This document shows positions 1 through 64,000 of a stretch of DNA of 64,000 bases, in pieces. Origin of the DNA: a virus; IMG/VR virus record IMGVR_UViG_3300027792_000015, positions 1 through 64,000 of that record; one strand, 5' to 3'. Numbering within the stretch: position 1 is the first letter of the stretch; every line of letters starts with the position of its first letter. The notes under the pieces are model-generated. The model was given only the letters and a program-made list of their open reading frames with translations. It was not told where the DNA came from and searched no databases. A program made the translations under genes and the position numbers.

Positions 1-363
1 TTTGAAGAACTAAAAAGTAAAATAGCGGTAGAGATGGAGAAAAAATTTGTAGAGTGTGATGACCAAGATTCATATGTGATACTATATCATGGCAAAAGAA
101 TGTCAATAGATGGAGAATCTGTGTGGCCATCCGAAAGTGCGGCCAAAAGATATATGACCAAGAACACAGTAAAATGCGGTGGAAAGTGGCATTTAAAAGA
201 TTTTTTCTTTAGGCTTCTTATACCCAAAATAAAAGAAGACGCATATTATTATGGTGTTATTATATCCGATAATTTAATTAAAATATATCAAGATTTAGGT
301 AAATCTTTTAAAGAGCAATTCGAAATCGTTTCACTAAAAGAATATATAAAGAGAAACCAATGA
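1..363 (+). CDS. Hypothetical protein, 5' end outside the window
   Basis: The frame is open from base 1, so the gene begins upstream; the first internal ATG is at 34. Residues around FEELKSKIA and KFVEC...YHGKRMS align with VDELKAKIAEGMEEKIVEC...HHGKRIS of the next gene, so the two are tandem paralogues. Both end with a lysine-rich FKEQF[EK]I...EYI segment. No known domain is recognised. The stop overlaps the next start by 4 nt (ATGA), which points to one transcript. Confidence 0.8.
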   Translation, partial: FEELKSKIAVEMEKKFVECDDQDSYVILYHGKRMSIDGESVWPSESAAKRYMTKNTVKCGGKWHLKDFFFRLLIPKIKEDAYYYGVIISDNLIKIYQDLGKSFKEQFEIVSLKEYIKRNQ

Positions 364-743
364 ACACAGAAATAATTGACATAAATAACCTTACAGTTTC
401 GGTTGATGAATTAAAAGCAAAAATAGCCGAAGGCATGGAAGAAAAAATTGTAGAGTGTAAAGATGATATTTTTTATATAATATTACATCACGGAAAAAGA
501 ATATCTTTAAATTATACCTCCATATGGGAAACCGAGCGTGGTGCCAAAGCTACAATTGCTCGTATTGCCAGAAACAAATACAACCTAGACTATATAATGA
601 GAAAAATGGTGCCAGAAAAATATTATTGTAGCACGTATAAATTTTCAAACGACATAATTAAAATACAAAAAGAGTTGCAAAACGGTTTTAAAGAACAATT
701 TAAAATTATTACTTTTGAGGAATATATAAGGTCCAAGCAATGA
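360..743 (+). CDS. Hypothetical protein, tandem paralogue of the preceding gene
   Basis: 127 aa. It shares the HGKR[MI]S core, the FKEQF and EYI C-terminal motifs and the ELKxKIA N-terminal motif with the preceding gene, consistent with a local duplication. It starts in an ATGA overlap with the upstream gene and ends in another with the downstream gene. Function unknown. Confidence 0.8.
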   Translation: MNTEIIDINNLTVSVDELKAKIAEGMEEKIVECKDDIFYIILHHGKRISLNYTSIWETERGAKATIARIARNKYNLDYIMRKMVPEKYYCSTYKFSNDIIKIQKELQNGFKEQFKIITFEEYIRSKQ

Positions 744-1090
744 CTAAAAAAGAATTTAAAGAAAAGTTTATAGAACTAACTAAATATTGGTGGAGAGATA
801 TTTCGTTGTATGAAGAAAGAGTAACCAATTTAGCAAACAAAATTTCTTTCACTACTGATACTATCAAAGAATGGTTCGATGGCATCTCTCTTCCAGTCTC
901 CAAAAAACGAGATGAAGTCATAAGATATCTTTATGAAGAGATTGAGAAAGAAAAAATGAGAAATTTTGTTAGAGATATCTTGTCAAAAGAATTACGCATA
1001 AAATTCATTCACAATAATGTTATTGCATTATATCTTGGTGACGAAGAAATTTCATCCGACCTTATTAGCCTTTGGGATGATAATGACTAA
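740..1090 (+). CDS. Small helix-turn-helix-like protein
   Basis: 116 aa. The segment ITLANK..TTDTIKEWFDGISLPV..RDEVIRYL (about residues 30-65) has the spacing of an XRE-type helix-turn-helix, in which a TIxxWxxGxxxP turn follows the recognition helix. This suggests a small DNA-binding regulator, but the call rests on pattern only. Starts and stops overlap both neighbours. Confidence 0.55.
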   Translation: MTKKEFKEKFIELTKYWWRDISLYEERVTNLANKISFTTDTIKEWFDGISLPVSKKRDEVIRYLYEEIEKEKMRNFVRDILSKELRIKFIHNNVIALYLGDEEISSDLISLWDDND

Positions 1091-1469
1091 ACGAAGTAGA
1101 TATAAAAAGATAGTAGCGAAGATAGATGAAACTCCCGAGACATTGCGTAAAAATTTCCCTTCTAATTTAATTTCTGCTTTCGTTGCCGCATCCAAATCAA
1201 ATTGGAATGTAAAAGAGCATAAAAAATATGCTACATTAGCAGAAGAGTTCCTTGGCAAAACAAAATGGTCCGACAAAATAGAACAGGGTGCTTTGGTAGT
1301 CCGACTTACAATTGCTACCTTTGATTTAATAGAAAGTAAAAACAAAACGCTCGTATGTGATAAACATAAAAAATATGATGGAACAAAGAAACCAAAAAAC
1401 AAATGCAAAACTTGCGCGGTGATTTATGAAAAGAAAAACGAAAAAGAAATTGAAACCAAAGAAAGTTAG
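1083..1469 (+). CDS. Hypothetical basic protein with C-terminal Cys/His motif
   Basis: 129 aa from the ATG at 1083, which overlaps the upstream stop (AATGACTAA); an upstream in-frame ATG at 1017 would overlap that gene by 74 nt and is less likely. The C-terminal part has CDKHKKYDG followed by KCKTCAVIY, a spaced CxxH...CxxC set that could bind zinc. No family recognised. Confidence 0.7.
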   Translation: MTKRSRYKKIVAKIDETPETLRKNFPSNLISAFVAASKSNWNVKEHKKYATLAEEFLGKTKWSDKIEQGALVVRLTIATFDLIESKNKTLVCDKHKKYDGTKKPKNKCKTCAVIYEKKNEKEIETKES

Positions 1470-1584
1470 AGATTGGATTGCTGCCTCTGCCTGTTTTCGT
1501 CATGCTGGTAGCCACAAAGACAAGAAAAAAGAGGAATCTAAAAAGAAATGCCGAAAGAAAATCAGGATAGAAAATAATGTATGA
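1426..1584 (+). CDS. Small highly basic protein
   Basis: 52 aa, MKRKTKKKLKPKK at the N-terminus and KKKEESKKKCRKKIR near the end, very lysine rich. It overlaps the end of the upstream gene by 44 nt in another frame. It could bind nucleic acid, but this is only composition-based. Confidence 0.5.
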   Translation: MKRKTKKKLKPKKVRDWIAASACFRHAGSHKDKKKEESKKKCRKKIRIENNV

Positions 1585-1756
1585 AGAAATTTTATTAAAA
1601 TATTATTATATTCTTATGCAATCGTATGCCGGAACCGACAAGTGGGAGGAAATTTTTTCAAAGTTTGTTAGGGCAAAAGAATATAGTAAGATTTCTGATG
1701 ACTTATGGAAAAATGCTCACGACTTCTATGAAAAATATAAAACGGATAAAACATGA
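1577..1756 (+). CDS. Small hypothetical protein
   Basis: 59 aa (MYEEILLKYYYILMQ...YEKYKTDKT), predicted mostly helical, acidic and aromatic. It overlaps the preceding frame by 8 nt and ends in an ATGA overlap with the next gene, which supports it as real. Function unknown. Confidence 0.6.
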   Translation: MYEEILLKYYYILMQSYAGTDKWEEIFSKFVRAKEYSKISDDLWKNAHDFYEKYKTDKT

Positions 1757-2070
1757 CATCGTGGAAACAAGATATATCACTTGAAGATTTGAATAATTTT
1801 TATTCAATGATAGTTAAATTATCAAGAGAAACGTTCGGAACAGACGACAAAAACAATAGCCCAGTAGAAATTATGGTGGTAGATAGAACAAAGTTTATGG
1901 CACCACCGTATATTTGTCATATTCCAAATCAAGCCAATACTGTTAAAGAACTAAAAGTGTGTGAAAAGTCTGCGAGAACGAACATGGTGGCCGCAATCAA
2001 ACAATACGAATTAATTTGTGGATTGCTTGATGAGGCAGAAAAACTCGAACAACAGGAAAACAAACAATGA
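1753..2070 (+). CDS. Hypothetical protein
   Basis: 105 aa. Starts in an ATGA overlap and ends in another. The C-terminal third (AAIKQYELICGLLDEAEKLEQQ) is predicted helical. No family recognised. Confidence 0.7.
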   Translation: MTSWKQDISLEDLNNFYSMIVKLSRETFGTDDKNNSPVEIMVVDRTKFMAPPYICHIPNQANTVKELKVCEKSARTNMVAAIKQYELICGLLDEAEKLEQQENKQ

Positions 2071-2522
2071 GTAGCAATGAATTTTTTAAATTAGAGTATA
2101 AAGTTATACCAGAATATCAATTAGAAATATCAGCATGGGATGACGAAAATAATAGGTCAATTCTCAATCATGTTCGATGTGACAAAAATCCAAAAGCATT
2201 AATAGATGATTGTGCCAAAGAACTTACAAAAAGAAACATAGCAATAGAAGAATTGGACAATATATGTATGTGTGTTGATAATTTTAGTGTAATTATTTGT
2301 TATGAAAAAGAAGAATATAAGGAAGATACAAATTTATCCAATCCACTTTTTATTTCAGGTGACACCGTAAAGAAACAAATTTTAAAATCAAAGTTTTATA
2401 AAGTTAAAAAAGATAAAGAAATAAAACAAAAACAATTAAAAATTGCAAATGGGCAAAAGAAAGAATTGGAAAAACAATTATCCAATTTAAACAAAAAAAT
2501 CGAAGAATTAAAAGGAAACTAA
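2067..2522 (+). CDS. Hypothetical protein with C-terminal coiled coil
   Basis: 151 aa. The N-terminal 100 residues look like a mixed alpha/beta domain; residues from about 110 on ([15 protein letters not shown]...[16 protein letters not shown]) form a heptad-patterned coiled coil. It lies directly upstream of infA, separated by 2 nt, so it is probably co-translated with it. Confidence 0.7.
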
Positions 2523-2524
2523 CA

Positions 2525-2770
2525 ATGAAATCAACAAAAAAAGATATAGTGGAATTAGATGGCAAAGTTCTTACGGCATTACCAAACGCAACTTTTATGG
2601 TAAAGTTGGAGAATGGTTCAGAAATTATTTGTCATATCTCTGGAAAAATTAGAAAGCACTCAATAAATATTTTGCCAGGTGATTCAGTAACCGTTGAGTT
2701 GTCGTCATATGATTTAACAAAGGGAAGAATAACTTTCCGCGAAAAAGGAAAAACCACTCATGTCCAATAA
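2525..2770 (+). CDS. infA: Translation initiation factor IF-1
   Basis: 81 aa, close to the usual 70-75 aa for bacterial IF-1. The S1/OB-fold is visible end to end: [20 protein letters not shown], then [17 protein letters not shown], then [18 protein letters not shown]. These are the family landmarks (G-x-V, L-P-N-x-x-F-x-V, H-[IV]-[SA]-G-K-x-R, P-Y-D-L-x-K-G-R-I). IF-1 binds the A site of the 30S subunit during initiation. A phage copy, together with bS21 and peptide deformylase in the same window, suggests that the phage redirects host translation. An RBS-like AACTAACAATG context is weak, so translation is probably coupled to the upstream gene. Confidence 0.93.
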
Positions 2771-3107
2771 ATTTAAGTTTGTTTTAGTTGGTAAAAGCAA
2801 TTCCTGTGAGCGTGTGCTTTCAAAAGAATTCATAATGCAAAGAACCAACAAGGATCGTTTGGATTATGTCAAAGACTTGGTAAAATTTCATTTTGGTGGT
2901 CGTGCTTTGGCCGTTGTTAATGAGACTACTTTGGTAAAAGATATGTATGTGTATCCGCAATTTTTTGCTGCCGGGTGGGTTATTGACAACGAAACCAATG
3001 AGGAATTCGTTTTGATTGACCATGGCAAATCAATGAAGGATGCGCGATCTTCACTGATGGATGCATTTAATTCCATCAATTGGCACGAGTATTCTACAAA
3101 AATATAG
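2760..3107 (+). CDS. Hypothetical protein
   Basis: 115 aa, overlapping the end of infA by 11 nt. It has an alpha/beta composition with [12 protein letters not shown] and [17 protein letters not shown] segments. No family recognised. Confidence 0.7.
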
Positions 3108-3115
3108 GAACACTT

Positions 3116-3724
3116 ATGAATGCTATTGTTGTTGCGTTGATTATTTTTGGTAGCTATAATGTTCAGGATACAATTTCTGGCGGTTTGAATGATATTGAAA
3201 ATGAAAGATGGCAACAAGCCAGCGACAAATTCAATGAAGCAATAAACTCTGGACATTTAAGCGACTATGGTTTGTCAGAAATATACTGGAATTTATACAT
3301 AGCAGAAAAAAATCTATACCACAAAGATGAAAGCGCAACAGCATTGCTTGGGTTTTTAACTTACGCAAGAATATCCTTACAAGATAAATCATTGGGAATA
3401 AAAGAATTAAGAAGCATAAAAGATAGAATTGATTTTTCTGAACCAATGTTGCAAGCGTTGTGGGCATCTAATAATTCGCATTCTTGTAGAAGTAAATTAT
3501 TTGAATGCTATATGGCAAAAGAAGACTTATTGTCAATATTTGTTGTAAGTATTCCATTTTGTTCAGAGCAAATAATTGGTAGCATTGATACAGTCAAAAA
3601 CGATAATGGTGTGGAAGTGAAAGTAATATGTTTTGATATAAACAGTTTTAACCTTGACTCAAATGGTTTTGGGCATCAAGGTCAAATCACTAAAATTGAG
3701 AATTATTATTTTGTGATACCATGA
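3116..3724 (+). CDS. Hypothetical protein with N-terminal signal anchor and TPR-like repeats
   Basis: 202 aa from the ATG at 3116, preceded by AGGA; an earlier in-frame ATG would overlap the upstream gene. The N-terminus NAIVVALIIFGSYNV is hydrophobic and could be a signal or membrane anchor. Residues 30-110 (ENERWQQASDKFNEAIN..., YWNLYIAEKNLYHKDE) resemble tetratricopeptide repeats. It may be a secreted or membrane-bound scaffold; function unknown. Confidence 0.65.
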   Translation: MNAIVVALIIFGSYNVQDTISGGLNDIENERWQQASDKFNEAINSGHLSDYGLSEIYWNLYIAEKNLYHKDESATALLGFLTYARISLQDKSLGIKELRSIKDRIDFSEPMLQALWASNNSHSCRSKLFECYMAKEDLLSIFVVSIPFCSEQIIGSIDTVKNDNGVEVKVICFDINSFNLDSNGFGHQGQITKIENYYFVIP

Positions 3725-4068
3725 AATTTTCATTTAAAGATTTGGCAAAAAAACAGTGTGAGAAAAGTTCTTACAAAAAACGTCTCGGGGCGGTTGTTGT
3801 TAATAGGGGTAAAGTTGTAGGCTTGGGCCACAATGTTGTTCAATCTACTGGCATAAAAACTGACGGACTACATGCGGAGATATCGGCATTAAGAAATACC
3901 TCGGCTAAATTTAGATATGGTTCCACCGTTTATGTTTGCAGAATATTGAAAAATCAAGAAATAGCGTTATCCAAACCTTGCCATGCGTGTAGTGTCGTAA
4001 TGAAAAAAATGGGAGTTAAATATGTTTGGTATTCTGTTGGACCAAATTGGGTCAGGATGAAGTTATGA
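3721..4068 (+). CDS. Cytidine/deoxycytidylate deaminase-family protein
   Basis: 115 aa. The zinc site is complete: HAE at about residue 51 (GLHAEISALRN) and PCHAC at about residue 89. The N-terminus (CEKSSYKKRLGAVVVNRGKVV) is the first strand and helix of the fold. Enzymes of this family deaminate cytosine in nucleosides, nucleotides or RNA, and substrate cannot be read from sequence here. A separate, longer dCMP deaminase is at 61927. Overlaps both neighbours by 4 nt. Confidence 0.85.
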   Translation: MKFSFKDLAKKQCEKSSYKKRLGAVVVNRGKVVGLGHNVVQSTGIKTDGLHAEISALRNTSAKFRYGSTVYVCRILKNQEIALSKPCHACSVVMKKMGVKYVWYSVGPNWVRMKL

Positions 4069-4595
4069 AAAACTACTACAACACAGTTTGTATAGAAGGA
4101 ATCGGGTCTGATATTAATTGGTGCGGTCGTCATAGGGGCGGCAAAAGATGTTTATATTGCAGGAGGCACGCAAAGTTTGAAGAATGGTCCAAAGATTGGA
4201 AATGGAACTATTTGTTAGAGTGGAATGGTAGATGGCCAAATGGATGGAGAGAGCGCTCATATTATAAGACAGATGGCGTTTATGAGGTTACATCTGGAAC
4301 TTATAGCAAATATGTTAATATGCCAGTAGTATATTCTGATAGCCCGGATAGATATTGGACAATTGGAGTAAGTGAATTAAAATTAAAACACTTACTGAAA
4401 CAAGGATGTAAGAAAAATCGTAAGTGCAAGTGTATAAATTTAATTCAACGAGGTTCTTGGTATTGTCCAGAATGCTTTAAGTTAATATCTAATTACGCAA
4501 ACATAAGTGGCATAGAAAAACACGACTTAATAATTGAGGTCCGCAATGAATTAAAAGAAAAGATTTTAATTGCATTACTGTCCGGCATAATATAA
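4065..4595 (+). CDS. Hypothetical Cys-rich protein, possible zinc fingers
   Basis: 176 aa from the ATG at 4065, which forms an ATGA overlap with the deaminase stop. Two Cys/His clusters are visible: WCGRHRGGKRCLYCRRH near residue 17 and CKNRKCKCIN...WYCPECF near residue 130, plausibly two zinc ribbons. Tryptophan-rich middle. It closes the transcript ahead of the terminator at 4672. Confidence 0.7.
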   Translation: MKNYYNTVCIEGIGSDINWCGRHRGGKRCLYCRRHAKFEEWSKDWKWNYLLEWNGRWPNGWRERSYYKTDGVYEVTSGTYSKYVNMPVVYSDSPDRYWTIGVSELKLKHLLKQGCKKNRKCKCINLIQRGSWYCPECFKLISNYANISGIEKHDLIIEVRNELKEKILIALLSGII

Positions 4596-4671
4596 TCGAT
4601 TTCAAAAATTTACAAGGAAGGTGGTGATGTTTTAAGAAGGTGGTGAACTCCTTACATAGTGTTCAAGGTGC

Positions 4672-4703
4672 GAGGGCCGAAGAAGGATAGGCCCTCTTTT
4701 TTT
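4672..4703 (+). terminator. Rho-independent terminator
   Basis: GAGGGCC (4672-4678) pairs with GGCCCTC (4690-4696) and is followed by seven T residues. It ends the operon 1-4595 and lies 12 nt before the next start. Confidence 0.85.
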
Positions 4704-4714
4704 AGGAGCATTAA

Positions 4715-5425
4715 GTGGATAAATACAAAATAAAAATGGCAAAGGCAATTAGAAAAGCAAAGGTTCCAGAAAATTTTAAGTTGTCTGCACCAAGTAAAAT
4801 AAGTTTAAAAAACAATTCGAGTATTAATTTTCCTGCTGGTCCAAGTTTTAGTTGTCCGGGAGCAACAGAGGCGTGTAGTGATTGTTATGCAAAAAAACAC
4901 AGACATTTGTTTGGTCCTGTTCAAAAAAATATAGCAGACAATTGGAAATTATTGAGTGCGTTGGAAAAGTCTAATCAAATGACAAAAGCCATAGATTCGA
5001 TTTTGTCTGGAATGCAGCAAGACTTGGGAATATTTCGCATAAATAGTTCTGGTGATTTTTCTTCGCAGTGGGTTGTAGATATGTGGGCCAAACTAATTGG
5101 TAGCAAAAAAGATACGCAGTTTTGGGCCTACACGCGAAGCTTTGATTTTAATTTTTCTAAACTTACGCGCTTGCCAAATTTTTCTTTGTGGGCATCAACC
5201 GATGATTTTAATTTCGCGCAAGCAAAAGAGTTCGTTAGAAGATTTAGGAAAAGTGGAACCAAACATGCATACGGACCCTGGGATCATGACCGGCCGTTTC
5301 CAAAAAATAGTTTCTGTTGCCCAGTTACATCGGGTGACATGAAAATGAATGGCGCATGTGAGAAGTGTATGCTGTGTGTGACAAAAAGAAGAACCAGCAA
5401 GCATGTAGTGTTTCTAAAACATTAG
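4715..5425 (+). CDS. Phage gp88-like protein with CPGA...C..CYA motif
   Basis: 236 aa with a GTG start at 4715 preceded by AGGAG. The N-terminal cluster SCPGATEACSDCYA (about residues 48-61) and the C-terminal cluster CCPVTSGDMKMNGACEKCMLC match the layout I associate with the phage gene product 88 family. These proteins carry Cys clusters that may hold an iron-sulfur centre. The spacing is not the CxxxCxxC of radical SAM enzymes. Biochemical role unknown. Confidence 0.6.
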   Translation: MDKYKIKMAKAIRKAKVPENFKLSAPSKISLKNNSSINFPAGPSFSCPGATEACSDCYAKKHRHLFGPVQKNIADNWKLLSALEKSNQMTKAIDSILSGMQQDLGIFRINSSGDFSSQWVVDMWAKLIGSKKDTQFWAYTRSFDFNFSKLTRLPNFSLWASTDDFNFAQAKEFVRRFRKSGTKHAYGPWDHDRPFPKNSFCCPVTSGDMKMNGACEKCMLCVTKRRTSKHVVFLKH

Positions 5426-5433
5426 GAGTTAAA

Positions 5434-5583
5434 GTGGAAAATCAAATAAAAAAAGTAAGCGATTACCTGTGCAATGGATATAAAATTACCGATTCTTGGA
5501 TGCTAACAAACGGAATTTATTTAATACTCACTCGCGAAAACTGCTCTATAACAATGCGCATAACCCTCGGTGGTGTAGTATGA
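5434..5583 (+). CDS. Small hypothetical protein
   Basis: 49 aa with a GTG start at 5434, chosen because TAGGAG lies 5 nt upstream. Contains VENQIKKVSDYLCNGYKI then a beta-rich half. Function unknown. Confidence 0.6.
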   Translation: MENQIKKVSDYLCNGYKITDSWMLTNGIYLILTRENCSITMRITLGGVV

Positions 5584-5606
5584 CAAAACCAATGAAAGGA
5601 AAAACT

Positions 5607-5879
5607 ATGACAAACAATATGTTCGAGATTATTGATCTTAATATAAAAAGCAAAAGGTGGATCGGAGGTTTGGGTCGCTTAAAGAAGGATGGATCAATCG
5701 TAAAACTCAATGGTCAAATTTTTGAAAGGAGAACCACGAAAAGTGGAGAGGTGGTGATCCTGATGGATAATCTTCTTGGTAACCCACGAAAAAATCAAAA
5801 GAAGCGCTGGCAAATTGTGTTGGTAGATAATCTCGTTTGTCTGAACGAAAATCACTGGAAGCATACAAAGGCTGCGTAA
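5607..5879 (+). CDS. Hypothetical protein
   Basis: 90 aa from ATG 5607, preceded by AAAGGA; an alternative start at 5580 would overlap the upstream stop in an ATGA. It has alternating basic and hydrophobic beta-like segments (RLKKDGSIVKLNGQIFERR, RWQIVLVDNLVCL). No family recognised. Confidence 0.6.
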   Translation: MTNNMFEIIDLNIKSKRWIGGLGRLKKDGSIVKLNGQIFERRTTKSGEVVILMDNLLGNPRKNQKKRWQIVLVDNLVCLNENHWKHTKAA

Positions 5880-5881
5880 TA

Positions 5882-6547
5882 ATGTTTAGACACTACGAAA
5901 AAACTTTTAGAATACTTGTTCCACAAATTTCAACAGTTGGAAAACATTATTTGTCCGACTCTGATACTCAAAAACTTTTAAATGGCAAGGTAACTTTGAC
6001 CGAGAAAATGGACGGAGCGAACACTGCTATTATAAGAAACAAAAATGATTTCAGGCTTCAAAAGCGTGGGTCCTTGGTGGATACAAGCGAACACTATCAG
6101 TTTAATTTCTTCAAGGCGTGGAGTCAAGCAAACTATGACAAACTAATGAGTATTCCACAAGATACTATTTTGTATGGAGAACTCATGATTTGCCAACACA
6201 CTATTCATTATGACTCTTTGCCAGATTACTTTTTGGCCTTCGGATTGTTTGACAGGAAAAGTAATCAATACAAACATTGGAATGATTTAAAAAAACTCTG
6301 TGATGACATTGGGTTGGCTACTGTTCCGCTGCTAGAAAAAGATACAACGGTTGCTAAAACTGAATTATTTGATATGGTTCCCAATCCCTCTAATTATGGA
6401 CATGAACAAGCAGAGGGATTGGTTGTTTGGAATTACAACAAACAAATGCGTGGCAAAGTTGTTTTAAGAAAATTTCAGGAATCGATAGACGAAGATGGTC
6501 ATTGGTCCAGAAAAACAATTACTAAAAACTTATTGAAAGCGGTGTAA
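5882..6547 (+). CDS. RNA ligase, covalent nucleotidyltransferase type
   Basis: 221 aa. Nucleotidyltransferase motif I is EKMDGANT (about residue 41), the lysine being the site of AMP attachment. Motif IIIa/IV-like segments are LYGELM and AEGLVVW, and motif V is KVVLRKF. Size and motifs fit the Rnl2-like or DraRnl-like RNA ligase group, which seals nicks in RNA. Phages use such ligases to repair tRNA cut by host defence nucleases. The start at 5882 avoids overlap with the upstream gene. Confidence 0.85.
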   Translation: MFRHYEKTFRILVPQISTVGKHYLSDSDTQKLLNGKVTLTEKMDGANTAIIRNKNDFRLQKRGSLVDTSEHYQFNFFKAWSQANYDKLMSIPQDTILYGELMICQHTIHYDSLPDYFLAFGLFDRKSNQYKHWNDLKKLCDDIGLATVPLLEKDTTVAKTELFDMVPNPSNYGHEQAEGLVVWNYNKQMRGKVVLRKFQESIDEDGHWSRKTITKNLLKAV

Positions 6548-6548
6548 T

Positions 6549-6764
6549 ATGAGTAATAATTTTGTTGATAAGTGTGCTATTTGTCCTTACTGTGGTGATT
6601 TTGTAGAGTATCCTAATGAAAAACAAATTAAAATATTTGGAAAGCCTACTTGTTGTGAATATGAAATGGTCGTAATCGACCGCGAAAAATTGCACAAGAT
6701 AGCAAGAGCATTGGATACACTTAAACAAAACATAGAGAACGAACTATTAAAGGGAGTTTCGTAG
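6549..6764 (+). CDS. Small zinc-ribbon-like protein
   Basis: 71 aa with CAICPYCGDF near the N-terminus and PTCCEYE at residue 35, a likely four-cysteine site, followed by a helix (IARALDTLKQNIENELL). Function unknown. Confidence 0.65.
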   Translation: MSNNFVDKCAICPYCGDFVEYPNEKQIKIFGKPTCCEYEMVVIDREKLHKIARALDTLKQNIENELLKGVS

Positions 6765-6773
6765 GAGTTTGTT

Positions 6774-7310
6774 ATGAGAATTCTATTAGATATGGATGGA
6801 GTAGTGGTAGATTTTGTTGAGCCACTGTTAAAAATGTATAATGATATGACCAACGAAAATGTTCCACTATCGTCTATTAAAAATTATAATATTGGAAAGT
6901 TCGTAAAAGACCCAATGACTTTGCGTCGGTTGAAAGAATCTGTTGGTTTTATTAGAAACCTACCGCCGAAGGGAGACTCGCTTGATGGTGTTAAAGACTT
7001 ACTAAAAGCAGGACACGAAGTAGTGTTCGTAAGTAATGGAACTAATTGCCCAACAAGCGGCCATGAAAAAAGAGATTGGCTTTTTTATTACTTTCACAGG
7101 GAATGGAAATATCCTCCACTGGTTTTAACTTACCACAAATATTTAGTTTCCGGTGATTGCTTGGTAGATGATAATCCTAAAAATTTAGAAAATCTTTCGC
7201 CAAATACAAAGCCTTTACTGTGGCATTGTTCATATAATTCAGAGGAGGACGGAAAATATACAAGAATATATGATTGGTCACATTTATTAGATTGGGCTAA
7301 TAGGAACTGA
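6774..7310 (+). CDS. 5'(3')-deoxyribonucleotidase-like HAD phosphatase
   Basis: 178 aa. HAD motif I is LLDMDGVVVDF at the N-terminus, motif II is VVFVSNGT, and motif III/IV is LVDDNPKN. This matches the NT5C group of phage and bacterial deoxyribonucleotidases, which dephosphorylate dNMPs. TAGGAG lies upstream of the ATG. It belongs with the two deaminases to nucleotide metabolism. Confidence 0.85.
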   Translation: MRILLDMDGVVVDFVEPLLKMYNDMTNENVPLSSIKNYNIGKFVKDPMTLRRLKESVGFIRNLPPKGDSLDGVKDLLKAGHEVVFVSNGTNCPTSGHEKRDWLFYYFHREWKYPPLVLTYHKYLVSGDCLVDDNPKNLENLSPNTKPLLWHCSYNSEEDGKYTRIYDWSHLLDWANRN

Positions 7311-7311
7311 T

Positions 7312-7665
7312 ATGACACTATTACATGACGCAATGGCAGCATATTTGTCTGGTTTAACTACCAAAAAGAATGAAAAAGAGATATGGTGGTGGGATGAATC
7401 TGGATATAAAATTACAGTAGAATTGGTAAATGCTCGGTGGGAAAAGTATATAGTAAGATATTATTATGACAACGGTAATCTATCGTCTGAATACAATTAC
7501 TTCAAAGGTCAGTATCATGGTTTGTGCAAAGGTTACTGTGACAATGGTAATTTAAGGTCTGAATACAATTACTTCAAAGGCCGGCGCCATGGTTTGTGCA
7601 AATATTACTATGACAATGGTAATTTAAGGTCTGAATATAATTACAACCACGGAAGTTTAAGATGA
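7312..7665 (+). CDS. YwqK/MORN-type repeat protein (family member 1)
   Basis: 117 aa. The N-terminal domain MTLLHDAMAAYLSGLTTKK then KITVELV..RWEKYIVRYYYDNGN is shared by ten proteins in this window. It is followed by three repeats of the form YYDNGNLRSEYNYFKGxxHGLCK, the YwqK (MORN-like) repeat. In bacteria such repeats occur in proteins named YwqK-family antitoxins and in secreted repeat proteins. I see no partner toxin. Two of the repeats are nearly identical, indicating recent duplication. Confidence 0.8.
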   Translation: MTLLHDAMAAYLSGLTTKKNEKEIWWWDESGYKITVELVNARWEKYIVRYYYDNGNLSSEYNYFKGQYHGLCKGYCDNGNLRSEYNYFKGRRHGLCKYYYDNGNLRSEYNYNHGSLR

Positions 7666-7811
7666 CACACGATATTGAAAACATATACATTGATATATTA
7701 AAATATAAAGCAACTGTTTGGTTCTGTAAATACGAAGAAGATGGTGGCGGATTTACTATTATTACAACATCTAATCGCCACAAAAATCCATATAGTAGTT
7801 ATTATTTATAA
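7662..7811 (+). CDS. YIFK-box small protein (isolated member)
   Basis: 49 aa, core ENIYIDILKYKATVW. It lies between two YwqK-type genes and starts in an ATGA overlap with the first. Immediately after its stop is a remnant of a YwqK gene end. Function unknown. Confidence 0.7.
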   Translation: MTHDIENIYIDILKYKATVWFCKYEEDGGGFTIITTSNRHKNPYSSYYL

Positions 7812-7845
7812 ACCCCAAAAACAATTACAACCACGGAAAATTAGT
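7812..7845 (+). pseudogene. Remnant of the 3' end of a YwqK-type gene
   Basis: The bases after the tiny gene read NNYNHGKL and a stop, matching the YNYNHGK ends of family members 1 and 2. It suggests that a YwqK gene was replaced by the tiny gene, leaving only its last codons. Confidence 0.6.
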
Positions 7846-8271
7846 ATGACACTATTACACGATGCAATGACAGCCTATTTGGCTGGGCTTACTACCAACC
7901 GCACTGAAAAAGAAATTTGGTGGGAAAACGAACGGGGAGATAAACTTACCGTAGAGTTGGTAAATTCAAGGTGGGAAAAATACATAGTAAGGCAATACTA
8001 TGATAATGGTAATTTGTGGTGGGAAGAAAATTATCTTAAAGACAAACTGCATGGTTTAAACAAAACATGCTATAAAAATGGTAATTTGGTGCATGAAATA
8101 AATTACCGCAAAAATCAACGACATGGCTTATGTAGGTGGTGTTGGGAAAATGGTAACCCACGGTGGAAACAAAATTATTACAAAGGAAAACTACATGGTT
8201 TGTGCAGAGCGTATTATGAAAACGGTAATTTAAAAGCAGAGTATAATTACAACCACGGAAAACAAATATGA
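7846..8271 (+). CDS. YwqK/MORN-type repeat protein (family member 2)
   Basis: 141 aa from ATG 7846. N-terminal domain MTLLHDAMTAYLAGLTT...EIWW...KLTVELV, then about four repeats (QYYDNGNLWWEENYLKDKLHGLNK and variants). It ends in an ATGA overlap with the exonuclease gene. Function unknown; same family as the gene at 7312. Confidence 0.8.
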   Translation: MTLLHDAMTAYLAGLTTNRTEKEIWWENERGDKLTVELVNSRWEKYIVRQYYDNGNLWWEENYLKDKLHGLNKTCYKNGNLVHEINYRKNQRHGLCRWCWENGNPRWKQNYYKGKLHGLCRAYYENGNLKAEYNYNHGKQI

Positions 8272-8825
8272 ATAACAAAAAATTAAACGAATATAAATTA
8301 GCCTTCGTCGACACAGAAACAACCGGCCTCGACTATCACCAGCACGAAATTATAGAATTAGCTACACTGATTTACAACCAGCAAACAGACGAAATTGAAT
8401 CAGAATGGGAAACAAAAATCGCACCATCGCATATAGAAACAGCAAGTCCAGAAGCCTTAAAAATTAATGGCTACTACAATAACCCAGATACTTACACTGG
8501 AAATATTAATTCGGCATTAATTAAGTTTAACTCTCTCGTTGATGGATGTATAATAGTTGGTCAAAATATAAGTTTTGATTTGGGTTTTATATATTACAAT
8601 ATGAAGCCATTAAATATTAAGCCATCATTTGGAAGAAGATATTTGGAGATGATGGGAATGGCCTGGTTTGCTATTAAAGATTCCGATACAACCAAGATGA
8701 GCCTTGAAAGTTTCTGCAACAACTTTGGAATCCCTAATGTTGGAGCCCATAGTGCGTTGGTAGATTGCAGAAGAACATTCGAAGTATATAGACACTTAAA
8801 GGATTTTTATAGGGAGAATAAATGA
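8268..8825 (+). CDS. DnaQ-like 3'-5' exonuclease (DEDD family)
   Basis: 185 aa. ExoI motif FVDTETTGLD at residue 13, ExoII-like GQNISFDLGFI at about residue 98, and ExoIII GAHSALVDCRRT near residue 160, giving the D-E-D-D acidic set with the upstream His of the DEDDh type. Likely proofreading or trimming activity on DNA, like the epsilon subunit of polymerase III. It is in the same run as the DNA ligase gene. Confidence 0.85.
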   Translation: MNNKKLNEYKLAFVDTETTGLDYHQHEIIELATLIYNQQTDEIESEWETKIAPSHIETASPEALKINGYYNNPDTYTGNINSALIKFNSLVDGCIIVGQNISFDLGFIYYNMKPLNIKPSFGRRYLEMMGMAWFAIKDSDTTKMSLESFCNNFGIPNVGAHSALVDCRRTFEVYRHLKDFYRENK

Positions 8826-8947
8826 ATATGAGTTTTGAAAAAGTTTTAGAATTATTGAATGATATTAAAAATGGAGAGATTACAGTAGATGATGCAATTA
8901 GAGTTGTTAGTTATCTTAAAGATTATAATAAACAATCTACAAGATAG
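8822..8947 (+). CDS. Small hypothetical helical protein
   Basis: 41 aa (MNMSFEKVLELLNDIKNGEI...DDAIRVVSYLKDY). The ATGA overlap with the exonuclease stop supports translation. It resembles a short helical regulatory domain, but no family can be assigned. Confidence 0.6.
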   Translation: MNMSFEKVLELLNDIKNGEITVDDAIRVVSYLKDYNKQSTR

Positions 8948-8973
8948 TTATAAATTGAAACGAGAAAATATAA

Positions 8974-10290
8974 ATGAATACAATACTTTATCAGAGAACT
9001 AAACTTAATAAAATCCAAAGTTGGGAAATCAGTCTTAAAGAAAAAGGTGATTCTGGATTTCCAGAGGTATGGATTACTCACGGACAAGTTGGCGGAAAAC
9101 AACAAACCACTTTCGATATTATAAAAGAAGGCGTGAATATCGGCAAGGCAAATGAAACGACTCCGCTTCAACAGGCCAAGCTCGAAATGGAACGCAAAGT
9201 CACCAAGCAAGTGGATGATGGCTATAAGTATTCGATAGAGGAAGCCAGTGAAATTAAGACAATAGATTTTACAAAGCCGATGGATAAGTCATTGTGTTTC
9301 TATAAACCAAAAAACAAAATTGAAGATGACAAACTTGCTGCCCTAATTAAAAGCAAGAATGCAGTTTTGTCTTTGAAGCGCGACGGACAAATGATGGTGG
9401 CGCGTTCGTCGTCCGACTTTGGTATAGAAATCTGGTCCCGTAAGATGGATTTAAGCACAGACAAATTTCCTCATATAGTAGAAGGTTTGTCTGGACTTCC
9501 AAATAAAACTATCTTGCTCGGTGAAATGATTTACTTAAACAAAAGTGGCACCGATAATTTTAAATTGGCATCCAGTATTTGTAGGAGCGACCCAGAGGAA
9601 GCGGTAAGAAAGCAAAAGGAAATAGGGTTTGCTACATATTATATATTCGACCTGGCGTTTTACGAAGGCAAAAATCTTCTTATTACTAAAACCTTTTCGG
9701 AGCGCAGGAAAATATTAGAGGATATGTTTTCTAAATTTAACTCCAAACATATTTTGCTCTCGACAATATTTAATATGTCTGTTGATAAGTGTATGAACCA
9801 TGTTGAGGAAAATGGTTTAGAGGGTCTTGTCGTTTGGGATAATTCTAAACTAATAAAGCCAGAAGATGCTTTTTCGTTTAACGGTTCTGCGAATAGGCCA
9901 AACTGTGTGTTCAAGCGGAAAAATTTTAAAGAGGATGACTTCATAGTGAGATGGGACCCGGACAACAAAATAGGAAATTACGGAAACGGGAAACTAAAAG
10001 AATGGGTTGGTAATGTTTTTATATACCAATTGTTTGAAGGCAAGGAAGTATTCCTCGGCAAAGTTGGGGGAGGCTTATCAGAAGAATTGAGAAAATTTTA
10101 CACAGATGTTTCGTTGTTCCCGCGCGTTTGGTCAATTAAATATGAGTTTGCGCAACCTGGCACTGGAAAATTAAGGTTCCCGGTGTTCATGAGGGACAGA
10201 ACTACGCAGGGAGATAAAGATATTTCTGAATGTCTTATGAGCGAAGAAATAATTAGTGCAAGAGAAGAAGTCGAAGAGGAAGAAGAATAA
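8974..10290 (+). CDS. ATP-dependent DNA ligase with N-terminal WGR-like domain
   Basis: 438 aa. Residues 1-90 (WEISLKEKGDSGFPEVWITHGQVGGKQQ) resemble a WGR-type DNA-binding domain. The nucleotidyltransferase follows: motif I LKRDGQMM with the AMP-accepting lysine near residue 133, motif III-like LGEMIYL, motif IV LEGLVVWD and motif V CVFKRKNF. The OB-fold follows to the acidic tail VEEEEE. It seals nicks during replication and repair. The domain layout is typical of ligases of large phages. Confidence 0.88.
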   Translation: MNTILYQRTKLNKIQSWEISLKEKGDSGFPEVWITHGQVGGKQQTTFDIIKEGVNIGKANETTPLQQAKLEMERKVTKQVDDGYKYSIEEASEIKTIDFTKPMDKSLCFYKPKNKIEDDKLAALIKSKNAVLSLKRDGQMMVARSSSDFGIEIWSRKMDLSTDKFPHIVEGLSGLPNKTILLGEMIYLNKSGTDNFKLASSICRSDPEEAVRKQKEIGFATYYIFDLAFYEGKNLLITKTFSERRKILEDMFSKFNSKHILLSTIFNMSVDKCMNHVEENGLEGLVVWDNSKLIKPEDAFSFNGSANRPNCVFKRKNFKEDDFIVRWDPDNKIGNYGNGKLKEWVGNVFIYQLFEGKEVFLGKVGGGLSEELRKFYTDVSLFPRVWSIKYEFAQPGTGKLRFPVFMRDRTTQGDKDISECLMSEEIISAREEVEEEEE

Positions 10291-10310
10291 ACTCACACAA
10301 GGAGATTAGA

Positions 10311-10697
10311 ATGGAAAGAAACGAACTTATGGCCGAATATGCGGTGGAAGAATTCCTTAAACAAGATACACCAAATGTTGGCATAAAATATAATATTAGA
10401 GTTAGGTATGGAAAATCACCTGCCGGAGCGCGACAATCTGCGTTGGTCACCGTGAAAGAGGGCGACTTGATTTTTTTCGGAATCTCAAAATGTCATCCCA
10501 AGAAAGACAAGTTCAATAAGGCAATGGCATTAGAGATTGCTTTTGGCCGGGCGCAAAAGGCCATGAAAGAATATAAGAAAAATTCGGAAACCATAAATGA
10601 TTATTTGCCCATCTACAAACTAATGGGAGCAGCAGATGTTACTGATGCTGTTAGGATAGTTGAATATTTCCGGGCGCTTAATGAGATTATGCAATGA
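10311..10697 (+). CDS. Hypothetical protein
   Basis: 128 aa, AGGAG RBS upstream. A beta-rich N-terminal part (NIRVRYGKSPAGARQSALVTVK) is followed by a helical part. It was possibly built around the DNA ligase operon. No family recognised. Confidence 0.7.
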   Translation: MERNELMAEYAVEEFLKQDTPNVGIKYNIRVRYGKSPAGARQSALVTVKEGDLIFFGISKCHPKKDKFNKAMALEIAFGRAQKAMKEYKKNSETINDYLPIYKLMGAADVTDAVRIVEYFRALNEIMQ

Positions 10698-10706
10698 AAG
10701 GTATCG

Positions 10707-11123
10707 GTGATTGCTATGATAAGATCAGATGAGGAATGGGTTTCTCTTTGTAGGGTTGATGACAACGGTGCAATTTGTTTTACCGACGAATATCTGGCTT
10801 TGACAAACACCGTAAGTGGATGTCCAAGGAAATTGGCATCACACTTGATAGCACATTGGACGCCAGAGTTTGGAACACTTTTAGATTACTTTGGGCCGCC
10901 GGACGAGGAAGAAGATCGATTTTCTGGAATTGACGGTGAGCCCATGGATGTCAAAGAAGATGTGACTGATTTGTGGGAATACTATGATATCCCATTTAAG
11001 GGATTAGATGGAGAATTTTATAGAGATATACTTCGGGCTAAATTAATTTCAATGAAGCTTCCGAAGAGGCTAATAAATAAATACGTGGCGACGGCCAAAA
11101 AGAACCTAAATGGAGATTTATAA
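10707..11123 (+). CDS. Hypothetical acidic protein
   Basis: 138 aa with a GTG start at 10707, 5 nt after AAAGG; an ATG three codons later is the alternative. Acidic middle (FGPPDEEEDRFSGIDGEPMD) and basic C-terminal helix. Function unknown. Confidence 0.65.
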   Translation: MIAMIRSDEEWVSLCRVDDNGAICFTDEYLALTNTVSGCPRKLASHLIAHWTPEFGTLLDYFGPPDEEEDRFSGIDGEPMDVKEDVTDLWEYYDIPFKGLDGEFYRDILRAKLISMKLPKRLINKYVATAKKNLNGDL

Positions 11124-11125
11124 AT

Positions 11126-11392
11126 ATGGCAGAAGAAAAGAAAGAACTAAGATGCGTGTGGAATATGGGAACAGATTGCGGTGGAACAGTTGAAGAACTT
11201 GAAATGTTCAATAAGTCTATCAAGATACCTGTGTGCGAGAACCACAAGTCAGAGCACCAAATCTTGGTAATACTACACAAAAACAAATATGATATTGAAG
11301 AAGTTTTGAAGTGGACCGCAGACAAACGAAAGGAAGAAATGTTAATTTTGAAATTGTCAGGGTTACTTACAGATGAGGACACTGAATTGTGA
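11126..11392 (+). CDS. Hypothetical protein
   Basis: 88 aa. Begins MAEEKKELRCVWNMGTDC and has Cys and His residues (CENHKSEHQ) that could form a metal site. Followed at once by the inserted HNH nuclease gene. Function unknown. Confidence 0.65.
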   Translation: MAEEKKELRCVWNMGTDCGGTVEELEMFNKSIKIPVCENHKSEHQILVILHKNKYDIEEVLKWTADKRKEEMLILKLSGLLTDEDTEL

Positions 11393-11399
11393 TCCAAGT

Positions 11400-12161
11400 A
11401 TGCCAAAACAAAATAAACAATATAGTTACGACGAAATTGTAAAATGGTCGGAGGAATATAAAAAAACTTATTCGTTTTACAATACTGGAAAAATATTTGG
11501 AGTGGATTACAAAATTGTAAGACAGTTATTGATTGAGAACAAGTCATCCTTAAACCTTCAAACAAAGCAAGACTTAATTGATGCCGGGTTAAGGAAATGT
11601 AGTTTGTGCAGTAAAATAAAACCAAATTGTGATTTTGGTTCTTATAAACAAAAGAGCAGGTGCAAAGAATGCTCAAAAGAAATGAGTAAGAAATATCGAG
11701 AGGACAATTTAGAAAAATGTCTTACGGCAGAAAGAAAATGGTATAACACTAATAAGAAATATAAATCACAGTATAGAAAAAAATATGTAGAGTTAAAGAA
11801 AGATGATCCGGTTTTCAAATTAAAGAAACGATTAAGAAACAGAATTAGAGATGCTATAAAAAACAACAAGAAACCCGGGTCATCTATTAAGTGTCTTGGA
11901 TGCACTTTGCAAGAATTAAAAGAGTATATGGAAAAATTATTTTATGATAATCCAGGGAACGGAGAAAAAATGACTTGGGAAAATTATTCTCATTCTGGTT
12001 GGCACATAGATCATAAAATACCGTTAGTGTCGTTTGATTTGACCGACTTAAAACAATTTGAGAAAGCCTGTCATTACACTAATTTGCAGCCTTTGTGGTC
12101 CAGCGATCACAAGAAAAAGACAGTGTTAGATTTAAAGAAGTTCAGAAACAAAAAACCTTAA
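11400..12161 (+). CDS. HNH homing-type endonuclease (copy 1)
   Basis: 253 aa from ATG 11400. N-terminal DNA-recognition-like region (EIVKWSEEYKKTYSFYNTGKIFGV), a zinc motif CSLCSKIKPNCDF...CKECSK near residue 70, a basic linker, then the HNH core GWHIDHKIPLVSF...CHYTNLQPLWSSDHKKK. The core matches free-standing HNH nucleases of phages. The gene sits directly ahead of the MoxR gene as a probable mobile insertion. A second copy is at 58460. Confidence 0.85.
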   Translation: MPKQNKQYSYDEIVKWSEEYKKTYSFYNTGKIFGVDYKIVRQLLIENKSSLNLQTKQDLIDAGLRKCSLCSKIKPNCDFGSYKQKSRCKECSKEMSKKYREDNLEKCLTAERKWYNTNKKYKSQYRKKYVELKKDDPVFKLKKRLRNRIRDAIKNNKKPGSSIKCLGCTLQELKEYMEKLFYDNPGNGEKMTWENYSHSGWHIDHKIPLVSFDLTDLKQFEKACHYTNLQPLWSSDHKKKTVLDLKKFRNKKP

Positions 12162-12175
12162 AGTAGGAGTTCAGT

Positions 12176-13255
12176 ATGAAGATATCAGATGCGTATGGAA
12201 TCGTTAAGAATTGTGTTAAGAACCACACTTGTGCCATGTTATGGGGCGCTCCTGGCATTGGTAAGAGTTCGCTTATTCACCAGATTGCGGCAGAGCTAAA
12301 TTGCAAGATGTTGGATTTGCGTTTGGCACAATTGGAACCAACCGATCTTCGTGGTGTTCCTATGCCCAACAAGACCACCGGAAGGGCTGACTGGTTCTTG
12401 CCTGGGTTCTGGCCAGATCGTGCTACCGAGGATTGTGAGCGCGAGGTAGTGGATTCGGAGGGCAAGAAGCAAATGGTGAAGGTTAAGGCGGGATGTTGCC
12501 CCACTGGTCCTGGTATTGTGTTCTTGGATGAGATTGAGAAGGCTCCCGTATCTGTCAAGAATGCGTCGTTGCAGTTGGTTCTCGATCGCATGATTGGTTC
12601 TTACAAGCTTCCTGATGACTGGGCTCTTGTTTGCGCTGGAAACCGTGAGGAAGATGGGTGTTTCTCGGCTCCGCTGGGAAGTGCTTTGTCTAACCGTATG
12701 ATTCACTTGGAGGTTGAGCCTGATGTTGAGTCTTGGGGAGCATGGGCCAGGGATAACGGAATTGTGGATGACATCATTGGGTTCTTGCACTTTAAGCCAG
12801 AGTTGCTATACAAGCAAACCGAAGATCACGCATTCCCCAGTCCGCGTTCTTGGGAAATGGGTTCTCGGCTTATCGAAACCGTGAGCACCCAAAAGGACCA
12901 AAAGGAGTTGCTGAGTGCGTCGGTTGGTCGTGGCAGTGCGAGTGAGTATGTTGTGTGGGCCAACGTGTATAAGAGCGTTGATCCCGAGGCCGTGTTGTCT
13001 GGGCAGTTCCCTGATTTCGGCGGAAAGGACCAAAGTTTTAAGTATGCCGTGACAATGGCTGTTGCTTTCCACTTGCGTAAGCGTAAGCTGGGAATCAAGA
13101 AGGTAGAGGATAACCTCGCGAAATTCTTGGGAAGTTTGTCCCCAGAATTAAGGGTCATATTTTTAAAGCAGCAGTCCTTGAATATTATGGAGTCTATGGC
13201 GAAGGCTCCCGCATTTAAGGGTATGATTAAAGATATCATGAAAATTGCCTGCTAA
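12176..13255 (+). CDS. MoxR-family AAA+ ATPase
   Basis: 359 aa. Walker A GAPGIGKSS (about residue 24), Walker B IVFLDEIEKA (about residue 115), sensor-like CAGNREEDG and an arginine in LSNRM. The LRGVPMP and WFLPGFW segments are typical of MoxR proteins that pair with VWA proteins. The VWA-metallopeptidase gene at 15306 is the expected partner; such pairs act as chaperones or remodellers of protein complexes. Codon use is unusually rich in GC-ending and CGT/GGT codons compared with neighbours, which suggests strong expression. TAGGAG RBS. Confidence 0.88.
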   Translation: MKISDAYGIVKNCVKNHTCAMLWGAPGIGKSSLIHQIAAELNCKMLDLRLAQLEPTDLRGVPMPNKTTGRADWFLPGFWPDRATEDCEREVVDSEGKKQMVKVKAGCCPTGPGIVFLDEIEKAPVSVKNASLQLVLDRMIGSYKLPDDWALVCAGNREEDGCFSAPLGSALSNRMIHLEVEPDVESWGAWARDNGIVDDIIGFLHFKPELLYKQTEDHAFPSPRSWEMGSRLIETVSTQKDQKELLSASVGRGSASEYVVWANVYKSVDPEAVLSGQFPDFGGKDQSFKYAVTMAVAFHLRKRKLGIKKVEDNLAKFLGSLSPELRVIFLKQQSLNIMESMAKAPAFKGMIKDIMKIAC

Positions 13256-13285
13256 CTTATTGAAATCATTGAACAATTTCGGTAA

Positions 13286-13313
13286 TTGACATTTTTGCGT
13301 AACCCCCTATAAG
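13286..13313 (+). promoter_or_regulatory. Sigma70-type promoter
   Basis: TTGACA (13286-13291), 16-nt spacer, TATAAG (13308-13313). The -10 box lies inside the left arm of a 16-bp inverted repeat, so binding of a dimeric protein or hairpin formation could affect initiation. It faces the Vsr-like nuclease gene at 13361. Confidence 0.65.
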
Positions 13314-13349
13314 TAAGTAATGTGAAAATAAATTTACTTATAGGGGGTT
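13301..13349 (+). repeat. Perfect inverted repeat overlapping a -10 box
   Basis: AACCCCCTATAAGTAA (13301-13316) and its exact complement TTACTTATAGGGGGTT (13334-13349), with a 17-nt centre. There is no T-tract after it, so it is less like a terminator than like an operator or a leader hairpin. Confidence 0.75.
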
Positions 13350-13360
13350 GATTAGGATTT

Positions 13361-14386
13361 ATGGAACAAAATAACAATGTTTTATATTGCGACCTTCATA
13401 AGTTTGAATGGACTTTCAATAAACTAAATAAGAGTAAGTGTAGGTTTTGCAAGTGTAACGAACCAACAATTGACCAAATTACAAAGTTTATCTCTGATAA
13501 AAATGGAACATTGATTTCTTTTTCTGATAAAAAAGATGGCCGATGGTATAAGATAAAGTGTAATGTTCATCAAACAATTTGGGATGTGCGGTGGAGGACT
13601 TTAACAAAACGCAAGAGTTGGTGTAGGAAATGTTTCTTTGATAGAATTAGAATTTCTTATGACGATATTAATAATCTCGTAATATCAAGAAATGGAATAC
13701 TACTTTCTGAAAATTGTTCAGGAAGTTTAGAAAAATTTCGGATACGATGTTCCGAGTGTTTATATGAATGGGAAACAAATTGGACAATATTAAAAATGGG
13801 AAGTTGGTGTCCAAAGTGTTCAAAAGTTGCACCTCACACGATTGAAGAAATACAAAATTTAGTTTCAGAAAAAGGTGGAACATTATTAGATACGCATGTT
13901 AATGGTGTCCGTGATAAAATACAAATAAAATGTAGTTGTGAAAATATCTTTACATTGGATCTTGGTAATTTTTTAAGAGGCAATTGGTGCAGTAAGTGTA
14001 GTGAGAAATATAAAACACAAAAAGAATTATCAAAAATTATAGAAGACTTATTTCCGGATAAAAAGATTCACACATGCTATCGTGGTTTCGATTGGTTGCG
14101 TTATGTAGATAAGTTAGAAATTGATATATGGGTTCCAGAAATGAAATTGGCCATAGAATATGATGGCTTACAACATTTCCGTCCAGTAAAGTATTTTGGA
14201 GCAAAGACAGATGAAGATGCACAAAAAGCATTTGATATCATTTCTGCTCGCGACGCAAAGAAAAACGAGTTGATCGCGGCCCATTCAAACGAAATAAAGC
14301 ATTTTGTCAGATTCAATTATTCAGAAACCATAACCAAAGAATTCGTAGAACAGAAACTTAAACAGGAACTAAACAATGAAAGGTAG
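13361..14386 (+). CDS. Vsr-like endonuclease with zinc-ribbon repeats (copy 1)
   Basis: 341 aa. The N-terminal two thirds hold repeated treble-clef or zinc-ribbon units of about 65 residues, each ending W...WCxKC (CRFCKC, WCRKCF, WCPKCS, WCSKCS). The C-terminal domain has LEIDIWVPEMKLAIEYDGLQHF, the PD-(D/E)XK/Vsr-type nuclease core with acidic residues and the QHF signature. Similar genes at 16487 and 32587. Such proteins act as free-standing homing endonucleases; it sits between two genes of the MoxR-VWA set. Confidence 0.8.
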   Translation: MEQNNNVLYCDLHKFEWTFNKLNKSKCRFCKCNEPTIDQITKFISDKNGTLISFSDKKDGRWYKIKCNVHQTIWDVRWRTLTKRKSWCRKCFFDRIRISYDDINNLVISRNGILLSENCSGSLEKFRIRCSECLYEWETNWTILKMGSWCPKCSKVAPHTIEEIQNLVSEKGGTLLDTHVNGVRDKIQIKCSCENIFTLDLGNFLRGNWCSKCSEKYKTQKELSKIIEDLFPDKKIHTCYRGFDWLRYVDKLEIDIWVPEMKLAIEYDGLQHFRPVKYFGAKTDEDAQKAFDIISARDAKKNELIAAHSNEIKHFVRFNYSETITKEFVEQKLKQELNNER

Positions 14387-14389
14387 AGC

Positions 14390-15313
14390 ATGGAAGCAAA
14401 TGGATATATAAAAGGGTTGTCTGCCGGGGACTTGCAAACATGGCAGTTGGAAAAATTAAACCACGAAGCACTCATAGACTTAATAACCGAAGATATAAGA
14501 ATAGAACCTATACTTTGCAAAATAGTTTCCGAATCTACCGACGCTAATTTTTTTAAAATGCTAAATACGAGAATGATCAATAGCGCTTTTAATAATTATA
14601 TTCTATTAAAAAATGCCTATAATGACAAAGTAAAATCTACTCCCGAGCCCTTTATATATGATGCTCGCTATGGCTATGTGGATTATCCGCAGGAAAGAAA
14701 AGAGTTTGTTGTGTGGAGTAGATTAAATGATGAAAACAGAAAAATAGAAATTTGTAGATGGTTAGACAATCAATCATCAATTGTGTATGCGTTTTCATTA
14801 GACTGGCCTTGGCTTGAAAAAGACGAGTATTTGTCCAATAAAGTGGCAGAAAAAATTGTGCAAAGCAACAATGGTTCGATAGGACCTTTCTGTCATAATG
14901 TTTCCAGTATTATGTTAGAAAAATATGAGAAACAAATATTAGAGTATTTGTTGTCAAATAAATCATTTGATGTGGCGAGTGCCTTACTGCAAAATAGTAA
15001 TTCGATTGATAGTCTTATTATTGCGGCATTTAGAACTTTAAGTAAAACAAGTAATATTAGAGTATTTCCGCAAACTATACTTGCGCCAATAAAGAAATCG
15101 CATTTTTCTGCGCTTCCATCTGTTACTCGCCTCAAATTGTTAGAAAATTTGTGTGAATACAAAGTTAGGAAAATAAATTTAATAGACATAAAAACTGACG
15201 AAGACCTACAACCACTTTTATTTGGCGTATCTTTGAAATACAATTATAGGGCCGCAAGAGTGGTTAGGGATTTCAATTTAAAATTTTTAAACCAAGGAGT
15301 TAGAAATGAGTAA
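14390..15313 (+). CDS. Helical hypothetical protein of a five-member family
   Basis: 307 aa, almost entirely helical. The end PSVTRLKLLENL...DLQPLLFGVS is shared in pattern with the proteins at 17788, 19495, 42705 and 43651: an R-[LF]-x3-[LI]-x-x-[LM] helix, then [LI]LF and a final helix. It lies between MoxR and VWA genes, so it may be a subunit or substrate adaptor of that complex. Confidence 0.7.
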   Translation: MEANGYIKGLSAGDLQTWQLEKLNHEALIDLITEDIRIEPILCKIVSESTDANFFKMLNTRMINSAFNNYILLKNAYNDKVKSTPEPFIYDARYGYVDYPQERKEFVVWSRLNDENRKIEICRWLDNQSSIVYAFSLDWPWLEKDEYLSNKVAEKIVQSNNGSIGPFCHNVSSIMLEKYEKQILEYLLSNKSFDVASALLQNSNSIDSLIIAAFRTLSKTSNIRVFPQTILAPIKKSHFSALPSVTRLKLLENLCEYKVRKINLIDIKTDEDLQPLLFGVSLKYNYRAARVVRDFNLKFLNQGVRNE

Positions 15314-16487
15314 GTTTCGCGATCAATCATTGGGTGAAGAGGAAGACATTAGTCCGGAGATAGTTTCCAAGGCAGCCATGAAAATGGGAAACAGTAGAGC
15401 ACGTTTGCTACTACAACAACCATTTTACGGTGTGTTGCTGTCTATGGTGGATTTTATTCCAGAGAAAGCAATTCCAACTATGGCTACTGATGGAGCAAAA
15501 ATTTATTATAATCCAAGGTATGTGTGTGAAGATTTGACCGACGATGAGGTGTTCGGTGTTATTTTGCACGAGATTAGCCACTGCATTTATTTACATTGCA
15601 CCGCTAAACGAAGGCTTAATAGGGCCCACAAGCGTTGGAACTTTGCAACAGACTATGCCGTAAATCTTGAAATCAAAGATCTTGGGTATGCGTTGCCACA
15701 AAATATTTTGCTTGACCAAAAATACAGAGACATGAATGCCGAGCAAATTTATGATACGCTGCCCGATGATGACAAAGTACTTGCAGCTTTGGGCGGAAAT
15801 TTTGACATTCACATAGACAATAGCGACGAGGCTTCTTGGGATGACATGGAAGACAAAATCATTACTGCCTATGAGATGACCAAGAACGCGAAGGGAAAGG
15901 GCGATATCCCCGCTGGCATTAAGAGGTGGATTGACAAACTACGTAAGGCACGAGTCAAGTGGGAGAGAGTATTCCATCGCTATGTTGGTCAAGCTTTGGC
16001 AAAGGATGACTACTCATTTACCAGAGTGAATAAGAGATTTTTGGGCCAGGACATGTATTTGCCAGACATGAGAAGCCATATTATTGGCAGTGTGGTAGTG
16101 GCAATTGATACCAGCGGTTCGATAGGTAAGAATTGTATCGAACAATTTGCCGCCGAAATTGCAAAGATAAGTTATTTGATTGAGGATATCACTTGTATTA
16201 CTTGCGATGCTGAAATTCACGAAGTAGTTAAAGTAAAAAAGTTTGAGAACTTTACCAAGAAACTTCACTTCAAGGGCGGCGGCGGAACAAGTCATAAGCC
16301 AGTGTTTGAGCATATAAAGAAAATGAAGCAAAATGTAGAGCTCCTTGTGGCGCTCACTGACATGTATTCAGACATCCAAGACATAAAGAAACCGGCCTAT
16401 CCTGTGCTTTGGGTATCAACGAGTGAAATAACAACTGCTCCCTTTGGACAAGTAGTTCAAATTCCAAATGACAAGGGAGACTGGTAA
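15306..16487 (+). CDS. VWA-like protein with N-terminal metallopeptidase-like domain
   Basis: 393 aa. HEISHCIYLH (about residue 89) is a zinc-peptidase-like HExxH motif, followed by WNFATDYAVN. From about residue 258, VVVAIDTSGSIG is the MIDAS DxSxS motif of a von Willebrand A domain, with LTDMYSD later. This two-part architecture matches the DUF2201/VWA proteins that pair with MoxR ATPases (gene at 12176). AGGAG RBS; 8-nt overlap with the upstream gene. Confidence 0.85.
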   Translation: MSKFRDQSLGEEEDISPEIVSKAAMKMGNSRARLLLQQPFYGVLLSMVDFIPEKAIPTMATDGAKIYYNPRYVCEDLTDDEVFGVILHEISHCIYLHCTAKRRLNRAHKRWNFATDYAVNLEIKDLGYALPQNILLDQKYRDMNAEQIYDTLPDDDKVLAALGGNFDIHIDNSDEASWDDMEDKIITAYEMTKNAKGKGDIPAGIKRWIDKLRKARVKWERVFHRYVGQALAKDDYSFTRVNKRFLGQDMYLPDMRSHIIGSVVVAIDTSGSIGKNCIEQFAAEIAKISYLIEDITCITCDAEIHEVVKVKKFENFTKKLHFKGGGGTSHKPVFEHIKKMKQNVELLVALTDMYSDIQDIKKPAYPVLWVSTSEITTAPFGQVVQIPNDKGDW

Positions 16488-17785
16488 TAGCTAAACACTT
16501 AACAATTAAAGATTGTCAGGAAAGTGCCTATGAACACGGAGGAAAATGTTTAAGCACAGAGTATAAAAATAATAGAACAAAACTTTTATTTGAATGCTCG
16601 AAAGGCCATACATTTTCCTCCAATGTGTTTTCAGTTAAAACAATGGGTCATTGGTGCCCAGTGTGTGCTGGTAGTGGAAAGTTGTCACAAAGTTTTATTG
16701 AACAAGAAATAAGTAAAACTGGGAACCTGTTGCTGTCTGACTATGAAAAAAATTCAGCAAAATTAATTGTTAAGTGTTTAAAACATAATATTGAATTTAA
16801 GACCTCGTGGAAACGATTTTATAGGGGTCATAGGTGCCCAAAATGTTCTACGCGGCCGAGAGTAAATTTAAATGATGTGAGCGATTTCGTGTTACTTAAA
16901 AATGGGAAAATAATAGATAGCCCTAATTTTAAGGGCAGCAAAAGCAAAATTATTATTAAGTGTTTAGTTGATGGACATGAATGGAAAACAACTTGGAATA
17001 ATTTAAAAAAGAATTACTGGTGTCCAATGTGTTCTGGTATAGTAAAAGACCGACAGAACATAGAAACAATTATTGATAATAAAAATGGAAAATTATTAGA
17101 GTGTCCAGATAGAATAACCGGAAGGTCTATACTAAAAATACAATGTTTAATAGATAATTATATTTGGAATGTTAATTGTGGTAATCTTTTGAATGGAACT
17201 TGGTGTCCTAAATGTGCTAAAAGGGTTATGAAGTCACACAACGAAGTTAAAGAATTCGTAGATAATAAAAATGGTATTTTGTTGTCGCCGCCAGAAGACT
17301 TACAATCTAATTTATCTAAATTAAAAATTCAATGTAGTTGTGGAAATGAGTTTAGTATATCCTATTGTAATTTATTAAACAACCATCATTGGTGTAGTAA
17401 TTGTAGCATTAACTCCACACAGTCTAAATTAACAGAGACTTTGGCAGAAATATTACTTAACGAACCTTATGTTTCTAATTTCCGTGGTTTCGATTGGCTT
17501 AAAGATAAAAGGAATTTGGAAATAGATATTTGGTTTCCAGAATTAAAGTTGGCAGTGGAATACGACGGCCCTCAACACTTCAAGCCGGTTTGTTATGATG
17601 GTGACGAGCAAAACGCGGTCGAGCGATTTGAAGACAGGAAAAAGAAAGACCAATTGAAAAACGATTTAATTGCACAACATACGACAGAAATTAAACACTT
17701 CATTAGGTTTAATTTTAAAGAACCTATAACCAAAGAATATATTACGAACAAATTAAAGAAATTTGGACTAATTGGAAAGGAATAA
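16487..17785 (+). CDS. Vsr-like endonuclease with zinc-ribbon repeats (copy 2), non-ATG start
   Basis: About 432 aa if started at the ATA codon at 16487, which overlaps the VWA stop and lies 7 nt after AAGGGAG. From there the frame reads AKHLTIKDCQESAYEHGGKC, matching the KKLTIEDAHSAAKEHGGKC start of the copy at 32587, so this is the true N-terminus; the first GTG (16625) would cut off the first repeat. Zinc-ribbon repeats end WCPVC, RCPKC, WCPMC, WCPKC and WCSNC. The nuclease core is LEIDIWFPELKLAVEYDGPQHF. Either ATA is used as a start or the start codon has mutated. Confidence 0.75.
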   Translation: MAKHLTIKDCQESAYEHGGKCLSTEYKNNRTKLLFECSKGHTFSSNVFSVKTMGHWCPVCAGSGKLSQSFIEQEISKTGNLLLSDYEKNSAKLIVKCLKHNIEFKTSWKRFYRGHRCPKCSTRPRVNLNDVSDFVLLKNGKIIDSPNFKGSKSKIIIKCLVDGHEWKTTWNNLKKNYWCPMCSGIVKDRQNIETIIDNKNGKLLECPDRITGRSILKIQCLIDNYIWNVNCGNLLNGTWCPKCAKRVMKSHNEVKEFVDNKNGILLSPPEDLQSNLSKLKIQCSCGNEFSISYCNLLNNHHWCSNCSINSTQSKLTETLAEILLNEPYVSNFRGFDWLKDKRNLEIDIWFPELKLAVEYDGPQHFKPVCYDGDEQNAVERFEDRKKKDQLKNDLIAQHTTEIKHFIRFNFKEPITKEYITNKLKKFGLIGKE

Positions 17786-17787
17786 GT

Positions 17788-18750
17788 ATGACAAATTATC
17801 AAGATGAATCCCTATGGCGTTTGTCTTATCACCTACAATCCAGCGCGCCAGAAAAAAACAAAGAGGTGGATCCATTTTTCGCAAACAAACTCGAATCAAT
17901 AGATGATTTATATTCTATACAGTATTATATAAGCTATAAGAATGTAGCAGATGATATGCCAGAAACAAAAGAAAAAATAAATAAATTGTTTGCAGAAGAA
18001 TTTGCTAAAAATAATTTGGCCAATATATCCAAAATACAATCATTTCGTGCTTGGATTTCAGATGACACAAAGAAAAAATTTAGAGATTGGTGGATTACAC
18101 AAGAAGAGACATCTCAATTATATAAGTCAATGTCAGATTTCAATTGCATGTTTTCTGAACCCAACACGAAAATTCTGGAAAAACTATTACTGATATATAA
18201 ATCTTTTAGGAAAAAAGAAGTTGTAGATTTAATAGAAAAAGCATTTATTAATTTACCAGATGAATCTGCGGCAGAAGGATGCGAGTTACTATACAGGGCA
18301 ACCCCGGCCATTTCGGTATTGCTGTTAAAGAAAAATGTTGGTGAAAAATATTCCCTTAAAGGATTAAAGTCGTTGGCAAAATTATCCAAGCAGCGTGATA
18401 TAAATGTCAAGATAAACTTTGCTCAACTGGAAAGTTTGGGACCTCGCGGCCGGCTTGATGCAATTAAACAGTTGATGGGAATGTATGACGAATACTATAA
18501 ATACAACAAAAGAATAGAAGAATACAATAGACAAAACCCAGGTTATGCTAATAGAACATGGGTGACTGGTTATGAGAGAAGACTAAAAGAGAAGGCGATC
18601 ATTCCCAAGATGCCTTTTGAAACAGTGCCTACAAAAGAAGAAATAGATAGATTTTTGTTCCCGTGTTCATTGCTTTATAATAGTGAAGTGCTGGAAATAT
18701 CTGAAAAGTTCAGTGAATTTCTTAAAGCACAGGAACAACCGAAAGTTTAA
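17788..18750 (+). CDS. Helical hypothetical protein of the five-member family
   Basis: 320 aa, helical. Shared C-terminal pattern: GPRGRLDAIKQL then EIDRFLFPCSLLYNSEVLEISEKF. RBS GGAAAGG. Probably a member of the MoxR-VWA gene set. Confidence 0.7.
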   Translation: MTNYQDESLWRLSYHLQSSAPEKNKEVDPFFANKLESIDDLYSIQYYISYKNVADDMPETKEKINKLFAEEFAKNNLANISKIQSFRAWISDDTKKKFRDWWITQEETSQLYKSMSDFNCMFSEPNTKILEKLLLIYKSFRKKEVVDLIEKAFINLPDESAAEGCELLYRATPAISVLLLKKNVGEKYSLKGLKSLAKLSKQRDINVKINFAQLESLGPRGRLDAIKQLMGMYDEYYKYNKRIEEYNRQNPGYANRTWVTGYERRLKEKAIIPKMPFETVPTKEEIDRFLFPCSLLYNSEVLEISEKFSEFLKAQEQPKV

Positions 18751-18801
18751 GTTTGTTGGTAGAGTGTGTGAATAAAAACAATTTAACAAGGAGAGAATAA
18801 T

Positions 18802-19089
18802 ATGGCAAGTTTGTTTAAGAAGGAAGTTGTTGCAGTTCAGAAGAAGTCAGAGGTTGATGTAGTTCGTGATTCATTGGATGTTGATGCCGCTGGTGTTGTT
18901 CGTTTTCGCAGCCGCACTGGACGTGGAAGCGGAAAGGCTATCGAGATTCCTGGCGATCAGTTTGACGAGTTTGTTACGCTGATGGTTAAGGTTCGCGATA
19001 ATCGTGAGCAACTTGCCAATGAGGAGCGGAGTAAGGTTGCTCCCGTTGCGGAGACCGTTGTTGAAACAGACAACACTCCCGTTGATTAA
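18802..19089 (+). CDS. Small hypothetical protein with high-expression codon use
   Basis: 95 aa with a strong AAGGAGAG RBS. Rich in CGT, GGT and GTT codons, unlike its AT-rich neighbours, so it may be an abundant protein. Contains VVRFRSRTGRGSGKAIEIPG, a basic beta-like stretch. A hairpin follows at 19104. Function unknown. Confidence 0.75.
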   Translation: MASLFKKEVVAVQKKSEVDVVRDSLDVDAAGVVRFRSRTGRGSGKAIEIPGDQFDEFVTLMVKVRDNREQLANEERSKVAPVAETVVETDNTPVD

Positions 19090-19103
19090 CCACTAACAAG
19101 TTT

Positions 19104-19127
19104 TGGGGGCCGGTTTTTCGGCCCCCA
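19104..19127 (+). terminator. GC-rich hairpin, terminator-like but without T-tract
   Basis: TGGGGGCCG (19104-19112) pairs with CGGCCCCCA (19119-19127) around a GTTTTT loop. No T-run follows, so it may instead stabilise or separate the two transcripts. Confidence 0.6.
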
Positions 19128-19171
19128 GGATTTCAACCACACACTTAACTATAACAAAAGGATTTTTAACT

Positions 19172-19498
19172 ATGACAACAGTATATGCAAAGCCGGGTGA
19201 AAATATTGATTCTTTGATACGTCGCTTTAAGAAGGCAGTTGATAAGTCTGGTGTTCTTGCGGACCTGAAACGACACGAGTTTTATGATAAGCCCAGCGTT
19301 CAGAAGAAAAAGAAGCAAGCGTTGGCAAAAAAGCGTAATGCAAAGTTGGCCAGAAAAAATGGCAACCAAGAGGAGCGCAAGGTATCAAATCAAAATTTCA
19401 AGTGGAATTACGATCATACTAAAAAGATACAGATGAAGCCACCGCAGAATAGGCAAAATTACAACAAGAAACCTTTTAATCGAGGGAGTAGCCGATGA
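19172..19498 (+). CDS. rpsU: Ribosomal protein bS21 with C-terminal extension
   Basis: 108 aa from ATG 19172, RBS AAAGGA. Residues 1-65 are bS21: [20 protein letters not shown] then [11 protein letters not shown]-type segment [16 protein letters not shown] and [10 protein letters not shown]. Ordinary bS21 is about 70 aa; here about 40 residues are added ([18 protein letters not shown]...), rich in N, Q, K and P. bS21 sits near the anti-Shine-Dalgarno region of the 30S subunit, so a phage version could bias initiation to phage mRNAs. Confidence 0.92.
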
Positions 19499-20349
19499 GT
19501 ATTTTTGATCAAGCATACGATGAAATGTCCTGGAACGAAGTTTGTTATAGGCTTCCAGGAGAGTTAGCTGTTAGTGCATTAAAGCGACGGGTAAATAATC
19601 TTGAAACCGTTAAGATACTATTAGAGAATGTTGGCAGTTCTCCGGCAGTGTTATCTGTTCTTAAAAAGACGGTAAATGAAATTCTTGATAATGAAAAGCC
19701 AGACGATATACTTGCTCTAAACTCCAACGAACAATTACTTTTTTCCTGGCTAAATGAAAGCAATCGCAAAAGAGTTAAGGAAAATGATCCTTCAAAGTTG
19801 AGTTTAAAGTTTTTGTTCAATACAACTGACTCAAAGGATTTGTCTGGCCTTGAATCAATAATGGATAAAGTTTTGGGTGACCCAGACTTCAAGCAATCTC
19901 ATTTGCGTGCTGTTATGGGTAAGGCAGATAATGAATTGTTTGGAACATTGTTGGGAAAAATAATCAAAGACACACGTCCAGAAGTTAGGGCCTGTGTTTT
20001 GAGTGTCGCTGGCCATAATACTGTTAGTGATAATCAGTTGGTCATTGGTTTAAAAGCATTGGCAAAGTGTCCGAATGAAAGTATAACTTCTGTAAATGTT
20101 TTGCCCTTTACTATATTTTCGGAATTAAAGCCAATGGAAAGACTAAATGCTCTTTCTAAATATTTGGACTTTTTTCCGCAGTATAGGAAGGTGGAAGCAT
20201 TTAGCCCAGCGCCAACCAAGGAAGAGTTTGAGACCATTTTGTTTGCCGGTTGCATAGAGCAAAACGAATTGGTAAATGAAATTTCTGAAAAGTATAAGTT
20301 GATAACGGAAGCAGACCCACCTAAACAAGAAGAGGAAGAAGAAGTATGA
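19495..20349 (+). CDS. Helical hypothetical protein of the five-member family
   Basis: 284 aa. Shared C-terminal pattern: [12 protein letters not shown] then [25 protein letters not shown]. Ends in an acidic tail (EEEEEV). ATGA overlap with rpsU on one side and with the next gene on the other. Its position next to bS21 links the translation gene to the MoxR-VWA operon. Confidence 0.7.
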
Positions 20350-20771
20350 TTGAAGAACTATATGTTCCAAACAAATGTAAAATCCCAGATAAAGTTTGTA
20401 TAGTGGGTAACACAGATTACTTAAAGGATAATACAATTTGGGTGAATTTTAGTTCAAAGATTGATAATCCTCCGGCAGAAACATTATTAATAACAGATAA
20501 TATTTTTGCCGGAGACTTTCACATATCTACGCTACACTGCGGTCGGAGTGGGTTTTTTGCAACCTTGTTTATGGATAATGTCAAGCAAATGGGAATACAA
20601 TTAAGGACAAGTTTAAGTAGTTGGGTAATTAATGATTTAATATTTTCTGGATTGCTTCAAGAAAATGGAGTGGTAAAGTTGGGAACAGAATTTTGCGTAG
20701 CGTTTTATTCTGGCCACAACTCGATGGTTTTAAAGGACAAATATGCCTACAATCAAATAAGGGGAATTTAA
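20346..20771 (+). CDS. Hypothetical protein
   Basis: 141 aa, beta-rich (KVCIVGNTDYLKDNTIWVNF, ETLLITDNIFAGDFHIS). No family recognised. Confidence 0.7.
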   Translation: MIEELYVPNKCKIPDKVCIVGNTDYLKDNTIWVNFSSKIDNPPAETLLITDNIFAGDFHISTLHCGRSGFFATLFMDNVKQMGIQLRTSLSSWVINDLIFSGLLQENGVVKLGTEFCVAFYSGHNSMVLKDKYAYNQIRGI

Positions 20772-20773
20772 TT

Positions 20774-21139
20774 ATGATAGAGCAAATATCTGGAATGGAA
20801 CTGTGTGTATTTTTAAATCCATCAAATAGTATAGTTACTGTGCATTTCTTTGACCGCGGAAACAAAGCAGGTAAGCCAGACATAATGGCTTACCTACAAA
20901 GAGATATGTCTTGGGATGTCAGAAGAGTTGTTGGAGAAACATCTGTGCTGGAAGCAAACAGAGAAATTGTGTCAATAAATCATGAATCATTGGGAATAGA
21001 ATTGAGTGGCAATGACTTTGATAAATTTGTAAGAGCAGGAACAAAACAAATTATAGAGTCTCTTGGCAAAGAAAATGGCATCATAGAAATTAGCGAAGCC
21101 GCAGACATATTGGAAAACAATTCTTACGGAGATGATTGA
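20774..21139 (+). CDS. Hypothetical protein
   Basis: 121 aa from ATG 20774. Mixed alpha/beta with LCVFLNPSNSIVTVHFFDRG and a helical acidic C-terminus. The stop overlaps the next ATG (TGATG). Confidence 0.7.
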   Translation: MIEQISGMELCVFLNPSNSIVTVHFFDRGNKAGKPDIMAYLQRDMSWDVRRVVGETSVLEANREIVSINHESLGIELSGNDFDKFVRAGTKQIIESLGKENGIIEISEAADILENNSYGDD

Positions 21140-21462
21140 TGTCACTTTTGCATGATGCGATGACAGCCTGGTTAGCAGGACTTACTACTAAAAAGAATGA
21201 AAAAGAAATCTGGTGGCAGGACGAGGATGGTTTTAAAATTACCGTAGAATTGGTAAATTTAAGGTGGGAAAAGTATATAGTAAGACACTACTTTAAAAAT
21301 GGTAATCTGTATCGTGAAGATAGTTATATGAAAGACAATCCACACGGTTTGTGTAAAAGTTACTGGGAAAATGGTAATTTAATGTGTGAATACAATTATC
21401 TCAAAGGCAAATTTTGTGGTCCGTGCAAACATTATTTAGAGAATGGAAAATTAATTCCATGA
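21139..21462 (+). CDS. YwqK/MORN-type repeat protein (family member 3)
   Basis: 107 aa. N-terminal domain MSLLHDAMTAWLAGLTTKKN...EIWW...KITVELV, then repeats HYFKNGNLYREDSYMKDNPHG and SYWENGNLMCEYNYLKG. ATGA overlap with member 4. Confidence 0.8.
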   Translation: MSLLHDAMTAWLAGLTTKKNEKEIWWQDEDGFKITVELVNLRWEKYIVRHYFKNGNLYREDSYMKDNPHGLCKSYWENGNLMCEYNYLKGKFCGPCKHYLENGKLIP

Positions 21463-21740
21463 CACTTTTACACGACGCCTACACTGCTTACTTGTCTGGC
21501 CTGACCACCAAACTCAACGAAAAAGAAATTTGGTGGCAGGATAAGTATGGTTTTAAAATTACCGTAGAATTAGTTGGTGTAGATTTGGAGACATATGTGG
21601 TAAGGTATTTTTATGAAGATGGAAATCTGAGGTTTGAAATGAATTATTGTAAAGACGAAAGACATAGTCTTTGTAAATGTTTTTTTGACAACGGAATTTT
21701 GGGCTGGACAAAGAACTTTAACGGGAGTGATCAAATTTAG
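21459..21740 (+). CDS. YwqK/MORN-type repeat protein (family member 4)
   Basis: 93 aa from ATG 21459. MTLLHDAYTAYLSGLTTK...EIWW...KITVELV followed by only two repeats (YFYEDGNLRFEMNYCKDERH, CFFDNGILGWTKNF). A short tandem paralogue of member 3. Confidence 0.8.
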   Translation: MTLLHDAYTAYLSGLTTKLNEKEIWWQDKYGFKITVELVGVDLETYVVRYFYEDGNLRFEMNYCKDERHSLCKCFFDNGILGWTKNFNGSDQI

Positions 21741-21752
21741 AAAAGGAGATTT

Positions 21753-22040
21753 ATGGCCGATATAATTGGAAACGCTAATGGGATTAAACTGTGGGAACTT
21801 ATGTCGAATACACAGGACAAAAGTGAGGCAGAGTATTTTAAAATGCTTTCTGTTGCTGCATCTAAATATGGTAAAGTTTTCTTTGTCGATTCCGTTACAG
21901 AAAGAAACACAAAAGAAAACCAAGTTACGTGGAGTATGGTTTGGGACCCAAGCAAGTCCGTTTGGGAAGTTTCAAAGTTCCATGTTCCTCGTGGCGCAGT
22001 AGAAGCAACCGATAGATTACTTAAAGTTTGTCCGACATAG
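21753..22040 (+). CDS. Hypothetical protein
   Basis: 95 aa, AAAGGAG RBS. Contains NANGIKLWELMSN and a beta hairpin (VTWSMVWDPSKSVWEVSKF). It runs convergently into the minus-strand endonuclease gene, 13 nt away. Confidence 0.7.
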   Translation: MADIIGNANGIKLWELMSNTQDKSEAEYFKMLSVAASKYGKVFFVDSVTERNTKENQVTWSMVWDPSKSVWEVSKFHVPRGAVEATDRLLKVCPT

Positions 22041-22053
22041 GTGGGAGAAACTA

Positions 22054-22905
22054 TTATACATCTTTGTGTAATTTCCCATTTATTATATCTAAAATAGTAG
22101 ATTTGTCTACTGAAAACATTTTTCCCAGCTTTCTCGATGGGAATTTTACACCATCATACAGTGTTTTAATTTGTATTATTTGGTCTGTTGATAATTTGTT
22201 ATTGTTTGTAATATTTCCATCACTGTCACGTTTACACATATTTTTAATTAAAACAAATTTGTCATACTTTCTTTGTAAACCAATTTTATCTAATTCAAAT
22301 CCATCATAGATATAATCTCCTAATTTTATTATATTGCTATAACTTTGGACACTGATATTTGAGTATGATCCCTTTTTTGCTTCTTTTGTGTTTATATAAT
22401 ATTTGTTTATTGTTAGCTCGTTAAATAAATTAATAACAAAATCCCAATTTTGGCCAAATGGACCAGCAAGTGTAAATGCTTTTCTTTTATTTACGGCGTC
22501 AACATAGAAGCATCCATCGCCGCATATTAATCCTCTAAACCAATACTTGTGTAAATCCTTTGGTATAACATTCAATATGCTATCAGCAGATATTTTGCTA
22601 TTTGAGCCGTAACCATGATTTAATAAAAAATTGTATATATCTTTATTGCTTGTTGATAAAGTTACACTTTTTTCTTTTGATCTCTCCCTTATGTTTCTAA
22701 CATATATGTTCCATTTTCCCGTAGCATTACACATATTGATTAAGTTTTCGGAATCTGATTCCTTGGTGTAAATTTGTATATTATAGTTCCCTAATTTATA
22801 TTTGACAATATGGCCATCGGCCCATATATATCCCAAAAGGTAAGCTGAATACTTATTCATTTTATCGCTATATATAAATATATCTTTAAAAACTTTATCT
22901 GTCAT
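22054..22905 (-). CDS. LAGLIDADG homing endonuclease
   Basis: 283 aa, the only gene seen on the minus strand. Two LAGLIDADG helices: AYLLGYIWADGHIV (about residue 23) and YWFRGLICGDGCFYV (about residue 120), each ending in the catalytic acidic residue. C-terminal helix-turn-helix-like region (SRKLGKMFSVDKSTILDII). On its own strand AAGGAG precedes the ATG. It lies between the gene at 21753 and the helicase gene without breaking either, as a free-standing mobile gene. Confidence 0.85.
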   Translation of the reverse strand: MTDKVFKDIFIYSDKMNKYSAYLLGYIWADGHIVKYKLGNYNIQIYTKESDSENLINMCNATGKWNIYVRNIRERSKEKSVTLSTSNKDIYNFLLNHGYGSNSKISADSILNVIPKDLHKYWFRGLICGDGCFYVDAVNKRKAFTLAGPFGQNWDFVINLFNELTINKYYINTKEAKKGSYSNISVQSYSNIIKLGDYIYDGFELDKIGLQRKYDKFVLIKNMCKRDSDGNITNNNKLSTDQIIQIKTLYDGVKFPSRKLGKMFSVDKSTILDIINGKLHKDV

Positions 22906-22977
22906 ATTTCTCCTTGGTGGTAGTTATACTAAGGTTCCCACCAATACATAATTTTATTAGTAGAAAAAGGAATAGTA

Positions 22978-24273
22978 ATGCAAAATGTATCTGATTATAC
23001 TGAATTAAAAAAAGAACTTCAAAAGTTTAACAACATCCTAATAACAGGGCCTGCTGGCAGCGGGAAAACCTATGGTGCAATCCAATTGTTTAAAAATAGC
23101 AAAAACTCTGTATTTACTGCAACCACAGGTATCGCGGCACTAAATGTAGGGGGAGAAACATTACATAGATTTTTAAACTTGGGAACAGCGTCAAGACCAG
23201 AGTTGTCGTATATAGTAACCGATAAATGGGATAAAATAAAAAGGTCAAAGAAATCTTTTGACATCGATCGGTTGCAGACCATATTGTCGTTAAAAACACT
23301 TATAATTGATGAAGCCTCAATGTTGAGGAGGGACACATTTGAACTTGTGGATGTAGTTTTAAGCCATGTGCGAGAGAATAGCCTGCCATTTGGTGGGGTC
23401 CAGATGGTGCTCGTATCTGACTTTTTTCAGCTACCACCCGTTGTTACTTCTTTTGATATCAGTAGGTATCCAGATTTATCGGAGCCTTATTGTTTCCAGT
23501 CTCCTTTGTGGTATCAAGCAGGATTCGAATCTTTTAATTTGACAACAAACTATCGACAGGGTGATGGTGAGTTTCTTGATGCGCTTGGTCAAATTAGAAT
23601 AGGTAATGTTACGCCAGAGATAGATAAATTATTTTCCAGCAGAGTTGGTGCAAACTTAAATGTTCCACTACAACCGCTTAAATTATTTTCTCATAAAGAT
23701 GATGTAAGTGTAGAGAACATAAATTGTTTAAAGCAATTACCTGGCGACAAAATGTGTTCAACGGCAGAATTTGAGGGAAAAGAATACGATATTAATATTT
23801 TAAAGAAAGAATGCCCGGCCGAAGTAGATTTATATTTCGGCAAAAATGCGCAGGTAATGATGCTAACCAATGATCCAAAAGGAAATTGGGTAAATGGAAC
23901 TATGGGAATAATTAAAGATTTGTCCCCACTCGCAATAAAGTTTTCTTCTGGCGCGACATTTGAAATTACTCCTTTTACTTGGGAGAGGTCGGTTCCAAGA
24001 GTAAAGTTTGATAAATCAATATACAACGAAGTAGTAGCAAAGATGACACAATATCCATTTAGATTGAGTTGGTCATCTACACTGCATAAATGTCAAGGTT
24101 TAACATTGGATTATGTAGAACTTGATTTATCAAGATCGTTTGCATGTGGCCAGTCATATGTGGGATTGTCTCGGGTAAAAACAATCGAGGGTCTGACTTT
24201 GAGGTCTTGGAATAAAAGTAGTATAAAAACAGATAAAAAGGTTAGGGAATTTTATGGCATCACTAATAGTTAA
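22978..24273 (+). CDS. Pif1/Dda-like SF1B DNA helicase
   Basis: 431 aa. Walker A TGPAGSGKTYG (residue 23), motif Ia ATTGIAALN, motif II IIDEASML (about residue 106), motif III VLVSDFFQLPPV, motif IV-like NYRQGDG, and motif VI-like STLHKCQGLTLDYV...YVGLSRVKT near the end. This is the pattern of 5'-3' helicases such as T4 Dda and Pif1, used in replication start and recombination. Confidence 0.9.
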   Translation: MQNVSDYTELKKELQKFNNILITGPAGSGKTYGAIQLFKNSKNSVFTATTGIAALNVGGETLHRFLNLGTASRPELSYIVTDKWDKIKRSKKSFDIDRLQTILSLKTLIIDEASMLRRDTFELVDVVLSHVRENSLPFGGVQMVLVSDFFQLPPVVTSFDISRYPDLSEPYCFQSPLWYQAGFESFNLTTNYRQGDGEFLDALGQIRIGNVTPEIDKLFSSRVGANLNVPLQPLKLFSHKDDVSVENINCLKQLPGDKMCSTAEFEGKEYDINILKKECPAEVDLYFGKNAQVMMLTNDPKGNWVNGTMGIIKDLSPLAIKFSSGATFEITPFTWERSVPRVKFDKSIYNEVVAKMTQYPFRLSWSSTLHKCQGLTLDYVELDLSRSFACGQSYVGLSRVKTIEGLTLRSWNKSSIKTDKKVREFYGITNS

Positions 24274-24277
24274 TGGT

Positions 24278-24460
24278 ATGGATAAATTTGATCTTTCATT
24301 TGAAAGTATTAGTTTTATATACTTGAAAGTGTTTAAATATAATTTTCCAATAAAAATGAAAGATAATAATATTTGTATTGATTACCCAGCACTTGTAAAA
24401 GAGAAATATAGTTTATGGCGTAGGATTCGCCAGGAAATATTAGATTTTTTATGTATGTAG
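24278..24460 (+). CDS. YIFK-box small protein (isolated member)
   Basis: 60 aa from ATG 24278, core SFIYLKVFKYNFPIK; an in-frame ATG at 24254 would overlap the helicase end. C-terminal part differs from other members (KEKYSLWRRIRQEILDFL). Function unknown. Confidence 0.65.
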   Translation: MDKFDLSFESISFIYLKVFKYNFPIKMKDNNICIDYPALVKEKYSLWRRIRQEILDFLCM

Positions 24461-24502
24461 CAATATTTATTAAAAATGGAAAGTAATAATATTTGTATTG
24501 AT
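24364..24502 (+). repeat. 19-nt direct repeat, partial gene duplication
   Basis: TAATAATATTTGTATTGAT occurs at 24364-24382 and again at 24484-24502, the first inside the tiny gene. The second copy is in non-coding sequence and appears to be left from an incomplete duplication. Confidence 0.65.
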
Positions 24503-24530
24503 AAACCACGGAAACTATATAAGAGTAATA

Positions 24531-24704
24531 ATGAGACTGTATAATACTATTATTACTACCAATGTTTCCCTTGTCGCATGGTTCATAGTTTTACTATACA
24601 CGATTTTTGGGTTTTGTCAAGTTTTTTGGTCGATTTTTTTGAGGCTGTTACTCGGGCCTTTTAGACATGCAAAGATTTTTTGCTCAAAGGAGAAGAAAAA
24701 ATGA
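24531..24704 (+). CDS. Small membrane protein
   Basis: 57 aa from ATG 24531 (MRLYNTIITTN). A long hydrophobic stretch (SLVAWFIVLLYTIFGFCQVF) gives one or two membrane segments, then a basic tail (FCSKEKKK). It overlaps the next gene by ATGA, which supports translation. Function unknown. Confidence 0.6.
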   Translation: MRLYNTIITTNVSLVAWFIVLLYTIFGFCQVFWSIFLRLLLGPFRHAKIFCSKEKKK

Positions 24705-24853
24705 ATAAATTAGGCGGCAAAGAATTTGTATTAATTAATAGAAGGAAAGTGGATCGAAATATAAATGGAGCCTTGGATATTTTGTTCAGGGCAGCTGGAA
24801 ATACATCCTATTTTAATGGTGATGTTCAAAATTGCACTGTTAATAAAAGTTAG
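24701..24853 (+). CDS. Small hypothetical protein
   Basis: 50 aa with an AGGAGAAG RBS. Sequence MNKLGGKEFVLINRRKVDRN then a polar C-terminus. No family recognised. Confidence 0.6.
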   Translation: MNKLGGKEFVLINRRKVDRNINGALDILFRAAGNTSYFNGDVQNCTVNKS

Positions 24854-24875
24854 CAGAAAGGTATCGGCACGCAAC

Positions 24876-25292
24876 ATGAACCTCGGAAAAGTTATAAAAA
24901 TATATGAAATCATTAAAAATAGATTACCTAAAACTTATCCTCACCCAAAACTCGCCTTCTTTGAGGATGAGGATTGCATGTTAAGCAACACTAATTTAAA
25001 AAAAATAGAAAACGAAAATGTATATGCGGTATTTTCCCCAACCACAGAAACGATATGCTTGCCACTTAAAATGACCTTTGAGTATTATGGGAAAAATGGA
25101 AAGTATATAAACACAGTTAATTTAAATAAATTCACTGATGTAGAAATTGCTCATACTTTATTGCATGAGTGTTGTCATATGTATGCTGGCGAAAAGTATG
25201 GATATTTTTCAGAAAAATATCATGATGAAAAATATTGTGATACATTTGCGAGTAGGTGGGTAAAGGTTTTGGTTAAGGAAAAATTACTATGA
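24876..25292 (+). CDS. Putative zinc metallopeptidase (HExxH)
   Basis: 138 aa from ATG 24876; upstream in-frame ATGs overlap the previous gene. HTLLHECCHMYAG near residue 98 is the zinc-binding HExxH helix, followed by YHDEKYCDTFASRW, in which an H or D could be the third ligand. The small size and layout recall SprT/WSS-type or ImmA/IrrE-type peptidases, but neither is firm. Confidence 0.65.
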   Translation: MNLGKVIKIYEIIKNRLPKTYPHPKLAFFEDEDCMLSNTNLKKIENENVYAVFSPTTETICLPLKMTFEYYGKNGKYINTVNLNKFTDVEIAHTLLHECCHMYAGEKYGYFSEKYHDEKYCDTFASRWVKVLVKEKLL

Positions 25293-25309
25293 CGCTTTTA
25301 CATCGATGA
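25289..25309 (+). pseudogene. Remnant of the start of a YwqK-type gene
   Basis: The bases read MTLLHR and stop, a truncated and frameshifted copy of the MTLLHDA start of the YwqK family. It overlaps the peptidase stop in an ATGA, where such genes usually start. The CRISPR-like unit at 25329 follows within 20 nt. Confidence 0.6.
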
Positions 25310-25328
25310 CAAAATAGTGGAATGGGTT

Positions 25329-25363
25329 GTCGCAACACCCAAAAATGTTGCGTGGATTGAAAC
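25329..25363 (+). CRISPR. Solitary CRISPR-repeat-like unit 1 (subtype I-C-like)
   Basis: 35 nt beginning GTCGCAACA, with CGCAACA (25331-25337) pairing with TGTTGCG (25346-25352) around an 8-nt loop, then the 11-nt tail TGGATTGAAAC. Subtype I-C repeats have this design, and the 11-nt tail equals the 5' handle that Cas5d leaves on crRNA. There is no second repeat within the next few hundred bases and no cas gene, so it is not an array. Nearly identical to the unit at 49632. Confidence 0.75.
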
Positions 25364-25425
25364 AACAGGGCAACAAAAAATAGAGTGAAGAGTAACATTA
25401 TAATAAATAAAGAAAGGTGGTTTTT

Positions 25426-25590
25426 ATGTCTTTGGCACTTGTAAAATTATCAAAAAAGCGCAATGGACGAATATATTATTTTTTGGATTACATTAGTTTA
25501 GATGTAGCAAGATTGGGCGTTCAAATACAAGGTGAGGAACACAATAAGAATGAGTGGGCCCTGGCTGAAATTGTAAGAGAATTTAAGTAA
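25426..25590 (+). CDS. Small hypothetical protein
   Basis: 54 aa, AAAGG upstream. Sequence MSLALVKLSKKRNGRIYYFL then a C-terminal helix (NEWALAEIVREFK). No family recognised. Followed by a hairpin with a T-run. Confidence 0.6.
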   Translation: MSLALVKLSKKRNGRIYYFLDYISLDVARLGVQIQGEEHNKNEWALAEIVREFK

Positions 25591-25601
25591 TATAATTTAT
25601 G

Positions 25602-25635
25602 GGTTGCATATGCCTGAAAGCATATGCAGCCTTTT
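25602..25635 (+). terminator. Hairpin: terminator or left end of the TnpB element
   Basis: GGTTGCATATGC (25602-25613) pairs with GCATATGCAGCC (25620-25631) around CTGAAA, then TTTT. It could end the transcript of the gene at 25426, or be the subterminal hairpin of an IS200/IS605-type left end. Confidence 0.65.
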
Positions 25636-25662
25636 AGGTATCGAATATATTTATGTTTTCCA

Positions 25663-25691
25663 TTGACAATTGTTGACAAACGGTATATTAT
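25663..25691 (+). promoter_or_regulatory. Sigma70-type promoter of tnpB
   Basis: TTGACA (25663-25668), 17-nt spacer, TATTAT (25686-25691), 8 nt before the tnpB ATG. A second TTGACA at 25673 and TATAAT at 25692 are badly spaced. The transcript would have almost no leader. Confidence 0.5.
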
Positions 25692-25698
25692 TATAATA

Positions 25699-26865
25699 AT
25701 GTTCAAATCCACGAAAACTACTTTACGGTTTGCTAATACTGGTAAACGAAATCACCTTGACAGTTTCCTCGACGAGTATCGTCGTGTGCTTGCGGTTTTC
25801 GTGGATTTGCTTTGGTCGCAAGAAAAGGTCCCAGTGTTGTTACCAGCTTCCGTCACGAAACCAATTCAAACTACTTCGTGGCTTTCCGCGAGAATACTAC
25901 AAGCCGCAGGAAAACAGGCCAGCGGAATAGTTCGCGGAACTCGTAAAAAGCAACAACAACGAAAGTGGGTTTACGACAAACTCCAAACCGAAGGCAAATT
26001 TAAACAAGCACGAAAACTAAAACGAATTATAGACAAAGTCATTATAACCAAACCAAATATAAATCAAGTAGAACCAGAATTAGATTCGCGTTTTGTAAAA
26101 CAGGACTGGACCAACTCAACTACTTTTGATGGGTTCGTGACTTTGTCTTCGTTGGGTAATCATTTAAAAATTGTGCTACCAGTAAAGCGTAATAAACATT
26201 TCAATAAATTGCTCACCGCTGGAACACTTAAAACCGGTGTCAGGATTTCACGTAATGCTTTGACTTTTTGTTTTGAATTACCTGACGTCAAACCGCGTTC
26301 CACAGGAACTACACTGGGAATAGACTTGGGAGTAAAAAATACTATCTCTACTTCCCAAGGATTTTCCAGTAAGCCCGACAACCACGGACATACACTGGAT
26401 TCCATCAATACACGATTGACACGGAAAACAAAAGGTTCTAAAAACTTTAAACAGACACAAACACTACGAACTAATTACATAAACTGGTCTGTGAATCAAC
26501 TTAATTTAGACCAAGTTAAGACCGTAAAACTCGAAAACTTAAAACATTTTCGTAAAGGCGTAAAAACTTCACGCAAACTAACCCACTTCACCTACACAGA
26601 GATTCAAAGTAAAGTAGTAAATTGTTGTAATTTACTTGGTGTCCAAGTAGAATACGTAAATCCTACTTATACTTCTCAAAGGTGTAGTTGTTGTGGTTGG
26701 GTTCGTAGTAGCAATAGGAAAGGCAAACAGTTTAAGTGCAAAGCCTGCGGCTTCGCTGTGGATGCGGATTTAAATGCTGCCTTAAATATTGCCACTAACC
26801 TTCGGCCTATTGGCCGTGAGGAACGATTGCTCCACAAAAACCGCAAGGGTTTTTACTGGAAGTAA
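25699..26865 (+). CDS. tnpB: TnpB RNA-guided nuclease (IS605 family)
   Basis: 388 aa from ATG 25699. RuvC-like residues are all present: D in GIDLGVKNT (about residue 215), E in KLENLKHF (about residue 275) and D in VDADLNAALNIA near the end. Between them is the four-Cys zinc finger SQRCSCCGW...FKCKACGF. TnpB proteins of this size are RNA-guided DNA nucleases whose guide RNA comes from the 3' end of their own gene. GC content is higher than in its neighbours, consistent with recent arrival. Confidence 0.92.
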   Translation: MFKSTKTTLRFANTGKRNHLDSFLDEYRRVLAVFVDLLWSQEKVPVLLPASVTKPIQTTSWLSARILQAAGKQASGIVRGTRKKQQQRKWVYDKLQTEGKFKQARKLKRIIDKVIITKPNINQVEPELDSRFVKQDWTNSTTFDGFVTLSSLGNHLKIVLPVKRNKHFNKLLTAGTLKTGVRISRNALTFCFELPDVKPRSTGTTLGIDLGVKNTISTSQGFSSKPDNHGHTLDSINTRLTRKTKGSKNFKQTQTLRTNYINWSVNQLNLDQVKTVKLENLKHFRKGVKTSRKLTHFTYTEIQSKVVNCCNLLGVQVEYVNPTYTSQRCSCCGWVRSSNRKGKQFKCKACGFAVDADLNAALNIATNLRPIGREERLLHKNRKGFYWK

Positions 26866-26888
26866 GGAAGCAGTTTATAGTAGCTTCT
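26803..26888 (+). ncRNA. Putative TnpB guide-RNA (reRNA) scaffold
   Basis: The 3' end of tnpB and the bases after its stop hold three hairpins: CGGCC-TATT-GGCCG (26803-26816), AAAAACC-GCAA-GGGTTTTT (26836-26854) and GGAAGC/GCTTCT (26866-26888). A position-based inference from the known placement of reRNA; a guide would lie just downstream. Confidence 0.4.
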
Positions 26889-26936
26889 ACCCAAAAACTT
26901 AAAAGATGTCCATACTTTTAGGAACTATATTCATAT

Positions 26937-27083
26937 ATGTTTTCTGTCACCGAGAGTAATGGAAAAGTTCATGAGTTTGCTGGAATTAGAAACCTTTGTG
27001 AAACCGAAAAGTCAGCATTAAAACGAGCTTGGTGGCGCGCAAAGTGGATATCTGATGGAACATTTTATGATTATTATAAATAA
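26937..27083 (+). CDS. Small hypothetical protein
   Basis: 48 aa, MFSVTESNGKVHEFAGIRN then SALKRAWWRAKWISDGTFYDYY. Upstream AGGA is 13 nt away, so the start is uncertain. It may be the 3' part of a gene interrupted by the TnpB element. No family recognised. Confidence 0.45.
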   Translation: MFSVTESNGKVHEFAGIRNLCETEKSALKRAWWRAKWISDGTFYDYYK

Positions 27084-27096
27084 AATTGGTGGTTAA

Positions 27097-27456
27097 ATGA
27101 TAGTATTGCATGACATGATGGTTGCGTATTTGTCTGGTTTGGCGGAAGAAGTTGATGGAGAAATTTTTTGGGAGAATGTTTCTATTAAACTTTTGGACGC
27201 AGAAACAGAAACATATATTTACAGTGAATATGACAGCAATAAAATCAAACGCAGAGAAATGTTAAGGGTTGGTGAAACCGTAAGTGGTAAGGCTTGTTGG
27301 TGGGACAGTAGAGGTCGTTTAGTTGCAGAGTCACTATACAAAGATGGCCTATTAAACGGAACATCAATTAGTTTTAATACCGATGGAACTATTAGAAAAA
27401 AATCTATTTATAAAGATGGAAAGTTATTGGATATAATCTATGACAGTTTTGCATGA
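27097..27456 (+). CDS. YwqK/MORN-type repeat protein (divergent member 5)
   Basis: 119 aa, MIVLHDMMVAYLSGLAEEVDGEIFW at the N-terminus, the family domain with drift; repeats such as WWDSRGRLVAESLYKDGLLNG. Overlaps the next member by 17 nt. Confidence 0.75.
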   Translation: MIVLHDMMVAYLSGLAEEVDGEIFWENVSIKLLDAETETYIYSEYDSNKIKRREMLRVGETVSGKACWWDSRGRLVAESLYKDGLLNGTSISFNTDGTIRKKSIYKDGKLLDIIYDSFA

Positions 27457-27799
27457 TGCGATGACAGCCTACTTGTCTGGCTTGACTGCCAAAAAGAATA
27501 AAAAAGAAATCTGGTGGCAAGACAAAAATGGATATAAAATTACCGTAGAATTAGTAGATGCTGATTTAGAGACATATATAGTAAGAGAATACTATGACAA
27601 TGGAAAACTATGGTTTGAAATGAATTATTGCAAAGACCAATTGCATGGTTTGCTTAAATGCTATAATGATAATGGTAATTTAGCGTGGGAATACAATTAT
27701 TTAAAAAGCCAGCGTCATGGTTTGTGCAAACATTACTATGACAATGGTAATTTGCGGACACAATATAATTACAATAACGGAAAACGAACACAAATATGA
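27440..27799 (+). CDS. YwqK/MORN-type repeat protein (family member 6)
   Basis: 119 aa. MTVLHDAMTAYLSGLTAKKN...EIWWQDKNGYKITVELV, then three repeats ending HYYDNGNLRTQYNYNNGKR. The start lies 17 nt inside member 5; the end overlaps member 7 by 4 nt. Confidence 0.8.
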   Translation: MTVLHDAMTAYLSGLTAKKNKKEIWWQDKNGYKITVELVDADLETYIVREYYDNGKLWFEMNYCKDQLHGLLKCYNDNGNLAWEYNYLKSQRHGLCKHYYDNGNLRTQYNYNNGKRTQI

Positions 27800-28227
27800 T
27801 ACTTTTGTATGATGCACTGACAGCCTATTTGGCAGGACTTACTACTAAACTCAACGAAAAAGAAATTTGGTGGAAAAATGAATTGGGTAAAAAGATTACT
27901 ATTGAGTTGGTAAGTTTGCGTTGGAAAAAATACACAGTGAGATATTATTATGACAATGGTAATTTGTGCTGTGAGTTAAATTATAATAAAGACGACCAAC
28001 GGCACGGTATGTGTAAATGGTATTACGAAGATGGTAATTTGCACCATGAATTTAATTACTATAAAAATCAATTACATGGTTTGTGTAAATCTTATTATGA
28101 ATACGGTAATATTTCAGAAGAATTTAATTACCATAAAGGCTACCGACATGGATTAAATAAATGGTATAATTTAAATAGTAACATAATTTTAGAGGAAAAT
28201 TACAAACACGGAATACCACATGATTGA
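27796..28227 (+). CDS. YwqK/MORN-type repeat protein (family member 7)
   Basis: 143 aa. MILLYDALTAYLAGLTTK...EIWW...KITIELV, then about four repeats (YYYDNGNLCCELNYNKDDQRHG and variants). It overlaps the ATP-grasp gene by 8 nt, so the two are co-translated. Confidence 0.8.
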   Translation: MILLYDALTAYLAGLTTKLNEKEIWWKNELGKKITIELVSLRWKKYTVRYYYDNGNLCCELNYNKDDQRHGMCKWYYEDGNLHHEFNYYKNQLHGLCKSYYEYGNISEEFNYHKGYRHGLNKWYNLNSNIILEENYKHGIPHD

Positions 28228-29020
28228 ATTACTTTTTAGAAACACACTGGCGGAAGAAAACGAATTACAAATAGCAAAAAAATATTTTGATATAAAACAG
28301 TATCGTTCAGAAATTACTCCGGGAGCGTTGATTATAGGCAGATATTCTGTTCTACCTTACTATAATGAACTGGAAAAAGATATACTAAAATTAGGCGGCA
28401 AACTAATTAACTCCTACGAAGATCATCTTTATATTGCTGACATAAAAAATTGGTATCCTGATTACCGAGACATAACGCCTATGACTTGGTTCGACCCATC
28501 AGAAGCAATACGGTCCGACTTTAACGGTTCCTTTGTTTTAAAAGGCAATGTGAATTCTCGAAAGCAATTGTTTAACACACATATGTTTGCTGCGAATAAA
28601 TCTAATATAATGAAAGTTTATTGCAAATTATTAGACGACACTCTTATTCAATATCAGGGAATTTGTGTCAGAGAGTTTGTGAATTTAATCAACTACGGCA
28701 AAGACCAAGTAACCGGTTGCCCAATATCAAAAGAGTTTAGGCTTTTTATTTTAGACGGCAAAGTTCTTTCAAAGGGATATTACTGGTCAAATTTTGTTGA
28801 AGAAGCAGAAAATCCGGACCCAAACGAAATACCAGAAGACTTCATACAAGACGCAATCAAAAGATGCCCAGTAAGATTTTTTGCTATTGACTTGGCCCAG
28901 AAAACTAACGGTGATTGGATGGTAGTTGAATTAGGAGATGCACAGATGGCTGGTCCATCTTGTAATGATTTAGATAGTTTATATAAAAACTTAAAGGAAA
29001 ATCTATGCAAAAAAGTATGA
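28220..29020 (+). CDS. ATP-grasp domain protein (R2K-clade-like)
   Basis: 266 aa. ATP-grasp landmarks: FVLKGNVNSRKQLF (about residue 110), GICVREFVNL (about residue 150), EFRLFILDGKVLS (about residue 173) and FFAIDLAQKTNGDWMVVELGD near the end, with the Mg-binding D and E. Such enzymes ligate a carboxylate to an amine or thiol using ATP, for example amino acids onto peptides. The R2K clade is common in phages and modification clusters. The substrate might be a small peptide, and the tiny-gene array begins immediately after it, with a 16-nt overlap. Confidence 0.75.
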   Translation: MIELLFRNTLAEENELQIAKKYFDIKQYRSEITPGALIIGRYSVLPYYNELEKDILKLGGKLINSYEDHLYIADIKNWYPDYRDITPMTWFDPSEAIRSDFNGSFVLKGNVNSRKQLFNTHMFAANKSNIMKVYCKLLDDTLIQYQGICVREFVNLINYGKDQVTGCPISKEFRLFILDGKVLSKGYYWSNFVEEAENPDPNEIPEDFIQDAIKRCPVRFFAIDLAQKTNGDWMVVELGDAQMAGPSCNDLDSLYKNLKENLCKKV

Positions 29021-29184
29021 CAGATGTATATTTGAGTGTTTTAAAACACAAATGGCATTTAAGTGTGGCAAGAATGCAATTGTTACCAGAAGAAGAAATT
29101 AGATTATATTTAATGCCAACGATTAATGGCTATTATTGGCGCTCCATAGTTATAGTTAGTGGAAGTCAATGCAAGTATCAATGA
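29005..29184 (+). CDS. YIFK-box small protein, array 1 member 1
   Basis: 59 aa, core TDVYLSVLKHKWHLS after an MQKSM start. C-terminal half beta-like (IRLYLMPTINGYYW, SIVIVSG). Overlaps the ATP-grasp gene by 16 nt. Confidence 0.75.
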   Translation: MQKSMTDVYLSVLKHKWHLSVARMQLLPEEEIRLYLMPTINGYYWRSIVIVSGSQCKYQ

Positions 29185-29366
29185 CATACATTTATATTTA
29201 TGCACTCAAACATAAATGGTGTCTTAATTTATGTGGTTCAGTATTTAAGAACGAAATTTGTTTAAGTATGAGACCGGCAAGGAGCAGTAATTGTTATATT
29301 TTTCGTGTAAAGGAAATCTATGCAAGCAACAATGATGTATGTATATTTAAGTGTCCTAAAATATGA
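29169..29366 (+). CDS. YIFK-box small protein, array 1 member 2
   Basis: 65 aa, MQVSM start, core TYIYIYALKHKWCLN. Last 15 codons overlap the next gene, so its C-terminus (SNNDVCIFKCPKI) may not be conserved. Confidence 0.7.
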   Translation: MQVSMTYIYIYALKHKWCLNLCGSVFKNEICLSMRPARSSNCYIFRVKEIYASNNDVCIFKCPKI

Positions 29367-29499
29367 GTGGGGATTAAGGTTGGGGCAAAAAAATCCAATA
29401 TTACAAAACAACAACATTTGTGTATGCTTGACTCAACCAACAATGTCTGGCGGTTATGGTTATCGTGAGTATAATTATTTAATTAAGGCAAAACAATGA
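29320..29499 (+). CDS. YIFK-box small protein, array 1 member 3
   Basis: 59 aa, MQATM start after AAAGGA, core MYVYLSVLKYEWGLR. C-terminal half contains ICVCLTQPTMSGGY. Confidence 0.75.
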   Translation: MQATMMYVYLSVLKYEWGLRLGQKNPILQNNNICVCLTQPTMSGGYGYREYNYLIKAKQ

Positions 29500-29669
29500 G
29501 ACCGATTATAAAGTATACATATTTATATGTATTTAAACACAATTTTGGTTTATCCGTTGATGTTCTTACAAAAAATGAATTAGTGTTACTTGCAACACCT
29601 CTAAATAACAATGATTATTGTCCCTTTCGAATATTTATTAAGCAGGTAAGATTATGCAAGCAAATATGA
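29496..29669 (+). CDS. YIFK-box small protein, array 1 member 4
   Basis: 57 aa, core KYTYLYVFKHNFGLS. ATGA overlap with the upstream gene; its last residues CKQI come from the start codons of the next gene. Confidence 0.75.
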   Translation: MRPIIKYTYLYVFKHNFGLSVDVLTKNELVLLATPLNNNDYCPFRIFIKQVRLCKQI

Positions 29670-29823
29670 TGAGTTTGTATTTTTATACATTAAAATATAA
29701 TTGGCATTTAGAGAATACCCATATATCGGTGAAAATAAAATTTACATCGACATTAGACCAAGCGTAAATGGTTTTCATTGCTTCCATATTATAATTGAGG
29801 GAAACACATGCAACCTAAAATGA
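29654..29823 (+). pseudogene. YIFK-box small gene with frameshift, array 1 member 5
   Basis: MQANM start and core MSLYFYTLKYNWHLE in frame 1, but this frame stops early at 29767. The expected C-terminal half (GENKIYIDIRPSVNGFHCFH) continues in another frame to a TGA at 29821, as in member 1. One indel near 29720 has broken the gene. Confidence 0.65.
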
Positions 29824-29975
29824 AAACCGTATATATTCTTAATTTGAAGCACAACTATTGTGTGGACAGCGCAGAAATAATCGATAGCGAAATTACAATA
29901 TATTTAAGGTCATCCATTAATAGTTTTAAACGGCATACTATTACGATATACGAGGATCAAGCAGCATGCAATTAG
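29808..29975 (+). CDS. YIFK-box small protein, array 1 member 6
   Basis: 55 aa, MQPKM start, core KTVYILNLKHNYCVD. C-terminal half EITIYLRSSINSFKRHTITIY. Confidence 0.75.
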   Translation: MQPKMKTVYILNLKHNYCVDSAEIIDSEITIYLRSSINSFKRHTITIYEDQAACN

Positions 29976-30136
29976 ATATGGTAGATTTATATGTTTATGT
30001 GTTGAAATCTAAATGGAGTTTGGAGCGTGAAACAATTATATACGAAAATATGCTTTGGATATATATGAGACCAAAACTTAATAGTTTTTACCGTTATCGT
30101 ATTACAATTAAAGGAAATTTATGCAAGAGTCTATGA
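29966..30136 (+). CDS. YIFK-box small protein, array 1 member 7
   Basis: 56 aa, MQLDM start, core VDLYVYVLKSKWSLE. C-terminal half MLWIYMRPKLNSFYRY; ends CKSL over the next start. Confidence 0.75.
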   Translation: MQLDMVDLYVYVLKSKWSLERETIIYENMLWIYMRPKLNSFYRYRITIKGNLCKSL

Positions 30137-30276
30137 AAGCCATATATATTCTTAATTTAAAATATAATTACCAAATATTTAAAGATAAGATAGTAATAAA
30201 CAATAATAAAATTAGATTAACTGTTGGTGGAATTCAAGTTGAGATGCATTTAAAATGGAGGAACAAAGATGATTAA
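30121..30276 (+). CDS. YIFK-box small protein, array 1 member 8
   Basis: 51 aa, MQESM start, core KAIYILNLKYNYQIF, very similar to member 6 in the core. Overlaps the membrane-protein gene by 8 nt. Confidence 0.75.
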   Translation: MQESMKAIYILNLKYNYQIFKDKIVINNNKIRLTVGGIQVEMHLKWRNKDD

Positions 30277-30868
30277 TAAAGAGTTTGCAAATATAATGAA
30301 CAATGCAAAAGATTTAACAATTGGGCAAGTATTTAAAATAATTACTCATCTTAAATTCAAAACAGTGGCCGCCGTTGTTGCTTTTTTTGTGGCGATCGTA
30401 TCAGGTTCTTTTGTGATAGGTAGATATTCCTATCAAGAAAAAACGGCACTTACCCTCGATAGTCCATTTGGTATGAGGTTGCTGATAAGTGAAAAACAAT
30501 ACGAATTCAAAAACCTAATCTTAATGGAAGACCCAATTAATTTGGCAGACAATAGTGTAATACTAACTATACGAGAAATACAAAATGCCTTTGATATAGT
30601 TCCGATAGGAAAAATAGTTGCACGAAAAGAAAAAATTGAGTTGCCAGGAGTTTTTGGGTTGTTCAATTTTAAGTCAATCGGAGTGGCCAAAGCATCAGAA
30701 GAGTTTAATTGGAACGGCCACGAGAACGATATGAATTTTAAGGAAGTATTTATTGATAGCAACACTATAAACAGATACTACGAAGACGGTTGTATTTTAG
30801 AGTATAAAGTTTGCGAGGATAGAAAATCTAACAAAGGTTCTTTTAGATGGATACAACAAAATCATTAA
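30269..30868 (+). CDS. Membrane protein embedded in the tiny-gene array
   Basis: 199 aa. A single membrane segment at about residues 33-53 (TVAAVVAFFVAIVSGSFVIG) follows a cytoplasmic-type N-terminus; the rest is a soluble domain (SPFGMRLLISEKQYEFKNLI...). RBS GGAGG inside the previous tiny gene. It is the only full-size gene in array 1 and shares translational overlaps with the tiny genes on both sides. Function unknown. Confidence 0.75.
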   Translation: MINKEFANIMNNAKDLTIGQVFKIITHLKFKTVAAVVAFFVAIVSGSFVIGRYSYQEKTALTLDSPFGMRLLISEKQYEFKNLILMEDPINLADNSVILTIREIQNAFDIVPIGKIVARKEKIELPGVFGLFNFKSIGVAKASEEFNWNGHENDMNFKEVFIDSNTINRYYEDGCILEYKVCEDRKSNKGSFRWIQQNH

Positions 30869-31014
30869 TGCAGGGTAGTATGAAAAATTTATACCGCGAT
30901 GTATTTAAACATAATTTTTATGCAAAGGAAGTATATATTATTGAATGTTATACTTTAATTCGGTGTTTAAATAACCATCACGAATATGAAGTTTATCACT
31001 GTTACTTTAAATAA
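30868..31014 (+). CDS. YIFK-box small protein, array 1 member 9
   Basis: 48 aa, MQGSM start overlapping the upstream stop (TAATG), core KNLYRDVFKHNFYAK. C-terminal half TLIRCLNNHHEYEVYH. Confidence 0.75.
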   Translation: MQGSMKNLYRDVFKHNFYAKEVYIIECYTLIRCLNNHHEYEVYHCYFK

Positions 31015-31026
31015 AGGACATTATTA

Positions 31027-31206
31027 ATGCAATCAGAAATGATGAATGTATTTAAATGTGGAAATAGAATAAATGCTATTTGGATTATGGAAGGATATGT
31101 TGATATTTATTTTAAAGATTCTTTTTGGTATTCTTATTTTTTAGGTGCGCTTATTTTGAATAACGGAGTCACAAATGCAATCAGATATGATAGCTTTATA
31201 CTGTGA
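31027..31206 (+). CDS. YIFK-box small protein, shortened core, array 1 member 10
   Basis: 59 aa, MQSEMMN start followed at once by VFKCGNRINA, so the LYxx part of the core is missing. The last ten codons overlap member 11. Probably derived from a neighbour by a small deletion. Confidence 0.6.
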   Translation: MQSEMMNVFKCGNRINAIWIMEGYVDIYFKDSFWYSYFLGALILNNGVTNAIRYDSFIL

Positions 31207-31351
31207 TGTATTTAAATGTAATTGTAAGATATCAAGTTATAAAATATTACCAAAATTTCGCGCAAGTTATGGAACACACAGAAACCACATTAGAGTAAGT
31301 TGCGAGGGATCATCACAACATGATTTTTATATTATTTGGTATAAAAAATGA
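31175..31351 (+). CDS. YIFK-box small protein, array 1 member 11
   Basis: 58 aa, MQSDM start, core IALYCDVFKCNCKIS. C-terminal half HIRVSCEGSSQHDFYI. Confidence 0.75.
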   Translation: MQSDMIALYCDVFKCNCKISSYKILPKFRASYGTHRNHIRVSCEGSSQHDFYIIWYKK

Positions 31352-31521
31352 TGCAACCAGAAATGATAAGATTATATAAAAATATGTTTAAATGTCATTA
31401 CAAAATAGTAGAGCATTACTTTATAGAAAACAACAGTGATAATAAAAAATGGGTAGTTGTAAGGGCTAATGGTGGGTTTCCATATTATACTGCTCACTTT
31501 ATTGAGTGTGCAAATGAATAA
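31348..31521 (+). CDS. YIFK-box small protein, array 1 member 12
   Basis: 57 aa, MMQPEM start in an ATGA overlap, core IRLYKNMFKCHYKIV. C-terminal half WVVVRANGGFPYYTAHF. Confidence 0.75.
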   Translation: MMQPEMIRLYKNMFKCHYKIVEHYFIENNSDNKKWVVVRANGGFPYYTAHFIECANE

Positions 31522-31687
31522 TATACAATCATTGATGGGAAATAATATGAAAATGCTGTATGCCGATGTATTGAATCGTGGCCTTAAAATTGTGAAAGCG
31601 CCCATTTTTCGTGGCAAATTTATGTATATTTTCGTCGAGGTTGGTCCGGGAAGAAATGTATGTAGTATATTTCGCTGCACAATTTAG
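31514..31687 (+). CDS. YIFK-box small protein, array 1 member 13
   Basis: 57 aa from 31514, core KMLYADVLNRGLKIV; the in-frame ATG at 31547 gives a form closer to the usual family start. C-terminal half FMYIFVEVGPGRN. Confidence 0.7.
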   Translation: MNNIQSLMGNNMKMLYADVLNRGLKIVKAPIFRGKFMYIFVEVGPGRNVCSIFRCTI

Positions 31688-31698
31688 GTGAGAAGACA

Positions 31699-31863
31699 AT
31701 GCAATTTTATATGAAACAATTATATTGCGATATTTTTATGAGAAAATATAAAATAATAAGTTATAGTGATGAATTAAGATATGTTAATTCTAATGAAAAA
31801 ATTATTGAAATAGTTTGCGGTGAGAATGGGTATATTTATCATTATTCTATCCATCACAAATAA
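31699..31863 (+). CDS. YIFK-box small protein, array 1 member 14
   Basis: 54 aa, MQFYM start, core KQLYCDIFMRKYKII. C-terminal half KIIEIVCGENGYIYHY. Confidence 0.75.
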   Translation: MQFYMKQLYCDIFMRKYKIISYSDELRYVNSNEKIIEIVCGENGYIYHYSIHHK

Positions 31864-31875
31864 GGAAATCTACTA

Positions 31876-32046
31876 ATGCAATTTTATATGAAAGTGTTAT
31901 ATCGGGATTATTTTAAATATGGATATAAAATAAACAATGTATATATCGATGATTTATCTAATGATATTTTAAATATTTATTGTCATACATGTGAGTATCA
32001 AACATATACCATTAGAATTGGCTTTAATTATATATATGACATATGA
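31876..32046 (+). CDS. YIFK-box small protein, array 1 member 15
   Basis: 56 aa, MQFYM start, core KVLYRDYFKYGYKIN. Its last codons form the left arm of the long hairpin at 32016. Confidence 0.75.
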   Translation: MQFYMKVLYRDYFKYGYKINNVYIDDLSNDILNIYCHTCEYQTYTIRIGFNYIYDI

Positions 32047-32069
32047 AAAGTATATAATTAAAGCCAATT
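32016..32069 (+). repeat. Long perfect inverted repeat (hairpin) after array 1
   Basis: AATTGGCTTTAATTATATA (32016-32034) pairs with TATATAATTAAAGCCAATT (32051-32069), 19 bp with a 16-nt loop. AT-rich and without a following T-run. It may terminate or protect the array transcript. The 83 bases from here to the next tiny gene hold nothing else I can identify. Confidence 0.7.
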
Positions 32070-32152
32070 GATATTTATAAAAGTTTAAATTTATGTATGT
32101 TTGTTTTAAAGATTTAATGTAGCTTACTCATATACTATAAGGTTTAATAAAA

Positions 32153-32296
32153 ATGCAATATAGTATGAGACAATTATATATAGATATATTTAAATATGGA
32201 GAAAAGCCAAAAAGTGCTACTATATCACATAAAAAAATTGTGATATTTAGTTCATATGGTGATTCGCTACTTAGATATACGATAGATTTAGTTTGA
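32153..32296 (+). CDS. YIFK-box small protein, array 1 member 16
   Basis: 47 aa, MQYSM start, core RQLYIDIFKYGEKPK. C-terminal half KIVIFSSYGDSLLRYTI. Its stop overlaps the -35 box of the next promoter. Confidence 0.75.
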   Translation: MQYSMRQLYIDIFKYGEKPKSATISHKKIVIFSSYGDSLLRYTIDLV

Positions 32297-32320
32297 CACT
32301 TGTGTTTTTTTAACTATACT
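32293..32320 (+). promoter_or_regulatory. Sigma70-type promoter
   Basis: TTGACA (32293-32298), 16-nt spacer, TATACT (32315-32320), followed 7 nt later by AAGGAG and the ATG at 32338. A clear promoter for the transcript with the Vsr-like nuclease and GroEL. Confidence 0.7.
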
Positions 32321-32337
32321 ACATATCAAGGAGACAA

Positions 32338-32556
32338 ATGAATAGAGAAATTTTAAGAAACAAAGCGAAGAAAATGTATAAAGAGAACATAAAAAATGTT
32401 GCAAAGAATCAAAGGATATCTTTCAATGAGTTTTTTAAACGATACCGCGAGTCTCTCAAAAATAAGAGTTCAGACATCGTTGAGACAGAAGGCCAAGAAG
32501 ACTTTGACTTGGAACAAGTAGCGAATGTGAATGAAGTAACGGAAAAGAAAGGTTGA
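32338..32556 (+). CDS. Small hypothetical protein
   Basis: 72 aa with a perfect AAGGAG RBS and its own promoter. Basic N-terminal half (NREILRNKAKKMYKENIK) and acidic C-terminal half (VETEGQEDFDLEQ). It may be an early regulator; no family recognised. Confidence 0.7.
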   Translation: MNREILRNKAKKMYKENIKNVAKNQRISFNEFFKRYRESLKNKSSDIVETEGQEDFDLEQVANVNEVTEKKG

Positions 32557-32586
32557 TAAAGTAAATATAATACTCTTAACAATTAA

Positions 32587-35306
<2,720 letters not shown>

Positions 35307-35312
35307 ATTTTG

Positions 35313-35342
35313 AATAGTGGGTGGCGTTGGCTGCCCACTATT
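35313..35342 (+). terminator. Hairpin terminator after groEL
   Basis: AATAGTGGG (35313-35321) pairs with CCCACTATT (35334-35342); only TT follows directly, so termination may be partial. The 65 bases to the next gene contain an AAAGGA element but no clear promoter. Confidence 0.65.
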
Positions 35343-35407
35343 TACTCAATTCTAATAATATTTTTATTTAAGAAAGGAAACCAAAATCCAATAAAAAGTG
35401 AGCACCA

Positions 35408-36502
35408 ATGGCCAGAAGCACTACACTGAAAGTAAAAAATACTACCGGAACAACCATTCCAAGAAATTCGGCGGTTTGTCTTTTGGGGTTTGATTCAGTC
35501 GATCAAGTCTCTTTGATAGGTCTCGCAAGCAATGAAAGCGAGGACACAATGCCGGCCATTGGTGTTTTGAGAGAAGATTTACTCAATAATGAAATCGGTG
35601 TTGTGAAAATTAGTGGGCCGCTTGCTGGTTTTGATACATTGTCGCAGGCCGTGAATGACTATGTTTTTGTTGGGGTTGATGGTGCTGTGACTTTTGAAAA
35701 CCCAGCAACACTAAACTCTACCGCCGTGTCCCAACAAATAGGAACAGTGTCACTGGTTGCAGAATATCCCAATGGTCAAATTTACTTTTTTCCTGCGGAG
35801 ATTAAAAATAGAGTATCTCACGCTGAATTAGTTGATGTTACTTCTGACCAACATCATACTAAAAATCATTCAGACCAACACGAAGCAGGAGGAAATGACG
35901 AAATAAGCCATAGTCAATTGATTGGTTTAGATGAAGATGTGCATCAGCAATACTCTTTGGTTGATGGAACTCGTGCTTTCACTGGAACTGTTGGAGGAAT
36001 ATCGCCAACCCACGATGCCGACCTTACCACAAGACTCTATGTAAATTTGGAAGACAATGCTATAAAAGAAGAATTAGATGGCTATGCCTTGGTTTCAATA
36101 GAGAACGTGCGGTGGTCCGAACTAAACGATCAGACACAAAACATAAGAGATGCAATAGACGGATATCATACACCAGGAGCCAACAATCTTACTGTCTTAA
36201 ATACTGGCGGATTTATAGGAAATTACAAATATATCAATGATGCATATACAACAATTACGGTAGATTATATAATAGGAGCCTCACATGGCCGATCAGTAAC
36301 CGTAACATTTGGATCAGATTGCGAGGTAGCAGGCAGAGTATTTTATGTTTTCGATAACGATGGTAGTGCATCTGCACTAAATAAAATAATATTTGCGTCA
36401 CAGTCTGGTAAAAGTTTGGTTGGCGCATATTCGGGCGGAATAACAGTTGCTTATTTATCAGTAATGTGCATTTGTGATGGGACCAAATGGATTATAAATT
36501 AA
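35408..36502 (+). CDS. Tail-fibre-like virion protein
   Basis: 364 aa. N-terminal domain (TTLKVKNTTGTTIPRNSAV...GVLREDL) of the type found in phage structural proteins, then a His-rich stretch (DQHHTKNHSDQHEAGGNDEI) common in tail fibres, then THDADLTTRLYV, and a beta-rich C-terminal domain ending CDGTKWII. Presumably part of a host-contact structure. No obvious tail chaperone beside it. Confidence 0.65.
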   Translation: MARSTTLKVKNTTGTTIPRNSAVCLLGFDSVDQVSLIGLASNESEDTMPAIGVLREDLLNNEIGVVKISGPLAGFDTLSQAVNDYVFVGVDGAVTFENPATLNSTAVSQQIGTVSLVAEYPNGQIYFFPAEIKNRVSHAELVDVTSDQHHTKNHSDQHEAGGNDEISHSQLIGLDEDVHQQYSLVDGTRAFTGTVGGISPTHDADLTTRLYVNLEDNAIKEELDGYALVSIENVRWSELNDQTQNIRDAIDGYHTPGANNLTVLNTGGFIGNYKYINDAYTTITVDYIIGASHGRSVTVTFGSDCEVAGRVFYVFDNDGSASALNKIIFASQSGKSLVGAYSGGITVAYLSVMCICDGTKWIIN

Positions 36503-36509
36503 GGAAATT

Positions 36510-36773
36510 ATGGAAAATTACATTAACGAAATACTCAAAAAATTCAACGAAGATCAAAATCATCCAGAATTAAACGATACAGAAAAAACTCTTTTAAAAA
36601 AAATGTTGGAAGTAAATAGTGTTGTTTTAGAAACAATAGAAAAAATAAATCAATTAAATAAAGAAATAGATGAAAGAAAACGGCATGGAGATGAATTAGT
36701 TCAACAGGTGATTAAACTTCAAGGGCAAAGCCAGGGTATTTTAGATTCATTGTTGTTGCTAAAATCTAAATAA
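36510..36773 (+). CDS. Small coiled-coil protein
   Basis: 87 aa, continuous heptads (MLEVNSVVLETIEKINQLNKEI...). Directly after the fibre-like gene; may be a structural helper. Confidence 0.7.
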   Translation: MENYINEILKKFNEDQNHPELNDTEKTLLKKMLEVNSVVLETIEKINQLNKEIDERKRHGDELVQQVIKLQGQSQGILDSLLLLKSK

Positions 36774-36784
36774 CGAGGTTTAAA

Positions 36785-37078
36785 ATGAGCAACGAGAAAA
36801 TTGCCGAAAGCCAAAAAGACAAAGCAATGCGGTTGATGTTTGCATTGTTTTGTGAAAGGGTAAGGGGAAAATGGGTTGTATCAGTTGGCCGTGTGTCATG
36901 GTGGCTATCATTTATTCCAGCATTATATATATGGCTGTTGTGTCCTGGCGAGGGTGTTGTTTCAGATATAACAGACCACCATATGACGTTGCTTATTACT
37001 CTGGCGGCATATAATTTAGGAAAGCATGGTCTCGAAGCAATGTTTAAAAAGAAGGAAGAAAAAGAAGAAGTAGCATAA
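36785..37078 (+). CDS. Small membrane protein, possible holin
   Basis: 97 aa with two hydrophobic segments (WWLSFIPALYIWLLC and MTLLITLAAYNLG) and a charged Lys/Glu-rich C-terminus, the general layout of a class II holin. It lies after fibre and coiled-coil genes and just before a strong terminator. The holin role is only an inference from topology. Confidence 0.55.
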   Translation: MSNEKIAESQKDKAMRLMFALFCERVRGKWVVSVGRVSWWLSFIPALYIWLLCPGEGVVSDITDHHMTLLITLAAYNLGKHGLEAMFKKKEEKEEVA

Positions 37079-37101
37079 TAAACATTTATAGCTATAAAAT
37101 T

Positions 37102-37125
37102 GGCCGACTTTTTGTCGGCCTTTTT
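37102..37125 (+). terminator. Rho-independent terminator
   Basis: GGCCGAC (37102-37108) and GTCGGCC (37114-37120) around TTTTT, then TTTTTATTTT. It ends the fibre/membrane-protein transcript. Confidence 0.9.
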
Positions 37126-37139
37126 ATTTTGGGGCCGAC

Positions 37140-37364
37140 ATGATTTATAATACGATAAGTATAGAAGTATTTTCAAAACAATTAAAAGAATCATTGAGCG
37201 AGAGAGTGGAAAAATTTTCCAAACATATGGAAGAAAAATTTAAAAATAATCCGGAATCATCTACCCTAAAATCTAAACAAGATTGGATGGTAGAGTATCA
37301 AAAATGGATAGTAGCAGAGAGTATAAAGAAAAGTTGCATAGACTACATTGGAGAGACACAATGA
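37140..37364 (+). CDS. Small hypothetical protein
   Basis: 74 aa, helical and charged (FSKQLKESLSERVEKFSKHM). ATGA overlap with the phosphoesterase gene. No family recognised. Confidence 0.65.
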   Translation: MIYNTISIEVFSKQLKESLSERVEKFSKHMEEKFKNNPESSTLKSKQDWMVEYQKWIVAESIKKSCIDYIGETQ

Positions 37365-37984
37365 GAATAGTTTGTATTTCTGATACACATAGAAATCACA
37401 GGAACATTAATGTTCCAGATGGTGACGTTCTGGTTCATGCTGGTGATATAGGATTAGAAAAATGTCATCCGGGGTTAGTGTCCGACTTTAATGGTTGGCT
37501 TGGTAATTTGCCTCACAAGCATAAAATTATTATTCCAGGCAATCACGATTACTACATAGAAAGATTTCCAAAAGAAGTTAGAGAACAACTCACTAATTGT
37601 AATCTTTTAATAGACCAATCAATAATGGTAAAGGGTATTAAATTTTATGGTTCTCCTTGGCAACCAGAATTTTTTAATTGGTCTTTTAATCTGCCGCGGG
37701 GTGAAAGATTAAAAAAAGTGTGGGATAATATTCCAAGTAGCACTGATATACTAATTACGCATGGACCTCCTGCTGGAATTTTAGATAAAACTTACGATGG
37801 ATTATCTGTTGGGTGCAAAGATTTGCTTGAAAGAATTGACGCCTTAAAATTGAAAGCGCATATATCAGGACATATTCATTTCTCGTATGGCTCTGTGAAA
37901 ATTGGAGATACTACTTTTGTGAATGCCAGCCTGTGCGATGATAGAAATATTTTAATAAATGAACCAATAGTAATAGATATTTAG
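37361..37984 (+). CDS. Calcineurin-like metallophosphoesterase
   Basis: 207 aa from ATG 37361. Metal-binding motifs: CISDTHRNH (DxH), HAGDIG (GDxx), IPGNHDYY (GNHD), ITHGPPAG and SGHIHFSYG (GHxH). All five are intact. It hydrolyses phosphodiesters or phosphomonoesters; substrate unknown. Confidence 0.88.
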   Translation: MRIVCISDTHRNHRNINVPDGDVLVHAGDIGLEKCHPGLVSDFNGWLGNLPHKHKIIIPGNHDYYIERFPKEVREQLTNCNLLIDQSIMVKGIKFYGSPWQPEFFNWSFNLPRGERLKKVWDNIPSSTDILITHGPPAGILDKTYDGLSVGCKDLLERIDALKLKAHISGHIHFSYGSVKIGDTTFVNASLCDDRNILINEPIVIDI

Positions 37985-37991
37985 GTAAAAA

Positions 37992-38345
37992 ATGATAGTT
38001 TTACACGATGTATATACTGCATATTTGTCTGGTTTGACTACCAAACTCAACGAAAAAGAAATTTGGTGGAAAACTCCTTACGGATTAAGTGTTACAGTAG
38101 AATTGGTTAATGTTCGGTGGGAAAAGTATATTGTTAGACGATATTGGAGCAATGGTAATGTATGCTGGGAAAGAAATTATTATAAAGATAAACAGCACGG
38201 TTCAGACAAAAGTTACTATGAAAATGGCAGTATATGGCTTGATGCCAACTGGTGTAAAAACCGTTTAAACGGTTGGATAAGTGAATATTGTAGCGACGGA
38301 ACATTAATATACAAACAAAATTACAAACACGGAAAATTACTATGA
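37992..38345 (+). CDS. YwqK/MORN-type repeat protein (family member 8)
   Basis: 117 aa. MIVLHDVYTAYLSGLTTK...EIWW...SVTVELV then repeats RYWSNGNVCWERNYYKDKQHG and variants, ending QNYKHGKLL. Confidence 0.8.
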   Translation: MIVLHDVYTAYLSGLTTKLNEKEIWWKTPYGLSVTVELVNVRWEKYIVRRYWSNGNVCWERNYYKDKQHGSDKSYYENGSIWLDANWCKNRLNGWISEYCSDGTLIYKQNYKHGKLL

Positions 38346-38830
38346 CAGATTTACATATAATGATGACTAATTATCTTGCCTTAGCAGCTAAACAAAAAAC
38401 TGATATGACACTTTTGCACGATGCCTACGCAGCATATTTGTCTGGCCTTACCACTAAAAAAAATGAAAACGAAATTTGGTGGAAAACCAAGGATGGATAT
38501 AAAATTACCGTAGAATTGGTAAATTTAAGATTGGAAAAATATATTGTAAGGGACTACTATGATGACGGTAGTTTGTGGAGCGAAGAAAATTATCGCAAAG
38601 GCCAATTACACGGTCGGCGTGTGAGTTATTTTAAAAATGGCAAGTTAAGATGTGAAGAAAATTATTACAACAGTCAATTACACGGTTTGTATAAAGAATA
38701 TTATGAAGATGGTAGTTTAATGTTCAAAATAAGTTATGACAAAGGTCAATTACATGGGCCAATAATAGAATACCGTGATGGCAATATATATAGTACAACC
38801 ACGGACAAAGAATATGACACTTTTACATGA
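38342..38830 (+). CDS. YwqK/MORN-type repeat protein with duplicated N-terminal helix (member 9)
   Basis: 162 aa from the ATGA overlap at 38342. The first 21 residues (MTDLHIMMTNYLALAAKQK) repeat the pattern of the usual start MTLLHDAYAAYLSGLTTKK, which follows at residue 22. A start at 38405 would give the ordinary form. Four repeats follow. Confidence 0.75.
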   Translation: MTDLHIMMTNYLALAAKQKTDMTLLHDAYAAYLSGLTTKKNENEIWWKTKDGYKITVELVNLRLEKYIVRDYYDDGSLWSEENYRKGQLHGRRVSYFKNGKLRCEENYYNSQLHGLYKEYYEDGSLMFKISYDKGQLHGPIIEYRDGNIYSTTTDKEYDTFT

Positions 38831-39410
38831 CGCCTACACTGCTTATTTGGCTGGTTTGACTACCGAAATAAAAGCTGGAATATTATGGAAAGATGAACAC
38901 GGAATAAATGTGGTCATTAAAATAATTGATGCTAAAAAAGAAACATATAGGGTTCGTTATTACCACAAAAATGGAACAGTCGTTAATGAAAAACACTACA
39001 AAGGTAATTTTTTACACGGGCAATCGATAGAAAGATATACATCGGGAAAAATAAAAAAGATAAGTAATTTCAATAAAGGCATTGAATGCAAATTTTCCAT
39101 AGTATATGATAAATTTGGCCAAAAAATAATAGAAGAAACCTTTAATAATAAGGGTGCGCCTATTGATATAAAAAGATACGCAGATGGTAAAATATATTTT
39201 CATATGGTAACTATTTCAAAAAATACTCGTGATGTAGAACATTATGATGAGAATGAAAACAAATGCCGTGTAGATAGATTTTGTGATGGGAACCTTATCT
39301 GCAAAACAGAATACCACATTAATGGCAAAATAAAGAGCATAAGACGTCACGGGGAATTCATTGCATATGATACAGAGGGTAATATTATAGAAAGAAAAAT
39401 TTATGAATGA
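38814..39410 (+). CDS. YwqK/MORN-type repeat protein, longest (member 10)
   Basis: 198 aa from ATG 38814. MTLLHDAYTAYLAGLTTEIK then degenerate repeats over the whole length (YYHKNGTVVNEKHYKGNFLHG, RYTSGKIKKISNFNKG). It overlaps the nuclease gene at 39403 by 8 nt. Confidence 0.75.
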   Translation: MTLLHDAYTAYLAGLTTEIKAGILWKDEHGINVVIKIIDAKKETYRVRYYHKNGTVVNEKHYKGNFLHGQSIERYTSGKIKKISNFNKGIECKFSIVYDKFGQKIIEETFNNKGAPIDIKRYADGKIYFHMVTISKNTRDVEHYDENENKCRVDRFCDGNLICKTEYHINGKIKSIRRHGEFIAYDTEGNIIERKIYE

Positions 39411-40257
39411 TATTATTGTTGATATTTTTTGCAAACTTCGTGGTCATTTTTTTGACACCGCGCTAAACCCAATACCGTTTCACTTGCGGCCTAAAATAAA
39501 TACGCAAGATGACCCGCTTGACGAATACATAACAAAAGAGATATTATCAAAGTTGAGCGGTGGCATAAAGTGCGAGCGTAGTGGTTCTCTTACTTCACCG
39601 GATGCAGTGATTTATAGCCAAGATGCAAGTCAATTACATCCGATACAATTAGATAATAATATTAAAAAAATGGTTGGATTAGAAATTAAAAAAGTGGGAA
39701 GACGCAACAATGGGACACTTGCGAGATTAAATACAATAGATTTTAATTCTACCCCGCCGTGTGGAACAATATTAGTTTATAGTAATTTAGATGAATCAAT
39801 GCCCATCAGATGTTTTTATCTATTTGTTTGTTTAGAGAAATCAAAAAAGAATGTTTTTATTTCTTCATTATCTTTGGTGGATGGTGACCTACTAAATGAT
39901 GACTTTGATTTTTATTTAAGCATTGTTGGTGAGAGAGAAAAAACAATTAGCCTGGGCTCTTATGGTGATGGAATTAATAGGTCAAGGCCAATGCTTGTGT
40001 TTCCTAATCCCTTGTCAATTTCTGTGTTCGATCGTAATGCTACACTAATACATTACGATACAAACATTCACGGTATGTCAAAAATAGCGACAATAAATAG
40101 GTTAAATGTATCTGGCACAAACAAACAATTTACTTGTTATTGTGCAAAGGGTGATTCGAAATTAAGCGAAATCATAAATCTTGGAGACCCATTTACTGTT
40201 CCGAAAAATAGAAGCATAAGAACAAATCAACGAGGAAAGTTTAAAATATCATTTTAG
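39403..40257 (+). CDS. Putative PD-(D/E)XK restriction-type endonuclease
   Basis: 284 aa. SPDAVIYSQ (about residue 65) and GLEIKKVGR (about residue 90) give the PD...(D/E)xK active-site pattern of type II restriction enzymes. The remaining regions are beta-rich with SYGDGINRSRPMLVFPNP. No methyltransferase is seen nearby, so it might degrade host DNA or act as a mobile nuclease. Family assignment is by motif only. Confidence 0.6.
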   Translation: MNDIIVDIFCKLRGHFFDTALNPIPFHLRPKINTQDDPLDEYITKEILSKLSGGIKCERSGSLTSPDAVIYSQDASQLHPIQLDNNIKKMVGLEIKKVGRRNNGTLARLNTIDFNSTPPCGTILVYSNLDESMPIRCFYLFVCLEKSKKNVFISSLSLVDGDLLNDDFDFYLSIVGEREKTISLGSYGDGINRSRPMLVFPNPLSISVFDRNATLIHYDTNIHGMSKIATINRLNVSGTNKQFTCYCAKGDSKLSEIINLGDPFTVPKNRSIRTNQRGKFKISF

Positions 40258-40264
40258 GGAAAAC

Positions 40265-40582
40265 ATGAAAATTACAAAAAGATGGAATAATTTAATAAAT
40301 ATTAGCAAAATAAATTACGATATGGTTGAGATAGATGAATCGGTATATGCTTGCGCCCCAAGCGTTTTAGATAATAAAGAAATATTAAACAGTTTGAGCA
40401 CTGGGAAATTATGTGACTTTTACACAGTAGAAAGTTTAAAAGATAAAAGGTCGAGTCATTTAAATTTATCTATTATGTGGGAGGCCGTAGCAAGGTGGGT
40501 GTATAGGTGTCAGTGTGGTGCTGAAAAAACTAAAACAACTCATTCATTGTGGTGTCCAAAACATGACAGTCACAGAAAATAA
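40265..40582 (+). CDS. Hypothetical protein with C-terminal zinc motif
   Basis: 105 aa. C-terminal RCQCGAEKTKTTHSLWCPKH is a likely zinc-binding CxC...CxxH site. It overlaps the next frame by 20 nt. Confidence 0.65.
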   Translation: MKITKRWNNLINISKINYDMVEIDESVYACAPSVLDNKEILNSLSTGKLCDFYTVESLKDKRSSHLNLSIMWEAVARWVYRCQCGAEKTKTTHSLWCPKHDSHRK

Positions 40583-40700
40583 TGCATTATATTTTATAGT
40601 TTTTGTGAAGGGTTATAAATTATCAAACGATGAAACAAAGATTTATATTCTTTCAAAAACGGATGGCCGGCAGTTATGCTGGTATCCAATACATGATTAA
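40563..40700 (+). CDS. YIFK-box small protein (isolated, divergent member)
   Basis: 45 aa from ATG 40563, core NALYFIVFVKGYKLSN, then KIYILSKTDGRQLCWY. The core fits the family with one inserted residue. Confidence 0.55.
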   Translation: MTVTENNALYFIVFVKGYKLSNDETKIYILSKTDGRQLCWYPIHD

Positions 40701-40720
40701 TTTAGATAGGAGATGATGCT

Positions 40721-41017
40721 ATGTCAAAGTGTTATGATGAATTGGTTAAAGAAAACCAATCATTGAAAAATTTTATTCACAAAGTAGAAACATCACAAAT
40801 GAGTTTGGTTATTGCTGATTTAATAGCATCAAAAGAAAATATCCAATTATTAGTTTTAAAGTATAAAGAACTGTTGGATAAAAATAGCAACCAAGAATTA
40901 GAGTTAAAAGATTATAGAAGTCATGTGCTAATGCTAAAAAATAAAATACAATTACTTGAAGAAGAGTGCGTAGTTTTGCACAACCAAGTTTATAATTACG
41001 AAAAATGGAGACAGTAA
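40721..41017 (+). CDS. Coiled-coil protein
   Basis: 98 aa, mostly heptads (ELVKENQSLKNFIHKVE, LKNKIQLLEEECVVLHNQV). GGAG upstream. TAATG overlap with the next gene. Confidence 0.7.
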   Translation: MSKCYDELVKENQSLKNFIHKVETSQMSLVIADLIASKENIQLLVLKYKELLDKNSNQELELKDYRSHVLMLKNKIQLLEEECVVLHNQVYNYEKWRQ

Positions 41018-41250
41018 TGAGTTCATATAATGTCGATGAGTCCCTAAAAATAATTGATGATCTGTTGGGCGTTGCAGGCGAAGTATATGAAGCGACAATG
41101 AATGACCTTGTTGAGGTCGAGCAAGGTGTATGCCCCGAAGAAATAGAAATTGCGCAAACAAAATTTAAAGAAGTGGTAGAAAAACTTCGCAGAAGGGTTT
41201 CTGATTTACATTACCACATAGAGTATTTGGAAGAAAAAGATTGTTGGTAA
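41017..41250 (+). CDS. Small hypothetical helical protein
   Basis: 77 aa from ATG 41017, GGAGA upstream; contains LRRRVSDLHYHIEYLEEKD. Function unknown. Confidence 0.65.
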   Translation: MSSYNVDESLKIIDDLLGVAGEVYEATMNDLVEVEQGVCPEEIEIAQTKFKEVVEKLRRRVSDLHYHIEYLEEKDCW

Positions 41251-41270
41251 TCATAAGATTGGAGGATAAT

Positions 41271-41603
41271 GTGAGTTATACTGTCGAAGAAGCATTCAAA
41301 GAAATAGAAAATGACAAGAAAGTTTCAGAACAAAAAAAGATTAAGGAATTGGAAGAAAATTATAAATGTATGATAAAGACTATGTGTGAGTCTTATACTG
41401 GTCTTCGTTCTGCGTTATTTGATATTAGTTGTGATGGTTTCAATTACAATGCTAATAGTAATATGGTGAAAGTCACTACAACGGAAAAATGGGCCAATAC
41501 TTTAATAGACCAGTGGATAAATAATGATCCCGATTTAGTGTTTATTAGCGGGAATTTCGTTACATTGTTGTCTGAATTTGTTATCAGAAATAGAGAAACT
41601 TAA
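41271..41603 (+). CDS. Hypothetical protein
   Basis: 110 aa with a GTG start at 41271, 5 nt after GGAGG. N-terminal coiled coil (EIENDKKVSEQKKIKELEENY) then a small domain. No family recognised. Confidence 0.65.
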   Translation: MSYTVEEAFKEIENDKKVSEQKKIKELEENYKCMIKTMCESYTGLRSALFDISCDGFNYNANSNMVKVTTTEKWANTLIDQWINNDPDLVFISGNFVTLLSEFVIRNRET

Positions 41604-41622
41604 TATTTTTTGCGGAGGCAGT

Positions 41623-41805
41623 ATGCCAATTTACGAATATAAATGCAAACATTGTGGTAAAAAAATAGAGTTATTTCAAAAATTAGATGAACTTCCCCCG
41701 ATGTGTGAGTGCGGCGCAGGCGAAATGTCAAAAGAAATTAGCCTTTCGACATTCATATTAAAGGGAACTGGGTGGTATAAAACCGACTACAAAAATAAAA
41801 AATAG
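41623..41805 (+). CDS. FmdB-type zinc-ribbon protein
   Basis: 60 aa from ATG 41623, GGAGG RBS. MPIYEYKCKHCGKKIELFQ then MCECGAG...FILKGTGWYKTDY is the full FmdB/CxxC-CxxC family pattern. Proposed as a regulatory zinc-ribbon; role unclear. Confidence 0.88.
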   Translation: MPIYEYKCKHCGKKIELFQKLDELPPMCECGAGEMSKEISLSTFILKGTGWYKTDYKNKK

Positions 41806-41813
41806 GAAGTGTA

Positions 41814-42209
41814 ATGAAAACAATACTTATGTTTAAAGATTATAACAAATATAAAAATATACTTTTTGATGTCTCCACAAAAGAACAAGAGAAAAAAATA
41901 TACGCTTATATTTTGAAAAAATTCTTAAATAAAAAGAAGATGATTAAAACCCAAAAAGAAAATATGGCGAGAGTTGATTTCAGTTGCAAGGCTTGTAAAA
42001 ACAAACGCTTTATTATAGCAGACAATGAAAAATATCCGTGCCCAATTTGTAGGGCCGATGATTCGGATTTTATGTATCATGCGGGAGTGATTAAAAACAT
42101 AGATTTTCTTTATGATAAAGCCCTAAACGGTAATAGAAAATCATTTAGATATTTGATGGAATACTATTACGACGGCTACATAGAATATTTAAATGTGAAA
42201 GAAATATGA
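41814..42209 (+). CDS. Hypothetical zinc-ribbon protein
   Basis: 131 aa. FSCKACKNKRF...YPCPICRADD (about residues 55-80) is a four-Cys ribbon. ATGA overlap with the deformylase gene. Confidence 0.7.
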   Translation: MKTILMFKDYNKYKNILFDVSTKEQEKKIYAYILKKFLNKKKMIKTQKENMARVDFSCKACKNKRFIIADNEKYPCPICRADDSDFMYHAGVIKNIDFLYDKALNGNRKSFRYLMEYYYDGYIEYLNVKEI

Positions 42210-42688
42210 TTATAACAAACGCCGCACAATTAAAAATTCCGTGCAAAAGGATATCAATTTTTGAGGCATTTCCAGTAATTGATTTACTTAAAATAGAATT
42301 AGAGCGCCATAAGAATGGCGTAGGTCTCGCGGCCAATCAAATAGGTATAGATGCTTGTGTTTGTGTTGTGCAATCAAATGAACTAATAGCCTTAATTAAT
42401 CCGGTCATTGTTGGTGCATACGACTTGGTTGAATTTAAAAACGAAGGTTGTTTAAGTTTTCCAAATCAATATATAACAACCAAACGACATAATGAAATTT
42501 TTGTGAAGGATGATTTACACCCATATGGTTTGATATTTTATGGGTTTGAGGCCGTTCAAGTTGAGCATGAGGTAGGCCACTTAAACGGAGAAACTATGTT
42601 TGATTATGAAATAAAAATACCACAAAGAAACGAGAAATGTTGGTGTGGCAGTGGAATCAAGTATAAAAATTGCCATGGTAAAAAATAA
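42206..42688 (+). CDS. def: Peptide deformylase with C-terminal SEC-C motif
   Basis: 160 aa. Three deformylase motifs: GVGLAANQIG (about residue 38), NEGCLSFP (about residue 78, Cys metal ligand) and QVEHEVGHLNG (about residue 116, HExxH ligands). The end CWCGSGIKYKNCHG is a SEC-C zinc motif, which in SecA binds SecB and ribosomes. A SEC-C fused to a deformylase is unusual. It removes formyl groups from nascent chains at the ribosome exit. Phage deformylases are known in marine phages. Confidence 0.9.
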   Translation: MIITNAAQLKIPCKRISIFEAFPVIDLLKIELERHKNGVGLAANQIGIDACVCVVQSNELIALINPVIVGAYDLVEFKNEGCLSFPNQYITTKRHNEIFVKDDLHPYGLIFYGFEAVQVEHEVGHLNGETMFDYEIKIPQRNEKCWCGSGIKYKNCHGKK

Positions 42689-42704
42689 ATGGAGAGTATA
42701 GAAT

Positions 42705-43658
42705 ATGAATAGTGAATATTTTTACGACGAAATTTTAAAAAGCGCGGGCAATGAAAAACAATTTAAACTATTGATAAGTGTGGTTCCACCAAAAAATATA
42801 TCTGATTTTTTGTGTATAAAAAGAATGGTGGAAGCAAAAAGCTATAATCCAAAAATATTAAAAACAACCATAAATGCTATGTTTGACGCACACATAAAAA
42901 AAATAATTAAGACAAAAAATAGCTACTATTATGATGGCGGAAGAGACAATGTTGTTACATTATATGCAATATTAAAACATATTCAAATTAACAAAAAAGT
43001 TATTAAAAGAGTAATAGATATTCTACCATTTATTCCACACAAAATAGACTATGCTCCAATGTTGATAGCAACTATTCTAAAATACAAAATAAGTTCTGAT
43101 GAGGCATATAAAATTTTTAATTCACAATGGGAATCTTTATCTCAAAAAAACAGACAACTATTACTATCAAAAATTGATGGCGGAATTGACAATAAAAACT
43201 TTTGTAAATCTACAAGTAAATCAGTTGCTTTATTTGTGTCTGGCAAAACTGACGAAGAAAAACCTTTAAAACTTATGAAGAAATACATATTAAAAGATAT
43301 AAGGTTGTCAAGTTTCTTACCACGGAATAAAAAGATTAATTTTACAAAAAAAGATTTAGAGGAAATGAATCCTGAAAATAGATTTTATATTCTCGACGAA
43401 CTTTTGCCACTATCATATAGCTCGACACTTAAAATGTCTGAATTACTTTATATTAAACATTTTTCTTATAATTGGGGCAAAACTACCATCGATATATTGC
43501 CGGTAGAGTGTATGGAAAAACTATTGTTTTCCGTCGTAATAGACAACGACACAGACGCCGGTGACTGGTTGAAAAATTATAGAATATTTGTTAAACTTGC
43601 TCCAAGGTCACCAATAGCGAAATATTTTAATTTTATGAAAGAGGAAAGCAATGATTGA
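42705..43658 (+). CDS. Helical hypothetical protein of the five-member family
   Basis: 317 aa. C-terminal pattern NPENRFYILDEL...VECMEKLLFSVVIDNDTDAGDW. Tandem paralogue of the next gene and related in pattern to the helical proteins at 14390, 17788 and 19495. GGAG upstream. Confidence 0.7.
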   Translation: MNSEYFYDEILKSAGNEKQFKLLISVVPPKNISDFLCIKRMVEAKSYNPKILKTTINAMFDAHIKKIIKTKNSYYYDGGRDNVVTLYAILKHIQINKKVIKRVIDILPFIPHKIDYAPMLIATILKYKISSDEAYKIFNSQWESLSQKNRQLLLSKIDGGIDNKNFCKSTSKSVALFVSGKTDEEKPLKLMKKYILKDIRLSSFLPRNKKINFTKKDLEEMNPENRFYILDELLPLSYSSTLKMSELLYIKHFSYNWGKTTIDILPVECMEKLLFSVVIDNDTDAGDWLKNYRIFVKLAPRSPIAKYFNFMKEESND

Positions 43659-44580
43659 TGATAATACTTATGCCGAAATTTTAAACAAAATAAAAGACGA
43701 CATATATTTGTTTGATGGGTTTTGTAAAAAAGTCCCACCAAGTAATCCAGAACAAGAAAAAATTTATTCTGATATAAATTGTGCAATACAAGAATCTGAA
43801 ACGGACAAAAGAATTAACAAACTGCTAAATAATAAAAGCAAATTTTATAAGTTCGGCAATGATTTGAGTAAGATTATATCTTCCAAAAGAATGCACATAG
43901 GCAGTAAAACTATGAATCATGTGATAAAGTTTTTTATTAATAATGGGCATAGGTTTTATCCGTATGCTTCAAGGGAGTTAATAAAAGAAATATCACCAGA
44001 TATTACTGACGAAGACACAGCAATAAAAATTTTGACGGCGCACAGCGGACATCTGGATAATAAATCATGCGAGTTATTGTTAAATAAAATTAATTTAGGA
44101 ACAGATAATCCTAATCTCGCAAGTGTATCTAAACTTAAAGTTTTTGCCGGAATAAAGGTTGCTCGCGCAGATTTAAGTATTCCAGAAGAAAAGATAAAGG
44201 TATTGAATATCATAGCACAAAGGCCAACACTCATAAAATATTTAAAGAGCCAGGTTAATTTTACTTTTGAGGAATTGAAAACTTTGCCACCCGTAAGAAG
44301 GTTTAATTTTTTGGAAGCAATGTTTTCAGGAATGCCAAGACACAGTCGTTTTAGGACTGGAACACTTAAAAGAGTAAATGCTATTACGTCGTATGTAAAT
44401 GGTTACTGGGGAAATTTTAGAATGGACATAATACCAGAAGAACAAATGAATGAGTTATTGTTTTCAGTTGTAATACAAAAAAATAATAGGGTTGTAGATT
44501 TGTTTGAGAATTATAAGGAATTTTTAGGCTTTGTTCAAGCGCATAAATCACATTTTAATGGAATTTTAACTATAAAGTGA
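43651..44580 (+). CDS. Helical hypothetical protein of the five-member family
   Basis: 309 aa. C-terminal pattern PPVRRFNFLEAM...EEQMNELLFSVVIQKNNRVVDLF. An 8-nt overlap with the upstream paralogue. The MoxR-VWA genes are 27 kb away, so these two may act separately. Confidence 0.7.
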   Translation: MIDDNTYAEILNKIKDDIYLFDGFCKKVPPSNPEQEKIYSDINCAIQESETDKRINKLLNNKSKFYKFGNDLSKIISSKRMHIGSKTMNHVIKFFINNGHRFYPYASRELIKEISPDITDEDTAIKILTAHSGHLDNKSCELLLNKINLGTDNPNLASVSKLKVFAGIKVARADLSIPEEKIKVLNIIAQRPTLIKYLKSQVNFTFEELKTLPPVRRFNFLEAMFSGMPRHSRFRTGTLKRVNAITSYVNGYWGNFRMDIIPEEQMNELLFSVVIQKNNRVVDLFENYKEFLGFVQAHKSHFNGILTIK

Positions 44581-44645
44581 GTCCAAGTAAATACTAAAAT
44601 TTATTTAGTTTATTAGGAAACATTAACAGAAAAGTGAGGTAAAAT

Positions 44646-44963
44646 ATGGAAAAGTTTAATAAGGGTGATAAAATAATGTTCGAAGGTCATACACTATACT
44701 ATATGGATAGTTTCACAGATAACGATGGCCAAAATATACTGACTTGCGGCGGTCTTGGCGGGTTTCCAATTTATGTCCCAGAAGAAATGGCTACAAGAAT
44801 AGAGTCGAGTTTTGAGGAGAAAGCTTTGGCAATTCTCGCTGATATTTCTTTGTCTATAAAAGATTTGAATGAAAACTTTGAAGGTATTTTGGGCGCCGGG
44901 CAAGAAAATGTATGCCACTGTGGTGACGAAGACGACGAGGATATTCCAGAAGACCTAAATTAA
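44646..44963 (+). CDS. Hypothetical protein with acidic tail
   Basis: 105 aa. N-terminal beta domain (NKGDKIMFEGHTLYYMDSF), then a helix and an acidic Cys/His tail (CHCGDEDDEDIPED). GTGAGG upstream. Function unknown. Confidence 0.7.
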   Translation: MEKFNKGDKIMFEGHTLYYMDSFTDNDGQNILTCGGLGGFPIYVPEEMATRIESSFEEKALAILADISLSIKDLNENFEGILGAGQENVCHCGDEDDEDIPEDLN

Positions 44964-44978
44964 TTTGCGGAGTAAAGT

Positions 44979-45497
44979 ATGGTAAAAATTCAACCAAAAT
45001 TTAAAGTCGGAGACACAGTGTTCGCCACTAAAATTGATGAAGAAGTTAGTGTTATTGCCGTTAATGTTAATGAAGAAAACATAAATTATACTCTATCAAG
45101 ACAATATGTAATGCCCGAAATTTACTTAGAAAAATCAAGAGAGAGCGCTTCATATAAAAACAGCATCGACTGTCTGATAGAGAAAAATAATATATGTTTT
45201 AATAATATAGAACAGGCGGAAAACGAAATTAAACGTCAAGAAGAAATATTAGAAAAATGTTCAGCAAAGTTAAACAATAAACGAGAATCTGTAAAACCCA
45301 GAAATATAATTGATGATTGGAGGGTAATCAGTTATATTAATGATTTATATCTCGAAATCTCCCAAGCAAAACATTATATTAAAAGAGGCAAAGCTCGCAT
45401 TAAAAGTTTAAAAAATAATTTAAAAACAAACAATGAAAAAATAAAAGAACTAAAAAAAGAAATGTTGGTGTTAGAATTGTCAGGAATAATGAAATAA
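44979..45497 (+). CDS. KOW-like/coiled-coil protein, LAGI family
   Basis: 172 aa. N-terminal VQPKFKVGDTVFATKID (short beta domain), long coiled coil (QAENEIKRQEEILEKCSAKL...), and the C-terminus EMLVLELSGIM. Same layout as the genes at 57041 and 57532, and as the fragment at 49552. Confidence 0.7.
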   Translation: MVKIQPKFKVGDTVFATKIDEEVSVIAVNVNEENINYTLSRQYVMPEIYLEKSRESASYKNSIDCLIEKNNICFNNIEQAENEIKRQEEILEKCSAKLNNKRESVKPRNIIDDWRVISYINDLYLEISQAKHYIKRGKARIKSLKNNLKTNNEKIKELKKEMLVLELSGIMK

Positions 45498-45534
45498 AAG
45501 AATATCTGATTACGAAATTGTCTGGGATTGAAAA

Positions 45535-45738
45535 ATGATGAATAAAAGTGATACTGACCAAATTTATGTTTCTGTGTTGAAATTTAATAGGTCAATTTGC
45601 CACGAAGGCGAACTGATTAAATTATTACTTCCAAATACCCCAGTGATTGTAAAGTTTATAAAAATAACCGGCGGCCAAACTGCGTGGCTTCTTGATCGTC
45701 ACGATAGAGACATATACAACTTTTACGGAGAACAATAA
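45535..45738 (+). CDS. YIFK-box small protein (isolated member)
   Basis: 67 aa, core DQIYVSVLKFNRSIC, with a longer C-terminus than most members (ITGGQTAWLLDRHDRDIY). Start at 45535 or 45538. TAATG overlap with the next gene. Confidence 0.65.
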   Translation: MMNKSDTDQIYVSVLKFNRSICHEGELIKLLLPNTPVIVKFIKITGGQTAWLLDRHDRDIYNFYGEQ

Positions 45739-46007
45739 TGATAAAACACACAATAGCCGGACTTAAAAAAGATATCTGTGAAAAATTTATTATAGAAGAT
45801 GATGACATTACTTTTCATAATGGTGATTTTATAATAACATTTTCTCTTAAATATTTGGCAGAAGCGGCAGGTAAGTTTTTTGAAAGAGACATTTGGCATC
45901 ACAAACAATCCAAATATCAAAAAGAACACTGGGAACTAAAAATTCCGGTAGAGAGGATGCGTTTGAAAAACTACTCAATTTGTGATAGGAGCCTGAATGA
46001 AATATAA
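45738..46007 (+). CDS. Hypothetical protein
   Basis: 89 aa, alpha/beta (ITFHNGDFIITFSLKYLAEAAGKFF). Overlaps the next gene by 11 nt. No family recognised. Confidence 0.65.
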   Translation: MIKHTIAGLKKDICEKFIIEDDDITFHNGDFIITFSLKYLAEAAGKFFERDIWHHKQSKYQKEHWELKIPVERMRLKNYSICDRSLNEI

Positions 46008-46317
46008 TTATAATTTGGTTGAAATGACTCCGGAAATATATAAAGAAATAGACTACCGAATACGTGACGCAGAATATAAAGAGTATAATTATAATATTGA
46101 AAGTAACACAATTACCATAGAAATATGGAATGAATCGCATCATAATGGTAATATATATGACGATTATAGATACGACATATTGGTTCCATGGTGGTTTAAT
46201 GATGCAATTTTTAATATGCTGCGTAACACAGCAGAAAATAATTTAACTCAAATAAACAAAAACATTAAAAATGTGTTCTACGCTTTATTAGACACAAACA
46301 AAAAACTTGGAGTTTAA
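45997..46317 (+). CDS. Hypothetical protein
   Basis: 106 aa, Asn/Tyr rich (EYKEYNYNIESNTITIEIWN). Same general shape as the previous protein (beta segment followed by helix), perhaps distant paralogues. Confidence 0.65.
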   Translation: MKYNYNLVEMTPEIYKEIDYRIRDAEYKEYNYNIESNTITIEIWNESHHNGNIYDDYRYDILVPWWFNDAIFNMLRNTAENNLTQINKNIKNVFYALLDTNKKLGV

Positions 46318-46318
46318 A

Positions 46319-46570
46319 ATGAAAAACGAAGAAATGGAAACAATGTATGTGGAGTGCATGTGTGAAGACCAATCACACACTTTAAGGTTTTCACAAATAG
46401 GTGAAGATGTTTGTGTATCAATGCACCTAACTATGTTTGGATTTTGCGTCCGACTTTGGAATGCTCTGAAATATATCTTTGGCCATCGATCGAAGTTTGG
46501 TGATTTCGAGGAAACCATTTTGGAAAGAAAAGATATAAAAAAGATAGTTGGGTTTCTGAAAAATGTCTGA
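46319..46570 (+). CDS. Hypothetical protein
   Basis: 83 aa from ATG 46319, GGAG upstream. Contains METMYVECMCEDQSHTLRF and WNALKYIFGHRSKFGDF. No family recognised. Overlaps the first gene of array 2. Confidence 0.65.
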   Translation: MKNEEMETMYVECMCEDQSHTLRFSQIGEDVCVSMHLTMFGFCVRLWNALKYIFGHRSKFGDFEETILERKDIKKIVGFLKNV

Positions 46571-46736
46571 ATATATGCAAGATTTTTATAAATCTGTTTT
46601 TAAATACGGGACGAAAATTATAAAAAAATACGAATTATGTAGTAATAATTTGTCCATTGATTTAAAAAACAAGGGTGGGTATTCCGGGATTAGATATTAT
46701 TTTTATTGCAGGATAAATAAATATGATATTGACTGA
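46563..46736 (+). CDS. YIFK-box small protein, array 2 member 1
   Basis: 57 aa, MSEYM start, core QDFYKSVFKYGTKII. C-terminal half LSIDLKNKGGYSGIRYY. Confidence 0.75.
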   Translation: MSEYMQDFYKSVFKYGTKIIKKYELCSNNLSIDLKNKGGYSGIRYYFYCRINKYDID

Positions 46737-46901
46737 CGAAGAAAGAATATTGTATATTAAAAGAATATATATTTATCTTTTAAAAAAAAAGGAGTGATAG
46801 CAAAAAGCCATACACGTGATGCTTTTTATCATAGCGTAGTTACGATTGGTGTTCCGGGAGACATATTTTGTGCAGACAATTATTTATCTGAATGTAGGTG
46901 A
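46723..46901 (+). pseudogene. YIFK-box small gene broken at a nine-A run, array 2 member 2
   Basis: Core KRIYIYLLKKK runs into A9 and stops at TGA. One extra A would restore GVIAKSHTRDAFYH...VTIGVPGDIF to 46901, the normal family length. Either a slippage mutation or a site for programmed slippage. Confidence 0.6.
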
Positions 46902-46904
46902 TTT

Positions 46905-47060
46905 GTGCAATACGGAATGATGAATGTTTATATTATGTATTTCAAACGCAAACATAGTATTTATGCCGGCGGTAAAATTAAAGAATTTAATAATATATAT
47001 TTGCGTGTAGATTTTATAATTAATGGGTATGTTAGGGGCTACACTATACTGCAAAAATAA
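46905..47060 (+). CDS. YIFK-box small protein, array 2 member 3
   Basis: 51 aa with a GTG start (MQYGM-like), core MNVYIMYFKRKHSIY. ATG 46917 is an alternative start. Confidence 0.7.
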   Translation: MQYGMMNVYIMYFKRKHSIYAGGKIKEFNNIYLRVDFIINGYVRGYTILQK

Positions 47061-47074
47061 TGTTGGAGTAAGTT

Positions 47075-47233
47075 ATGCGCGAATCTATGAAAATGGTTTA
47101 TGTTAAATTTCTAAAACACAAACAAATAATATACAAATATGAAATTTATCAATATTTTGGCAAAGAATTTGTAGCGATAGAGTTTAATGGTTTTGGCGTT
47201 TGGCCTTACCGAGTTTCAATAGAGGTAATATAG
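47075..47233 (+). CDS. YIFK-box small protein, array 2 member 4
   Basis: 52 aa, MRESM start, core KMVYVKFLKHKQIIY. C-terminal half FVAIEFNGFGVWPYRVSI. Confidence 0.75.
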   Translation: MRESMKMVYVKFLKHKQIIYKYEIYQYFGKEFVAIEFNGFGVWPYRVSIEVI

Positions 47234-47243
47234 GTGGCAGACT

Positions 47244-47384
47244 ATGCAGCAACATATGAAAATAGTTTATATTAGATTTATGAAAAAACAACAACAAATA
47301 TGTGCATATAAAATTAGACTCAATTATCTGACGGTAGATTTTAATATATTCGAAAGTATTTGGCATTATTATATCAATTTTTAA
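47244..47384 (+). CDS. YIFK-box small protein, array 2 member 5
   Basis: 46 aa, MQQHM start, core KIVYIRFMKKQQQIC. Similar to member 4 in core and length. Confidence 0.75.
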   Translation: MQQHMKIVYIRFMKKQQQICAYKIRLNYLTVDFNIFESIWHYYINF

Positions 47385-47396
47385 GAAAGTTAAATC

Positions 47397-47525
47397 ATGC
47401 AATACGAAATGATGCAAATATATACTAAAATTTTAAAACATGGTCGTAAAATTGATTCTTATAGTATGTTGTTTGATTCTACTTGTTTAGAGGTTAATAT
47501 TTTTCCTTCCACTTATTTTATATAA
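47397..47525 (+). CDS. YIFK-box small protein, array 2 member 6
   Basis: 42 aa, MQYEM start, core MQIYTKILKHGRKID. One of the shortest members. Confidence 0.7.
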   Translation: MQYEMMQIYTKILKHGRKIDSYSMLFDSTCLEVNIFPSTYFI

Positions 47526-47539
47526 TATCGGAGTAGTTT

Positions 47540-47695
47540 ATGTGTGGTCTTATGAGGATAGCGTATATATGTGTTTTAAAAAAGAATTGTGATATTTGTA
47601 TATCCGATCGCATTCCAACTACATCTGGGTATGATAAAATTAAATCAAAACCACCATCGAACGACATCTGCTTTTATATTTCGGATAAATTTTAA
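47540..47695 (+). CDS. YIFK-box small protein, array 2 member 7
   Basis: 51 aa, MCGLM start, core RIAYICVLKKNCDIC. GGAG upstream. Confidence 0.7.
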   Translation: MCGLMRIAYICVLKKNCDICISDRIPTTSGYDKIKSKPPSNDICFYISDKF

Positions 47696-47697
47696 TC

Positions 47698-47841
47698 ATG
47701 CAATATGAAATGATTGACCTTTATATTGAAATCCTAAAATATGGTTCCAAAATTAATAAATATTATATGGTTGGTAATGATTATTTGGGTTTAGATATTT
47801 ATATTTTCCATTTTTATATTAAACAGAAAGAACAACAATGA
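47698..47841 (+). CDS. YIFK-box small protein, array 2 member 8
   Basis: 47 aa, MQYEM start, core IDLYIEILKYGSKIN, close to member 6. ATGA overlap with the next gene. Confidence 0.75.
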   Translation: MQYEMIDLYIEILKYGSKINKYYMVGNDYLGLDIYIFHFYIKQKEQQ

Positions 47842-47975
47842 CTGATGCGATGAAGAAATTTTATATTTATGCTTTAAAATATGGATACGGGATTTACATA
47901 AATGAGTGGCGGTCAATTAGCCTCGGCGGCGATAGAATTTGTATTGAGCTTTATCCTCCCACGAAAAATTCTTAA
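47838..47975 (+). CDS. YIFK-box small protein, array 2 member 9
   Basis: 45 aa, MTDAM start, core KKFYIYALKYGYGIY. C-terminal half DRICIELYPP. Confidence 0.75.
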   Translation: MTDAMKKFYIYALKYGYGIYINEWRSISLGGDRICIELYPPTKNS

Positions 47976-47995
47976 TTTTGTTTTAAGGTAAAATA

Positions 47996-48154
47996 ATGGA
48001 CTGTATGATGCAAGTATTTTATATTAGTATATTAAAACAAAAATATATACCAGAAATAACAGAAAAGTTAATAACTTCTGATGGCCGTCATAGGGTTTTT
48101 ATTAGATTAAAAGGCGTAGATTATTCTGAATTCTTTTTTACAAGCGAGTTTTGA
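47996..48154 (+). CDS. YIFK-box small protein, array 2 member 10
   Basis: 52 aa, MDCMM start, core QVFYISILKQKYIPE. C-terminal half HRVFIRLKGVDYSEFFF. Confidence 0.75.
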   Translation: MDCMMQVFYISILKQKYIPEITEKLITSDGRHRVFIRLKGVDYSEFFFTSEF

Positions 48155-48156
48155 TT

Positions 48157-48300
48157 ATGCAACAATCTATGGTAAATTTATATATTGATGTATTAAAATA
48201 TAATTACCACATTGTGGGAGCATTTTCAGCAGAATATTATAATTTATATTTCACATTGCGTGAAGACTACACACATTATTTTTTTATAGAGAAAACGTGA
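48157..48300 (+). CDS. YIFK-box small protein, array 2 member 11
   Basis: 47 aa, MQQSM start, core VNLYIDVLKYNYHIV. GTGA overlap with the next gene. Confidence 0.75.
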   Translation: MQQSMVNLYIDVLKYNYHIVGAFSAEYYNLYFTLREDYTHYFFIEKT

Positions 48301-48440
48301 ACACTCACTCAATATACATTGACTTTTTCAAAAACAAATTCCCAATTGTTTGGTATCACGTTTTTGAGAGCGGCGGAACTTGGTGGGTTGAAATCGAAAC
48401 AGAATGGAATAAATATTTTATACGACAAGGCAAACAATGA
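48297..48440 (+). CDS. YIFK-box small protein, array 2 member 12
   Basis: 47 aa with a GTG start in a GTGA overlap, core HSIYIDFFKNKFPIV. C-terminal half TWWVEIETEWNKYFI. Confidence 0.7.
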   Translation: MNTHSIYIDFFKNKFPIVWYHVFESGGTWWVEIETEWNKYFIRQGKQ

Positions 48441-48613
48441 GTATTCCAAATAGTATGCAGTCAATATATATTCAAATTTTAAAATATAAATGGTCAATAA
48501 CAAAGTCTTATCCAGTAGTGAGATTTTGTGGCATTGATAGTGTGGCCATAGAAATAAATTGCCTGCCTTATATACTGGTGCAAAGGGCGCAAAATGACAG
48601 AATGTGGCATTAA
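48437..48613 (+). CDS. YIFK-box small protein, array 2 member 13
   Basis: 58 aa, core QSIYIQILKYKWSIT. C-terminal half SVAIEINCLPYILV; the last residues overlap member 14. Confidence 0.75.
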   Translation: MSIPNSMQSIYIQILKYKWSITKSYPVVRFCGIDSVAIEINCLPYILVQRAQNDRMWH

Positions 48614-48752
48614 TTCTCTATATATTAGTTTATTTAAAAACAAACACACAATAAAAGATTATCGAATATTTAACCTTAATGGTTTTTCATTTATTATCAT
48701 CTACACAAATGAAAACTTCAACAATAAATATTATGTTCTTTCAGGAGTCTAA
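48594..48752 (+). CDS. YIFK-box small protein, array 2 member 14
   Basis: 52 aa, core NSLYISLFKNKHTIK. C-terminal half FSFIIIYTNENFNNKYYV. Confidence 0.75.
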   Translation: MTECGINSLYISLFKNKHTIKDYRIFNLNGFSFIIIYTNENFNNKYYVLSGV

Positions 48753-48968
48753 ATGTATAATTATATTGCACCAAATGGTTTTTGCAAAAATGCAATTTTT
48801 GGCATATATATTCAAATTTTCAAAAACAACTGGTCCGGCAGAGTGGTTGGAAGAGTAAATGAAAAATTATGCACAAGTATAACAATAGAATTAACAGACC
48901 CAAAAAATAAATATAATTGTGAAACAATTTATAAAGAATTATTTGCCGGAGATTTACGGACACGATAA
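48753..48968 (+). CDS. YIFK-box small protein, array 2 member 15
   Basis: 71 aa, one of the longest, core FGIYIQIFKNNWSGR. C-terminal half TSITIELTDPKNKYNCE. Confidence 0.7.
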   Translation: MYNYIAPNGFCKNAIFGIYIQIFKNNWSGRVVGRVNEKLCTSITIELTDPKNKYNCETIYKELFAGDLRTR

Positions 48969-48972
48969 CAAA

Positions 48973-49131
48973 ATGACAGAAAATATAAGACAAATTTATA
49001 GGCAAGTTTTTAGGAACAAATGCACCTTGTGGCAAAAAACAGACACTGAAATAATAGTGATGCATAACACTTTACAATTATATAGACTTTATGTTTGTGA
49101 GGAGCCGGTGCCAGGAATTTATTTTTTCTAA
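48973..49131 (+). CDS. YIFK-box small protein, array 2 member 16
   Basis: 52 aa from ATG 48973, MTENI start, core RQIYRQVFRNKCTLW. The core Lys is Arg here. Confidence 0.7.
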   Translation: MTENIRQIYRQVFRNKCTLWQKTDTEIIVMHNTLQLYRLYVCEEPVPGIYFF

Positions 49132-49141
49132 TGAGGTAAAA

Positions 49142-49297
49142 ATGGATTGGAAAATAGCAAACATTTATCGCGGTGTTTTTAAGTTTGGCGAAAAAATCGA
49201 AGTTATAAAAGCAAACAAAAACTTTTTAATGGCCAGCACGACAGATTGTGATGGTTATAAGACTTTATATTATTTATATAGTCTTGAAAGCAAATAG
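49142..49297 (+). CDS. YIFK-box small protein, array 2 member 17
   Basis: 51 aa from ATG 49142, core ANIYRGVFKFGEKIE. C-terminal half NFLMASTTDCDGYKTLYY. Confidence 0.7.
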   Translation: MDWKIANIYRGVFKFGEKIEVIKANKNFLMASTTDCDGYKTLYYLYSLESK

Positions 49298-49305
49298 GTA
49301 GAGGT

Positions 49306-49482
49306 ATGACAATGCTACCATATCGAACAATTTATCGCAGAGTTTTAAAATATAACTATACTATGACACAAAGAAATATAAATAATTATGGGATACATAG
49401 TGAAATTTCTTTTTGGTTGGGGCAAACACTAGCAAGCTCATTTATTGTTTATGGTAATGGAGTTTATTCTTGGAGAACTTAA
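49306..49482 (+). CDS. YIFK-box small protein, array 2 member 18
   Basis: 58 aa, MTMLPY start, core RTIYRRVLKYNYTMT. TAATG overlap with the next gene. Confidence 0.7.
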   Translation: MTMLPYRTIYRRVLKYNYTMTQRNINNYGIHSEISFWLGQTLASSFIVYGNGVYSWRT

Positions 49483-49586
49483 TGGCAATTCCAATAGCGT
49501 GTGAAATGACATATATAAAAGTTTTAAAATACGGCTACACGATGGAACAAACGAAAAAATGCTCACCGAAGCCAGAAACAGCGTAG
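49482..49586 (+). CDS. YIFK-box small protein, truncated by recombination, array 2 member 19
   Basis: 34 aa, MAIPIACEM start, core MTYIKVLKYGYTMEQ. After the core the frame runs into the 3' end of a LAGI-family gene in another frame and stops at 49586. Confidence 0.6.
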   Translation: MAIPIACEMTYIKVLKYGYTMEQTKKCSPKPETA

Positions 49587-49644
49587 AAAAAGCAAAGAGA
49601 AATTTTTTGATTATGAAATTAGCGGGGTTAAGTCGCAACACCTA
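49552..49644 (+). pseudogene. Fragment of a LAGI-family coiled-coil gene
   Basis: From the ATG near 49560 the frame reads MLTEARNSVEKAKRNFLIMK then LAGLS, matching the coiled coil and LIIQLAGI end of the genes at 44979, 57041 and 57532. It is fused to the truncated tiny gene and runs into the CRISPR-like unit. Confidence 0.6.
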
Positions 49645-49665
49645 AAATGTTGCGTGGATTGAAAC
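49632..49665 (+). CRISPR. Solitary CRISPR-repeat-like unit 2 (subtype I-C-like)
   Basis: 34 nt: GTCGCAACA, loop CCTAAAA, TGTTGCG, then TGGATTGAAAC. Compared with the unit at 25329 it lacks one loop base and has C to T in the loop; stem and 11-nt tail are identical. No other repeat follows within the window and no cas gene is present. It lies in a recombination junction between a broken tiny gene and an intact one. Confidence 0.75.
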
Positions 49666-49708
49666 AAACAGAATTCTATGGCCCTCACTTTATTTGGACT
49701 GGAAACCG

Positions 49709-49870
49709 ATGCAAGTAGAAATGAAATATTTATACATAAACATACTTAAATATAACAACAAAATATATAAAATGAAGCTCTCCAATTACTGGCTAATATT
49801 ACAAGCAAACGATGAAGCACAAAATTATCATAAAGTTTATATTATATACGACAAGGAAATAAATGACTAA
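49709..49870 (+). CDS. YIFK-box small protein, array 2 member 20
   Basis: 53 aa, MQVEM start, core KYLYINILKYNNKIY. First intact gene after the CRISPR-like unit. Confidence 0.75.
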   Translation: MQVEMKYLYINILKYNNKIYKMKLSNYWLILQANDEAQNYHKVYIIYDKEIND

Positions 49871-50015
49871 TGGCATGAAAGATTTATATATCTATGTATT
49901 TAAAGAAAATTGCAAAATATATAAACCATTTTATTGGGGTGACTACCTTGTGATTAATTGTAAATCATCATTTAGTGATCCTGTCTTTGATTGCTGGATT
50001 AAAACATGCAAGTAG
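49863..50015 (+). CDS. YIFK-box small protein, array 2 member 21
   Basis: 50 aa, MTNGM start, core KDLYIYVFKENCKIY. Near-duplicate of member 26 in its first 20 codons. Ends TCK over the next start. Confidence 0.75.
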   Translation: MTNGMKDLYIYVFKENCKIYKPFYWGDYLVINCKSSFSDPVFDCWIKTCK

Positions 50016-50161
50016 ATATGCAAAATGTTTATATAGATTTCTTTAAGCATAATTACACAATAAAACAAACATCACATTATAGTAAGTGGTGGAAACTTGT
50101 TATTAGAAATAGTAAGGGAACTTATTATTATAACTATTATTATCGAGTGAAACATAAATGA
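50006..50161 (+). CDS. YIFK-box small protein, array 2 member 22
   Basis: 51 aa, MQVDM start, core QNVYIDFFKHNYTIK. Closely similar to member 25 along its whole length (WWKLVIRNSKGTYYYNY). Confidence 0.75.
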   Translation: MQVDMQNVYIDFFKHNYTIKQTSHYSKWWKLVIRNSKGTYYYNYYYRVKHK

Positions 50162-50319
50162 CAGAAGAAATGCAAAGTTTATATACAAAGATAATTAAGT
50201 ATAATTACAAAATATATGAGGTAGGATATTTGGACGCTTGGTGTATATTATATGTTAAAAGTAAAAGTGCTAATGGGTTTTACACACAAAATTGTTTTAT
50301 TGAATGGAAACATGAATGA
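50158..50319 (+). CDS. YIFK-box small protein, array 2 member 23
   Basis: 53 aa, MTEEM start, core QSLYTKIIKYNYKIY. ATGA overlaps on both sides. Confidence 0.75.
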   Translation: MTEEMQSLYTKIIKYNYKIYEVGYLDAWCILYVKSKSANGFYTQNCFIEWKHE

Positions 50320-50471
50320 CTACTGGTATGAAAGACATTTATAGATATTTCTATAAGCATAATTATACAATAGAAAAAATTCCAACCCATTTAGGCAATA
50401 CATTAGAGCTTCGCATAAAAGATAAGAACGATTTATCTTGCTCTTATTTTTTCTTTTATGGTGGAAGATAA
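50316..50471 (+). CDS. YIFK-box small protein, array 2 member 24
   Basis: 51 aa, MTTGM start, core KDIYRYFYKHNYTIE. C-terminal half LELRIKDKNDLSCSYFFF. Confidence 0.75.
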   Translation: MTTGMKDIYRYFYKHNYTIEKIPTHLGNTLELRIKDKNDLSCSYFFFYGGR

Positions 50472-50615
50472 ATGATTAAAGATATGCAAAATGTTTATAT
50501 AAATTTCTTTAAGTATAATCACACAATAAAACAATATGGTAATTGGTGGCAACTTGTTATTGGAAATAGTAGTGGAGGCTATTATTACAACTATTGTTGT
50601 CGGGTGGAAAAGTAA
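50472..50615 (+). CDS. YIFK-box small protein, array 2 member 25
   Basis: 47 aa, MIKDM start, core QNVYINFFKYNHTIK. Duplicate of member 22 (WWQLVIGNSSGGYYYNY). Confidence 0.75.
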   Translation: MIKDMQNVYINFFKYNHTIKQYGNWWQLVIGNSSGGYYYNYCCRVEK

Positions 50616-50756
50616 ATGACTAATGGCATGAAAGACATTTATATCTATGTATTTAAGTTTGGTTTCAAAATATATCAAAATCACACTTACCGCGATTTTT
50701 GCGAGTTTTATGTGGTTGGCCCTCTTGAAACTTTGCGTCTTTGTGTAATTGATTAG
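50616..50756 (+). CDS. YIFK-box small protein, array 2 member 26
   Basis: 46 aa, MTNGM start, core KDIYIYVFKFGFKIY. Duplicate of member 21 at the 5' end, different afterwards. Confidence 0.75.
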   Translation: MTNGMKDIYIYVFKFGFKIYQNHTYRDFCEFYVVGPLETLRLCVID

Positions 50757-50768
50757 TGGAGAAATATT

Positions 50769-50942
50769 ATGATACCGAGTGCAATGAAATTTGTATATAT
50801 AAAATCATTTAAGGGTGGTGATAAAATTCATGCATATCACAATCATCACGAACTTGGTTTTCTTGAAATTTGTTTTAAGCATTGGTTTGTTGGCAGTATA
50901 ATAAGGCGTTTTATTCACTATGGAAAACGAAAATGCAAGTAG
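50769..50942 (+). CDS. YIFK-box small protein, array 2 member 27
   Basis: 57 aa, core KFVYIKSFKGGDKIH. Ends KCK over the next start. GGAG upstream. Confidence 0.7.
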   Translation: MIPSAMKFVYIKSFKGGDKIHAYHNHHELGFLEICFKHWFVGSIIRRFIHYGKRKCK

Positions 50943-51085
50943 CAATGAAAGACATTTATATAAGTGTATTTAAATACAATCATAAAATATATGATTATTA
51001 TCCCTATGATGATTTATGCGTAATCTATATTAAAGATAAATACAACATTTTTACGGGGAGATATAATGTCAGACATGCAATATGA
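50933..51085 (+). CDS. YIFK-box small protein, array 2 member 28
   Basis: 50 aa from ATG 50933, MQVAM start, core KDIYISVFKYNHKIY. Confidence 0.75.
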   Translation: MQVAMKDIYISVFKYNHKIYDYYPYDDLCVIYIKDKYNIFTGRYNVRHAI

Positions 51086-51248
51086 TATGAAAAAACTTTA
51101 TATATCTATTCTTAAGCATAAAGCGCCCATACGCTCATGCACTAGACATACCAGTGGATTTTATGTGATTAAGGCATATGTTAAAACAATTTATGTAGAA
51201 AAATTAAAGAGATACTATATTTTTAGATTACCGACGAGCAAAAAATGA
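51066..51248 (+). CDS. YIFK-box small protein, array 2 member 29
   Basis: 60 aa, MSDMQYDM start, core KKLYISILKHKAPIR. GGGGAG upstream. Confidence 0.75.
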   Translation: MSDMQYDMKKLYISILKHKAPIRSCTRHTSGFYVIKAYVKTIYVEKLKRYYIFRLPTSKK

Positions 51249-51421
51249 AAGAGCACATAAGAGAAATTTATATAAGTTTGCTCAAACGTAACTACACAGT
51301 ATATGCATGTTTTAGGTCACCTGATGATTACGAATATATAATCGATCTTCGAGTAAGCTATTATTTTGCTTTCGATAGACATTTTCTTCGGCCACGGGAG
51401 TTGGAATGCAAAGAGATATGA
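51245..51421 (+). CDS. YIFK-box small protein, array 2 member 30
   Basis: 58 aa, MKEHI start, core REIYISLLKRNYTVY. ATGA overlap upstream. Confidence 0.75.
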   Translation: MKEHIREIYISLLKRNYTVYACFRSPDDYEYIIDLRVSYYFAFDRHFLRPRELECKEI

Positions 51422-51564
51422 TAAAATTGTATGTTGATTTTTTTAAGTATAATGTTGCAATATATAAGATGGAAACGCCAGAATATTTGGAAGATACAGT
51501 TATGGTGTTTTGTGTGTCAAAATCTAATCTTTATTATTTTAATTATTGCACTATTAGAAAGTAA
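51406..51564 (+). CDS. YIFK-box small protein, array 2 member 31
   Basis: 52 aa, MQRDM start, core IKLYVDFFKYNVAIY. 16-nt overlap with member 30, the spacing seen often in array 1. Confidence 0.75.
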   Translation: MQRDMIKLYVDFFKYNVAIYKMETPEYLEDTVMVFCVSKSNLYYFNYCTIRK

Positions 51565-51567
51565 TAT

Positions 51568-51756
51568 ATGATGCCACTTAATATAAAAAGCATTTATTTG
51601 AAATATTTTAAATTTAACCTTCCGATATTATCATTTTCTGAATCTGGATATGATGAGGGTGGATACATAATTGATATTAAATCAACTCTTCCTACATATT
51701 TGGAGAGATATATTCTACTGCCAACATTATCTCGCCACACACTTGTTCGATTATAA
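51568..51756 (+). CDS. YIFK-box small protein, array 2 member 32
   Basis: 62 aa, MMPLNI start, core KSIYLKYFKFNLPIL. C-terminal half GGYIIDIKSTLPTYLERY. Confidence 0.7.
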   Translation: MMPLNIKSIYLKYFKFNLPILSFSESGYDEGGYIIDIKSTLPTYLERYILLPTLSRHTLVRL

Positions 51757-51769
51757 TATTTGGTGCCAA

Positions 51770-51913
51770 ATGTCTTATGAAATAGCAACAATATATACCG
51801 AATTATTTAAGCACAAGGGAAGAATAATTGGTTTTAATCACTTAAACACTTACTATGACATAACAATAAGTTTGTATGGTTCCTATGACGCGCATCACTT
51901 ATATATTACTTAA
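51770..51913 (+). CDS. YIFK-box small protein, array 2 member 33
   Basis: 47 aa from ATG 51770, core ATIYTELFKHKGRII. C-terminal half YDITISLYGSYDAHHLY. Confidence 0.75.
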   Translation: MSYEIATIYTELFKHKGRIIGFNHLNTYYDITISLYGSYDAHHLYIT

Positions 51914-51923
51914 AGGGAAAAAT

Positions 51924-52070
51924 ATGCCAGATAAAATTAGACATCTTTATATGTGTATGTTTGTTTGGGGCTGGACTATAAATAAAATAATTGAAAGAAA
52001 TAACCATTATAGTATAGAAATTTTTTCTGATTCAATGAAGTATAAATATAATTATAGATTGGAAAAATAA
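51924..52070 (+). CDS. YIFK-box small protein, array 2 member 34
   Basis: 48 aa from ATG 51924, MPDKI start, core RHLYMCMFVWGWTIN; the core Lys is Val. Resembles member 35 in its middle (KIIERNNHYSIEI). Confidence 0.7.
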   Translation: MPDKIRHLYMCMFVWGWTINKIIERNNHYSIEIFSDSMKYKYNYRLEK

Positions 52071-52231
52071 TGATATTGCCATATAAAATTAATAATATTT
52101 ATGTATTATTGTTTAAGCGTAATTGGATTGTGAATGAAGTAATTGAGAGAGATGAATGTTATGATATTTATATATCTGCTTCACCTCGCATAATCAGCGC
52201 ATGGAATTTATATAGATTGGACAAACAATGA
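52070..52231 (+). CDS. YIFK-box small protein, array 2 member 35
   Basis: 53 aa, MILPYKI start, core NNIYVLLFKRNWIVN then EVIERDECYDIYIS, close to member 34. Confidence 0.75.
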   Translation: MILPYKINNIYVLLFKRNWIVNEVIERDECYDIYISASPRIISAWNLYRLDKQ

Positions 52232-52425
52232 CTTGGGCAATGAACAGAATTTATTTTAGGTTGCTAAAACATAAAAATACAGTTGTTTCAGTAGATAAGC
52301 AAAATGAAATAAATGCATATGTTGTAAAATTACGCGACCAAACATCCCAGTGTGTTTATACTTACGTTCTTTATGACGATAATTCACCAGCAATAGTATT
52401 TAATAAAGGATCAAATAATGATTGA
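52228..52425 (+). CDS. YIFK-box small protein, array 2 member 36
   Basis: 65 aa, MTWAM start, core NRIYFRLLKHKNTVV. Last member of array 2; overlaps the nucleotidyltransferase gene by 8 nt. Confidence 0.75.
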   Translation: MTWAMNRIYFRLLKHKNTVVSVDKQNEINAYVVKLRDQTSQCVYTYVLYDDNSPAIVFNKGSNND

Positions 52426-53002
52426 TATAAACATTTACTCTTATGGTTCTCGTGTTTATGGAACGCACACAGAAAATTCAGATTTTGATTATATAGTTGT
52501 TTCAGATACACAAATTCCCCACCAGCAAATAGACAAAGAAAATACAAACTATACGATTTATAGTATGGAGGAATTTTATAAGCAAATACGGGAATATGAA
52601 ATATCAGCCTTGGAGTGTTTGTTTTTGCCAGCCAATCAAATAATTAAAAACTCTCAACCAATTCAACCACCGTCCGACTTTGACTTGGGAAAACTTCGGT
52701 CTTCCATTTCCGCAAAGGCGTCTAATAGTTTCGTAAAGGCCAAGAAAAAGTTTATAGTTGAAAAAGACCGTAATATTTATGTTGGTAAAAAGAGTTTGTT
52801 TCATTCTTTGCGAATTCCTATTTTTGGTTGTCAGTTGGCTACCAGCGGAAAAATCACAAATTATGCAGCAGCTAATCATTACTGGCCGGATATACTAAAT
52901 AATCCCAGTGAGAATTGGGAGGATTACCACAAAATTTACAAACCCATTCACAATAAAGAAATGACAGAATTCCGGAAACACTGCCCAAAGGAAAACACAT
53001 GA
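52418..53002 (+). CDS. Predicted nucleotidyltransferase
   Basis: 194 aa. YGSRVYGTHTENSDFDYIVV at residue 8 is the GSxxYG...SDxD active site of the pol-beta-type nucleotidyltransferases (YbaK-unrelated, phage RNA-repair-like group). The rest is helical with a KKSLFHSLRIPIFG segment. It may add nucleotides or AMP to RNA or protein. With the RNA ligase at 5882 it could serve RNA repair. Confidence 0.75.
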   Translation: MIDINIYSYGSRVYGTHTENSDFDYIVVSDTQIPHQQIDKENTNYTIYSMEEFYKQIREYEISALECLFLPANQIIKNSQPIQPPSDFDLGKLRSSISAKASNSFVKAKKKFIVEKDRNIYVGKKSLFHSLRIPIFGCQLATSGKITNYAAANHYWPDILNNPSENWEDYHKIYKPIHNKEMTEFRKHCPKENT

Positions 53003-53679
53003 AAAAAGAATTAGAAGAAAAACTATTTAAAGACTTTCCGCTACTTTATGGCGATCGCAACAGACCAATGACCGAAACTTGTATGTGCTGGGGGTGTTCG
53101 TGCGGCACAGGCTGGTTTGATTTGATTTATGAGTTGTCGTCTAAATTGGAACCACTCATTGAGGAAATAAAATTAGCGAGCGATGGTGGTCCTTGTGAGC
53201 GCTGTGGGTGCTCAAAGGATAGTCACCACGGAGAATGTCAAACAATCGTAAATCATCCATTCTTACTGAAAGTTCCATATTCTTGTGAAGTTCCTAATTT
53301 AAGTGTTTCTCTTAAAAGAAATAAATCTTTTTTGAGGGGAATAAAAGATTATGTTCGTGTGTTGTGGAAAAAGCATAGAACATCAATGAGGAAAGCAATA
53401 AATCGTGTGTCGTATTTCCTTTTTAAGAAGTCAATTCTATCTTACAAAAAGAAATGTTTCTGTGATTGTTATAGCATTTCCCACCCACGCGCCTCGCAGG
53501 TAAAAGAAAAAATGGGTGAAATGAAAATGTATCTCACACACGGAACCGACGAAATGTTTGATTTAATTGACAAAGCAACTGAAAAGTCTCTTACTATTTG
53601 TGAGAACTGCGGCCAACCAGGAAAGCCAAACGAATACGGTTGGATATCTGTTCTGTGCGAGGAATGTAGGAAAAAGTAA
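52999..53679 (+). CDS. Conserved phage Cys-rich protein
   Basis: 226 aa. N-terminal DFPLLYGDRNRPMTETCMCWG and C-terminal RASQVKEKMGEMKMY...ICENCGQPGKPNEYGW..LCEECR match a phage protein family with unknown function. Three Cys clusters (CMCWGCSCG, CERCGCSKDSHHGEC, CFCDCY) suggest several zinc sites; the middle cluster looks like an insertion. Confidence 0.7.
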   Translation: MKKELEEKLFKDFPLLYGDRNRPMTETCMCWGCSCGTGWFDLIYELSSKLEPLIEEIKLASDGGPCERCGCSKDSHHGECQTIVNHPFLLKVPYSCEVPNLSVSLKRNKSFLRGIKDYVRVLWKKHRTSMRKAINRVSYFLFKKSILSYKKKCFCDCYSISHPRASQVKEKMGEMKMYLTHGTDEMFDLIDKATEKSLTICENCGQPGKPNEYGWISVLCEECRKK

Positions 53680-53820
53680 ATGGATCGTAATATTAGTAGC
53701 CTATACATAAATATATTTAAAAATAACTGTAAAGTTTATGAGTTTGTAAATGAAAAAAACTTGTATATTATTAGAGTGGAATTACGCGGTTGGTATAAGC
53801 CATGTTTTTTGTGGAAATAA
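53680..53820 (+). CDS. YIFK-box small protein, array 3 member 1
   Basis: 46 aa, MDRNI start, core SSLYINIFKNNCKVY. C-terminal half LYIIRVELRGWYKP. Confidence 0.75.
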   Translation: MDRNISSLYINIFKNNCKVYEFVNEKNLYIIRVELRGWYKPCFLWK

Positions 53821-53837
53821 TATAGAAAGCGGTTGAA

Positions 53838-53978
53838 ATGTATTACCTTATGAGTGTTGTATATATTAGTGCATTAAAAGATAAATGTAAGATTAATATT
53901 GCAGAAGATGAATTCTCATATATTGTTTGGGTTGTTCCAAAAATTGGGTATAGTGTTCCCTATTATCTAAAAAGGTAA
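53838..53978 (+). CDS. YIFK-box small protein, array 3 member 2
   Basis: 46 aa, MYYLM start, core SVVYISALKDKCKIN. C-terminal half FSYIVWVVPKIGYSV. Confidence 0.75.
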   Translation: MYYLMSVVYISALKDKCKINIAEDEFSYIVWVVPKIGYSVPYYLKR

Positions 53979-53982
53979 TTGA

Positions 53983-54123
53983 ATGAGATACGAAGTGTTT
54001 TATATGTATTTTTGGTTGTTTAAACATAATCTTAAAGTTATTGAGTTTATAGAAGAGGAAAATGAATATATAATTTATCTTGAACCAGGTCGTAGCTTGC
54101 GTCCATATGTTTTTAAAAAATAG
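53983..54123 (+). CDS. YIFK-box small protein, array 3 member 3
   Basis: 46 aa, MRYEV start, core FYMYFWLFKHNLKVIEF. C-terminal half EYIIYLEPGRSLRPY. Confidence 0.75.
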   Translation: MRYEVFYMYFWLFKHNLKVIEFIEEENEYIIYLEPGRSLRPYVFKK

Positions 54124-54136
54124 AAAGAGAATTATA

Positions 54137-54262
54137 ATGATTTATGGTATGCGTTATATTTACAAGAAGTTCTTTAAATATAATTACAAAATTATAGGAT
54201 TTGAGTATAAAAATGAAAAATTATTAATTTATGTTAATGATATGTTTCCACGTGCCATATGA
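54137..54262 (+). CDS. YIFK-box small protein, array 3 member 4
   Basis: 41 aa, MIYGM start, core RYIYKKFFKYNYKII then GFEYKNEKLLIYV. ATGA overlap with the next member. Confidence 0.75.
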   Translation: MIYGMRYIYKKFFKYNYKIIGFEYKNEKLLIYVNDMFPRAI

Positions 54263-54432
54263 AATTCTTTGTTAAGGCGCCGGGCATGAGTTATTATATG
54301 TGTAGTATTTATATACAGTTGCTTAAATATAAATACAAAATTATAAAATTTAAAGAAACAAACGATAAATTAATATTTTATTTTGATGATAATATTATCG
54401 ACCTATCTTTTCCCTACGAGGTTAAAAAATGA
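54259..54432 (+). CDS. YIFK-box small protein, array 3 member 5
   Basis: 57 aa, core CSIYIQLLKYKYKII then KFKETNDKLIFYF, similar to member 4. ATGA overlap with the next gene. Confidence 0.75.
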   Translation: MKFFVKAPGMSYYMCSIYIQLLKYKYKIIKFKETNDKLIFYFDDNIIDLSFPYEVKK

Positions 54433-54887
54433 ATATATTTGTTTTAGATTTAGAACCATCCAAAGCCGCTAAATTTCACGCAGACAAGCATGTAATAAAA
54501 TTAATTCTGGAAACAGCGCAGCTGCTTTCTACGGCCGTTCGGTTAAGTGGTATTGATTTTGGATATCGCATTACACATCAAAATCATCCGTGTAGCCTTT
54601 GGACCAGAAAAACAAGAGCAAATTTTGAGTGGCTTAAAGAATTAGGTATCGCATTGTGCGAAGAATATACTTATAGATATGGAAAAATTCACGCAAGCGA
54701 AAGTATTATTCGTGGAGCACCCAATCAAATAATTACCGCCGGCCCACTTACTCCTTTTGCACAAGCAATGCCAGAAGAATATAAAAATAATGACCCAGTT
54801 GCGGCATACAGAAATTATTATTTAGCTGAAAAGAAAAACTTATTACACTACACAAAAAGGGAAAAACCAGAATGGATAAAAATTTAG
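54429..54887 (+). CDS. Conserved phage protein of unknown function
   Basis: 152 aa. MNIFVLDLEPSKAAKFHADKH then VIKLILETAQLLSTA and HPCSLWTRKTRANFEWL are a conserved block I associate with a phage protein family without known activity; conserved H, D, K and E suggest an enzyme. Overlaps neighbours on both sides. Confidence 0.7.
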   Translation: MNIFVLDLEPSKAAKFHADKHVIKLILETAQLLSTAVRLSGIDFGYRITHQNHPCSLWTRKTRANFEWLKELGIALCEEYTYRYGKIHASESIIRGAPNQIITAGPLTPFAQAMPEEYKNNDPVAAYRNYYLAEKKNLLHYTKREKPEWIKI

Positions 54888-55225
54888 CAGACGCTTTTAT
54901 ACAAGAACTATTAAATAAAAAACGTCTTGGCAAAGAGAAACTAAAATTAGTGTTAAATGAACTTTTCAAAAGAGGAAATTTGGACCAAGAGGACATAAAA
55001 TACAATGAGTCAAAATTTCCCTTCACCAATAAAGAGTTTGCCGCTGCGTTTGAGCACTTGGTCGATGGCAAGAAACCATCGAACGCGACGAACGACAACG
55101 AAGTGTGGATTTTTGACCACAGGGGCCATATTTTTACGGCAGAAATAATCATGGGCCAAGGGTCATCATATATTTTATCAATGGGTTCTCGTTACTCAAA
55201 GTTGCCAGTGATAAAATTAAAATGA
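54872..55225 (+). CDS. Hypothetical protein
   Basis: 117 aa. Helical N-terminal half (ADAFIQELLNKKRLGKEKLKL), beta-rich C-terminal half (VWIFDHRGHIFTAEIIMG). 16-nt overlap upstream. No family recognised. Confidence 0.65.
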   Translation: MDKNLADAFIQELLNKKRLGKEKLKLVLNELFKRGNLDQEDIKYNESKFPFTNKEFAAAFEHLVDGKKPSNATNDNEVWIFDHRGHIFTAEIIMGQGSSYILSMGSRYSKLPVIKLK

Positions 55226-55380
55226 GTCCATCGATTTATAGATTATACGTGGATATATTTAAGCACAAAATAAAGGCAAAGTGGAAGACCCGTAAGGGTG
55301 AAAATTATTTTATGATTTATTCGAGCCAGGAAAATGGAATAAACCACTTTTATTTGTTGGTTGAAACTAAAAATGGATAA
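55222..55380 (+). CDS. YIFK-box small protein, array 3 member 6
   Basis: 52 aa, core YRLYVDIFKHKIKAK. C-terminal half YFMIYSSQENGINHFYLL. ATGA overlap upstream. Confidence 0.75.
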   Translation: MSPSIYRLYVDIFKHKIKAKWKTRKGENYFMIYSSQENGINHFYLLVETKNG

Positions 55381-55531
55381 GTCAGTTTATAGATTATATA
55401 TAGATATTTTTAAAAACAATATTAAGGCCGACTGGACTGTTACCTATATGATTGATTATGTGTGGGTTGTTGCGGAAGAAGACAATTATGGGTTTCGTAG
55501 TTACTTTTACATATTACAGGAAATAAAATAA
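55373..55531 (+). CDS. YIFK-box small protein, array 3 member 7
   Basis: 52 aa, core YRLYIDIFKNNIKAD, close to member 6. 8-nt overlap upstream, TAATG overlap downstream. Confidence 0.75.
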   Translation: MDKSVYRLYIDIFKNNIKADWTVTYMIDYVWVVAEEDNYGFRSYFYILQEIK

Positions 55532-55752
55532 TGGATTATTCTGTTCGTGAAATGTATATAAATATTTTAAAATCAAGATCAAAAATATACGATTATCATG
55601 TTTATTTTGATAATTCTGTCCGAATTTCTGTTATAGGTAATAATTTTAAAAGATATCACGTTATACTTGTTTCTTCTAATAAACTTAAAAATAAACATAT
55701 AATTTGGTCGCGTTATGGACTTTATAATAATCCACGCAAGCATTGGGAATAA
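55531..55752 (+). CDS. YIFK-box small protein, array 3 member 8
   Basis: 73 aa, MDYSV start, core REMYINILKSRSKIY. C-terminal tail longer than usual (IIWSRYGLYNNPRKHWE). Confidence 0.75.
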   Translation: MDYSVREMYINILKSRSKIYDYHVYFDNSVRISVIGNNFKRYHVILVSSNKLKNKHIIWSRYGLYNNPRKHWE

Positions 55753-55754
55753 AT

Positions 55755-55910
55755 ATGAGTTCAAACATTTATAGACTATACATTAATATTTTTAAATACG
55801 GCGGTCGAATACTAAATCAATTTACAGAACATAATGGAGATATAGTAATAAACTTATCAAATAGTTGGTTTTGTTCTGTTTTAAGGAGTAAGAATGATTT
55901 ACCTGGATAA
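55755..55910 (+). CDS. YIFK-box small protein, array 3 member 9
   Basis: 51 aa, MSSNI start, core YRLYINIFKYGGRIL, the closest relative of members 6 and 7. Overlaps the desulfurase gene by 17 nt. Confidence 0.75.
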   Translation: MSSNIYRLYINIFKYGGRILNQFTEHNGDIVINLSNSWFCSVLRSKNDLPG

Positions 55911-57057
55911 TCAATCATCTACTAAAATAGATAAGCGTGTTTTAAAAGCAATGGAACCCTATCTAACAGAACATTTTGCAAACCCAGCAGCAGCCCATTT
56001 TGCGGCAGAGGAACCACGGCAAGCAATCGAAATGGCTCGCAATAATGTATCTTACTTGATTAAGGCAAAACCAGAAAATTTATATTTTACTAATTCAGCA
56101 ACAGAATCGAATAATATAGTTTTACAGGGTCGTTTAGCGAATCATAGGAAAAATAGCAATAATGCCGCAATCATTATTACATCAAACATAGAACATTCTT
56201 CTGTTTCAAAAACGCTTCAAAATATGTGGTCGAAAGATAATCTTTTTTTCAATCAAACTTTAAAGATAAATAGCAACGGTGAAATTGATTTAGACAAACT
56301 CAATCATACAATTAAAAATTATTTCAGCAATCGTGTTATTCTGGTTTCTATCATAGCGGCGAGCAACGAAATAGGTGTAATAAATAATCTGTCCGACATA
56401 GGTGCGATTTGCAAGCGTCACAATGTTTTATTTCACACAGACGCAACACAGGCAATTGGAAAAGTTGATATTGATGTCAATGCCATGAATATATTTGCTT
56501 TGACTTTCAACGCTCACAAAATTAATGGGCCAAAGGGAGTTGGTGCTTTGTTTGTTAGAAATCCTAATTTAGTTGAGCCACTAATACACGGAGGATATCA
56601 GAACACTTTTTCATCAGGGACACAAAATGTTCCGGCAATAGTTGGGTTTGGAGAAGCATGTGATATACTACGAAAAGAAGGGAAAAAAGAAAATGAAAGA
56701 ATTAGTTATAGACGTGATTTGTTATGGAGAAATTTATCTTCCAGCATTCCTGATATTTTTATCAACGGCACAATGAAAAATCGTTTGCCAAACAACCTAA
56801 ACATTACTATAAAAGGAGTTAAGGCAGAAATTTTGGTCAAGGGAATGAGTGATGTTGCGGTTTCCGGAGGTTCTGCGTGTAATTCTGGAAATCTGGAACC
56901 CTCGCTGGTAATATTGGCGCTCGGAACACCCTATCCTGATTGTGCTATAAGAATTAGTCTTGGAAGATTCACCACAATGGCCGATTGTGAATATGCGGCA
57001 AAAAAGATTAAAGACATAGTAGAAAGTGTTAGGTGCAACAATGAAACCAAAATATAA
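55894..57057 (+). CDS. Cysteine desulfurase (IscS/NifS family)
   Basis: 387 aa, full length. PLP-binding lysine in FNAHKINGPKGVGALF (about residue 207), substrate contacts SATESNN and HTDATQAIG, and the catalytic Cys in GSACNSGNLEPS (about residue 330), a one-residue variant of the usual SACSSG. The enzyme takes sulfur from cysteine for Fe-S clusters, tRNA thiolation or DNA phosphorothioation. AAGGAG RBS. No dnd or isc partner is visible in the window. Confidence 0.92.
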   Translation: MIYLDNQSSTKIDKRVLKAMEPYLTEHFANPAAAHFAAEEPRQAIEMARNNVSYLIKAKPENLYFTNSATESNNIVLQGRLANHRKNSNNAAIIITSNIEHSSVSKTLQNMWSKDNLFFNQTLKINSNGEIDLDKLNHTIKNYFSNRVILVSIIAASNEIGVINNLSDIGAICKRHNVLFHTDATQAIGKVDIDVNAMNIFALTFNAHKINGPKGVGALFVRNPNLVEPLIHGGYQNTFSSGTQNVPAIVGFGEACDILRKEGKKENERISYRRDLLWRNLSSSIPDIFINGTMKNRLPNNLNITIKGVKAEILVKGMSDVAVSGGSACNSGNLEPSLVILALGTPYPDCAIRISLGRFTTMADCEYAAKKIKDIVESVRCNNETKI

Positions 57058-57535
57058 AGTTGGAGAAATAGTATTTGACAAAAACGGAGAGCAAGTAAAA
57101 GTAATTAAATTTAATCGCAATGAATATATCGTTGAGCCAATCAATAAGCGTTCAGAAAAAGAATCAGAGCTATTTGCTTCAAAATTAGAATCAGAAAATT
57201 ATAGTAAAGTAAAAGATTTATTAATAGATAAAGAAAAAAAGTTAGATAAAATTAAATATAATAAGATGGAAATAAATAAGTGTAAGAAATTAATAGAAAA
57301 ATTTAATCGTAAATTAGAAACCGCGCAAAATAAAATATTAACATTAAAGTCTTTTCCAGATAGATTGATAAACAGTATTTATAATTTAAGAGATGAAATA
57401 TACGACAAAAAATCATATATTATAAATTGTAAAACTAATAGTCGCTACCTAAAAGAAAATATAAAAGACATTGATAGAGATATAGAAGAACTTAAAAAAG
57501 AGCATTTAATTATTCAGTTGGCAGGTATTCAATGA
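57041..57535 (+). CDS. KOW-like/coiled-coil protein, LAGI family
   Basis: 164 aa from ATG 57041. MKPKYKVGEIVFDKNGEQVKV then coiled coil and EELKKEHLIIQLAGI at the end. Tandem paralogue of the next gene. Overlaps the desulfurase end by 17 nt. Confidence 0.7.
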   Translation: MKPKYKVGEIVFDKNGEQVKVIKFNRNEYIVEPINKRSEKESELFASKLESENYSKVKDLLIDKEKKLDKIKYNKMEINKCKKLIEKFNRKLETAQNKILTLKSFPDRLINSIYNLRDEIYDKKSYIINCKTNSRYLKENIKDIDRDIEELKKEHLIIQLAGIQ

Positions 57536-58047
57536 AACCAAAATATAATGTTGGGGATATAGTGCTTGATAGGCACCAACACGCATTAAAAATAATTGAT
57601 ATACAAAAAACTAATGGAAGAATAAAATATTTTCTAAATTTTGCCGAGCCCATAGAAGCAGATGGTGAGAGTTTGTTTAAAACAAGAGATGATGTTATAC
57701 GATTTAATAATATGGAATTTTTATTGGAAAGAAATTACGAAACAAAACGAACTATTAAGTATTACAAAAAACAAAAAAATAAGAACCAATCGATGCTGAA
57801 AAAGAATAAGGAAAAACTTCGTTGCATGAAAATAGAGTTGAAAAATAGAAAACGGCAGAATCTTGCAATTTATGGGATATCTAAAAATATTGATAAGTTA
57901 GAGCAAACAATTCAACAAAGAATACGCAAAATTAGTGCAATTAATAGGATATTTAAAGATTGTGATGCCGAACAAAAAGAAATTAATGATAGTATTAAAG
58001 AACTTGAAAAAGAATACTTAATACTTTATTTAGCCGGAGTAAATTAG
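57532..58047 (+). CDS. KOW-like/coiled-coil protein, LAGI family
   Basis: 171 aa. MKPKYNVGDIVLDRHQHALK, long basic coiled coil, C-terminus KELEKEYLILYLAGV. ATGA overlap with its paralogue. Function unknown. Confidence 0.7.
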   Translation: MKPKYNVGDIVLDRHQHALKIIDIQKTNGRIKYFLNFAEPIEADGESLFKTRDDVIRFNNMEFLLERNYETKRTIKYYKKQKNKNQSMLKKNKEKLRCMKIELKNRKRQNLAIYGISKNIDKLEQTIQQRIRKISAINRIFKDCDAEQKEINDSIKELEKEYLILYLAGVN

Positions 58048-58049
58048 AA

Positions 58050-58370
58050 ATGAACAGAAAACGAAAAACATTGGAGAAACTCGCCAAGGATGTTGGCGTA
58101 GCAACCGCAAAGAGTTATTTTGAGATGTTTTATGACGAAAAAAATCGTGGCGAATATTTTCGTTGGGAATACTTACCAAATTTAGCATATAGAATGGCAA
58201 TTGCACAAATGGGAACAAGTTGCTCTGAAAGAGAATATGAAAGACTTGGAAAACATTTAGTAATAATTGCTGGTGACTCTGCATTTGAAGAAGCAAAAGG
58301 GTTAATTGAGCAAAAGTTTCCAGGAACAATAATAGTAGAAAAAGAGGAGAACTATGAAGAAAAATATTGA
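58050..58370 (+). CDS. Hypothetical protein
   Basis: 106 aa, helical (LEKLAKDVGVATAKSYFEMFY, LAYRMAIAQMGTSCSE). Overlaps the short frame at 58354. No family recognised. Confidence 0.7.
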   Translation: MNRKRKTLEKLAKDVGVATAKSYFEMFYDEKNRGEYFRWEYLPNLAYRMAIAQMGTSCSEREYERLGKHLVIIAGDSAFEEAKGLIEQKFPGTIIVEKEENYEEKY

Positions 58371-58425
58371 TACAAAGAATCGTATAGTTGATTATTGGGA
58401 TATTAGCACTCTAACTGTTTTATAA
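58354..58425 (+). pseudogene. Truncated 5' copy of the gene at 59407
   Basis: Reads MKKNIDTKNRIVDYWDIS then stops after 23 codons. The intact gene after the HNH gene starts MKKNIDIANRVVEYSN; the first 19 bases are identical (58354-58372 and 59407-59425). So the HNH gene lies between two copies of this gene start. GAGGAG upstream. Confidence 0.6.
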
Positions 58426-58449
58426 TTTAAGTAATTATTAAAATTAGGT

Positions 58450-58455
58450 TATAAT
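58450..58455 (+). promoter_or_regulatory. Possible -10 box before the HNH gene
   Basis: TATAAT at 58450-58455, 5 nt before the ATG; no convincing -35 box. Low support. Confidence 0.3.
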
Positions 58456-58459
58456 ATAG

Positions 58460-59410
58460 ATGAAAATTTGCACCAAATGTAAAGTTGTGAAAAATGAAAA
58501 TGAATTTAGCAAAGATAAAAGAAATAAAGATGGACTACATTATAATTGCAGAGATTGCAATAGTGAAAGAAATAAACAATACTATGAAAAGAATAAGGGA
58601 AAAGTTATTAAACATGCAAAAAATTATTATGAAAATAATAAAGAAAAAATTGCCATAGCAAAAAATAAATATTACCTGAACAATAAGGAAAAATTTATAG
58701 AGTATCAAAAACAGTATCGGGAAAATAATGTAGAAAAGATATACACATATCAAAAAGAATATCGCGCAAAAAATAATGAGAAGGTAGTAAAATATTCCAA
58801 AGAATATTGTGCGGCAAATAAATATAAAATAGCAGAATATCAAAAAGAATACTATGTAAAAAATAAAGATACAGTAGAAAAATATCAAAAAGAATACTAT
58901 GTAAAAAATAAAGATACAATTTTGATTAACATAAGACAATATTATAAAAACAATAAAGAAAAAATTTCGGGCAAGGCGAAACAATATCGTAAGAATAATC
59001 AAGAAAAGATTGCGATAATGAGAAAACACTATCGATCAAAGAATGTTGCGAAAATATCGGAAAGCTACAGAAAAAGATTGAAAACCGATATTAATTATAA
59101 ATTGTCTTGTAATCTTAGGTGCCGTTTAAATAGGGCAATTAAAAATAATCAAAAGGCTGGTTCTGCCGTTAAAGATTTGGGCTGTTCAATACCAGAATTG
59201 AAAATTTGGATAGAACAACAGTTTAAACCCGGAATGACTTGGGAAAATTACGGTGAGTGGCACATTGATCATATAATACCTCTTTCAAAATTTGATTTAA
59301 CGGATAGAAAGCAATTTTTGAAAGCTTGCCATTAGTTTAATTTACAGCCACTTTGGGCCAAAGACAATTTAAAGAAATCTAATAAATATAAAAAAGGAGA
59401 TAATTTATGA
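58460..59410 (+). pseudogene. HNH homing-type endonuclease (copy 2) with in-frame amber codon
   Basis: The frame opens with a zinc motif CTKCKVVKNENEF...CRDCNSERNK, then a long series of KEYYxKNK-type basic repeats, then the HNH core EWHIDHIIPLSKFDLTDRKQF and ACH. At 59333-59335 TAG replaces the Tyr codon TAC found in the copy at 11400 (CHYTNLQPLW); after it FNLQPLWAKDNLKK continues in frame to a TGA at 59408. TAG is an ordinary stop elsewhere in the window. The truncated product (291 aa) would lose the last part of the HNH fold. Confidence 0.8.
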
Positions 59411-59655
59411 AGAAAAATATTGATATTGCAAATAGAGTTGTTGAATATAGTAATGTAGAATCTACTTGTGCCATTGAAGATGAGGTGGTTGGTTATTTAA
59501 AACGCCAAATGAAGGTTGTATTTAGAGATGCGTTATTCAACAACAGAAAATTCGTGTTTATTAGAGGGCCAGGAGACCAGAGCAGTAATTCGATTATGGT
59601 AAGTTCTTATAGGCGTAAAAATCCTGGTGAAAAGGTATCTATCTCATTTCAATGA
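59407..59655 (+). CDS. Hypothetical protein
   Basis: 82 aa, AAGGAG RBS. MKKNIDIANRVVEYSN then a beta-rich part (NNRKFVFIRGPGDQSSNSIMV). Its start is duplicated before the HNH gene. ATGA overlap with the HNH frame, 4-nt overlap with the next gene. Confidence 0.7.
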   Translation: MKKNIDIANRVVEYSNVESTCAIEDEVVGYLKRQMKVVFRDALFNNRKFVFIRGPGDQSSNSIMVSSYRRKNPGEKVSISFQ

Positions 59656-59852
59656 ATAAAGAATACAATAATGTCAGCATAAATAATATAAAGCTTATTT
59701 ATGTAAGTGTTTTTAAGCATCATCACAAAATTGCTGGGTTTGACTGGTCGGATTTGGATACAGATGTTTTATATATATCACTTACGGCACCAGATTATCT
59801 TGACATTAAATTTAGAACTGTTGATGTTCCCATTTGGATAACAAATAAATAG
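59652..59852 (+). CDS. YIFK-box small protein (isolated member)
   Basis: 66 aa, core IKLIYVSVFKHHHKIAG followed by FDWSDLDTDVLYISL. Longer N-terminus than most members. Function unknown. Confidence 0.7.
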   Translation: MNKEYNNVSINNIKLIYVSVFKHHHKIAGFDWSDLDTDVLYISLTAPDYLDIKFRTVDVPIWITNK

Positions 59853-59882
59853 AGGCACCTCTCTAAATACAAAGGAGTAAAA

Positions 59883-60479
59883 ATGATTAGTCAAATGAAT
59901 ATGAGCGAATTGTTTCGTAGAATAATAATTTCCGGTTCAATTAGAGAAGATACTGCCTCTCAATTTTTGGAGCAAATTACTGCTCTTGAATGTATGGATG
60001 TAACTAAACCAATTAGTGTTTATATAGATACTTATGGCGGCAGTTTGGATGCTGCAATTACAATATATGATGCTATGAAGTCGTGTTGTTGCCCCATTAA
60101 CACAATTGGAATAGGCAAAGTAATGTCGGCTGGGGTTTTGTTGTTGGCCGCAGGAGATAAAGGAAGCAGATTTATAACCGACAATACAAGGGTAATGATA
60201 CACGAAGTTTCCGCCGGCGCAATTGGATCTGTAAGCGAAATGGAAGCATCATTGGAAGAAATAAGACATCAGCAAGAAAAATATATAGAGTTGCTATCAA
60301 AAAATTGTGGTGCAAAGAAAGATGAATTATTGGAGGACATGCAGTGTGAAACATTTATGTCAGCAGCAGAAGCAGTCAAATATGGGATTGCAGACAGAAT
60401 CGTTCCAATCAGACAACACACCCAAAAAACATACCCAAAACAAAAGAAGAAAGTATCAGCCAAGAAAACAAAGAAGTAA
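59883..60479 (+). CDS. clpP: ClpP-type serine protease
   Basis: 198 aa. Catalytic Ser in GKVMSAGVLLLAAG (about residue 85) and His in RVMIHEVSAG (about residue 110); the third residue is probably the D in the VSEMEASLEE-downstream helix region. IDTYGGSLDAAITIYDAM is the oxyanion/handle region. C-terminus is a Lys-rich tail (KKKVSAKKTKK). No Clp ATPase is near, so it may use the host ATPase or process virion proteins. AAAGGAG RBS. Confidence 0.9.
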   Translation: MISQMNMSELFRRIIISGSIREDTASQFLEQITALECMDVTKPISVYIDTYGGSLDAAITIYDAMKSCCCPINTIGIGKVMSAGVLLLAAGDKGSRFITDNTRVMIHEVSAGAIGSVSEMEASLEEIRHQQEKYIELLSKNCGAKKDELLEDMQCETFMSAAEAVKYGIADRIVPIRQHTQKTYPKQKKKVSAKKTKK

Positions 60480-60494
60480 GATGGAGATATAATT

Positions 60495-61331
60495 ATGAAA
60501 GTCAAGGAATTCTTTAAGCAAGCAAGATTATACGTAAATGTTCATCCATTTCATATTGTAATGACTGTTGCAATGATTACAATGTTTGTTATGCATATTT
60601 CTCACTATATGATGACTGGCACCATGTATAATTGGGTTGCTAAAAATAGCAATGATATAGCAACAAGTAATATCAAAAATATGCTTAATCGCAATTCAGA
60701 TAGAAAAGAATTCCTTGACGTGGTGGAGTTAAAAGGAAGCGAATGTGCTAAAAATTTGGCAGCAGTTAAAGAAGAAACTAATTCAAAGATTGATATTCTC
60801 AATAGCTCCATAGACCCAGAAAACAAAAAGAGAAAGTTAATAGAAAAGGTGAGGATAGCAATATCAGAAAACACTAATACTAAATTAGAAATAAGAGAGT
60901 TAAATAATATATCGATAGCAGTTGTTGATTATAGCTATCATTATAATTTGTCAATAGCAAAAGTTTTAGCACAAATAAGACAAGAAAGCAATTTTGTAAT
61001 CACAGCACGTTCCCCGGCTAATGCGCAAGGATTAATGCAAGTTATACCAGAAACATGGGAATATGTTTCCTTGAAAGAATTTGAACGGAAAAATGCAAGC
61101 CCGGACAATGTTTATCATAATATAAAAGCAGGATGTTTTTATATGTCGGAACAACTTTTTAAATTCAATAATTTTGACGATGCCTTGCGGGCATATAATT
61201 GGGGTCCTGATAAAGTCAGGAAATTGCGTGCAGGAGAAATTGATGAAAAACATATTCCGCAAGAAACCATTGAGTATGTTGTTAGCATAAATAAATGGAT
61301 TAAAGTTTTTGAAAGATATGGTTTGGAGTAA
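60495..61331 (+). CDS. Membrane-anchored lytic transglycosylase (SLT)
   Basis: 278 aa. Membrane segment at about residues 18-40 (PFHIVMTVAMITMFVMHI), a coiled linker, then an SLT domain: catalytic Glu in AQIRQESNF (about residue 162), ARSPANAQGLMQVIPETW and ALRAYNWGPDKV. It cleaves peptidoglycan during entry or lysis. GGAG RBS. Confidence 0.88.
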   Translation: MKVKEFFKQARLYVNVHPFHIVMTVAMITMFVMHISHYMMTGTMYNWVAKNSNDIATSNIKNMLNRNSDRKEFLDVVELKGSECAKNLAAVKEETNSKIDILNSSIDPENKKRKLIEKVRIAISENTNTKLEIRELNNISIAVVDYSYHYNLSIAKVLAQIRQESNFVITARSPANAQGLMQVIPETWEYVSLKEFERKNASPDNVYHNIKAGCFYMSEQLFKFNNFDDALRAYNWGPDKVRKLRAGEIDEKHIPQETIEYVVSINKWIKVFERYGLE

Positions 61332-61924
61332 TGAACAAATTAGAAATTTGGGAAAATATTGCAAAAGAAGTTCAGTGTTGTGAAAAATGCGATTTAGGGT
61401 GTCAAAAAGAATTGGACGGGCACGATGTTCATGTTATGGGTCAGGGAAATTTAGACGCTGACGTAATGTTTATTGCAGAGGCTGCCGGTCTTCAAGAGAC
61501 CATACATAAACGCCCGCTTACGCCGCCAGGAACATCTGGTAAAATTTTTGAAAAGTTATTGGCTAATTTGGGTCTAAACAGAGAGCAAGTATATACAACC
61601 AATGTTTGTTTGTGCAGGCCAGAAAAAAATAGAGACCCGGAGCCTTGGGAAATTTTAAAATGCAAACCATTTTTAAAGAGACAATTAGAATTAGTTGGCC
61701 CAAAAATCATTGTCACATTTGGAAGATTTGCTGCTCAAATATTTTTAAATGATGTAAAAATAACGAGAGACCATGGGCAATTAAAAAAGTCCAGTAATTT
61801 TGATTTTAATGTTTTCCCATTATATCATCCGGCATACATAGGGGCTTATGCTCCGGAAGAAAAAAGAGTAGAATTTAAAAACGATGTAATTACTTTGAAA
61901 AAAATATTAGAGAACACGAGGTAA
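61331..61924 (+). CDS. Family 4-like uracil-DNA glycosylase
   Basis: 197 aa. N-terminal Cys ligands in CCEKCDLGC and later Cys in NVCLCRPEKNRDP and KC fit the Fe-S cluster of family 4 UDGs. Motif A-like IAEAAGLQE, GTSGKIFEKLL and motif B-like YHPAYIGAY are present. It removes uracil from DNA, balanced by the dCMP deaminase next to it, which produces dUMP. TAATG overlap with the transglycosylase. Confidence 0.85.
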   Translation: MNKLEIWENIAKEVQCCEKCDLGCQKELDGHDVHVMGQGNLDADVMFIAEAAGLQETIHKRPLTPPGTSGKIFEKLLANLGLNREQVYTTNVCLCRPEKNRDPEPWEILKCKPFLKRQLELVGPKIIVTFGRFAAQIFLNDVKITRDHGQLKKSSNFDFNVFPLYHPAYIGAYAPEEKRVEFKNDVITLKKILENTR

Positions 61925-61926
61925 GT

Positions 61927-62430
61927 ATGTTAGGTCCGCGTAAAGATTTTTTGTGCTGGGACGATACCTGGATGTCCATAGCGCAGGTAATGGCCATGAG
62001 AAGCAAAGACCCATCAACGCAGGTTGCCGCCGTTGTTGTTAGTCAATCAAATAGAATGGTTGGAATAGGTTATAATGGCTTTCCATCTGGGTGCAATAGC
62101 AATGCTCTTCCGTGGGATAAGGTAGGAGACCCGCTTAATACGAAATATCTATATGTTTCTCATGCAGAGGCAAATGCTCTTGACAAAAGCATACAAGATA
62201 CAAATGGTTGTAAATTATACACAACTCTTTATCCGTGTAATCAATGCGCCATAAGGATAATCCAACGTGGAATCACAGAAGTAATTTATTTGTCAGACAA
62301 GTATCATGACACAGATGAGGCGCAGGCGGCAAGAAAGATGTTTGATTTAGCAAATATTAAGACAAGAAAATTTGAACCAAAGATAGATAGTTTTGTAATC
62401 AATTTAAAAGACCCAGTAAGGTCCGGCTAA
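61927..62430 (+). CDS. Deoxycytidylate (dCMP) deaminase
   Basis: 167 aa. SKDPSTQVAAVVV, GYNGFPSGCN, zinc motif HAEANAL (about residue 76) and PCNQCAIRIIQRGI (about residue 98) are the dCMP deaminase pattern. It makes dUMP for dTMP synthesis. It has the long insert between motifs, unlike the shorter deaminase at 3721. Confidence 0.92.
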   Translation: MLGPRKDFLCWDDTWMSIAQVMAMRSKDPSTQVAAVVVSQSNRMVGIGYNGFPSGCNSNALPWDKVGDPLNTKYLYVSHAEANALDKSIQDTNGCKLYTTLYPCNQCAIRIIQRGITEVIYLSDKYHDTDEAQAARKMFDLANIKTRKFEPKIDSFVINLKDPVRSG

Positions 62431-62741
62431 TGAAGGCAATTATAACGCTTGGGTGCGAGGGATATCAAGACCAGGGATTTATTTTTTGCCCAAAAGTAGA
62501 GAACAAACTCATTGACTTGGAAAAAATTGTTGGGTCTAAAAATTATTTTCAAGTCATTCAATATTTGGATTCGGTAGCAAAAATATTTGACGGGCCTTGT
62601 AATAATCTTAATATAATAACAAACGTAATGTATAAATTATATACACTTGAATATCTCACAGAAAAACAATATTATGATTTAGCATATTTTTATAATATGC
62701 ACAGAAAGTGTGGATTAATATTAGAATCAAAACTTAAATAA
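62430..62741 (+). CDS. Hypothetical protein
   Basis: 103 aa, TAATG overlap with the deaminase. Contains NLNIITNVMYKLYTLEYLTE, helical. No family recognised. Confidence 0.7.
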   Translation: MKAIITLGCEGYQDQGFIFCPKVENKLIDLEKIVGSKNYFQVIQYLDSVAKIFDGPCNNLNIITNVMYKLYTLEYLTEKQYYDLAYFYNMHRKCGLILESKLK

Positions 62742-62750
62742 AGGAGCAAA

Positions 62751-63122
62751 ATGGCAAAACCAGACAACGCACAGATTCAACCACCACAAGCATCTTTTGA
62801 TGTTCAGCAAGACTATGAAAGAAGAAAGAAAGAATTAGAAAGATCGTTTAAAGAGTTTCACAGGTTAGTTGGTAAAAAAGTATTAGACACAAATAAGTCA
62901 CCGGAAGTTAAAAAAGCAGAACTCGCAGTAGTAAATGATTTAGTTAAAGCAGCACAATCACTTGATAATGTGAATGTTGGAGAAGGTATTTTGGCTCTGG
63001 CATCAATAGCAATTAGAGAACAATTAATTGTTAGAGATAGAGTAAATCAGCTCGAATACGAATTATGTAAAGCCTTAAAAGATATTTCTGATTTAAAGGC
63101 AGCCAATGTCAAACCGAAGTAA
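62751..63122 (+). CDS. Hypothetical helical protein
   Basis: 123 aa, AAGGAG RBS. Helical, N-terminal PQASFDVQQDYERRKKELER and C-terminal VRDRVNQLEYELCKALKDI. Function unknown. Confidence 0.7.
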   Translation: MAKPDNAQIQPPQASFDVQQDYERRKKELERSFKEFHRLVGKKVLDTNKSPEVKKAELAVVNDLVKAAQSLDNVNVGEGILALASIAIREQLIVRDRVNQLEYELCKALKDISDLKAANVKPK

Positions 63123-63324
63123 AGAATTAGAAGAAATAAGATTATATATAGAGACACTTGATACGGAGGAGCAAAATGCTCACTCCCATTTATTAAATAC
63201 TCTCCAAAACACAATAGGTAGAACTTTTGAATTTGAAAATGTTGCAAAAGTTTTGAGAGAAGTATTGAATGCCAAATTAGGCATACTTGAAAAAATACGA
63301 AAGAAAATTCAAACATATGGGTAA
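63106..63324 (+). CDS. Small helical protein
   Basis: 72 aa overlapping the upstream gene by 17 nt. SKELEEIRLYIETLDTEE then VLREVLNAKLGILEKIRKKI. Overlaps the translocase start. Confidence 0.65.
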   Translation: MSNRSKELEEIRLYIETLDTEEQNAHSHLLNTLQNTIGRTFEFENVAKVLREVLNAKLGILEKIRKKIQTYG

Positions 63325-64000
63325 TCAAGCCGAAGAAATGGCAGAGATTTTGTTGCAATTAAAAATAAATGCAGACATAATAAGTATAGATAACAGTGGA
63401 ACTCTAACAAAATATTATCTTAAATTAAATCCAGGGGCCAAAGTATCTAAAATAGAAAATTGTTCTACGGAGATAGCGCTTGGTATAAAATCTTATAGTA
63501 AGCCAATAATAAAAGTGGTATTAGAGCAGGGACTGGTTGTTCTTGAAGTATTGTCCAAACCAATAAATTTTGTTGGCTTTTCAGAGTTGGCATGTGATAT
63601 TTTGGCAGATAATAATTTGCCAATCCTATTAGGCAGGACACACGACGGAAAAGACCTAACAATTGATTTAACAAAAATGCCACACTTGCTTGTGGCAGGA
63701 ACAACCGGTTCTGGTAAATCTGTGCTGCTTCACTCAATGATAGCAAGCATTTTAACATTTAGTAATGCTAATTTAGTTTTGATAGACCCCAAGAAAGTAG
63801 AGTTTTCACATTACGCAAATATTAAAGAGTTGTTGTTTCCAATTATAACCGAAACCGAAGAAGCAGGAAAAGTTTTGTCCGACTTAATCAGCGAAATGGA
63901 AAACCGCTTTAAGTTTATGTCCAAGCATAGGATGAACAATATATCTATGGCAAAGGGTCAATTTAAGTATATTGTCCTCGTGATAGATGAATTTTCTGAC
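63317..64000 (+). CDS. FtsK/SpoIIIE-family DNA translocase, 3' end outside the window
   Basis: At least 228 aa, open to the end of the window. Walker A VAGTTGSGKSVLLHSMI (about residue 130), IDPKKVEFSHY and Walker B YIVLVIDEFSD at the end are the FtsK pattern. Before it, ILLGRTHDGKDLTIDLTKMPHLL is the usual lead-in. In phages such proteins move DNA, for example in packaging or conjugation-like transfer. Start ATG 63317 overlaps the previous stop by 8 nt. Confidence 0.88.
   Translation, partial: MGNQAEEMAEILLQLKINADIISIDNSGTLTKYYLKLNPGAKVSKIENCSTEIALGIKSYSKPIIKVVLEQGLVVLEVLSKPINFVGFSELACDILADNNLPILLGRTHDGKDLTIDLTKMPHLLVAGTTGSGKSVLLHSMIASILTFSNANLVLIDPKKVEFSHYANIKELLFPIITETEEAGKVLSDLISEMENRFKFMSKHRMNNISMAKGQFKYIVLVIDEFSD

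Follow-up and report, generated by a model that had tools for sequence, protein, structure and literature searches.

Solitary CRISPR repeat units (SRUs) are known in phages, and 2,103 of them have been reported on viral sequences (PMC10651486). One of them, RacrIC1, is a subtype I-C SRU located beside AcrIC5 in a prophage of Bifidobacterium pseudocatenulatum, 11 nt behind the acr gene with which it is co-transcribed; RacrIC1 alone restored infection for a CRISPR-targeted phage (PMC10651486). The RNA of another unit, RacrIF1, forms an aberrant Cas6f-Cas7f subcomplex, and a non-targeting crRNA acts similarly (PMC10651486). Hence the sequence-only reading, which regarded the action of single repeats as RNA anti-CRISPRs (Racrs) as known, agrees with the literature, where RacrIC1 is a tested I-C example. 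A related strategy is that of viral CRISPR mini-arrays, which contain two repeats and a matching spacer (PMC11656645).

Here, we describe two I-C-like units of a phage genome. On the best reading of their sequence, they are a candidate I-C Racr pair that adds to the already known class of RNA decoys, while a single locus by itself is a confirmation of a published phenomenon. Similar to RacrIC1, each unit is a single I-C-type repeat in an intergenic region of a phage genome and has no partner repeat. Unlike RacrIC1, which has been tested, the units are known from sequence, are present as two dispersed copies, and have neither a recognized acr neighbor nor a matching host repeat among those found. 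With the mini-arrays they share the encoding of a repeat-derived RNA by a virus that lacks a full CRISPR system, although the units comprise one repeat each and have no target.

The units come from an IMG/VR record of 105,248 bp representing a tailed phage with the GC content of 33–36%; the coordinates below refer to the window, that is, the analyzed 64,000-nucleotide stretch of this record. Matches to PHROG families include the terminase large subunit, portal, DnaE-type polymerase, SbcD-like protein, and GroEL, while no tRNA genes and no Cas5d (PF09704) were found in the record. Unit 1 (GTCGCAACACCCAAAAATGTTGCGTGGATTGAAAC, 35 nt) occupies positions 25329–25363 of the plus strand, exactly as first read, with the described stem and 11-nt tail. 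The stem CGCAACA/TGTTGCG (25331–25337 and 25346–25352) encloses an 8-nt loop and is followed by the tail TGGATTGAAAC (25353–25363); folded in isolation, the unit yields exactly the predicted hairpin, with the energy of −8.4 kcal/mol. Unit 2 (GTCGCAACACCTAAAATGTTGCGTGGATTGAAAC, 34 nt, 49632–49665, plus strand) has the same 7-bp stem and the same 11-nt tail of the I-C type. Its loop, CCTAAAA, differs from that of unit 1 by one substitution and one deletion, and there are no other changes between the copies. The entire record contains only these two close copies and no third one, with up to three mismatches allowed in the 18-nt 3′ part. Under the first-order Markov model, the two strands of 105 kb would together be expected to contain 2.5e-6 matches to the pattern GTCGC-N12..24-GCGTGGATTGAAAC, which excludes a chance match.

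The original description of unit 1 as having no partner repeat holds for its vicinity and has to be amended by the existence of unit 2. No partner repeat was found within 150 nt of either unit, the best local matches being no better than random stretches. SRUs are defined by an intergenic position and by the absence of any other repeat, complete or partial, within 100 bp; neither unit has such a repeat, and both lie between genes of the same strand, unit 2 being inside a broken paralog ORF. The search of the window against Rfam gave no match. The flanks of the two units look somewhat similar (GGGTT... upstream, AA(A)CAG downstream), but this apparent homology is not significant (P = 0.16 and 0.10, respectively).

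Repeats of subtype I-C, which are processed by Cas5d, resemble the units in the GTCGC start, the 7–8-bp stem, and the GCG followed by the TGGATTGAAAC tail. The units thus follow the scheme GTCGC..stem..GCG + TGGATTGAAAY with a 7–8-bp stem, the comparison set having been picked by the same end pattern. On the other hand, the units are longer (35 and 34 nt compared to the usual 31–33), and have an A/T-richer stem and a 7–8-nt loop. When about 85,000 species genomes were scanned for stems CGCAA..TTGCG with the unit tail, we found real arrays in Cohnella (GTCGCAACCCGTACGGGTTGCGTGGATTGAAAT) and Holdemania, and a few single matches. Cas5d scored above the family cut-off in four of the eight genomes or records with such arrays or single matches. 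In addition, a 125-kb viral contig from IMG/VR carries an array of a 36-nt repeat, GTCGCATCCTCTAACAAAGGATGCGTGGATTGAAAC, with an 8-bp stem, a 7-nt loop, and the identical tail; this array begins 3.1 kb after a Cas5d gene, which means that longer, A/T-richer I-C repeats do exist. The gene and the array (IMGVR_UViG_3300025669_002088, 39005–43745) possibly form a phage-borne I-C system. The same 36-nt repeat is also found at the end of a 188-kb contig, which carries solitary variants too.

The SRUFinder criterion for a repeat match is at least 90% identity over at least 90% of a known CRISPR repeat. Compared to I-C repeats, the units have exact invariant ends, while no natural repeat with the unit stem was found in the scanned species genomes or IMG/VR. 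In particular, neither about 85,000 species genomes nor IMG/VR contained an array with the exact stem and tail, or the same unit in exact or stem-constrained scans, and the best blastn match of the unit among phages and plasmids had E of about 4. One same-stem match was dismissed as a chance one, as it had a different tail and lay in a G+C-rich stretch reading like coding sequence. The relatives of the phage TerL and GroEL proved too distant for host inference. Still, the fact that genomes with Cas5d above the cut-off contain arrays that share the ends of the units and have comparable stems supports, at the sequence level, the assignment of the units to subtype I-C, as had been suggested for unit 1. 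The sequence-only reading had named the lack of a bacterial repeat with this sequence as refuting; among about 85,000 species genomes, no repeat with the exact stem was found, although related I-C stems occur.

Unit 1 is flanked by an ORF ending at 25292 and an ORF beginning at 25417/25426. The upstream neighbor is a SprT/metalloprotease-like ORF (24765–25292, plus strand; a weak match below the cut-off). It is followed by a remnant of the start of a YwqK/MORN-family gene, ATGACGCTTTTACAT at 25289, encoding MTLLH and then a stop (25289–25316, plus strand); the remnant comprises 15–30 bp, and the region 25280–25316 resembles other copies of the family. Downstream, there are a 57-aa ORF with no family match (25417–25590, plus strand) and, about 340 bp from the unit, a gene of the TnpB family of RNA-guided endonucleases (25624–26865, plus strand; the likely start at 25702). 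Hence both neighbors mentioned in the sequence-only reading, the broken YwqK gene start and tnpB, are indeed there, but they carry no explanatory weight, as unit 2 has neither. For the same reason, TnpB is probably a bystander. No known acr gene was recognized by the family search among the neighbors of the units.

TnpB (25702–26865) has intact-looking catalytic motifs and a zinc ribbon, and its start is close to an inverted repeat, CAAATCCACGAAAAC/GTTTTCGTGGATTTG; the neighboring genes examined included no TnpA. MORN/YwqK-like genes are dispersed over the window, starting at 7312, 21136, 21414, 27097, 27440, 27796, 37992, 38342, and 38775, and share the start M..LHDA.TAYL(S/A)GLT. A gene with a homing-endonuclease-like match (phrog_4645) occupies 22054–22905 on the minus strand, a rare case in a genome that is otherwise almost wholly plus-stranded.

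Unit 2 sits within a cluster of tandem paralogous ORFs of about 50 aa (M.xxM..xYxxxxK..). There are at least 36 such ORFs in two clusters (29005–32600 and 46560–51920), and the members searched have no convincing match in Pfam, PHROG or NCBIfam. Such a family is unusual for a phage, and it is apparently duplicating fast. Judging by the reading frame, unit 2 appears to have been inserted, as a stretch of 34 nt, into the C-terminal region of one decayed paralog. The 5′ part of the interrupted gene (49514–49631, plus strand) and its 3′ part (TEFYGPHFIWTGNRCK*, 49666–49720, plus strand) are in frame if the 34 nt are removed. The joined flanks form one open frame (..MLTEARNSVEKAKRNFLIMKLAGL|KTEFYGPHFIWTGNRCK*), whose end overlaps the next ATG (49709, 43 nt from the unit) as in other copies. 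As a frame match alone has about one-in-three odds, this is moderate evidence for the insertion. There is also a weak alignment between the 3′ flank and the 3′ terminus of the next paralog (66% over 56 nt, E = 0.25). The same paralog copy also has an upstream frameshift.

The isolated hairpin of unit 1, which had been described correctly, is predicted to be largely displaced by the flanks in the native context. The predicted pairing probability of its stem is 0.03–0.06 with 20 to 60 nt of flanking sequence on each side. With ±40 nt, the predicted hairpin probability is about 0.05 for unit 1 and 0.96 for unit 2. The competitors in unit 1 are the UGGGU..ACCCA pairing upstream and the UGUUGC..GCAACA pairing downstream, which reduce the stem to about 5% in the prediction; the GCAACA comes from the A-rich 3′ flank (AACAGGGCAACAAAAAATAG, 25364–25383, plus strand). 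This makes unit 2 the better candidate: given the predicted folds, it is the likelier active copy, while unit 1 may have decayed, or its activity may be weaker or conditional. A predicted in-context probability below 0.3 is seen in 25% of solitary I-C units among the matches listed. Racrs are defined by an expressed RNA with a promoter within 250 bp upstream; promoter or terminator signals near both units did not exceed the shuffled expectation. The upstream genes are co-directional with the units, which allows for read-through, and, given the lack of above-chance promoters, such read-through would be the simplest RNA source.

To place the units among others of their kind, we used the end-pattern scan of IMG/VR, which yielded at least 119 stretches ending in C and 48 ending in T; the survey set comprised 104 distinct solitary units with stems of at least 5 bp among the matches listed. 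By a crude ORF call, 50% of these 104 listed units are intergenic, compared to 9% of random positions (P about 5e-27). Units flanked by genes of their own strand outnumber those flanked by opposite-strand genes, 26 to 10 (P = 0.011), and several phages have at least two units per contig, both again among the matches listed.

Taken together, we put the probability that both units are I-C SRUs that act, or acted, as RNA anti-CRISPRs at roughly 0.6. The units would be transcribed within plus-strand phage mRNAs, and host Cas5d would recognize the hairpin with the TGGATTGAAAC tail and cut at the stem base. The product would carry a genuine 11-nt 5′ handle and no phage-targeting guide. It could hold Cas5d in unproductive complexes, probably together with Cas7 along the unstructured, A-rich sequence 3′ of the unit, so that they would be competed away from real crRNAs. 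This reading is favored by the exact I-C ends and the 7-bp stem, far above chance; by two copies with loop-only differences; and by Cas5d in genomes with same-frame arrays, including the GTCGCATCCTCTAACAAAGGATGCGTGGATTGAAAC array 3.1 kb from its Cas5d. It also agrees with the mostly intergenic, co-directional placement of solitary I-C units among the matches listed, which both units share, with the several contigs that have two or more units among these matches, with the in-context hairpin of unit 2 (0.96), and with the RacrIC1 precedent and SRU biology (PMC10651486). Against it are the lack of an array sharing the stem and the tail of the units, both in IMG/VR and in about 85,000 species genomes, the lack of above-chance promoters or terminators near either unit, the low in-context probability of the unit 1 stem (about 0.05), no known acr neighbor in the family search, and the finding of the units in none of 15 related phage records, most of which are fragments. 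Of the initial proposal of a candidate RNA anti-CRISPR, the I-C subtype and the membership in a known class were retained, while a host repeat with the exact stem was not found in the genomes scanned. If active, the pair would constitute an I-C RNA anti-CRISPR present in two copies, in a phage whose close relatives are absent from the annotated phage records searched.

The units could instead be inert relics, that is, single repeats that came from a host I-C array via illegitimate recombination, one of them into a decayed paralog gene, and are functionless now. This is possible, if on the whole unlikely: decaying genes and paralog turnover mark the surroundings of both units, in-context misfolding is predicted for the stem of unit 1, and there are no above-chance promoters nearby, but the stem and the tail are identical between the copies, with changes confined to the loop, and relics need not be as strongly intergenic as solitary I-C units are across phages among the matches listed. 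A single repeat with any following sequence can be processed by Cas5d to an RNA with a 5′ handle. Hence the units might also provide guides, the repeat and the downstream sequence steering host I-C effectors to a competitor or a host gene, in the manner of a mini-array or CreA. We consider this very unlikely, as no other repeat lies within 150 nt of the units, the sequence 3′ of unit 2 resembles the 3′ terminus of a paralog gene of the phage, and 50,697 phage records contain no match to the pseudo-spacers; the absence of targets has already weakened this explanation. Neither unit shows what defines a CRISPR mini-array, a second repeat with a spacer matching a related virus.

There is similarly little to commend a role at the DNA level, as a decoy for spacer insertion by Cas1-Cas2 or as a site of recombination between the phage and host arrays. 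Such roles were proposed for SRUs in earlier literature, as cited in PMC10651486; at our units, however, there is no identified leader-like element, no inserted spacer, and no partner repeat. Finally, the I-C likeness might be incidental, and the hairpin might belong to the neighboring TnpB element, as a transposon end or a part of its guide RNA, or be another phage regulatory hairpin. The attraction of this explanation is the proximity of unit 1 to tnpB, which starts about 340 bp downstream; however, TnpB guide RNAs are located at the 3′ end of the gene. Moreover, a distance of 23 kb separates unit 2 from that tnpB, no other tnpB was seen next to unit 2, and the match to the I-C frame is far above chance, which makes this explanation very improbable. 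No hairpin of the same sequence was found elsewhere in IMG/VR.

For the RNA anti-CRISPR reading, the sequence directly 3′ of the units is of interest: AACAG in unit 1 and AAACAG in unit 2. The 3′ flank of unit 2 (AAACAGAATTC..., 49666–49685, plus strand) starts with AAAC, as do those of 9 of the 104 solitary I-C units among the matches listed, compared to 3 of 178 array repeats (P = 0.011), the count being based on the very data that had drawn attention to the bias. At least one of these three array cases probably belongs with the solitary units, having an (AAAC)n tail. Among the same listed matches, the 20 nt 3′ of solitary units contain 36.7% A, compared to 25.2% behind array repeats, and AAACAAAC is present 3′ of five solitary units. 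The survey suggests that phages contain many solitary I-C repeats and that these have an A-rich 3′ flank in common, which provides a simple testable idea on Cas7 loading by decoys. The tail bias may be compositional or mutational in origin. More speculatively, and rather improbably, I-C solitary units might be functional and mobile cassettes of 34 nt, whose A-rich, partly (AAAC)n, tail has been selected and serves as an unstructured Cas7-loading track; then unit 2 would exemplify a cassette that entered a gene, while unit 1 would be a copy with a flank-switched hairpin. Among the matches listed, (AAAC)n sometimes follows solitary I-C units, and the A-rich 3′ flank is class-wide. A contig of a Synergistales MAG has a solitary I-C-like unit with an A/T-richer stem (751–786, minus strand) directly before GGAGGTGA, which resembles a ribosome-binding site.
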